Shown: piece by piece, positions 1 through 32,111 of the stretch
How the letters are laid out: every line of letters starts with the position of its first letter
Position numbering within the stretch: position 1 is the first letter of the stretch
Source of the DNA: Fusobacteriota bacterium
GTDB lineage: Bacteria; Fusobacteriota; Fusobacteriia; Fusobacteriales; JAAYPW01
NCBI GenBank assembly: GCA_012519615.1
Contig: JAAYPW010000064.1
Location: 1-32,111 of the forward strand
DNA: 32,111 nt
Reading direction: 5' to 3'
Notes under the pieces: generated by a model
The model's input: only the letters and a program-made list of their open reading frames with translations
What the model was told of the DNA's origin: nothing
Databases searched by the model: none
Program-made: the position numbers and the translations under genes

Positions 1-194
1 AGATCATCATTACTTAAAATTTTAATAGCTTCCCAGGCATTTTTAGCTTTTGATTGTGGAGTTAAAATACAAAATGCAATTTCCATAAAAAGTTCTTTTT
101 CGCTACTATTTTTCCAAACATTACTAAATAACTCTAATTTACTATTTATTTCCTCATATAATTTTTTATAAGTTTCTTTTAAATCTTTATACAA
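1..194 (-). CDS. N-glycosylase/DNA lyase (Ogg2-like), N-terminal part
   Basis: This reading frame starts at 194 and runs off the left edge of the window, so only the first 64 codons are visible. The family excises 8-oxoguanine from DNA and cleaves the resulting abasic site (HhH-GPD superfamily). The visible part contains ELFMEIAFCILTPQSKAKNAW, which resembles the N-terminal helix of the archaeal/Thermotoga Ogg2 group; the catalytic Lys/Asp lie outside the window. The only plausible start is TTG at 194-192, preceded by an SD-like GAGGTG. That TTG directly follows the TGA stop of the rlpA-like gene in the same frame, so the two genes are translationally adjacent and presumably co-transcribed. 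The identification rests on a short stretch and is moderately sure. Confidence 0.6.
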   Translation of the reverse strand, partial: MYKDLKETYKKLYEEINSKLELFSNVWKNSSEKELFMEIAFCILTPQSKAKNAWEAIKILSNDD

Positions 195-599
195 TCATTT
201 TTCACCTCTTTTTACAATTTCTAGTTTAACATCTGCAATTCCATCATTTATCATATCGAGTTTTTTAGCAGCTGCATAAGATAAATCAAGTATACGATTT
301 TTTTTATATGGACCTCTGTCATTAATTCTGATAATTACATTTTTGTTGTTTTTTATATTTGTAACTTTAACAAATGTTCCAAACGGGAGTTCTTTATGAG
401 CAGCTGTTAAATTATGCATATTATATATTTCACCATTAGCTGTTTTTCTACCGTGAAATTTTTTTCCATACCACGAAGCCGTCCCTTTATTATCAGTAAT
501 ATACTTAGTTCCATTTATACTATATATAAGATGTTTTTCCGATTTATGGCAACCTGTAAATATAATAATAATAATAAAAATTATAAATTTTTTCTTCAT
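195..599 (-). CDS. rlpA: RlpA-like septal/peptidoglycan lipoprotein (double-psi beta-barrel)
   Basis: 134 residues. Residues 1-17 form a lipoprotein signal with lipobox FTGC (Cys17), so the product is predicted to be anchored in the outer membrane facing the periplasm. Residues 39-130 form one RlpA double-psi beta-barrel: [29 protein letters not shown] and INDRGPY are all present, including the Glu (NGE), His (AAH) and Asp (NDRGP) that are conserved in RlpA lytic transglycosylases acting on denuded glycan strands. There is no C-terminal SPOR domain, unlike in E. coli or Pseudomonas RlpA, so recruitment to the septum by SPOR is not expected. The ATG at 599 lies 3 nt after the stop of the upstream dehydrogenase, whose last codons supply the ribosome-binding site (GGGAGA). 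It is followed in the same frame by the glycosylase gene. The family assignment is firm; whether it is enzymatically active is inferred. Confidence 0.9.
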
Positions 600-602
600 A
601 AA

Positions 603-1400
603 TCATTCTCCCATTTTTTTATATTCATCGCCTAAAGATTCTGCAATTTTATAATATAATTTCTTAGGTATTAAATTTATTATTATAAATAAAATTTTAT
701 TTTTTATATGTGGAATATATATCGGTTTATGTAGATTTTTCAAAGATAATTCAACAACATTTTTTGGTTCCATCCATGTTATTAAAAAGTTTTTTTTAAG
801 ATTTTTTATATCTAAATTTTGCCTAGAATGAAATTCTGTTTTTATGAATCCAGGACAAACTGCTTGAATATTAACACCATTTTTTCTTAAATAAGGGTAT
901 ATTGATTCAGTGAAAGTATTAATAAACATTTTTGTTGAACAATAAAAAGGACTTCGTGGTAAAGGCAAAAAAGATGCTAAAGAAGATACGTTTATTATAT
1001 TTCCAGAGCCTCTTTCTACCATTTTCGGTGCTATAAAATGAGTTAATTTTGTGAGTGCTTCAATATGTACTTGTAACATTTTTCTTTGGTGTTTAAATTC
1101 ATCAGAAAAAAAGTCTATATTAGTTCCAAATCCTGCATTATTTATAAAATAAAAGATCTCTTCCTCTTTATCTTTTTCATCTAAATAAATAAGAAGTCTA
1201 TTAATATCAGATTTTATTGATAAATCGCAAACTACTGTATTTACTTTTTTACTATATCTATTTCTAATTTTTTCTGCTTCTTTTTCTAGTTTACCCTCTC
1301 TTCTCCCAATCATAATGATATTATACCCATACGAAGCTAGAATATTCGCATATTCTAATCCTAATCCACTTGTAGCTCCTGTAATTACTGCGTAAGCCAT
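603..1400 (-). CDS. Short-chain dehydrogenase/reductase (classical SDR)
   Basis: 265 residues when started at the ATG at 1400. That start has AAAGGAG six bases upstream, whereas the longer version (ATG at 1421) has no ribosome-binding site and contains the SD. Rossmann-fold signature TGATSGLG (near residues 7-14) binds NAD(P); NNAG follows in the middle, then the catalytic Ser in NVSSLAS and the YxxxK pair in YCSTK, and PGFIKTEF after it. Size and motif order match soluble classical SDRs similar to the DltE/YqjQ group. The substrate cannot be read from the sequence. The gene heads the rlpA/glycosylase cluster (3-nt gap to rlpA). A sigma-70-type promoter lies at 1498-1526, with a terminator-like hairpin between promoter and gene. 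Confidence 0.88.
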   Translation of the reverse strand: MAYAVITGATSGLGLEYANILASYGYNIIMIGRREGKLEKEAEKIRNRYSKKVNTVVCDLSIKSDINRLLIYLDEKDKEEEIFYFINNAGFGTNIDFFSDEFKHQRKMLQVHIEALTKLTHFIAPKMVERGSGNIINVSSLASFLPLPRSPFYCSTKMFINTFTESIYPYLRKNGVNIQAVCPGFIKTEFHSRQNLDIKNLKKNFLITWMEPKNVVELSLKNLHKPIYIPHIKNKILFIIINLIPKKLYYKIAESLGDEYKKMGE

Positions 1401-1455
1401 CCCAAACTCCTTTAAAATCATAATGGTTATATACTATATTACAAAAAAACAAAAT

Positions 1456-1483
1456 AAAAAGTAACAATTGTTGCTACTTTTTT
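1456..1483 (-). terminator. Terminator-like hairpin after gmhA and inside the SDR leader
   Basis: AAAAAGTA ... TACTTTTT arms enclose the self-complementary AACAATTGTT. Read on the minus strand the hairpin is followed by a T-rich run. It lies 127 bp downstream of gmhA, but also about 8 nt after the predicted transcription start of the SDR promoter, so it may end gmhA transcripts, attenuate SDR expression, or do both. Confidence 0.65.
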
Positions 1484-1497
1484 ATTCTATTTATTTA

Positions 1498-1526
1498 ATT
1501 TTACCACATAAAACATTCTTTTTCAA
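1498..1526 (-). promoter_or_regulatory. Sigma-70-type promoter for the SDR-rlpA-glycosylase cluster
   Basis: Minus-strand TTGAAA (1526-1521), a 17-bp spacer and TAAAAT (1503-1498). Both boxes are close to consensus and the spacing is ideal. The transcript would enter the hairpin at 1456-1483 almost at once. Confidence 0.65.
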
Positions 1527-1609
1527 TTAATTATTAATTTTTTTTCATTTTAATTTAATTTTGACTTTTTTTCGTATTAACGTATACTAATTTGTATAAT
1601 ATGCTAATA

Positions 1610-2200
1610 TTAGTACAAGTCAGGAAATAGTATTCTTTCTACTGATTCTATTATTATATGTAAAATAATCATGTGAAGTTCCTGTATTCTATCTGAGGTT
1701 TCACCAGGTATTATAAATTCATAATCACACATTCCTTTTATTTTTCCTCCATCTTTTCCAAGAAGAGAAAATGTATACGCATCTAATGTTTTAGCTTTTT
1801 CAATAGCTTTTATCACATTTTCTGAGTTTCCACTAGTTGATATCCCTATTACCATGTCACCTTTTTTGCAATAAGCTTCCACCCCACGGGAAAATATGTA
1901 TTCAAATCCATAATCATTTCCAACACAAGTAATATGTGACGAATCTGTTAAACTTATTACAGGTAGTGCTTTTCTATTTTTTCTATATCTTCCAGTAAAT
2001 TCTTCTGCAAAATGCATTGCGTCACAAGCACTTCCACCGTTTCCACAAATTATGATTTTATTACCATTTTTAAAAATTTCAGATATTTTTTCCCCAATTT
2101 GCTTTGTTAAATCAATATTTTTTCTGTTTTTTATAAAATTTTGTATTATATTTAATGATTCTTCATATGAATTTAATATATGTTTTTCTATAACACTCAC
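1610..2200 (-). CDS. gmhA: Phosphoheptose isomerase GmhA
   Basis: About 196 residues, the usual family length. GmhA converts sedoheptulose 7-phosphate to D-glycero-D-manno-heptose 7-phosphate, the first step towards the heptose of LPS core or of glycans. The SIS-fold signatures are clear: GNGGSACDAMHFAEEFTGRY carries the conserved metal/active-site His and Glu, ISTSGNSENVIKAI forms the phosphate-binding loop, and RIQELHMIILHI supplies the C-terminal Gln and His ligands. Similarity to E. coli GmhA runs through the whole length. It lies 18 nt after the HAD phosphatase gene, so the two are probably one operon. The start is awkward: the listed GTG (2200) overlaps the only SD (GAGGTGA, 2203-2197), and the codon with ideal SD spacing is an in-frame ATA at 2191. 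The true start therefore lies within codons 1-4. Confidence 0.94.
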   Translation of the reverse strand: MSVIEKHILNSYEESLNIIQNFIKNRKNIDLTKQIGEKISEIFKNGNKIIICGNGGSACDAMHFAEEFTGRYRKNRKALPVISLTDSSHITCVGNDYGFEYIFSRGVEAYCKKGDMVIGISTSGNSENVIKAIEKAKTLDAYTFSLLGKDGGKIKGMCDYEFIIPGETSDRIQELHMIILHIIIESVERILFPDLY

Positions 2201-2218
2201 CTCTTTTTTACAATAAGC

Positions 2219-3034
2219 CTAATCTATATTATTAAATATAAATTTATTAATAACTTCTGCTACACCGCTATCTTCATTGCTTTTTGCAATATATTTAGCA
2301 TGTTTTTTTATGTCATCATATCCATTATCTACACAAACACCAAGTCCTGCATATTGAATCATTTCCAAATCATTATAACTATCGCCTATAGCTATTACTT
2401 CCTCTTTTTTTATTCCAATACGATTAATAAGATTCTCAATACCTGTAGCCTTATTAATCCCTTTATCTGTAAATTCTAAAAAAAATGGTTTTGAAATAGT
2501 AATACTTAATTCATTGGATAATTTTTTCTTTAGATCTTCCTCTACATTTTTTAGATAATCAGGATTTTCTAACATTATTAATTTTACAACATCTCTATCT
2601 ACTGTTTTCTTAAAGTTTTCTGCAACTTTTACATTCATACCAGTTATCTCATTTTCAATATCTGTATATTCATTACTTCTTGATACAATAATATCATCAT
2701 CAAGATATGTATGGATATCAACCTTATACTCTTTACTTATATCGTATAATTTGTGTGCAGTTTCTTTTGATAACGCTTTTTCAAATAATACTTTACCTGT
2801 TTTTGCTTCTGTAACAATTGCCCCATTAAATGAGATTATATAACTCTCATATTTATCAAGCTCTAACTCTTTTGCGATCTTTTCCATCCCAAAAGTTGGA
2901 CGTCCTGAAGCAAGTACTACTTTAATTCCAGATTCTTGTGCTTTTTTAATAGCATTTTTATTTTTTAAAGTAATATTATGTTTATTATCAAGTAAAGTAT
3001 CATCAATATCCATAACTACCATTTTATATTGCAT
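2219..3034 (-). CDS. HAD-superfamily phosphatase, Cof type IIB
   Basis: 271 residues, standard for Cof-like sugar-phosphate or nucleotide phosphatases. HAD motif I is DIDDTLLD (Asp nucleophile and acid/base Asp) near residue 9. Motif II is in VLASGRP, a C2B cap occupies roughly residues 85-190, the motif III Lys falls near KATGIENL, and motif IV is GDSYNDLEMI. The ATG at 3034 has GGGAGG four bases upstream. Substrate specificity is not readable from sequence in this family. Proximity to gmhA hints at a sugar-phosphate substrate, but heptose 1,7-bisphosphate phosphatase (GmhB) belongs to a different HAD subclass, so this is not simply GmhB. A distant minus-strand promoter-like element is described in the gap entry upstream. 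Confidence 0.9.
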   Translation of the reverse strand: MQYKMVVMDIDDTLLDNKHNITLKNKNAIKKAQESGIKVVLASGRPTFGMEKIAKELELDKYESYIISFNGAIVTEAKTGKVLFEKALSKETAHKLYDISKEYKVDIHTYLDDDIIVSRSNEYTDIENEITGMNVKVAENFKKTVDRDVVKLIMLENPDYLKNVEEDLKKKLSNELSITISKPFFLEFTDKGINKATGIENLINRIGIKKEEVIAIGDSYNDLEMIQYAGLGVCVDNGYDDIKKHAKYIAKSNEDSGVAEVINKFIFNNID

Positions 3035-3605
3035 TTTTCCTCCCTATACAATCTTTTTCTATTTTTTCTTCTTAATTTAGATTTTATAATTTTTTTATAT
3101 GAAAATTTTACAAATCATTTTTAAATTATTTAATTTATGTTAACTACATCACACATATGAATATTTAAGTATTTTCACACGATTTACGTATTTATCATTA
3201 TCTTTTAATATATTGGAACATTTACATTATGTTTTTTTGTTATTTTTAATATTCTATTTAGTTACTAGCTATAGTATAAAGATTTGTTTCCAGTTTTTTT
3301 TAATTGTTAACATATTAATTTCCGAAATATGTTTATTTTAGATTTATTCTAATGTTCCTTATAATATTTTTATATAGTTAAATATAGCTAAATATATTTA
3401 ATTTACAAGATAAAACTAGACCAAACATTATAAGCAAAAAGGACTAATTTTGTCTCATATTTTTAAAAATTCCATTCAATCATTAATATAATTTAATTAT
3501 TCTTTACAATTTCCAAGATAGATTTTTATTCTTTTTAGTTTTTTAATTCATATATATAATTTATTAAAATATTGTTTTCTTGCATTAATATAATTTAAAC
3601 AATTG
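3035..3605. other. 571-bp gene-free AT-rich gap
   Basis: No reading frame with a credible start or protein-like composition was seen on either strand. It holds a 16-bp direct repeat (CATTAATATAATTTAA at 3481-3496 and 3583-3598) and a weak minus-strand promoter-like element, GAGACA (3456-3451), 18 bp, TATAAT (3432-3427), which could give the HAD gene a leader of about 385 nt. No intrinsic terminator was found after the SNF2 gene. Confidence 0.5.
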
Positions 3606-6600
3606 TTATTCATTACCTTCTGTTAAACTAAAAAATTCACGTAATTCTTCCACAGAATAATCTCCAATCCATTTTTCGTTATTAGCTAGTGCAATATCTG
3701 ATATCTCTTTTTTATTTTTTAAAGTTTCATTTATTTTTTCCTCAAATGTTCCTTTTGTAATTAATCTATATACAATGACATCTTTCTCTTGCCCTATTCT
3801 AAATGCTCTATCTGTTGCTTGTGATTCAATTGCAGGATTCCACCATAGATCAAAATGGATAACATATTTGGCACTTGTTAAATTTAATCCAGTTCCACCT
3901 GCTTTTAGGGATAATATAAAAGTATTTGAATCAGTCTCATTTTGAAACTTTTCTAATAGCTCATTTCTAGATTTCACATTTAAACCACCATGTAAAAATA
4001 AGACTTCATTTTGAAATTTATCTTCTATCATTTTTTTTAGGATGATCCCCATCTCTTTATACTGTGTAAAAATAATAACTTTTTCTGAATTTAGATAAAT
4101 ATTTTCAAGTAGTTCCATAAGAATTTTAGTTTTTCCAGAATAGTCAGAATTATATTTCATTGATTTATAATAATGATTTGGATGATTGCATATTTTTTTC
4201 AGATCATTAATTGCTGAAAAAATATGTATTTTTTTCTCAACATTTCCCTCTATAATTTCAATATATTTTGAATATACTTTATTATACAATTCTTTCTGAT
4301 GTTTACTTAATTTTACATATTTATCTATTTCAATTTTATCAGGCAAATCACTTATTATGTTTTTTTCCGTTTTTAAACGGCGTAAAATAAATGGTTCCGT
4401 TATTTTTTTAAGTTTTTTTAATACACTACTATTCCTATAAATCTCAATTGGTGTTGCAAATGTTTTTTTAAAATTATTTAAATTTCCTAGATACTCCTCA
4501 TTTATAAAATCAAATATGCTCCAATATTCTGTTAATCTGTTTTCAACTGGTGTTCCTGTAATTGCAATTTTTGATTCAGCTTCTACCTGTTTTAATATTT
4601 TCGTCTGTGATGTATCTGAGTTTTTTATATTTTGAGCTTCATCAATTATTAGACATCGCCATTTAATATCTTTTAAGTTTTCATAATCCATTCGTAATGT
4701 TGTATAAGTTGTAATAACAATGTCTACTTTTTTAAAATTTGTATCTTTATTATTTCCATAATAAGTATAATATTTTAAATTTTTAGAAAACTTAGTTATT
4801 TCATTTTCCCAGTTAGACATTAGTGTAGTAGGTACAACAATCAAAGTCTTTTTACTTACAAATCTTTTTTCTTCCTTTAATTTTTGAAGTAATGTAATGA
4901 TTTGAATAGTTTTACCAAGACCCATATCATCTGCTAAAATACTACCAAATCCTGCCTTATAATTTCTATATAACCATTCATAACCTCTTTTTTGATATGG
5001 TCGTAAAGTAGCATTTAGATTTTTCGGTAAAGAAATTTCTTTTATTACAAATAAATTTTTCACATAATCTTCAAGTTTTGTTGAAATATTAACTTTAAAT
5101 CCTTCATATTCTTTTGATATAATTAGCATGAGCATTTTTGCAGAAGATATTTTTTTATCTTTTAACGCTACTTTAATTTTTTTTATTTTTTCTTCAGAAA
5201 TATATACATATTTATTTTCATATTTTATAAAACTATTTTTATATTTTGACATTTCTGTAAATTCTTTTTTCAATATCTCTTTATTGTCAATCATAATTTT
5301 ATATATTAACTTAATCTCTTTCTCCAAATCATTATAAGAATACTCTTTATTTTCAATATTTTCAATATCCAAATTGATTTCTAAGGTAGGTTCATAAATT
5401 TGATTTAAACTATTACAATAAATTATAGAAATCCCAAGCATTTTCAGTAATGGTATAATTTCAAAATAAATATTACTTAGTTTTTCTATTGAAAAAGAGA
5501 TGCTCGTTTTATTCATATCCATTAATACATTAGAAAATTCATGATCTATTTCAGATAAAATACCTACAGTTTTTAGTATATCTATTTTATAATCCTCATA
5601 ATTTTTATCGGTGAAAACATCTTTTATAGTAAAAAAATTCTCATCTAAATCATTCTTCTTAAATTTTAATTCTAAATTAAACATCTTAGAATTTTCATTG
5701 AATGCTACATATGTTTTATATTCTTTATTTGTAATATGTAGTTTATCTAACCATTGCTTTATGTTTTCAGGAATTTCTGATTCATAAAAATTAGAAACCT
5801 CGTATCGTTCACCATAAAAAAATGTTTTTAATATTTTATCATCGCTTATTCCTATTTTTTTTGTTGTAATCCCTAAATTAAAGTATGTTATAAAGATATT
5901 TACAATCTCATTAATAGACTCCTCTACTGATATTTTTTTAAGAGATTCTTTCTTATACAAATCAGTAATATTTATTTGTGAATAGATCTCTTCAAGTACA
6001 TATTTAGTCGGTATATCCTGTGATATTGTATACTCTTTTTTACCTAATATAGTATCCAATTTCTTAATATATCTTTCTAGATACATTTTTTCAATAATGT
6101 ATTTATACTCTTTTAAATTATTCGATTCAATATTTGATAAACGTTGGTCCATTTTTGTAAGTTCATATACAATTTTACCCTCTTCTTCAAATTTTACATT
6201 TTTTAAAATAACTTGATCAATATTTTCTACAATTGAATTATAAATTTCTTTAATATGTTCATCAAATAATGCCGGTATCCATCTTATTCTGTAATTATTT
6301 TTTGAAATAAATAATATTTCTGGAACAAAGGCATTATTTTTTGCAAGTACTAAAGAAAAATTATATATATTATATATGCTTTTTACTCTATCATTATACG
6401 TATCTCTCTCTTCAATTGAACTATTTGCAAAAAAATGCATTAGTCTATCAAGATTTGCTACTGAAAATATATAATTTTTGTTGTTACAATTAAGTTTACC
6501 TAAAAAATAATCAAAATTTTGACTTATATAAAAATCAACATCTTTTAAATCATATGTTTTACAACTATAACTTATATCTTTATTTTCAATGATACTATCA

Positions 6601-7343
6601 GCTTTTTCTGAAATATCATCGTAGTAGCTTTCTAGTATTTTTTTAAAATCCTTTCCCTCATTAAAAAGTGGGTTTTCATTTAGCAAGCTAAAAATTTTAT
6701 TTTTAATATCATTTATTTTAGAGAAATCAATTTTTTTGTATGACTTTTCTTTCTTTTCTATTTTTTTATTTTCAATTGTTTCATATGGATTATTAATAAA
6801 AGTACTACTACTGCTAAAATCATATCCGTGTTTCTCTAAATCACTTTTTATATTATAATTATGTATTTCAAAAATAAGAAATGGATTTTTGTCAATTTTA
6901 TTTGCTATAATATACATTACCGCAACAATATGTTTGCACGGAACAGCCCAATCATCACAATCACAATTAGCTTCAATATCACTCCAGTTTTTAGGAAATA
7001 TTTTTATTTCATTTTTCTTTAACTCATCTATAAATTCTTCATTTATTTTCCCTAATAGCATTGATGATATATAATTTTTGTTTTTATTTAAAATTTCTAA
7101 TATTTTAAATTTGTCATCGTTTGTATAATTTTTCATTTTTATTTTAACTGTATAGGGTTTAGGTTTATCGCTTTTTACACTAGCTACTAATCCTTCACCT
7201 GTAATCACTATATCTCTAATGTTTTCAGAATTGTTTAAGTAAGATTTTCCATGTGTTAATCTATTTTGTATATCAATATTACTAAAAGCATTTAACCACT
7301 CTTTTCCCCACCAAGTGTGTCCATACTTATTTTTTATTACCAT
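3606..7343 (-). CDS. SWIM zinc-finger SNF2-family helicase
   Basis: 1245 residues. The N-terminus opens with the GHTWWGKEWL signature typical of bacterial SWIM/SNF2 proteins. A SWIM zinc finger of the CxCx(6)CxH form follows (Cys127, Cys129, Cys136, His138). After a long divergent middle region (about 200-770), the SNF2 ATPase begins with LRPYQKRGYEWL and Walker A DDMGLGKT near residue 805, then DEAQ near 898 and TGTPVENR. The C-terminal helicase lobe carries LSLKAGGTGLNLTSA and ATDRAFRIGQ near residues 1140-1190. Such ATPases translocate on double-stranded DNA and remodel protein-DNA complexes; the bacterial role (transcription recycling or repair) is poorly defined. The start has GGGTGG at good spacing, and a promoter lies at 7375-7403. 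It is a single gene with no defence-island partners nearby. Confidence 0.93.
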   Translation of the reverse strand: MVIKNKYGHTWWGKEWLNAFSNIDIQNRLTHGKSYLNNSENIRDIVITGEGLVASVKSDKPKPYTVKIKMKNYTNDDKFKILEILNKNKNYISSMLLGKINEEFIDELKKNEIKIFPKNWSDIEANCDCDDWAVPCKHIVAVMYIIANKIDKNPFLIFEIHNYNIKSDLEKHGYDFSSSSTFINNPYETIENKKIEKKEKSYKKIDFSKINDIKNKIFSLLNENPLFNEGKDFKKILESYYDDISEKADSIIENKDISYSCKTYDLKDVDFYISQNFDYFLGKLNCNNKNYIFSVANLDRLMHFFANSSIEERDTYNDRVKSIYNIYNFSLVLAKNNAFVPEILFISKNNYRIRWIPALFDEHIKEIYNSIVENIDQVILKNVKFEEEGKIVYELTKMDQRLSNIESNNLKEYKYIIEKMYLERYIKKLDTILGKKEYTISQDIPTKYVLEEIYSQINITDLYKKESLKKISVEESINEIVNIFITYFNLGITTKKIGISDDKILKTFFYGERYEVSNFYESEIPENIKQWLDKLHITNKEYKTYVAFNENSKMFNLELKFKKNDLDENFFTIKDVFTDKNYEDYKIDILKTVGILSEIDHEFSNVLMDMNKTSISFSIEKLSNIYFEIIPLLKMLGISIIYCNSLNQIYEPTLEINLDIENIENKEYSYNDLEKEIKLIYKIMIDNKEILKKEFTEMSKYKNSFIKYENKYVYISEEKIKKIKVALKDKKISSAKMLMLIISKEYEGFKVNISTKLEDYVKNLFVIKEISLPKNLNATLRPYQKRGYEWLYRNYKAGFGSILADDMGLGKTIQIITLLQKLKEEKRFVSKKTLIVVPTTLMSNWENEITKFSKNLKYYTYYGNNKDTNFKKVDIVITTYTTLRMDYENLKDIKWRCLIIDEAQNIKNSDTSQTKILKQVEAESKIAITGTPVENRLTEYWSIFDFINEEYLGNLNNFKKTFATPIEIYRNSSVLKKLKKITEPFILRRLKTEKNIISDLPDKIEIDKYVKLSKHQKELYNKVYSKYIEIIEGNVEKKIHIFSAINDLKKICNHPNHYYKSMKYNSDYSGKTKILMELLENIYLNSEKVIIFTQYKEMGIILKKMIEDKFQNEVLFLHGGLNVKSRNELLEKFQNETDSNTFILSLKAGGTGLNLTSAKYVIHFDLWWNPAIESQATDRAFRIGQEKDVIVYRLITKGTFEEKINETLKNKKEISDIALANNEKWIGDYSVEELREFFSLTEGNE

Positions 7344-7374
7344 ACAATCGCCACCCTATATTAGATTAACATTT

Positions 7375-7403
7375 ATTCTAACATATTTTTTTAGCATATA
7401 CAA
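7375..7403 (-). promoter_or_regulatory. Promoter for the SNF2 helicase
   Basis: TTGTAT (7403-7398), a 17-bp spacer and TAGAAT (7380-7375), preceded by an extended -10 TGT. It lies just after the stop codon of the flavin-reductase gene, so the helicase probably has its own transcript. Confidence 0.5.
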
Positions 7404-7406
7404 GTT

Positions 7407-7988
7407 TTATTTTTTCTTTTTTATAGAATATCCAAATGTACCAATAGTTTCCGACTTTATACCTCTATACTCTCCGTGTGAATATACAATTGGATTTGAA
7501 TTATTAAAATGGAATTTCCCTGTGCTATCTAGTAAAGATTCATTTACTTGTATATTTACCACATCTGCAACAAACATACTATGTGTGCCTATATTAATTA
7601 TATCTTTTACTTTACACTCTATATTTACAGGGCTCTCTTTTATAATATATGAATTAATTTTTTTTGCTTTCTCTTTTGTTAGCTTAAGATAATTAAATTT
7701 ATCTACATCTCTACCAGATTTCACACCACAAAAATCACACGCAAAGGTTAAATCTTCGTTTGTAAGATTAATCACAAATTCACGTGTTCTCTCAATTATA
7801 TTGTATGAATATCTCTCTGGACGGATCGATACATATACCATTGCAGGATTTGTACATATATTTCCTGTCCAAGAAATAGTTATGATATTAAGATTATCTA
7901 TATTATCACCACAGCTTACCATTACAGCAGGTGCCGGATATAGAAAATTTCCCGGTTTAAAATCTACTTTATTGTTTATAATAATCAT
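7407..7988 (-). CDS. Flavin reductase-like / flavoredoxin-type FMN-binding protein
   Basis: 193 residues matching the flavin-reductase-like split-barrel family. Near the N-terminus is PAPAVMVSCGD, followed by ITISWTGNICTNPAMVYVS and SIRPERYSYNII, which form the FMN-binding core. FVINLTNEDLTFACDFCGV and a conserved SGRDVDKF segment follow, as in flavoredoxins. Two Cys in CDFCG are a possible extra redox feature. Members bind FMN and pass electrons in anaerobes or reduce flavin with NAD(P)H; which applies here is unknown. The nominal ATG (7988) directly abuts its SD (GGGAG, 7993-7989), leaving no spacing. An AUU (7982) or AUA (7979) start would be better spaced. It is divergent from lrgAB and has a strong promoter at 8007-8035. 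Confidence 0.85.
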   Translation of the reverse strand: MIIINNKVDFKPGNFLYPAPAVMVSCGDNIDNLNIITISWTGNICTNPAMVYVSIRPERYSYNIIERTREFVINLTNEDLTFACDFCGVKSGRDVDKFNYLKLTKEKAKKINSYIIKESPVNIECKVKDIINIGTHSMFVADVVNIQVNESLLDSTGKFHFNNSNPIVYSHGEYRGIKSETIGTFGYSIKKKK

Positions 7989-7993
7989 CTCCC
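7989..7993 (-). promoter_or_regulatory. Ribosome-binding site abutting the flavin-reductase start
   Basis: GGGAG is followed immediately by the nominal ATG at 7988. The zero spacing is too short for normal initiation and raises the possibility of a non-AUG start a few codons in. Confidence 0.45.
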
Positions 7994-8006
7994 TATTTTT
8001 TTTAAT

Positions 8007-8035
8007 ATTATACCATATATTATTTATACACTCAA
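8007..8035 (-). promoter_or_regulatory. Promoter for the flavin-reductase-like gene
   Basis: TTGAGT (8035-8030), a 17-bp spacer and a perfect TATAAT (8012-8007), with an extended -10 TGG in front. It lies back to back with the lrgAB promoter. Confidence 0.65.
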
Positions 8036-8072
8036 GAATTTTATCTTTAAATAATTTAACAATTTATATCTC

Positions 8073-8101
8073 TTGAAAAAATTATTTAGTTGTAGTATAA
8101 T
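8073..8101 (+). promoter_or_regulatory. Promoter for lrgAB
   Basis: TTGAAA (8073-8078), a 17-bp spacer and a perfect TATAAT (8096-8101), about 30 bp before the ribosome-binding site AAGGAG (8124-8129). Confidence 0.75.
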
Positions 8102-8136
8102 TTAGAAAATTAAGAAAGTTTATAAGGAGAATGTAT

Positions 8137-8505
8137 ATGAAAATTTTAAAGGAATTTTTAGTTTTATTATCAATTTTACTTTTAGGAGAGTTTATAAGTA
8201 ATATTCTTCACATTCCTATACCTGGTAGTATTTTAGGTATTATTATCTTATTTCTTCTACTAAATTTTAAAATTATTACTGTCCAAACAATTGAACTACT
8301 TAGTACATTTATACTTGCAAATCTGGCATTCTTTTTTATTCCTCCTAGTGTGAAATTAATTTCTTCTTTTGATTTACTTAAAGATGAATGGGGTAAGATT
8401 CTATTTATCTGTATTTTTACAACTATTTTGGTTATGGTTGTAACAGGATATACTGTTCAATATATTATAAAAAAGGGTGAAAAACATGGAAAAAATACTA
8501 AATGA
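8137..8505 (+). CDS. lrgA: LrgA/CidA-family holin-like membrane protein
   Basis: 122 residues with four predicted membrane segments. The LrgA hallmark IPIPGSILGIIILFLLL and the following FFIPPSVKLI stretch are present. LrgA and LrgB form an inner-membrane pair linked to control of murein hydrolase release and, in some bacteria, to pyruvate uptake. I chose the second ATG (8137) because AAGGAG lies 7 nt upstream, whereas the ATG at 8131 is only 1 nt from it. The 3' end overlaps lrgB by 20 bp, so the two are translationally coupled. No LytSR-type regulator is nearby. Confidence 0.93.
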   Translation: MKILKEFLVLLSILLLGEFISNILHIPIPGSILGIIILFLLLNFKIITVQTIELLSTFILANLAFFFIPPSVKLISSFDLLKDEWGKILFICIFTTILVMVVTGYTVQYIIKKGEKHGKNTK

Positions 8506-9187
8506 GCCAAGTTTTGGAATTGTAATAACTATATTGGCTTTTTGGATCGCAAAATCTTTTTACAACAAATTTAAAATTTCTTTATTTAATCCAATACTAG
8601 TAAGTTCAGTTATTATTATTAGTTTTTTAATGATTTTTAATATAAAACTAGAGTCTTATTTGAAAGGTGGAAGTATGATTGAATTTTTTTTAAAACCTTC
8701 AACAGTAGTATTAGCAATTCCACTATATAACCAGATAAAATATCTAAAAAAATATTATAAAGCAATTTTAAGTGGAATTTTTGTTGGATCAGTAACTGCT
8801 GTTGTTAGTGTATTCGTACTTGGAAAACTTTTAAATTTAAATATGGATGTTATTAAATCTATTCTACCTAAATCAGTTACAACACCTATTGGGATAGAGA
8901 TTAGTTACTCTATTGATGCTATTGTATCTATTACAGTTTTTGTAATTGTAATATCAGGTATAATAGGTGCAATATATGCACCTATAGTTTGTAGTATTTT
9001 TAAAATTAATAACTCTGTTGCACGTGGTGTTGCAATAGGTACAGCTTCCCATGCTGTTGGTACTTCTAAAGCTATAGAGATGGGGGAAGTGGAAGGTGCA
9101 ATGAGTGGATTATCTATTGGTATTACAGGTCTTGCTACCACTTTTATTATTCCACTTTTTCTTTTTATTCTATCTCTTTTTTCATAA
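8486..9187 (+). CDS. lrgB: LrgB-family membrane protein
   Basis: 233 residues, about seven hydrophobic segments, typical LrgB length. Diagnostic motifs are LPKSVTTPIGIEIS, the GIIGAIYAP helix and RGVAIGTASHAVGTSKAIEM with its conserved His, then GAMSGLSIGITGLAT. It is the partner of LrgA in the inner membrane. I chose ATG 8486; an upstream in-frame GTG at 8477 overlaps the SD (AAAGGGTG). The gene converges on the small lipoprotein gene on the other strand, leaving 1 bp between the two stop codons and no visible terminator in that gap. Confidence 0.94.
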   Translation: MEKILNEPSFGIVITILAFWIAKSFYNKFKISLFNPILVSSVIIISFLMIFNIKLESYLKGGSMIEFFLKPSTVVLAIPLYNQIKYLKKYYKAILSGIFVGSVTAVVSVFVLGKLLNLNMDVIKSILPKSVTTPIGIEISYSIDAIVSITVFVIVISGIIGAIYAPIVCSIFKINNSVARGVAIGTASHAVGTSKAIEMGEVEGAMSGLSIGITGLATTFIIPLFLFILSLFS

Positions 9188-9188
9188 T

Positions 9189-9539
9189 TTAATAATAAAT
9201 TCTTACTTCATGACCAGAAATTTTAACTTCAGTATCGCTAAATACTTCGATTTTTACATTATCTGTATATAGAATATTATCCATTTGATAAGTATATTTA
9301 ATTCTATATATACCTTCATCTACATAGAATATATCATTTTCATATATTTTATGTCCTCTAAATTCAGCATATAGTGCCTGATATTTAGAATGATTTTCAT
9401 AATATATGGAGTCGTCTACTTTTATTTTAACTCTATAATCATTATAATTACTATAATTATTATATTCATAATAACAACCAGAAAAAATAAATAATACCAT
9501 AATAGATAATACTACTACCTTAATTTTTTTCATATCCAT
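9189..9539 (-). CDS. Small lipoprotein, distant paralogue of the neighbouring broken gene
   Basis: 116 residues from the ATG at 9539, which has GGGAGGG six bases upstream; a longer TTG-initiated version would include the SD itself. Residues 1-18 are a lipoprotein signal with lipobox FSGC. The mature protein is rich in Tyr and Asn at the N-terminus (YYEYNNYSNYNDY), followed by a short beta-rich segment whose pattern (KIYENDIFYVDEGIYRIKY) resembles a PEGA-like beta-sandwich. I do not recognise a named family. The disrupted gene just upstream encodes the same layout and aligns without gaps over the last 55 residues or so, so the pair looks like an old tandem duplication. A 16-bp inverted repeat sits just upstream of its ribosome-binding site. 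Confidence 0.7.
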   Translation of the reverse strand: MDMKKIKVVVLSIMVLFIFSGCYYEYNNYSNYNDYRVKIKVDDSIYYENHSKYQALYAEFRGHKIYENDIFYVDEGIYRIKYTYQMDNILYTDNVKIEVFSDTEVKISGHEVRIYY

Positions 9540-9552
9540 TTTAATCCCTCCC

Positions 9553-9589
9553 AACAAGTTATTAATATATATAATATTAATAACTTGTT
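9553..9589. repeat. Perfect 16-bp inverted repeat next to a ribosome-binding site
   Basis: Arms 9553-9568 and 9574-9589 are exact reverse complements (AACAAGTTATTAATAT) around a 5-nt loop. On the minus strand it ends one base before the GGGAGGG of the small lipoprotein gene and begins 14 bp after the stop of the broken gene. There is no T run after it, so it is more likely an operator or an mRNA structure than an intrinsic terminator. Confidence 0.8.
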
Positions 9590-9602
9590 AGTTGTGAGAT
9601 TT

Positions 9603-9953
9603 TTATTTATTTTCATATATAGTTAGTTCTGTTGTATTAATAAATATTGATGCTCCATTATCGTTATTAAATTTATATTCCTTTTCATAATAAGTTTCTC
9701 CAACCTTGAAAACAATTTTAACCTTTTGTTTCCCTTTAGGAACATAGATTATTTTTTCATCTGTTATTTTTTTATTATTTATTTCTAAATGTACAAATTA
9801 AAATTTTGTACCCTCTGACATAATTTCTTTTGAAACAAATCCAATATATACCGGATTTTCATCTTCAGAACCGCTTATTATATCGTCAATACACCCTGTA
9901 AATGCAAATAAAAAAATTGGTAATAATATTACTAATAAAACTTTCTTAATCAT
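9603..9953 (-). pseudogene. Small PEGA-like lipoprotein gene broken by an in-frame stop
   Basis: The frame starts at ATG 9953 with a good SD (GGAGG). It encodes a lipoprotein signal with lipobox FTGC (Cys21), reads 51 codons, meets TAA at 9800-9798, and continues open in the same frame for 64 more codons to a TAA at 9605. The downstream part (EINNKKITDEKIIYVPKGKQ...) is protein-like and aligns with the adjacent intact lipoprotein: K-I, I-x-YV, G, [RK]-[IV]-K at matching spacing. This points to one nonsense substitution rather than two separate genes. TTTTAA could come from a single base change or from a sequencing error. As it stands only a 51-residue lipopeptide would be made. An extended -10 promoter lies about 60 bp upstream. 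Confidence 0.8.
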
Positions 9954-10012
9954 ATTTTTTCCTCCACTTATTTTTTTTATCTATTTTAAATTAAAGTAGT
10001 AATTTCTAATAA

Positions 10013-10042
10013 ATTATATCATAAAGTAATTTGTTTTTTTAA
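10013..10042 (-). promoter_or_regulatory. Probable extended -10 promoter for the broken lipoprotein gene
   Basis: TATAAT (10018-10013) preceded by TGA, with a weak TTAAAA -35 (10042-10037) at 18 bp. The predicted leader is about 50 nt. Confidence 0.45.
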
Positions 10043-10124
10043 TAATATTAATGAATCTTTTCATCAAAATTAAATTTAGTTTTTATTATTTATCTTAATA
10101 AAATTACTTTACTTTTATAAATTT

Positions 10125-11939
10125 TTATTTTAAATTAACAGTATTTATTTCTTTATACTTTTTTTCCATATATTTTGGAATTTTATATTTTAATCTGTTT
10201 TCATTATATGATTCTATAAATTTTTCCTTATAATAATCTCGTTTTTCATCTAAATGTGATTTTTTACACACCTCAAATAATCTATAATATAGACTAGTTT
10301 TACTAAATTCAAATATTATTTCACAATTTAAAGCTTTTTCATATTCCTCTATTGCTTTTTTATAATCTTTGTCTTTATTAAAAAAACCACCTTTTAATGA
10401 GTGAAAAAGGTAATAATTAGGGAATAACTCTATTCCTTTATTAAGGTAATACAAAACTGTAGTTTTATCAATATATTTTTTATTATTTATATAAAAAACG
10501 TAAGATGCTACGATTTTTTGAGGAAATATTTCTTTATCGTCGGAATTAAATAGAGTTTTTAACTCTTTCTTTTGATTTTTTAGTGATGCAATCTGATATT
10601 TTGCAAACCAAGTATTAAATATAGATATTTCTTCACTTAAATATAGCATATCTTCATCTCTAAAAGTTAAAATATCTTGATTATCAATATTATATTTATA
10701 TATTTTTCCATTTCCTGCATATGAATTACCTTTAGAGAAGTATACTGATCTATTATTATAATCAAATATTAAACTAAATAACGTAAATTCGTTTGATATT
10801 GTGAGATAATTTCCTGAACCAATAAAATGTTTATAGTTATAAAAATCTGTATTTTGTAAAAAATTAAATAAAAAATTTTTATTATAATTATCATTATTTT
10901 CCAGTATTATCTTCTCTGCGTGGTATTCTCTAGATGTATTATTTCCATATTGCCCTACATCAAAGCTTAAATATTTTTTGGACAAAGTGTAATTATCATC
11001 TAACCTTCTATTGTTAAATATTGCATTAAATTCATAGATAGGTTTATTTTTTTCAATATTATATTCTGTAAATACTTTCTCTTTCTCATATAAATCATAT
11101 ATTCTTCCGCTATTTTCATTGAAACTACATATTGATAATATAGAACCAGGTTCATCATTTTTATTCTCTTTTATATAATTATTTACTTCATCCAAATTAC
11201 AATTTATTTCTAGGATTTCTCTAATTTTAAATCCTATTGGTATTCCATTGTATTTTTTATTATAAGCACCTTCACCATAATTAAGAGATATTGAAATACC
11301 TTTATTATTCATACCTTGGAAACACCCTATATAGGAAATAATCCCAAAATTTGTATAACTATTTTGGTTTTCACCATTATAATTTACTATTACAAAATAA
11401 TCAGATAAAAAATGTGGTATTAAGTCAAAATTTCTACCATGAATAATATTACCATTATCAGAACTTATGATCGAAGCACATCTACCTTGTATAATATTTC
11501 CACTTATATTTATAAAAAGTAAATCTTTAATATCAACCCCACTTCCATCGGATATCCCTTTTAGCTCTTCAATATATTTTTCTGGTAATCTACTACTTAT
11601 TTTATTTAATTTATGATTTATATAATTATTTGAAAATAATCTATAATAAAATGGTTGCTGTGATATATATATTTTCTTTATCTCTGTAATATTTTTTACT
11701 ATTTTTCTAATATCATCTTTTAATAAAATACCATATTGATATCCCATCTCATAGTTATTTCCGGATAAATACAAAATAGGGACACCGTTATTATATAAAA
11801 GTCTCCCTTTTTCATATGAATATATTGTTTGATCTCCAGATTGTTTTATTATTATATCATTTATTCTTACATCTCTTTTACTACAAGTTAAAAAGTTAAA
11901 AGCAAAGGCTATAACTAATATTAACTTAATATAATTCAT
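10125..11939 (-). CDS. C45-type (AAT-like) acyltransferase/hydrolase lipoprotein with TPR tail
   Basis: 604 residues. The N-terminus is a secretion signal ending in LTC (Cys19), a slightly atypical lipobox. The core resembles peptidase family C45 / acyl-CoA:6-aminopenicillanate acyltransferase-like Ntn hydrolases: PILYLSGNNYEMGYQYG near residues 54-70, then GRCASI with Cys154 as the likely N-terminal nucleophile after self-cleavage, and HGRNFDL at 167-173. Residues 500-570 form TPR-like helices (DKDYKKAIEEYEKAL). Family members cleave or transfer amide-linked acyl groups; the substrate here is unknown. The gene starts 39 bp after trpB and is probably co-transcribed with it. Periplasmic or surface exposure plus a TPR extension is unusual for the family. 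Confidence 0.75.
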   Translation of the reverse strand: MNYIKLILVIAFAFNFLTCSKRDVRINDIIIKQSGDQTIYSYEKGRLLYNNGVPILYLSGNNYEMGYQYGILLKDDIRKIVKNITEIKKIYISQQPFYYRLFSNNYINHKLNKISSRLPEKYIEELKGISDGSGVDIKDLLFINISGNIIQGRCASIISSDNGNIIHGRNFDLIPHFLSDYFVIVNYNGENQNSYTNFGIISYIGCFQGMNNKGISISLNYGEGAYNKKYNGIPIGFKIREILEINCNLDEVNNYIKENKNDEPGSILSICSFNENSGRIYDLYEKEKVFTEYNIEKNKPIYEFNAIFNNRRLDDNYTLSKKYLSFDVGQYGNNTSREYHAEKIILENNDNYNKNFLFNFLQNTDFYNYKHFIGSGNYLTISNEFTLFSLIFDYNNRSVYFSKGNSYAGNGKIYKYNIDNQDILTFRDEDMLYLSEEISIFNTWFAKYQIASLKNQKKELKTLFNSDDKEIFPQKIVASYVFYINNKKYIDKTTVLYYLNKGIELFPNYYLFHSLKGGFFNKDKDYKKAIEEYEKALNCEIIFEFSKTSLYYRLFEVCKKSHLDEKRDYYKEKFIESYNENRLKYKIPKYMEKKYKEINTVNLK

Positions 11940-11978
11940 ATTTCCACCACACTATTTTTTCCTATTAATTATATTTTT

Positions 11979-13127
11979 TTAGAATCTACCTACATCTTTA
12001 TCACCACGACCTGATAAATTTACAATACTTACTTCATCTTTTTTTCCTTTAAGAGTTTTTACTGCAAGAGCAATTGCATGTGCAGATTCTATTGCAGGTA
12101 TAATCCCCTCATATTTACATAAAAGTTTAAATCCTTCTATTGCTTCATCGTCTGTAATTGGTACATATTCTACACGTTTTATATCTTTTAAATAGGAATG
12201 TTCTGGTCCTGTACCAGGATAATCTAGTCCGGCTGATATTGAATAAGCATCTACAGGATTATTTTCATCATCAACTAAACAATATGAATACGTCCCTTGA
12301 AATACAATTGGTTTTCCCAATGTTAATGTAGCTGCTGTTTCACCAAGTGTTAGTCCTTTTCCCCCACCTTCTGCTGCATATATTTTTACATCTTTATCAT
12401 CTAAAAATCCTGAAAATAATCCTATTGAATTACTTCCACCACCTATACATGCAAATATATTATTTGGTAAATTCCCCTCTTCTGCAATAATTTGTTCCCT
12501 TGCCTCTTTACCAATTACCGATTGAAAGTATCTAACCATTCCTGGATATGGATAAGGACCTACAGCTGAACCTAAAAGATAAAATGTTTCTGGATTTTCT
12601 ACATAATATCCTAGTGCTCCATCTACAGCGTCTTTTAATGTACCAGTACCAGAATCAATCTGAACTACTTCTGCCCCCAATACTTTCATACGCTCAACAT
12701 TCATTGATTGTCTTTTAATATCTTCTCTTCCCATAAATATTTTACATTTTATACCAAACAGAGCTGCTGCTGTTGCAGTTGCTACTCCATGTTGTCCGGC
12801 ACCAGTTTCAGCTATTACCTCTTTAGCATTCATATATTTTGCAATTAATATTTGTCCTATTGTATTATTTATTTTATGCGAACCAGTATGATTTAAGTCT
12901 TCTCTTTTTAAATAAATTTTGCTTCCTATATAATTTGATAGATTTTTAGCATAATAAAGTGGAGATGGTCTACCTATATAGTTTTTTATGTAATACTCTA
13001 GTTCTCTATTAAATTCTTCATTCTTTTTTAATTTCTCAAAAACGTCCCCTATTATTAATAATTTTTCTTCAAGGTTTTTCGGTACAAATATTCCACCGTA
13101 ATCACCAAAATATCCTTTTTTTTCCAT
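11979..13127 (-). CDS. trpB: Tryptophan synthase beta chain (orphan)
   Basis: 382 residues from the ATG at 13127, chosen because GGAGG lies five bases upstream; the ATG at 13139 includes that SD. TrpB condenses indole with L-serine using PLP. The PLP lysine is Lys85 in HTGSHKINN. The catalytic Glu107 lies in ETGAGQHGVA, the phosphate loop is GGGSNSIG, and SAGLDYPGTGPEH, HAIALAV and NLSGRGDKD are all conserved. The C-terminus stops soon after GRGDKD, somewhat shorter than in enteric TrpB. No trpA or any other trp gene is in the window; the neighbour is a C45-type hydrolase. It may serve to salvage indole, or work with a TrpA encoded elsewhere. Its own promoter is at 13186-13214. Confidence 0.95.
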   Translation of the reverse strand: MEKKGYFGDYGGIFVPKNLEEKLLIIGDVFEKLKKNEEFNRELEYYIKNYIGRPSPLYYAKNLSNYIGSKIYLKREDLNHTGSHKINNTIGQILIAKYMNAKEVIAETGAGQHGVATATAAALFGIKCKIFMGREDIKRQSMNVERMKVLGAEVVQIDSGTGTLKDAVDGALGYYVENPETFYLLGSAVGPYPYPGMVRYFQSVIGKEAREQIIAEEGNLPNNIFACIGGGSNSIGLFSGFLDDKDVKIYAAEGGGKGLTLGETAATLTLGKPIVFQGTYSYCLVDDENNPVDAYSISAGLDYPGTGPEHSYLKDIKRVEYVPITDDEAIEGFKLLCKYEGIIPAIESAHAIALAVKTLKGKKDEVSIVNLSGRGDKDVGRF

Positions 13128-13185
13128 TTTAACCTCCATCTATTTTTCTATACAAATACTTTGTAAATATTTTTATAATTGACTA

Positions 13186-13214
13186 ATTTTAACATATTTT
13201 AAGTATTTTATCAA
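13186..13214 (-). promoter_or_regulatory. Promoter for trpB
   Basis: TTGATA (13214-13209), a 17-bp spacer and TAAAAT (13191-13186), with an extended -10 TGT. Confidence 0.65.
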
Positions 13215-13772
13215 ATTATTTTTAAATATTAAACTATAAATATAAATTCTTATAAATGATAAAATCATTTAACAATTACCATTAATATTCTTTAAAGAAA
13301 AATTGTAATAATTACATTATTTTTTAATTATAATTATATTTTAAATAATTTTAAATTAAAGTAACGGTGTCTATATCCCAAATAAAATGCAAATGTATTA
13401 TTTTTTTACAAAGAAAAATACTCAATGAAAAAACATTACGAAGTAATTTTCAAAATTTAGAAATATAATTAGTGAATATATATTAAGTGCATAAAACTTC
13501 TCTTCATTACTTGTGATCTACTCAAAAATATTTCTAGAAAATATTAGTTGCTTAGATTTTTTACTATGCAAACAAATCCTGAATGTATAAAAGTAATAAG
13601 ATTTTACAGTTTTTATTTTAAACATAGATAAAGTTATTTGAAAAATAGATAATTCTAATTATAAAATTATTTCTCTACATTAATAGAAAATTTTAAATTA
13701 AATATAAACAAAAATTAAATTTAAATATAAAATCTAATTTTTATCCCTATATTTAAAATCAATATAAAATCA

Positions 13773-13801
13773 TTGCTTTTTTTCATATTTTCTGATATAA
13801 T
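13773..13801 (+). promoter_or_regulatory. Promoter for glnS
   Basis: TTGCTT (13773-13778), a 17-bp spacer and TATAAT (13796-13801), with an extended -10 TGA. It lies 39 bp before the start codon. Confidence 0.65.
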
Positions 13802-13839
13802 TTAATAAACTAGAATTTCATAATTAAGGAGGATTTCTT

Positions 13840-15507
13840 ATGAAAGATATCGAAAATAAAATGACAAATTTTATAACTAATATTATTGATAAAGACCTTA
13901 AAGACAATAAACATAGTGGGAAAGTTATAACTAGATTCCCTCCAGAACCAAATGGATATATCCATATTGGTCATGCAAAATCTATCTGCTTAAATTTCGG
14001 TTTAGCGCTTCAATATAATGGCACTTGTAATCTTAGATTTGATGATACAAATCCTACAAAAGAAAATACAGAGTTTGTAGAATCAATTAAAAATGATGTT
14101 AAATGGCTTGGTTTTGATTACGGTGATAATCTTTATTTTGCATCTGATTATTTTGACATGATGTACAATTATGCTGTAGAATTAATAAAAAAAGGTAAAG
14201 CGTATGTATGTGACCTTAGTTTCGAAGAATCCAAAGAACATAAAGGAACACTAACTGTTGCTGGTAAAAATAGCCCATACAGAGATAGATCTATAGAAGA
14301 AAATCTTAATCTTTTTGAAAAAATGAAAAATGGTGAATTTGCAGAGGGTTCTTGTGTTTTACGTGCAAAAATTGATATGAGTTCGTCTAATGTTAATATG
14401 CGTGACCCTGTTATGTACCGTATACAAAAAGCATACCACCATAACACGAAAGATAAATGGTGTATTTATCCAATGTACGACTGGGCACACGGTATAGAAG
14501 ATTATATTGAGAAAATTACGCATTCTATATGTACGTTGGAGTTTGAAGACCATAGACCTCTTTATGATTGGTTCCTAGATAATCTCTCTTTAGATCACTA
14601 TCACCCACAACAAATTGAATTTGCAATGTTAAATATTACTAAAACAGTTCTTAGTAAAAGAAGATTAAAAAAACTTGTAGATGATAAGTTTGTAGATTCG
14701 TGGGATGATCCTAGAATGCCTACTGTTTCCGGAATGAGAAGAAGAGGATATCCTGCTGCTGCAATTAGAAATTTTGCAAATGCAATTGGTGTTTCAAAAA
14801 GTAATAGTTTAGTAGAATATGAATATTTAGAATTTTTCATTCGTAATGAATTAGATGAAATTGCAAGTAGAGCTATGGTCATTTTAGATCCAATTAAATT
14901 AGTCATTACAAACTATCCAGAAAACGAAGAGGAATGGTTCGATGCTAAAAATCATCCTAAAAAAGATGAGATGGGAACTAGAAAAATACCATTTTCTAGA
15001 GAAATTTACATTGAAAGAGATGACTTCATGGAAAATCCATCGAGTAAGTTTTTTAGACTAGCTCCTGGTACAGAAGTTAGATTACAACATGCTTATCATA
15101 TTACCTGCGATAACCTTGTGAAGGATGAAAATGGAAATATAATTGAAATTCAATGTTCATACGATCCTACAACAAAAGGTGGATGGGTTCCCGGTAGAAA
15201 AGTAAAAGGGACATTGCATTGGGTATCCGCTAAACATGCTGTTAAGGCTACTGCTAATATTTATTCACAAATTCTTACTGTGGATAGTTTAAACGACATC
15301 CCAGAAGATAAAGAGTTTACTGATTATTTTAATAAAGATTCATTAATAAAAAAAGAGTGTTTTATTGAACCTAGTATTTCTGATTCAGAACCTCTTAGTT
15401 ATTTTCAATTTTTAAGAAACGGTTATTTCTGTACAGATAAACTATCTACAAAAGAACATCCAATATTTAATTTAACTGTTTCACTTAAAGAATCTAAAGA
15501 TAAATAA
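13840..15507 (+). CDS. glnS: Glutaminyl-tRNA synthetase
   Basis: 555 residues, the same length as E. coli GlnRS. It charges tRNA-Gln with glutamine using ATP. The class I HIGH motif lies in [15 protein letters not shown] (about residues 33-47), and the KMSKS equivalent is [11 protein letters not shown] near residue 270. RFDDTNP and [13 protein letters not shown] are GlnRS-type signatures, and the C-terminal beta-barrel anticodon-binding region runs from about residue 340. AAGGAGG lies seven bases before the ATG. It is a single-gene transcript between its own promoter and a strong terminator. Presence of GlnRS suggests direct charging of Gln-tRNA, though GatCAB elsewhere is not excluded. Confidence 0.97.
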
Positions 15508-15530
15508 TATTAATTTATATATAAGAAATA

Positions 15531-15563
15531 AAAAAGTTGCTATAATGTATAGCAACTTTTTTA
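15531..15563. terminator. Bidirectional terminator between glnS and the fapA operon
   Basis: A perfect 14-bp stem (AAAAAGTTGCTATA, 15531-15544, pairs with 15548-15561) around a 3-nt loop. A runs and T runs on the two sides let it work in both directions, ending glnS (plus) and the fapA operon (minus). Confidence 0.92.
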
Positions 15564-15572
15564 TTTTCACAT

Positions 15573-17426
15573 TTATTCATTTAATTCACACGGTAATGTA
15601 GATATCTCCTTTTTATCATTATCAAAGAAAAAAGTACTAAATCTAAATATTTCTTTTGTTATCAGCTGATTTTCCCCAATTTTTATCACTGCTCCAGGGT
15701 ATAGTTCATTAAAAACATGTATTTTCCCCTTTCTGCCTTCATTTAACGCATTTACTAATATATTTTTTTCGTTTCTTAATTCTACAATTTTTTTATTTAT
15801 CTCAAATTTCTTTTTTGTTAAATTCAATAATAAGTTTCTGTATTTTGGATCCAGTTTACCTTGGATTTCTTGCATTCTAAGATTATCTGCTTCAGTATCT
15901 GTTCTCTCTTTCTCTTTTGTAATTTTCCTTAGTTCTTCATCTATTAATTTATTTTTTTCTATTATATCTGGTAATGCACCTACAGTTAATTCTGTTAGTA
16001 TTCCAAATTCTGTCCCCACATATTTTGTAACAATATTTTTTCCAGCGATTAAAGAGCCCCCTATTATTTTTCCCCGACCTTTTATACAGATAATATCATT
16101 TTTTGCATTAATATCACTATGTAAAATATTTTCAATAGCTTCTACAATCCCACCTGAATCTATTTTAGAATACTGTATAAATTTCGCTTCAACATTTCCT
16201 TCGGCTTTTATATAACCTTTTAAATCCTCTTTACCTAAAATTCCTTGTTTAACTTTTACATTTCCCTCTGTTTCAATTATTGCATCCTCTACAATCTCCT
16301 CTATTATAACATCGCCTTTTGCTTTAATTATAAATCCCTCTAATACCCTTCCTAATATGTGTACACTTCCATTAAATTCAATATTTCCAACTGAATAATC
16401 CACATTTCCACTTACAGTATATAAAGGTTGTACACTTATATTGCCATTTACATCAACTAATTGCCCGTCTATATCTGCTATTAAAAATTCCTCATTTTCT
16501 GTTAAGCTAGTATTTTTTCCAACAAATATTTTTTTATCATTACCTGGCTCTGGTATAATTTCCACACCTAATACATTTTTACCTTTTATACCATTAGTTG
16601 CAAATATTTTTTGTACAAGTTTTTCCCCTTTTGTCACATTTATTATTAAGTTTAAATCTCTTAAATTTGCTTTTCCAGATTCATCTTTTTTAATTTTTAT
16701 CTCACTTGATGTATCAAATAAAGTAATTATCTCTGCATTTTTACCTTTTTCTGACGGTTTTCCCCTTGCTACAATAATCTCTTTATCATATATTCTATTT
16801 TCTACAATCTCGTCTATTATATTTTTATCTACACCATATAAAATTGAATTTTCCGCTAAAAGAGTCATAATTTGATCTTTTGATATATGGTTTCCTCTAT
16901 GAGGTGGATAAGCAACAATTACAGCCTCCATATTATCTTTTCTTAATTCGATTCTTAAAAGTGCATCAATATAATAAGATTTATCATATTCAGCAATTTT
17001 TACCTTTTCACCTTTTTTTTCATATAATGCTTTTTTTACATTCTCTAAATTAGGATCTTTTATCTCTCTTCGCTCTAATTCTTTAATAATTAGTCTTTCG
17101 TTAGATGAATTAGACTCAAAATTTTCTTGAATTGTTATGAAAATTCCACTTTTTAATATCTCTATATTAAATTTTTCTTTTTTTTCAATTTTTTCTTTTA
17201 TTTCTACTTCTTTTTCTTTCTCCACTATAATAGATTCTACCTCATCTACATCTATTACTGTTTTCTCTATCCAAATCTTTAATGTTAATTCTTTAGTTTT
17301 CCCAAAAAATGTTTTTTCACGATTTACTATTTCATATTTCACAAAATCTATAGGTACATTAAAATGATTTGCAACTTTTTTTATTATCTCTTCTTCATTT
17401 GTTCCTTTAATTATATATTTTTTCAA
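15573..17426 (-). CDS. FapA-family protein (DUF342, flagellar assembly protein A)
   Basis: 617 residues. Residues 1-50 resemble the Jag N-terminal domain (KGTNEEEIIKKVANHFNV ... FFGKTKE). A charged linker at 55-90 (EKEKEVEIKEKIEKKEK) leads to the DUF342/FapA core. That core ends in a right-handed beta-helix of glycine-spaced strands at about 330-475 (GNVDYS, GDVIIEE, GNVKVKQG, GGSLIAGKN), followed by a coiled coil at about 490-565 and a short beta tail. FapA proteins are bactofilin-like polymer formers; in Vibrio one is needed for polar localisation of flagellar assembly. The start is TTG (17426) with GAGGTGA seven bases upstream. It is the last gene of the flagellar ring/rod operon, before the bidirectional terminator. 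Confidence 0.9.
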   Translation of the reverse strand: MKKYIIKGTNEEEIIKKVANHFNVPIDFVKYEIVNREKTFFGKTKELTLKIWIEKTVIDVDEVESIIVEKEKEVEIKEKIEKKEKFNIEILKSGIFITIQENFESNSSNERLIIKELERREIKDPNLENVKKALYEKKGEKVKIAEYDKSYYIDALLRIELRKDNMEAVIVAYPPHRGNHISKDQIMTLLAENSILYGVDKNIIDEIVENRIYDKEIIVARGKPSEKGKNAEIITLFDTSSEIKIKKDESGKANLRDLNLIINVTKGEKLVQKIFATNGIKGKNVLGVEIIPEPGNDKKIFVGKNTSLTENEEFLIADIDGQLVDVNGNISVQPLYTVSGNVDYSVGNIEFNGSVHILGRVLEGFIIKAKGDVIIEEIVEDAIIETEGNVKVKQGILGKEDLKGYIKAEGNVEAKFIQYSKIDSGGIVEAIENILHSDINAKNDIICIKGRGKIIGGSLIAGKNIVTKYVGTEFGILTELTVGALPDIIEKNKLIDEELRKITKEKERTDTEADNLRMQEIQGKLDPKYRNLLLNLTKKKFEINKKIVELRNEKNILVNALNEGRKGKIHVFNELYPGAVIKIGENQLITKEIFRFSTFFFDNDKKEISTLPCELNE

Positions 17427-17461
17427 AAAGACTCACCTCATTTCTTATTGAAATTAAAATA

Positions 17462-18133
17462 TTATATATTTAATTCCTCTTCTAACAGTATTTCTAATAT
17501 TACATCTGTTACCTCTGGATCAAATTGTTTTCCTTTTTGATTTTTTAACTCTTCAATTGCTTCAGATTTTGTTAAAGGTTTTTTATATGGTCTTTCTGAT
17601 ACCATAGCATCATAAGCTTCTGCTACATTTATTATCCTAGACATAATAGGTATATCTTCCCCTAATAGACCTTCTGGATATCCTCTCCCGTTATATTTTT
17701 CATTTTTTGACTTAACAACATTTTTTATTTTTTTAAAAAAATAGTTATTTTCTGTAATTTTATACGCGATAATTGGTGTTTTCTTTATAACATTAAATTC
17801 ATCTTCAGTTAATTTTTCCCTTTTATATAGTATTTTTTCTGGTATTCTTATCTTTGCTAATTGGCTTATATATATAGATAATTTCATATTCTTATAAAAA
17901 TCGCTTTCATTTATACCAAGTCGCTTTGCTATTTCACAAGACAATTCATTTACTTTTCTAGTATGCCCATTAAAGTAAGGATCCTTAGAATCAAATTCTG
18001 AAACAATACTTTGAATTAATTTAATATAAGCATCTCCTACATAAAAAAAATACTTAAATTTAAAATACAAAATCATTATCATTATAAATAAAATAATTAT
18101 TATTATAAACATGAAAAATGTAATATCACCCAT
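17462..18133 (-). CDS. Membrane-anchored HD-GYP-like protein lacking metal ligands
   Basis: 223 residues. Residues 5-30 form one membrane segment, and the rest aligns throughout with HD-GYP cyclic-di-GMP phosphodiesterase domains: FNGHTRKV (His57), IPEKIL, YNGRGYPEGLLGEDIP (the GYP at 151-153), INVAEAYDAMVSERPYKK and GKQFDPEVTDVIL. However, the HD pair is Ser90-Gln91 in SQLAK, the expected His of the xxHP segment is Thr119, and the HHE segment reads KNE (143-145). At least four metal-binding residues are lost, so catalysis is very unlikely. It may act as a cyclic-di-GMP sensor or a structural protein. It lies 13 bp after mlaE and 35 bp before fapA. The frame is intact, so this is not simple decay. 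Confidence 0.88.
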   Translation of the reverse strand: MGDITFFMFIIIIILFIMIMILYFKFKYFFYVGDAYIKLIQSIVSEFDSKDPYFNGHTRKVNELSCEIAKRLGINESDFYKNMKLSIYISQLAKIRIPEKILYKREKLTEDEFNVIKKTPIIAYKITENNYFFKKIKNVVKSKNEKYNGRGYPEGLLGEDIPIMSRIINVAEAYDAMVSERPYKKPLTKSEAIEELKNQKGKQFDPEVTDVILEILLEEELNI

Positions 18134-18146
18134 TATTATTCACTCC

Positions 18147-18911
18147 CTAGCTAAAAATTATAATTGATAAAAAAAAGTTGAAAATTAGTATTAACATTAT
18201 TGCTGCAACAACAGATGATGTTGTTGCAGTACCAACACCTTCTGAACCACCTTTTACATTCATACCTTTATAACACGCTACCGATGTTATTATGGTTCCA
18301 AAAAATAATGATTTTATTACTCCACCTATAATATCTTTTGTACTAAGTAAAAATTTTACCCCAGAAATATAAGTGCCTGATATTAGTCCTAATTTTAATA
18401 CTCCTATTATATATCCACCGAAAACACCTAAAAAATCTGCCATAATTGTAAGTATTGGTAACATTATAATTCCTGAAAATATACGAGGTGATACTAAATA
18501 GTCTATAGGGTTTACTGCCATTACTGATAATGCATCGATCTGCTCTGTAACTTTCATACTTCCTAGCTCGGCTGTTATTGCAGATCCTATTCTCCCTGCT
18601 ATAATAACTGCAGTTAGAGTTGGACCTAATTCTCTTGTAATTGCTAATGCAATTGTTCCACCTATTAATCCCTCTGCCTGAAATTTTCTAAATTCAGGTA
18701 CAAGCTGAATTATAAGGACCATCCCTGTAAATATAGAAACAATAAATACCAGTAAAAAAGATTTTATTCCAAAAGAATAAAGTTGCTCTACATATGCTCT
18801 TTTAACAAGTTTATTTTTTGAGAAAAATATATTTTTCATTCCATGAAAACCTTTTAAAACAAAAAACAAAATTCTACCAAGCTTAATCATTTTTCTTTGT
18901 GCTATATTCAT
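18147..18911 (-). CDS. mlaE: MlaE-family phospholipid-transport ABC permease (orphan)
   Basis: 254 residues from the ATG at 18911, which has GGAGA nine bases upstream; the ATG at 18920 is only 2 nt from that SD. Five or six hydrophobic segments. The family signature is complete: ITRELGPTLTAVIIAGRIG, ITAELGSMKVTEQIDAL and NPIDYLVSPRIF. MlaE works with the MlaF ATPase and the MlaD MCE protein in moving phospholipids between the inner and outer membranes. Neither partner gene is in the window. It overlaps the end of the S55-peptidase gene by 29 bp, which implies translational coupling inside a flagellar operon. Orthology to Mla rather than to another MlaE paralogue is not certain. Confidence 0.92.
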   Translation of the reverse strand: MNIAQRKMIKLGRILFFVLKGFHGMKNIFFSKNKLVKRAYVEQLYSFGIKSFLLVFIVSIFTGMVLIIQLVPEFRKFQAEGLIGGTIALAITRELGPTLTAVIIAGRIGSAITAELGSMKVTEQIDALSVMAVNPIDYLVSPRIFSGIIMLPILTIMADFLGVFGGYIIGVLKLGLISGTYISGVKFLLSTKDIIGGVIKSLFFGTIITSVACYKGMNVKGGSEGVGTATTSSVVAAIMLILIFNFFLSIIIFS

Positions 18912-20364
18912 ATATATCATTCTCCGCTTCGAAACTATCTATAATAATATCTTTTTCATATTCAAATTTCATAAAATTGTAATCTTCTATAGGTATATTT
19001 GTAGAAAATTTTACTTCATTTTCTTCATTTTTTATTCTAATCGATAATTCATTATTTTTAGTTTTATATTTATAATTGTTTATATATTCTAATAAATTTT
19101 GATATTCATGCCAATCTTTATCATCTTTATTTCCTGTGCTTATAGATATTATATAGTTTCCTACTTTTAAATTTCGAGGTATTTTTATCTCTATTTTTTG
19201 ATTTTTAAGCCCCTTTTGCATTACAAAATAATTTACATAAAATTCAATATTACTTCCCGGATTATATATTATGTTATTTGTTTTAATATTTTTTATATGT
19301 GCAAGTTTATTTTCTTTTTTTAGTTCAATGTCAATTACAATAGTTTCAAAATTAATATAATAAAATGGATTATTTATAATATTTAAAATATTTGATGAAA
19401 TTAAACTCGAAAAATTATGTATATTATTTTCTAAAAATGTATAGCAATTTTTATCTTCATAAAATGAACCTTTACTATTTTCAAGAGAAAAATTATAATT
19501 CATATGTTTATAATCTTCAGCATCAATCTCTTTTATAAGTACTGCTTCTATAACTTTATCCAAATAAAATTTAATGGTATTTTTATCGTTTACCATCTCC
19601 ATATTATATCTTATTATCTCATTGTCTTTTTTTACATTAACTTTTATCTTATTTACTTCAATATTTTCAGTGATTACTCCTAATAAACCAGTTGCTCTGT
19701 CTTGTAATACTAATCCAATTGTTTCTTTTACAGTTCCTATTTTAAATGGAGATTTACTATTTTTAATTACATAATCTACATTTGATGCGTTTAAAAAAAA
19801 TTTAATATCACCTTTATTACTAAAACTATGACCTAATGCAGAAAATATACCATTTTTTTCATATGTAAGTGTCCCTATATTTTCAAAATATATATCTCCC
19901 CTTACAGGTGAAATTGATACTGACATACCTGGCTTTATTTCATCTATATATTTACTATTTTCAATAATAAAATTTTCATTTTTTATCATATTTTTCTCTG
20001 TCTTTATAATATATTCTATTGGTGTAACAATTCCCATATTTAATGTGTCATAATCAATTGCATAACTTAATGCTCCTATTAGTTTTCCATCTATATAAAG
20101 AGGACTTCCGCTCATACCTTCAGATATTCCCCCTGCTTTGTATATTGTATTTCCATATAATTTAGCAAGGATCATTTTCGGTATTGTATCTGACGAATTT
20201 ATAATAGAGATAATTTCAAAATTAAACTGCTCTATTTTTCTATCTTCAATTACAGTATATCCGTGACCGCGCATCCCTTTTTCTAAATCATTTATCCCAA
20301 TTATCTCAAATGGGTATAAATATACAAATTGCATAAATATTAAGATAAATAATATTTTTTTCAT
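18883..20364 (-). CDS. Secreted SpoIVB/S55-peptidase-domain protein
   Basis: 493 residues with an N-terminal signal peptide (about 1-18), so it is probably periplasmic. The S55-type domain spans about residues 20-220: GMRGHGYTVIEDRKIEQF (30-47), the nucleophile motif GMSGSPLYIDGKLIGAL with Ser85, TPIEYII, and ALGHSFSNKGD with His179. The signature order (Ser motif before the His motif) matches the non-sporulation members of this family. Residues 230-493 are a beta-rich region with no recognised domain. In Bacillus SpoIVB cuts a partner to signal across a membrane; here the target is unknown. It is 12 bp after flgJ and overlaps mlaE. No sporulation context is present. Activity is inferred from the conserved motifs only. 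Confidence 0.85.
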   Translation of the reverse strand: MKKILFILIFMQFVYLYPFEIIGINDLEKGMRGHGYTVIEDRKIEQFNFEIISIINSSDTIPKMILAKLYGNTIYKAGGISEGMSGSPLYIDGKLIGALSYAIDYDTLNMGIVTPIEYIIKTEKNMIKNENFIIENSKYIDEIKPGMSVSISPVRGDIYFENIGTLTYEKNGIFSALGHSFSNKGDIKFFLNASNVDYVIKNSKSPFKIGTVKETIGLVLQDRATGLLGVITENIEVNKIKVNVKKDNEIIRYNMEMVNDKNTIKFYLDKVIEAVLIKEIDAEDYKHMNYNFSLENSKGSFYEDKNCYTFLENNIHNFSSLISSNILNIINNPFYYINFETIVIDIELKKENKLAHIKNIKTNNIIYNPGSNIEFYVNYFVMQKGLKNQKIEIKIPRNLKVGNYIISISTGNKDDKDWHEYQNLLEYINNYKYKTKNNELSIRIKNEENEVKFSTNIPIEDYNFMKFEYEKDIIIDSFEAENDIYEYSTKKND

Positions 20365-20376
20365 AACTAGCTCCTA

Positions 20377-20676
20377 TTAAATTTTATTTGATAATTGCTT
20401 ATAAAGCATCTCTGCTAATCCAATTCCTCCACTTTGAGACATACTTTTTGCTCTCTCGTCATTTAACATATCTTGAAATATCTCTTCTGATTTTCCACCA
20501 AAAAAAGGATTATTCTCTTTATTTAATGTGTTTTCCATTGAATCTATCATCATTTTTAAAAATATTGCCTCAAATTCTTCAGTTGCTTTTTTTAATTCTT
20601 TCTCCTCTTTTGTATTTGTTTCATTTATTTTTGTTTCTTTCATTATATTTGTAAAATTTAAATTATTTATCATCAT
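20377..20676 (-). CDS. flgJ: Rod-binding protein FlgJ, single-domain form
   Basis: 99 residues matching only the rod-binding N-terminal half of enterobacterial FlgJ: EEFEAIFLKMMIDSM, GGKSEEIFQDMLNDERA and MSQSGGIGLAEMLYKQL. It is thought to cap or scaffold the growing flagellar rod in the periplasm. The muramidase domain is absent, so the peptidoglycan-opening activity must come from another protein. Two adjacent ATG codons (20676, 20673) both fit the AAGGAA site. A 9-bp hairpin lies immediately upstream. Confidence 0.93.
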   Translation of the reverse strand: MMINNLNFTNIMKETKINETNTKEEKELKKATEEFEAIFLKMMIDSMENTLNKENNPFFGGKSEEIFQDMLNDERAKSMSQSGGIGLAEMLYKQLSNKI

Positions 20677-20684
20677 ATTTTCCT

Positions 20685-20706
20685 TACTAATTTAATAAAA
20701 TTAGTA
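20685..20706 (-). promoter_or_regulatory. Hairpin abutting the flgJ ribosome-binding site
   Basis: TACTAATTT (20685-20693), loop AATA and AAATTAGTA (20698-20706) form a perfect 9-bp stem between flgI and flgJ. On the mRNA its 3' arm runs straight into the AAGGAA site. There is no T run, so a terminator role is unlikely. It may set flgJ translation or mark an mRNA cleavage point. Confidence 0.6.
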
Positions 20707-20720
20707 GTTTTCACCACCTT

Positions 20721-21737
20721 TTACATAGTTTTTATCTCAGCATCTATTGCACCTGCATATTTTAATGCATTTAATATAGATATAATATCGTTTGGTCCTG
20801 CTCCAATTGCATTTAACATTTTTACTATATTTTTAACAGTATTCCCGCCATCATAATAAAATGAATTTGCATCACCTTTATTATTTGGATTATTTTTTAA
20901 TACATCTAATTCTGCTGCTATTGATATAGATATATCTTTATGTGTAATTGCAACTGGTGCTATTTTTATATTTTCACCTAAAATTATAGTTCCTGTTCTT
21001 TCATTTATTACAATTTGAGATTTTCTATCTGGTATAATCTCAATATTCTCTAGTAGAGATATAAAGCTAACAATATCACCAGAAAAAACATATGTTTTAT
21101 TTACTAAAATTGTCGATGCATCTAATGCAAAGGCCGTTTCAAAATTAAAAATTTTATTTATCTCATCAACAACCCTTGATGCTGTTGTGAAATCTGGTGT
21201 ATTTAAGATTAAATGTACTTTATCATCATAATCTAATTTTAAAGGTACCTCCTTCTCTACAATACCGCCATTTTGTATAAAGCCATTCACTTTATTATTT
21301 GTTTCATTAATAACTTTTGTTAAAGATCCTTGTGATGCCACATATACATTTCCATCTGCACCATAAAGAAGTGTCTGTAAAAGAACTCCCCCTTCTAAAT
21401 TTTTAGCATCATTTACAGAAGATACCATAACATCAATAGTGTCTCCCGGTTTTTTAAATGGTGGTAATTCAGCTGTAACCATAACTGTAGCTACATTTTT
21501 TGATTCTATTTGTGATAATGCAATATCTGTTCCAAAATATGAGTATAAATTTTTAAGCAATTGCGGTGTTAGAGGCGATTTATCTCCATTTCCTGATAAT
21601 CCTACAACAATTCCCATCCCCATTAATTGATTGGATCTTACACCTTTTACCCGTGATACCTCTTTTAATCTAACTTTTTGATTACCGTATATATTTACAC
21701 TTAATAAAATAAGTAAAATTATAATTATTTTTTTCAT
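20721..21737 (-). CDS. flgI: Flagellar P-ring protein FlgI
   Basis: 338 residues, slightly shorter than enterobacterial FlgI. A signal peptide covers about residues 1-18. Family signatures are VRLKEVSRVKGVRSNQLMG, GIVVGLSGNGDKSP, VMVTAELPPFKKPGDTIDV, INERTGTIILGENI and ALKYAGAIDAEI. It forms the periplasmic bushing around the rod in the peptidoglycan layer. It lies 10 bp after flgH. No flgA (P-ring chaperone) gene is in the window. Confidence 0.97.
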   Translation of the reverse strand: MKKIIIILLILLSVNIYGNQKVRLKEVSRVKGVRSNQLMGMGIVVGLSGNGDKSPLTPQLLKNLYSYFGTDIALSQIESKNVATVMVTAELPPFKKPGDTIDVMVSSVNDAKNLEGGVLLQTLLYGADGNVYVASQGSLTKVINETNNKVNGFIQNGGIVEKEVPLKLDYDDKVHLILNTPDFTTASRVVDEINKIFNFETAFALDASTILVNKTYVFSGDIVSFISLLENIEIIPDRKSQIVINERTGTIILGENIKIAPVAITHKDISISIAAELDVLKNNPNNKGDANSFYYDGGNTVKNIVKMLNAIGAGPNDIISILNALKYAGAIDAEIKTM

Positions 21738-21747
21738 ATTATGCCCC

Positions 21748-22425
21748 CTAAAAAAAGATTCCTACTATAGACGACAAAAAATTAGAAATAATACCTGGTT
21801 TTGCTTTACCATCGAATACAAGTTTTCCGTTATATTTAACTTGTGCATCTGATAAATATGCTGATTCAATGCTATTTTCCATAGATATATCCTGTGGCCT
21901 TACAAATCCTGTTATCTCAATCTCCTGTAATTCATTATTTATAAGTACATTCCTAGTCCCTTTCACATATAAATTCCCAGAACTATCTTTTTTCATAACT
22001 CTTGCTGATACTCTGGCTGTAAGGTTTCCGCTACGTTTTGTTGTTCCGCTACTATTTACTTTTGTATTACCCTCTGCTCCCATATCTGGTAACATGTTTA
22101 GAAATCCTGTCCCTGCTTTTGCATCAATTTTACCACCTTTTGCACGACTATTACTTGTTGTCTGTTGTGCCGAAGCATTTTCTCTAATTATAATAGATAG
22201 TAAATCCCCAACTTTAGAAGCTTTTTTATCACTATATAATGATCTAGATGAACTACTAAATAGAGAACCTGAATATTCTGTATCTTCCTCTTCATCTATA
22301 AAGTCAGCAAATGCTTCTGGTAATGGTTCTGTATTTACTATATTATCTGTATTTTTTTTATTATTGCTACAACCTGTTAATATCATTATTGTAATAACTA
22401 TAAATAACATTAATTTATTTTTCAT
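21748..22425 (-). CDS. flgH: Flagellar L-ring lipoprotein FlgH
   Basis: 225 residues, normal family length. The lipoprotein signal ends in LTGC (Cys19). L-ring signatures follow: SLYSDKKASKVGDLLSIII, NASAQQTT, and near the C-terminus NVLINNELQEIEITGFVRP with QDI and LSDAQVKYNGK. It forms the outer-membrane ring of the basal body, which is direct evidence for a diderm envelope. AAGGAG lies nine bases before the ATG. It is 13 bp after the rod gene and 10 bp before flgI. Confidence 0.97.
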   Translation of the reverse strand: MKNKLMLFIVITIMILTGCSNNKKNTDNIVNTEPLPEAFADFIDEEEDTEYSGSLFSSSSRSLYSDKKASKVGDLLSIIIRENASAQQTTSNSRAKGGKIDAKAGTGFLNMLPDMGAEGNTKVNSSGTTKRSGNLTARVSARVMKKDSSGNLYVKGTRNVLINNELQEIEITGFVRPQDISMENSIESAYLSDAQVKYNGKLVFDGKAKPGIISNFLSSIVGIFF

Positions 22426-22438
22426 ATTATAACACTCC

Positions 22439-23275
22439 TTATGTCCATTTACCTACTTCACCAACAACTTTAGAAAGCATCTCACTATGTGTAGTTAATA
22501 CTTTTTGATTGGTTTCATATGCTCTCGAACACGTTATCATCTCAACCATCTCTTTCACAGTATTTACTGTTGACTCTTCAATATGTCCTTGATGAAGTTT
22601 AAATTCTGATGCTATCTCTATATTTCCTACGTCGTTTAATGAGTAATACCCATCACCAATTTTATTAATTTTTGATAAATTTTCTACATTTACAACCATT
22701 AATTTATCTATATTAGGTTCTGTTTTATTTATTATACCAATATTTTCAATATCTCCAGTTACTTCTGCATTTATTAAATTACCATTATTATATATTGTAA
22801 AATCAGCATTTGTAGTTTTAACATATCCTGCTCTACCATCAGCAGAATATCCTAATAATTTTCCACCAATCATATTTACTAAAAATCCATCTTTATCCAC
22901 TGAGAAATTTCCACTTCTTTGTAGATAAATATTTCCTTTATCTTCAACTACAAATAATTCTTTCCCCTCTATTGCAAAATCAAGTTTATTATCTGTTTTT
23001 ATAATATTTCCTTGTGTGAATTCTGTATAGACATCATCAACAAAAGCACCTGTTCCTAATGTTCCTATTGGTGTTAATATACTTTTATGCTCAAAAGGTG
23101 TATTTATTTTTTCATCATCTTTTCTATATATTTCAAATTCTGGAAAATGTTTTATAACAGTTTGGTCTTTTTTATACCCTACAGTATTTATATTAGCAAT
23201 ATTATTTGATATTACATTTTCTCTTTCCATTTGAACCATCATTCCTGACGCAGCTGTATATATTCCTCTTATCAT
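22439..23275 (-). CDS. Flagellar rod protein of the FlgF/FlgG family
   Basis: 278 residues. The N-terminus IRGIYTAASGMMVQMER and ISNNIANINTVGYKK, the middle IEGKELFVV...YLQRSGNFSVDKDG and the C-terminal QGHIEESTVNTVKEMVEMI with RAYETNQKVL are characteristic of axial rod/hook-basal-body proteins. The length fits either proximal-rod FlgF or distal-rod FlgG. The QGxxExSxVN C-terminus and the position directly before flgH favour a FlgG-like role, but the second gene of the usual pair is not here, so I leave the symbol open. It is the first gene of the operon, with AGAGGTG before its ATG and a sigma-28-like promoter at 23328-23354. Confidence 0.93.
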   Translation of the reverse strand: MIRGIYTAASGMMVQMERENVISNNIANINTVGYKKDQTVIKHFPEFEIYRKDDEKINTPFEHKSILTPIGTLGTGAFVDDVYTEFTQGNIIKTDNKLDFAIEGKELFVVEDKGNIYLQRSGNFSVDKDGFLVNMIGGKLLGYSADGRAGYVKTTNADFTIYNNGNLINAEVTGDIENIGIINKTEPNIDKLMVVNVENLSKINKIGDGYYSLNDVGNIEIASEFKLHQGHIEESTVNTVKEMVEMITCSRAYETNQKVLTTHSEMLSKVVGEVGKWT

Positions 23276-23327
23276 AAATATGCACCTCTTTTCTATATTT
23301 TATAGTTTTATTTTATTTATACTTATA

Positions 23328-23354
23328 TTATCGACATTTTTATTAAAAAATGTA
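23328..23354 (-). promoter_or_regulatory. Sigma-28-like promoter for the rod/ring operon
   Basis: TACA (23354-23351), a 15-bp spacer and GTCGATAA (23335-23328). The flagellar sigma-28 consensus is TAAA-N15-GCCGATAA, so this site differs at two positions. The predicted leader is about 45 nt. Confidence 0.5.
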
Positions 23355-23708
23355 TTATCATTATAATTTACAAATGTTATATTTAAATTATATTTTTAAA
23401 TCTTCATTTTTAATTACATGAAATTACCACTGTATTATTATAAAATCTTTATTTTTTTGCTTTTAAATCCTCGCTTTTAATCCGTGTCCATCTGTGGTAA
23501 AAATTATTTTTAATCTTTTAATCTTTTAATCTTTTATCCATGTTTATCCGTGTCCATCCGTGGTAAAAAATTATATGTTGTATTTCAATTTCAGCATTTA
23601 TTCCACAACTAAATTTCTGGGAATAAGATTATAAAATTAAATCTTCTCTATATTCTAACATATTTATTTATATAAGTAAAATATATTTATTTATTTTTTA
23701 ATTAATTT
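23355..23708. other. Gene-free gap holding GC-richer repeats
   Basis: This stretch, between the rod-operon promoter and the terminator of the large lipoprotein gene, has no credible reading frame. It contains the repeat block at 23478-23570, which differs in composition from the surrounding DNA. Nothing else was recognised. Confidence 0.5.
23478..23570. repeat. Two copies of a TCCGTGTCCATCYGTGGTA repeat plus an AATCTTTT tandem
   Basis: TCCGTGTCCATCTGTGGTAA occurs at 23481 and TCCGTGTCCATCCGTGGTAA at 23547, one mismatch apart, each followed by an A run. Between them AATCTTTT is repeated three times. The second copy is itself made of three 9-10-base units (ATCCATGTTT, ATCCGTGTCC, ATCCGTGGTA). 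The GC-richer words stand out sharply from the AT-rich surroundings. Confidence 0.85.
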
Positions 23709-23710
23709 AA

Positions 23711-23743
23711 AAACAGCAGCCCTATTTAATAAGACTGCTGTTT
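23711..23743 (-). terminator. Terminator of the PKD/CARDB lipoprotein gene
   Basis: AAACAGCAG (23711-23719) pairs with CTGCTGTTT (23735-23743). On the minus strand the stem is followed by a T-rich run. It begins 8 bp after the stop codon at 23751. Confidence 0.85.
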
Positions 23744-23750
23744 CTCTATT

Positions 23751-26636
23751 TTATGGTATTTTTACATAAATTGTATCTGCTATTGCTGTTTTACCTGTTT
23801 TTGTATCCATAACTGTTAATATCGCTTCACCAATTGTATCCCCTTTATTAAATCCAGGTGAAATTGGAAATTTAACCGATACAGTTTGGCCTGGTTTTGA
23901 TGCAATATATTCTCCGTATATATCTCTAAATGTCCAGATATAACTTAAATTACTTGGTGAAGATTCACTTCCATCAAAACCAACTAACATCATATCATTT
24001 TCTGGTGCATTTTGATAGCTTATTTTTCCCTTAGCAACAATTGGGTTAGTGTCTGTAGGTTTACTATTTTCATCTTCTACTATTAAAATTTTTATTGTTT
24101 TTGTAACAGGCCCATTTCCTTCTCTATCATTTATTTGAAGCATAACTTCATATTCTCCAGGTTCATTATATGTGTGATCTATTTTTGACTCCCTTACAGA
24201 TTCTAATATTCCATCTCCTAAATTAAAATCCCATGCATAATAAGCAATTTCATCATTATCAAAAGAGTTTGTACCGTCAAAGAATATCGGTTCCCCTACT
24301 TTAGCTACCTCTTTATCCACTGTAATTATTGCTGTTGGTGGTATAATATCCCTTATCTTTATTATCATATCGTATGTAGGATATTCATCAATAAGTATAT
24401 TTCCAGATGTCAGTTCCACCCCTTTTACACTTCCACTAACTACTACTTCCCCTAATTTATCTGTACCATCATGTATATTTTCTTTTAATTTATAGTATGC
24501 AATAATAGTTATTTCAGAATTTAAATCAGTTATTACAGTATTTTCTCTTATTGTTGTTTCAACAAGTGTCCACTTATCAGATATATCTTTTCCATTTTGT
24601 GTAAATCTAGCTGCAACATCTGTTACTCTTACATCTTCGTCACCATTATTTCGTATCTCAAATTTAATTGGTATTCCAGATTGACCTGGATTTACATGCG
24701 ACCAATCACTATATATTCTTTTTAATGTTAAATCTCCACCTAATCTAAAATCTGCAATAAGATCTTTGTTTCTTATTTCATATTGTTCATTGCTATTTGG
24801 TTCTATAGGGTATTCTTTTATTTCAAACTTAATAGTACCGTATTTTTTTTCCGATGGTGCAATTAATCTCCAAGTTATTTTTTCATCTATATTTATATAT
24901 TTTTCACTTACCTCATCATTTGCAAAACGTAATCCTTCTATAGAATTAGGATTTATTGCAATTTTAATTTTACCAGAAATTTTATTTTTAGGATTTGTAT
25001 TAGTTATCTCTGCATATACTTCAAATTCACTGCCAGATTTTACTATTCCGTCTAATGCACCATAATTTAGTTCCGAATAACCTACAGTAAGCTCTAATTC
25101 AGGTTTTTTCTTTACATTTATTGGTATTAATATCTCATTTTTACTGAATTTTATACTAAATTCATCTTCGCCCACTCTATATGTTGGCTCTTTATTTATC
25201 TTAATTTTAATATTACCTTTTATTTCAATTGATGGCATTTTTACTTCCCACTCTTTTTTCTGATTAAATTCTATAGATTCATTTTTATTTCCTTTTAAAA
25301 GTGTAGCCCCGTCAAGTTCTGAATAATCAATAGTAATATCACCTTTTTCATATATTGTTACATTTCCATCATAGTTTACCCTATAATATACAGTAAAACT
25401 TTGTCCAGCAGAAACTTCTCCATCTTTTGCACCATCAGGATATGCAATCCATGCTTCTATATTTGCAGTACTTACATCTCTAACCTCAACAATTCCTATT
25501 TTTTCTGAATGTTCGTCTTCTACTGTTATTCCACCTATTTCACCAATAACACTTGCATCAAGATAAATCTTACCTGTTGTAGCATTTGGAGATAATGTAT
25601 ATGTTCTAGTTATTGTCATTTCTGATCCAGGTGGTATCCTTTTCTCTTCTGATCTACTGTCAACCCATTCATTGCTAACATTTACCCCTTTTTCTGTATA
25701 AAAATTTGGTGTAATTGATTTGATCGTTAAGTATTCATCTGTATTTGAATTTTTAATATCGTATCTTATATTTATATTTGATTGTCCTGGTACAACACTA
25801 CTACTTGATAATGCTACTTCTTTTAATTCTATTTTTGCATTTTTATCTATTATAATAGTTATTTCTTTTGTTAGAAGTTGAGAATATGTAACTGATTTTT
25901 CTGTATTTAAATCTAATATTGTTGGTGTAACATACACTGTTTCTACTGCATTTAATGCATTTGGTTTAACTTGTTTTAATTCGTATGATATTGTAAATAT
26001 TTTTCTTTCACCAGCATCTAATTCCCAGATTTCTTCATTTTGTATTCCTTTAAAATAATCATTCCAAGTCCCAAATGATACCATTGGAAGAAATTCATGT
26101 TTTCCAGTACCTTTATTAGTTATCGAGTATGTTAAATCAATTGTATCACCAATTTCCATTGATACTCTACTAAAATTAATTGAATTTATTTCTAAATCTA
26201 TTTTTTGGTCGGCATCACTCATTGTAGTAAAAGTAGTTATACTACTTGTTTTAGAAACCTCAAGAGTTCTTTTATTTATCCCCCAAACTTGAAAACTATA
26301 TTGTGTGCTCTCTTTTAAATTAGAAAATTTTACTTTTGTATATGATATTCCCTCTTCTTTTTTGGATAAGATTCCACCTTCTTTTAATTCATATTTATAC
26401 AAAAAATCTGAAGGATTATATCCTTCTTGTGTAGCAATATACTGAATATCTACATTTAAATTAGATTTTTCTTTAGGTGGTGCACTTACGATGCTTATAT
26501 TTATTGGTTTTTCTACAACAATATCATCATCTTTAGGTATATCCACAATTTTATTTCCACTACTACTACTTGAAAAGCATCCTGTCATTAGTATTAAAAT
26601 AAAAAAAATAAAATAATATGATAAAGTTTTTTTCAT
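23751..26636 (-). CDS. Large multidomain surface lipoprotein (FN3, CARDB-like, PKD)
   Basis: 961 residues. A lipoprotein signal ends in MTGC (Cys20), followed by a Ser-rich linker. Residues 45-140 resemble a fibronectin type III domain (STQYSFQVWGINK). Five CARDB-like beta-sandwich segments follow, starting near residues 146, 265, 392, 515 and 635, each with a pattern such as VNPGQSGIPIKFEIRNNG. Residues 764-853 form a PKD domain (PPTAIITVDK ... YYAWDFNLGDG ... HTYNEPGEYEVML), and the last 100 residues resemble a second PKD-like fold. Such chains are usually extended, surface-exposed binding or structural modules. The gene sits between the flagellin glycosylation gene and the rod/ring operon, with its own sigma-28-like promoter and terminator, so it is likely co-regulated with motility. 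Its ligand is unknown. Confidence 0.85.
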   Translation of the reverse strand: MKKTLSYYFIFFILILMTGCFSSSSSGNKIVDIPKDDDIVVEKPINISIVSAPPKEKSNLNVDIQYIATQEGYNPSDFLYKYELKEGGILSKKEEGISYTKVKFSNLKESTQYSFQVWGINKRTLEVSKTSSITTFTTMSDADQKIDLEINSINFSRVSMEIGDTIDLTYSITNKGTGKHEFLPMVSFGTWNDYFKGIQNEEIWELDAGERKIFTISYELKQVKPNALNAVETVYVTPTILDLNTEKSVTYSQLLTKEITIIIDKNAKIELKEVALSSSSVVPGQSNINIRYDIKNSNTDEYLTIKSITPNFYTEKGVNVSNEWVDSRSEEKRIPPGSEMTITRTYTLSPNATTGKIYLDASVIGEIGGITVEDEHSEKIGIVEVRDVSTANIEAWIAYPDGAKDGEVSAGQSFTVYYRVNYDGNVTIYEKGDITIDYSELDGATLLKGNKNESIEFNQKKEWEVKMPSIEIKGNIKIKINKEPTYRVGEDEFSIKFSKNEILIPINVKKKPELELTVGYSELNYGALDGIVKSGSEFEVYAEITNTNPKNKISGKIKIAINPNSIEGLRFANDEVSEKYINIDEKITWRLIAPSEKKYGTIKFEIKEYPIEPNSNEQYEIRNKDLIADFRLGGDLTLKRIYSDWSHVNPGQSGIPIKFEIRNNGDEDVRVTDVAARFTQNGKDISDKWTLVETTIRENTVITDLNSEITIIAYYKLKENIHDGTDKLGEVVVSGSVKGVELTSGNILIDEYPTYDMIIKIRDIIPPTAIITVDKEVAKVGEPIFFDGTNSFDNDEIAYYAWDFNLGDGILESVRESKIDHTYNEPGEYEVMLQINDREGNGPVTKTIKILIVEDENSKPTDTNPIVAKGKISYQNAPENDMMLVGFDGSESSPSNLSYIWTFRDIYGEYIASKPGQTVSVKFPISPGFNKGDTIGEAILTVMDTKTGKTAIADTIYVKIP

Positions 26637-26675
26637 TTTATTATCCTCCCTATAAACATTTACTATTTAGTTATA

Positions 26676-26703
26676 GTATCGGAAATATAGGTATTTTCCT
26701 TTA
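26676..26703 (-). promoter_or_regulatory. Sigma-28-like promoter for the PKD/CARDB lipoprotein
   Basis: TAAA (26703-26700, overlapping the preceding stop codon), a 16-bp spacer and TCCGATAC (26683-26676). The spacer contains an imperfect inverted repeat (GGAAAATA / TATTTCC). The predicted leader is about 30 nt. Confidence 0.45.
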
Positions 26704-28020
26704 AATAATATTTAAATTATTTAAGATATATTCTTTTAATTTAACAGCTTTTGTCCCTTTTATTTTTGCACCACCTTCAGTTGCATCTATATAAGCAATA
26801 TTTTTATTTTCACCAATATATTTTTCAATCCACCGTAGATAATGGTATAAATTTTTAAGAGTGTATATTTTTTTACCATCTACACTTTCTATTTCTATTA
26901 AATTGTTAAGATTTGTTTTTTCTTTATTTAAAAGTGTTCCTGTTGCATGTGTATTTAAATTACTACTAAGAGCTAAATCTTGACCAACAAACACGATATT
27001 AGTAGCACCTAATTGATTTGCAAAATCAAGTGCTGTTGTTGCAACAGAGCCTCCTGTTTGTATTAACCCCTTATTGTATTTTTCCTCCATTTTAGAATAA
27101 TATGAATCTTTATCTGGAAATGCAACTATTTTTTTGCCACTATAATGATTTAATAATTTACTATTTACACTCGGAATATATACTAGTGGTATCTCTAGCT
27201 GTAAATAATTTTCAAGTTGATTATATACATTTAATAAAGGATCAATTACAACAATATAATCAGGTTTTATTCCATTTTTCATTAAAATATCCACAACAGT
27301 CCCTACAGAAATTATAACTCCATTATTTTTTATATTTTTCAATTCATTTATATTTTTATTAAGTGAAGGTCCTCCTGAAATTATAAATATTGTACTATTT
27401 TTGTGTTTATCTCTATATTCCTTTACTCCAATACTCTCAATTACAGTCTTCATATTTGCATCTATATTTTTTTCTACAATTTCTCTATCTTTCTCTAGGC
27501 TTTGTTTATCAATCATTATTTTATCAATAATATCGTATAATTTGGGATAATAATCCTTTGAAAGTTTAAATAAAGGGCTATTTATTACTATTTTACCTTT
27601 TAAACTAGTATTATCTAAAATATTCGATATCTTTTTCATAAGTATCTCTTCGTTACCGTAAACTAATTCTATATTTTCACTTTGTATAAATTTTTTCTCT
27701 ATGTTTGAATTAATAAATTCTAAAAATATATCAGGATTTAAAATTAATACAAATATTTTTTGATTATTTTTAATATTTTTAAGAAAATAATCTATATGAT
27801 ATCCTAAACCAAATCCAATAATTAAAAAATAGTCTATCTCTTTATCATAGTTTATATTGAAAAAACGTTCATTTTCTTTCTCAATATTATATTTACTTGT
27901 AATTAATAGATTATTTACTTTTAGAGTTAATTTATTTTCTTTTGAAAATTCCCTTATAATTTCCCTATTAATACCAAAATTTTTAATAAGATTATCTATC
28001 TCTTTTTCTAATTTATTCAT
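26701..28020 (-). CDS. Maf-type motility-associated glycosyltransferase (DUF115)
   Basis: 439 residues. The DUF115/MptE-like core starts with FIISGGPSLNKNI (about 212-224), followed by VIISVGTVVDILMKNGIKPD, YIVVIDP and FVGQDLALS, the signatures of Maf flagellin glycosyltransferases, which attach nonulosonic acids (pseudaminic or legionaminic acid) to flagellin. The N-terminal segment (IIGFGLGYHIDYFLKNI) is the usual companion domain. It acts in the cytoplasm on flagellin before export. No sugar-biosynthesis genes are in the window. The position between the flagellin operon and the ring operon fits this role. GGGGG lies before the ATG, and a promoter-like element is at 28069-28099. Confidence 0.88.
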   Translation of the reverse strand: MNKLEKEIDNLIKNFGINREIIREFSKENKLTLKVNNLLITSKYNIEKENERFFNINYDKEIDYFLIIGFGLGYHIDYFLKNIKNNQKIFVLILNPDIFLEFINSNIEKKFIQSENIELVYGNEEILMKKISNILDNTSLKGKIVINSPLFKLSKDYYPKLYDIIDKIMIDKQSLEKDREIVEKNIDANMKTVIESIGVKEYRDKHKNSTIFIISGGPSLNKNINELKNIKNNGVIISVGTVVDILMKNGIKPDYIVVIDPLLNVYNQLENYLQLEIPLVYIPSVNSKLLNHYSGKKIVAFPDKDSYYSKMEEKYNKGLIQTGGSVATTALDFANQLGATNIVFVGQDLALSSNLNTHATGTLLNKEKTNLNNLIEIESVDGKKIYTLKNLYHYLRWIEKYIGENKNIAYIDATEGGAKIKGTKAVKLKEYILNNLNII

Positions 28021-28068
28021 TAATCCCCCTTTTATATTTTTGTAATTATTATTTTAAGGCAAATTTAA

Positions 28069-28099
28069 ATTATAAATTCTAAAACCATATAAATGTCAA
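28069..28099 (-). promoter_or_regulatory. Possible promoter for the Maf gene
   Basis: A perfect TTGACA (28099-28094) and a perfect TATAAT (28074-28069), but with a long 19-bp spacer, so it is probably weak or activator-dependent. Confidence 0.45.
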
Positions 28100-28171
28100 T
28101 GTATTTCAAAAAAATCCCAAAATAAATATACTATTATGATTTATAATTCTTTAATTATACTTTTTATTTAA

Positions 28172-28205
28172 TTAAAAAGATAGTCTCATTTTAGAGACTA
28201 TCTTA
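28172..28205 (-). terminator. Terminator at the end of the flagellin-flaG-fliD operon
   Basis: AAGATAGTCTC (28177-28187) pairs with GAGACTATCTT (28194-28204) around a 6-nt loop, followed on the minus strand by five T's. It begins 5 bp after the last gene of the operon. Confidence 0.9.
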
Positions 28206-28208
28206 ATA

Positions 28209-28820
28209 TTATGAATTTAAAATTTTATTTTTATCTTCTTCTTCCAATGAATTATGAATTTCTGGAATTAAGGCTTGAAGATCTCTTAGAACTTCCACTG
28301 TTTCATATTCTAGTATATCCGATAACATTATATCATCTTTTTTTTCAAGACATTCTAGTAACTCCTCTAAGTTATATTGAAAATCCTCAAACAATTCTTG
28401 TAAATTAATTTTTTCAAAAATATTATTATAATTTATTTTAAATTTATATAGAACATTATATATCCATTCTAATCCTTCCACAGCATCTACAACCATATTC
28501 ATAGCTTCATGTTGACTGTCTTTAGCTAGTAAATCCACAATTCTATCTACTCCATTTACAAAGTTTTCTATATATGTTTCCATCTCTCTAAAAGATTCTA
28601 TAAATAACCTTTCTTCAGTAACAGTAAAAATCTCAATTTTCTTAACTTCGATTGTATTAATATTCTCTACTAATTGAAATTCAATATCATTTATTTTTAT
28701 ATCAGATATAATTTTTCTATCTTTTAATAAATTTTCTTCTAGTTCTTTTAGAATATCAATTATTGTTGTTGCTTCTATAAACTGAGTTTCGATTTTTTCT
28801 TTATCTACATATATATCCAT
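28209..28820 (-). CDS. Unrecognised acidic protein at the fliS/fliT position
   Basis: 203 residues, cytoplasmic, strongly acidic, no signal peptide. Residues 1-70 look like a small beta-grasp-type domain (MDIYVDKEKIETQF ... DIKINDIEFQLVENI). From about residue 75 onward it is mostly amphipathic helix with heptad-like spacing (FREMETYIENFVNGVDRIVD; LEELLECLEKKDDIM). I cannot assign it to a named family. It lies 22 bp after fliD, where fliS or fliT flagellar export chaperones often sit, and an acidic helical protein would suit a chaperone role. That is inference; FliS motifs are not evident. AAGGAG precedes the ATG. Confidence 0.8.
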   Translation of the reverse strand: MDIYVDKEKIETQFIEATTIIDILKELEENLLKDRKIISDIKINDIEFQLVENINTIEVKKIEIFTVTEERLFIESFREMETYIENFVNGVDRIVDLLAKDSQHEAMNMVVDAVEGLEWIYNVLYKFKINYNNIFEKINLQELFEDFQYNLEELLECLEKKDDIMLSDILEYETVEVLRDLQALIPEIHNSLEEEDKNKILNS

Positions 28821-28842
28821 ATTATCTCCTTAATAGCTATTT

Positions 28843-31209
28843 TTATGAATTACTACTACTTAATGATGATACCTGTGAACTTAGCCAAGAACCTGTACTT
28901 TGACTTTGACTCATTGCTTGTTCCATGGCAAGATACTGCTTTCTCATTGCTTCTTCTCTTAAATTTAATCTTTCTGTCATACTTGCGATCCATTTATTCA
29001 TATCTTTTATTCTATTATCAAAAGTTTTTAAGTGTTGCCCCATAGTTCCATTATATGTTGTGAACGGTTTTAAATATGCACCAATTTTTATTGCAAGACC
29101 GTCACTTGATTTGGAGTTATCTATATTATAGTTTGCGTATATTGCTGCTCCAGCTGTTGGAGCTGTTCCAAATTTCAATTTACCTGTAAGTAAGTCAACA
29201 AAAACATCATTTTCTCCTGGGTCACCATTTGTTATTATTTTATTTGGACCTGTTAATGTGTATTCAATATTCCCAACTTTTATAGTCATATCATTACTGT
29301 CTAAAGGGATCCCCTTTAAACTAAAGGAAATATTATTTCCATCTCCAGAATCTACCAATTCATCCTTAATAAATCCTGTTCCCACATTTTTAGTAAATAA
29401 TTGTTGTACAGATGTAGGATCATTTTTTAATGCTTCTTTTAATTTTGCTGAATCTATTACGAGTTTATTACTTTTAAAATCTTCAATCTTAATTCCTACC
29501 ATAGATAACTGATTATATTCTGGTTTCGCACCATTCACAACCGATGTCATCTCTCTTCTAAGTCTATTTAGCATATTATTTGCCGTACTATTTCCCTGTA
29601 AATCTCCACCTTTTGCTGTTTTTTCCTCTATATATTTCACAATATCATTATATGAATTTATAAATTCTTCAATTTCTTTATATGCTTTATCTACATCAGA
29701 TTTTATTTCAACTTTGACAGTTTCACCCTTTGTTGTATTTGATTTTAATTCTATATTTACACCATTTACAACAAATTTATTACTATCTTTTGTAAATTGA
29801 ACTCCATTAATCTTTACACTTGCCTTTGTACCTTGATATACAGACACACCTTCTCTTGTATCAGAATCACCAGATTGATTCATAAGATTAATTGCTTTTA
29901 AAAAATTAGCTGTATCATTTTCTAGTACAATATCTTTACCAGGTTCTGTACCAACCATTGTAATATCTGCGTTATCCTCATCATAAAAAAGTGTAACTCC
30001 TGCATTTGAACTATTGATTTTTTTTATCACAGATTCTAGTGTATCCACTGATTTATCTACTTCAAATGTATATCCATTAATTGTAAAAAAACCTGTATCG
30101 CTAACACTATCAAACGCTGCAACATCAGACAAAGTTTTTTGGTAATCAGAGTTAATTCCATTTGATACTGTTGTATTTACAACTGAATCTAATCCTACCG
30201 AATTTAAAAACCCTGTAGTGTCCTCACCAAATTTAATTTTATTAGTAGAACCTTTATTAACCGATTCAATTTTAAATTGATTTGTTATCTCATCATAACT
30301 TGCTTTTACAGAAGCATTTGCATTATTTATTTTATTTATAACTAAATTTAATGTATCATTTTCATTTATTGTTATTGTTTTATCATTAATTTTAAAACTA
30401 CCGCTACTTATATTTACACCTGTTAACTCAGAAAATCTTATATTTCCTGATGTTATTTCACTTGTTCCAGCTGCAAAAGCACTTTTTGCACTTTCAAATA
30501 CATTTGTTGTTTCTGGATTTACGCCATTTTTTATATTTTGTCCTAACAAATCATTAATTCCTAAACTCTCAAAAAAACTCGAACTATCGCTTTCAAAGTT
30601 AATTTCTCCTGCAGTTCCTATTAATTTTGATTCAAACTTTAGAGTTCCATTTGAACTATCAAAACTTACATTTACATTTGCATTTGAATTATTTATTTTA
30701 TCCATTACAGTATCCAGCGAATCATTTGAGTTTATCTCGATTTCAATATTATTTATTTTAATAGTTCCATTTGTAAGACCAAATCCTAGTTGATTTAACG
30801 GCATCAATTTATCAGAAACCGATATATTTCTTGAAATATTCGAACTGCTACCTCCAGTAGAACCAATTTTAGCTCCACTAGTCACTCTACCAGCCTGTGC
30901 CAACTTAATATCTTCCAATATATAAGATACCTCAGCAGTATTATTTTGAGCTACTGCTGTTGCAAGTTTCTCATCTGAGCTTTCTACAGTTCTTGCTCCA
31001 AATGTAGCGTTAAAAGTCAAATCCTTTGCTTGAGACTGTAAGTCTTTTAATTTAACATCAATTTCTGTCCATATAGCTTTTTCATTTTCTATTTTTGATA
31101 TTTGTTCCTCTTTTGAATAAATTGGTATTTTTTCAAGTTCCATAAACTTACTTATTATTGTACTTGTATCTAATCCTGAAGCTAGACCTGATAATTGTAT
31201 CCCAGCCAT
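28843..31209 (-). CDS. fliD: Flagellar filament cap protein FliD (enlarged)
   Basis: 788 residues, much longer than the typical 450-550. The FliD N-terminal domain is at about 1-100 (IQLSGLASGLDTSTIISKFM). The FliD C-terminal domain includes NSYNDIVKYIEEKTAKGG, MLNRLRREMTSVVNG, GIKIEDFKSNKLVID and a final coiled coil (REEAMRKQYLAMEQAMSQSQ). Between them are three copies of an IN-motif module, at about residues 147-194, 268-317 and 372-420, each of the form KINxxxIxI...DxLxxVxxKINxxNAxVxxxYD. They account for most of the extra length. The cap guides flagellin folding at the filament tip; the inserted domains should be surface exposed. It lies 27 bp after flaG. Confidence 0.95.
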   Translation of the reverse strand: MAGIQLSGLASGLDTSTIISKFMELEKIPIYSKEEQISKIENEKAIWTEIDVKLKDLQSQAKDLTFNATFGARTVESSDEKLATAVAQNNTAEVSYILEDIKLAQAGRVTSGAKIGSTGGSSSNISRNISVSDKLMPLNQLGFGLTNGTIKINNIEIEINSNDSLDTVMDKINNSNANVNVSFDSSNGTLKFESKLIGTAGEINFESDSSSFFESLGINDLLGQNIKNGVNPETTNVFESAKSAFAAGTSEITSGNIRFSELTGVNISSGSFKINDKTITINENDTLNLVINKINNANASVKASYDEITNQFKIESVNKGSTNKIKFGEDTTGFLNSVGLDSVVNTTVSNGINSDYQKTLSDVAAFDSVSDTGFFTINGYTFEVDKSVDTLESVIKKINSSNAGVTLFYDEDNADITMVGTEPGKDIVLENDTANFLKAINLMNQSGDSDTREGVSVYQGTKASVKINGVQFTKDSNKFVVNGVNIELKSNTTKGETVKVEIKSDVDKAYKEIEEFINSYNDIVKYIEEKTAKGGDLQGNSTANNMLNRLRREMTSVVNGAKPEYNQLSMVGIKIEDFKSNKLVIDSAKLKEALKNDPTSVQQLFTKNVGTGFIKDELVDSGDGNNISFSLKGIPLDSNDMTIKVGNIEYTLTGPNKIITNGDPGENDVFVDLLTGKLKFGTAPTAGAAIYANYNIDNSKSSDGLAIKIGAYLKPFTTYNGTMGQHLKTFDNRIKDMNKWIASMTERLNLREEAMRKQYLAMEQAMSQSQSTGSWLSSQVSSLSSSNS

Positions 31210-31236
31210 TTTTACCCCTCCCCTACCTTATCTTAC

Positions 31237-31599
31237 TTATCCTTTTTCATCATATATTGTTCCTATTATTTCTTCTAATCCTTTTGCTATTTTTATTGAT
31301 TCTTCTGACGGAATTTGTCTTATAATTTCACCAGTATCTGTATTAAAAACTTTAACTACCCATTCACCTAGATCATCTACTTTTTCAAATCTTAATCCTC
31401 TTTTCATAATATCGTCATTTGTATTAAGTTTCTTAATTGTGTTTTCAAGTTCTTTTGAATCTATTTTATTTTCATTGCTATTTGAATACTTTTTTATTGA
31501 TCCATTTTCAACAGTAGATAGTTTACCAACATTATTTAATTGTTGTTGATTAGATGTTTTATTTACTTGTAACTCAAAAGATAATTTATTTATATTCAT
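31237..31599 (-). CDS. flaG: FlaG family protein
   Basis: 120 residues. The C-terminal FlaG domain is clear (LRFEKVDDLGEWVVKVFN, TGEIIRQIPSEESIKIAKGL); the first 50 residues are a low-complexity Asn/Ser/Lys region. FlaG influences filament length in several bacteria. It lies between flagellin and fliD, its usual position. CGGAGGTG precedes the ATG. Confidence 0.93.
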   Translation of the reverse strand: MNINKLSFELQVNKTSNQQQLNNVGKLSTVENGSIKKYSNSNENKIDSKELENTIKKLNTNDDIMKRGLRFEKVDDLGEWVVKVFNTDTGEIIRQIPSEESIKIAKGLEEIIGTIYDEKG

Positions 31600-31629
31600 T
31601 TTTCACACCTCCGAAATAGCTAATTTTTC

Positions 31630-31661
31630 AGACCGACTATCTTAATTAAGATAGTCAGTCT
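31630..31661 (-). repeat. Long perfect dyad between flagellin and flaG
   Basis: A 32-bp self-complementary sequence with a single wobble: AGACCGACTATCTTAA then TTAAGATAGTCAGTCT. On the minus-strand transcript it is followed by GAAAAATTAGC, not a U run, so a classical terminator is unlikely. It may be a processing or stabilising hairpin at the flagellin mRNA 3' end. Confidence 0.8.
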
Positions 31662-31682
31662 AGCCGGTTTTTGCCCTTTATT

Positions 31683-32111
31683 TTACTGTAATAATGATAA
31701 TACACTACTAGGTGAACTATTAGCTTGTGATAACATAGCCACTCCAGACTGAATTAGTATCTGATTTTTACTAAAATTTATAACTTCTTTTGCCATATCT
31801 GCATCTCTTATACGACTTTCTGCAGCTTGTAAATTTTCACCTGCTGTTCTTAAATTATTAGTTGTATGCTCCAATCTGTTTTGCATTGCACCATATTTAG
31901 AACGTTCTCCAGAAACAGTTTCTATTGCTTCATCTATTTTAGAAATTGCACTTTCTGCTGCTCCAGCACTTGTTATAGATATTGCTTGTGATACACTTGC
32001 TCCACTTATACCTAGTGCACTTGCTCTCATGCTGCCAAATGTAATACTTACTGATTGACCCTCATTTGCACCAACCTGAAATCTTAAACCTGCTGTTGAA
32101 AAATTTCCAGA
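31683..32111 (-). CDS. Flagellin, C-terminal part
   Basis: The frame is open from the stop at 31683 to the window edge, giving the last 142 residues. The edge-proximal part contains FQVGANEGQSVSITFGSM, the flagellin signature that precedes the C-terminal domain, which follows as AISKIDEAIETVSGERS, YGAMQNRLEHTTNNL, AESRIRDADMAKEV and QANSSPSSVLSLLQ. It is the main filament subunit and is secreted by the flagellar type III system. The N-terminal D0/D1 and any D2/D3 insert are outside the window. It heads the flaG-fliD operon and is the presumed substrate of the Maf enzyme. Confidence 0.97.
   Translation of the reverse strand, partial: SGNFSTAGLRFQVGANEGQSVSITFGSMRASALGISGASVSQAISITSAGAAESAISKIDEAIETVSGERSKYGAMQNRLEHTTNNLRTAGENLQAAESRIRDADMAKEVINFSKNQILIQSGVAMLSQANSSPSSVLSLLQ

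Follow-up and report, generated by a model that had tools for sequence, protein, structure and literature searches.

An L/P-ring flagellar operon of a Fusobacteriota bacterium with fapA and probable outer-membrane upkeep genes

Members of the Fusobacteriota are mostly non-motile, and a search of the literature found no direct description of a flagellum from this phylum. A flagellated member is represented by a contig of 32,111 nucleotides (JAAYPW010000064.1, assembly GCA_012519615.1; the whole stretch is referred to here as the window), and it raises the question of why genes for the flagellar rings should share an operon with those encoding an S55-like peptidase, an MlaE permease, a degenerate HD-GYP protein and FapA. 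The original prediction, made from the sequence alone, was that these four accessory genes form an envelope module of the flagellum, preparing or sensing the envelope at the site of ring insertion. The reading that we consider probable is that an L/P-ring operon has been joined by FapA and by genes of general outer-membrane upkeep. Given that relatives without flagella keep MlaE and S55, there is less to suggest a new flagellar machine than a gene neighbourhood of the envelope in general, which may have been captured by flagellar control.

Organization of the operon

Eight genes in the order flgF/G-flgH-flgI-flgJ-S55-mlaE-pseudo-HD-GYP-fapA run from 23275 to 15573, all on the minus strand, with intergenic gaps of 13, 10, 44, 12, -38, 13 and 35 bp; this arrangement had been predicted correctly, and the families named were matched in Pfam. 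The single overlap, that of S55 and mlaE, is 38 bp as annotated and would be shorter with a later ATG in mlaE. The first gene (22439..23275) encodes a rod protein of the FlgF/FlgG family (Flg_bbr_C, 5.1e-17; Flg_bb_rod), and it is followed by those for the L-ring lipoprotein FlgH (21748..22425; PF02107, 3.7e-45), the P-ring protein FlgI (20721..21737; PF02119, 1.3e-95), and a FlgJ rod-binding protein of 99 aa (20377..20676; PF10135, 3.3e-17) in which a domain scan detected no muramidase domain. Thus, the four basal-body genes of the original prediction were all matched, with the qualification that the first scores better as FlgF than as FlgG in NCBIfam (151 vs 124 bits), its best equivalog, FlgF, remaining under the model's cut-off. 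With flgH and flgI adjacent, and the rod and FlgJ genes on the same strand, the locus is an L/P-ring operon. Members of the FlgF/G, FlgH, FlgI and FlgJ families serve in the distal rod and rings, which the present proteins would build. The last gene (15573..17426) carries both FapA_N (PF20250, 7.5e-44) and the beta-solenoid (PF03961, 7.1e-62) of FapA, and the genome has a second FapA paralogue, whose contig also encodes a FliA-type sigma factor; FlhA is present as well.

The strong terminator predicted for the end of the operon was found at 15525..15567 as a perfect stem of 19-20 bp with a loop of three bases and a T run; it is strong on both strands and is common to the convergent gene at 13840-15507. 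The predicted sigma-28-like promoter is less convincing: TACA-N15-GTCGATAA (23354-23328, minus strand) agrees with the consensus at 10 of 12 positions, which is chance level by itself in so AT-rich a window. However, the orthologous operon of Haliovirga abyssi, a species of Fusobacteriota, has the perfect consensus TAAA-N15-GCCGATAA (12/12) just upstream of its first gene. This motif renders sigma-28 control of the long operon plausible in both genomes with the full gene set, and the L/P-ring operon would probably be transcribed by this sigma factor. The consensus was not found before the ring operons of two other genera, g8 and g11, and a scan of the window for sigma-70 promoters was at chance level (66 found vs 66.1 expected).

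Upstream of the operon and on the same strand are flaG, fliD and a Maf/MptE-like gene (28843-31599 and 26701-28020), which indicate that all of the window's right part is given to flagellar genes. In the interval from the Maf-like gene to the ring operon, 23751-26636 encodes a putative lipoprotein of 961 aa with a PKD domain, and the intergenic region of 475 bp upstream of the operon contains short repeated tracts (ttaccac-gatggacacggat and attaaaagatt; 23460-23600). Elsewhere in the window, a SNF2-type helicase bearing a SWIM zinc finger is encoded at 3606-7343.

Distribution of the accessory genes

A survey of 98 genomes of Fusobacteriota identified FlgI in six, belonging to four genera, and FlhA in five; the one FlgI genome without a FlhA match (G046) is 70% complete. 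H. abyssi (G063; L042:8241-15954), which represents a second family, has all eight genes in unchanged order. Genus g8 has flgF/G-H-I-J-S55-fapA, with mlaE and the HD gene missing, and genus g11 has only flgF/G-H-I-J-fapA. Two genes follow the operon in H. abyssi, g8 and g11, one of the DUF2344 type (domain scanned in locus L043) and one serS-like (named by its N-terminus only); in g8, an Omp85-OmpH-LpxD cluster lies directly upstream of the ring operon. The second replicon of H. abyssi (L222; 100% identity to NZ_AP027060.1) carries a third FapA gene.

Full-length FapA (>170 bits) is present in all six FlgI genomes and in none of the 92 others (p ~1e-9, kinship ignored), and it is the only accessory gene that behaves as flagellum-bound. 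S55 is likewise strongly enriched, in four of the six flagellated genomes vs one of the 92 others (kinship again ignored), but that one, G045, has neither FlgI nor FlhA. To one side of its S55 gene are DUF2344-type and serS-like genes, and to the other are lspA-like, lpxD-like and ompH-like genes together with a gene confirmed as Omp85, the flg genes being missing from this syntenic position; conversely, the flagellated G046 and G047 have no S55. Full-length MlaE occurs in two of the six FlgI genomes and in G001 and G097, both without FlgI and FlhA, where it is encoded apart from S55 elsewhere in the genome and where MlaF and MlaD are also present. Neither MlaE nor MlaD was found in the flagellated G040 and G041, in which both were sought. 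One 3.8-kb contig of G047 bears part of an MlaE gene, which was disregarded as possible contamination: the adjacent gene encodes DUF5122 and DUF7619 domains, and a search of that genome gave no MCE gene.

With S55 and MlaE each found without flagella, and flagella found without either, the two genes dissociate from flagella in both directions and are not flagellum-specific accessories; lineages that lost flagella retained some of the envelope genes. The proposal that the accessory genes are tied to flagella thus stands for FapA, and fails for S55 in G045 and for MlaE in G001 and G097. Presence and equal clustering of these genes in non-flagellated relatives had been named in advance as the result that would speak against the module, and this is largely what was observed for S55, which is syntenic, and for MlaE, which is not clustered with S55.

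Outside the phylum, none of S55, MlaE, the HD gene and FapA was found within ~8 kb of flgI at 40 flgI loci (at one of these, L212, flgI was not recovered by the ORF caller); where flgI was recovered, its neighbours are mostly flgG/H and flgJ. A search of contigs with FlgI matched one Desulfovibrio locus, which is without the accessory set. The tail of the operon is therefore phylum-specific among the genomes sampled.

The envelope genes

The secreted S55-like protein (18883..20364) is matched by Pfam and NCBIfam models over the C-terminal portion of SpoIVB only (PF05580, 2.8e-12, profile positions 126-194), and with 42 bits vs a cut-off of 305 for TIGR02860, again confined to that portion of the model, it is not SpoIVB proper. 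In comparison with the solved SpoIVB (PDB 9lnf), the N-terminal serine segment matches chain positions 222-301, and a middle histidine segment resembles positions 118-140 with a weak score and a clear motif; the two segments are swapped, which indicates a circular permutation. Among 71 homologues, Ser85 (codon 20112-20110) is conserved in 99%, His179 (codon 19830-19828) in 97%, Asp222 in 99% and Asp157 in 94%, and the serine within GMSGSP with a downstream histidine places the protein in a permuted S55-like family. A single-sequence AlphaFold2 prediction gave no usable fold (pLDDT 30).

The literature search yielded no direct description of this family, which was found in 75 of 389 genomes searched across the Bacteria. 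At 68 S55 loci outside the phylum, neither flagellar genes nor FapA were found nearby. MlaE lies directly downstream of S55 at two of them, L119 (S55-MlaE-MlaF-MlaD) and L116 (S55-MlaE), whose S55 proteins have the top scores of all outside the phylum, and at two further loci S55 has an MreB-like gene on one side and large genes of outer-membrane assembly on the other (MreB-like-S55-TamB-Omp85 in L109, which was scanned). In a phylogenetic tree, the fusobacterial proteins fall within a supported group of 22 rows (99/98) together with the MlaE- and TamB-linked S55 proteins. Given its distribution, its neighbours and the conserved Ser and His, the S55-like protein would be exported and probably active, as a serine protease or autoprotease for outer-membrane upkeep, with no part in the flagellum.

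A second group of the tree has 49 rows, mostly with a conserved partner of ~720 aa. A protein of this size is encoded directly after S55 in 39 of 51 loci in the series L129-L180 (e.g., L178:6322-8370 and L146:5655-7874); 37 of 40 partner candidates form one family by BLAST, and two that were scanned gave weak propeller-like Pfam matches. It is possible that S55 and the ~720-aa protein constitute an undescribed pair.

MlaE (18147..18920; PF02405, 3.6e-78) is above the cut-off of TIGR00056, matches the MlaE-family structure 7ch8 (5.7e-45), and is the only match in the whole genome. Described originally as a lone permease, it is indeed alone in the operon, but MlaF and MlaD are encoded elsewhere in the genome as an adjacent pair, the ATPase scoring best as MlaF in NCBIfam. 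A search of 12 genomes for MCE/MlaD found it in exactly four, those with full-length MlaE, and in each it adjoins the best MlaF match. MlaD is long here (~460-470 aa). In the window's genome, the genes after MlaF-MlaD are those for a 1482-aa protein with no Pfam match, Omp85 and OmpH/Skp and then a partial lpxD-like gene; the pattern of sizes is the same in the other three genomes. With MlaE, MlaF and an MCE-domain MlaD, the genome has the gene content of MlaFED, and with the MlaF-MlaD pair elsewhere, the simplest reading of MlaE is as the permease of an MlaFED whose genes are split. It would then be the membrane component of the only Mla transporter in the cell, serving to move phospholipid between the membranes and so to keep the outer membrane asymmetric.

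The membrane-anchored pseudo-HD-GYP (17462..18133; PF13487, HD_5, 3.5e-36) is degenerate, as had been predicted: the H-D of the HD motif is replaced by S-Q, the third His by T, the HH of HHE by KN and the last Asp by E, so that most metal ligands, including those defining an HD-GYP phosphodiesterase, are lost. A search of 16 genomes for this short TM-HD form found a clear orthologue only in Haliovirga (47% identity, 201 bits), the next best matches having 38-40% identity and <140 bits. Both copies are without the HD pair, and that of Haliovirga retains the other ligands. Its catalysis probably lost, the protein may act as a membrane scaffold or ligand-binding protein, which is the weakest step of the present proposal.

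Alternative readings and comparison with known systems

That the four accessory genes constitute a dedicated module for ring insertion appears quite improbable. The identical eight-gene order in two families, which together with the perfect promoter of H. abyssi supports cotranscription, and the strictly flagellar FapA are in its favour, and yet S55 and MlaE are doubly dissociated from flagella inside the phylum, and the 40 outside flgI loci are without any of the four genes. More probable, though still unlikely, is that the flagellum has captured lipid upkeep, with the sole MlaE, and S55 along with it, placed under sigma-28 so that Mla activity is tied to flagellation; ring insertion and rotation would push phospholipids into the outer leaflet, necessitating repair. 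Unless there is an internal promoter, a housekeeping gene would hardly be expected third from the end of a flagellar operon with a sigma-28 promoter, where the sole mlaE is found in two families, with the perfect promoter in H. abyssi. Moreover, the FapH ring of Helicobacter pylori keeps the outer-membrane barrier intact during flagellar rotation (PMC11756786); rotation can thus damage this barrier, and a functional link between flagella and Mla, while rather doubtful, is possible. On the other hand, MlaF, MlaE and MlaD all persist in two lineages that have no flagella, the flagellated g8 manages without MlaE and MlaD, and an internal promoter before mlaE is possible by sequence. By the fuller form of this account, for which we see only a small chance, this lineage and Haliovirga hold their only Mla permease under sigma-28, with repair of lipid asymmetry in step with flagella; S55 would serve as a protease of the envelope, and the dead HD-GYP would be an adaptor at the membrane.

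A chance fusion of operons in an AT-rich, compact genome, with zero functional link, is very improbable. The envelope genes can each occur apart from flagella, as such a fusion would have it, but the S55-MlaE pair recurs at two of 68 outside loci vs ~0.03 expected (our own estimate, from 1-2 MlaE per ~3000 genes), with the proviso that the two loci, whose S55 proteins form a clade, may represent one event. Ring and outer-membrane genes also cluster in g8 and in diderm Firmicutes (PMC5007114). The joining of an L/P-ring operon with FapA and outer-membrane upkeep genes remains our preferred reading; counting against it are the unusual position of the sole mlaE in both full operons, the enrichment of S55 with flagella, the restriction of the HD orthologue to the two full operons, and a sample of only six flagellated genomes from four genera. 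FapA would probably act in flagellar assembly or placement, and ring and outer-membrane genes may lie side by side because they share a concern with the outer membrane and came together early.

The phylum thus offers a natural experiment in which FapA belongs to flagella, and S55 and MlaE are general envelope genes. It draws attention to a widespread family of permuted S55 proteins, little characterised so far, with links to the assembly of outer-membrane lipid and protein, and also to a split Mla system with a permease that may be under flagellar control. If this is true, protection of the outer membrane around a rotating flagellum would be testable in a named species, H. abyssi.

Recruitment of FapA to the pole by HubP is known for Vibrio vulnificus from the title of Park et al. 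(2019), cited in PMC8789113; the protein is of the same family, and here it ends a ring operon. The S55-like protein shares with SpoIVB (MEROPS S55) the GMSGSP serine segment and the GTxT...GH histidine segment, but their order is reversed and the score is far under the SpoIVB cut-off. Vpar_0521 of Veillonella parvula, a SpoIVB-domain protein of the outer-membrane proteome that is conserved in diderm Firmicutes and has a proposed outer-membrane role (PMC5491611), is comparable by description, with the SpoIVB domain in common and a C-terminal DUF1090 of its own. The MlaFED of V. parvula likewise combines MlaE, MlaF and a long MlaD near outer-membrane assembly genes (PMC10665443); unlike that system, MlaE here is encoded away from MlaF-MlaD, and the position of the downstream tamB homologue is taken by the 1482-aa protein.

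The original prediction knew of no described system with this set, and this may hold for the exact set: neither it nor a sole MlaE behind a sigma-28 promoter was found described in the literature searched. Ring genes inside an outer-membrane locus, however, have been described; flgF,G,A,H,I,J of the Negativicutes and Halanaerobiales reside within a conserved locus with genes for LPS and outer-membrane-protein assembly (Antunes et al., 2016; PMC5007114). As excerpted, that account describes no S55-MlaE-HD-FapA tail, and the present operon differs from the locus in having a sigma-28-like promoter and in carrying the sole MlaE. In both, the cluster of ring and rod genes lies among outer-membrane genes, separate from the main flagellar operon.
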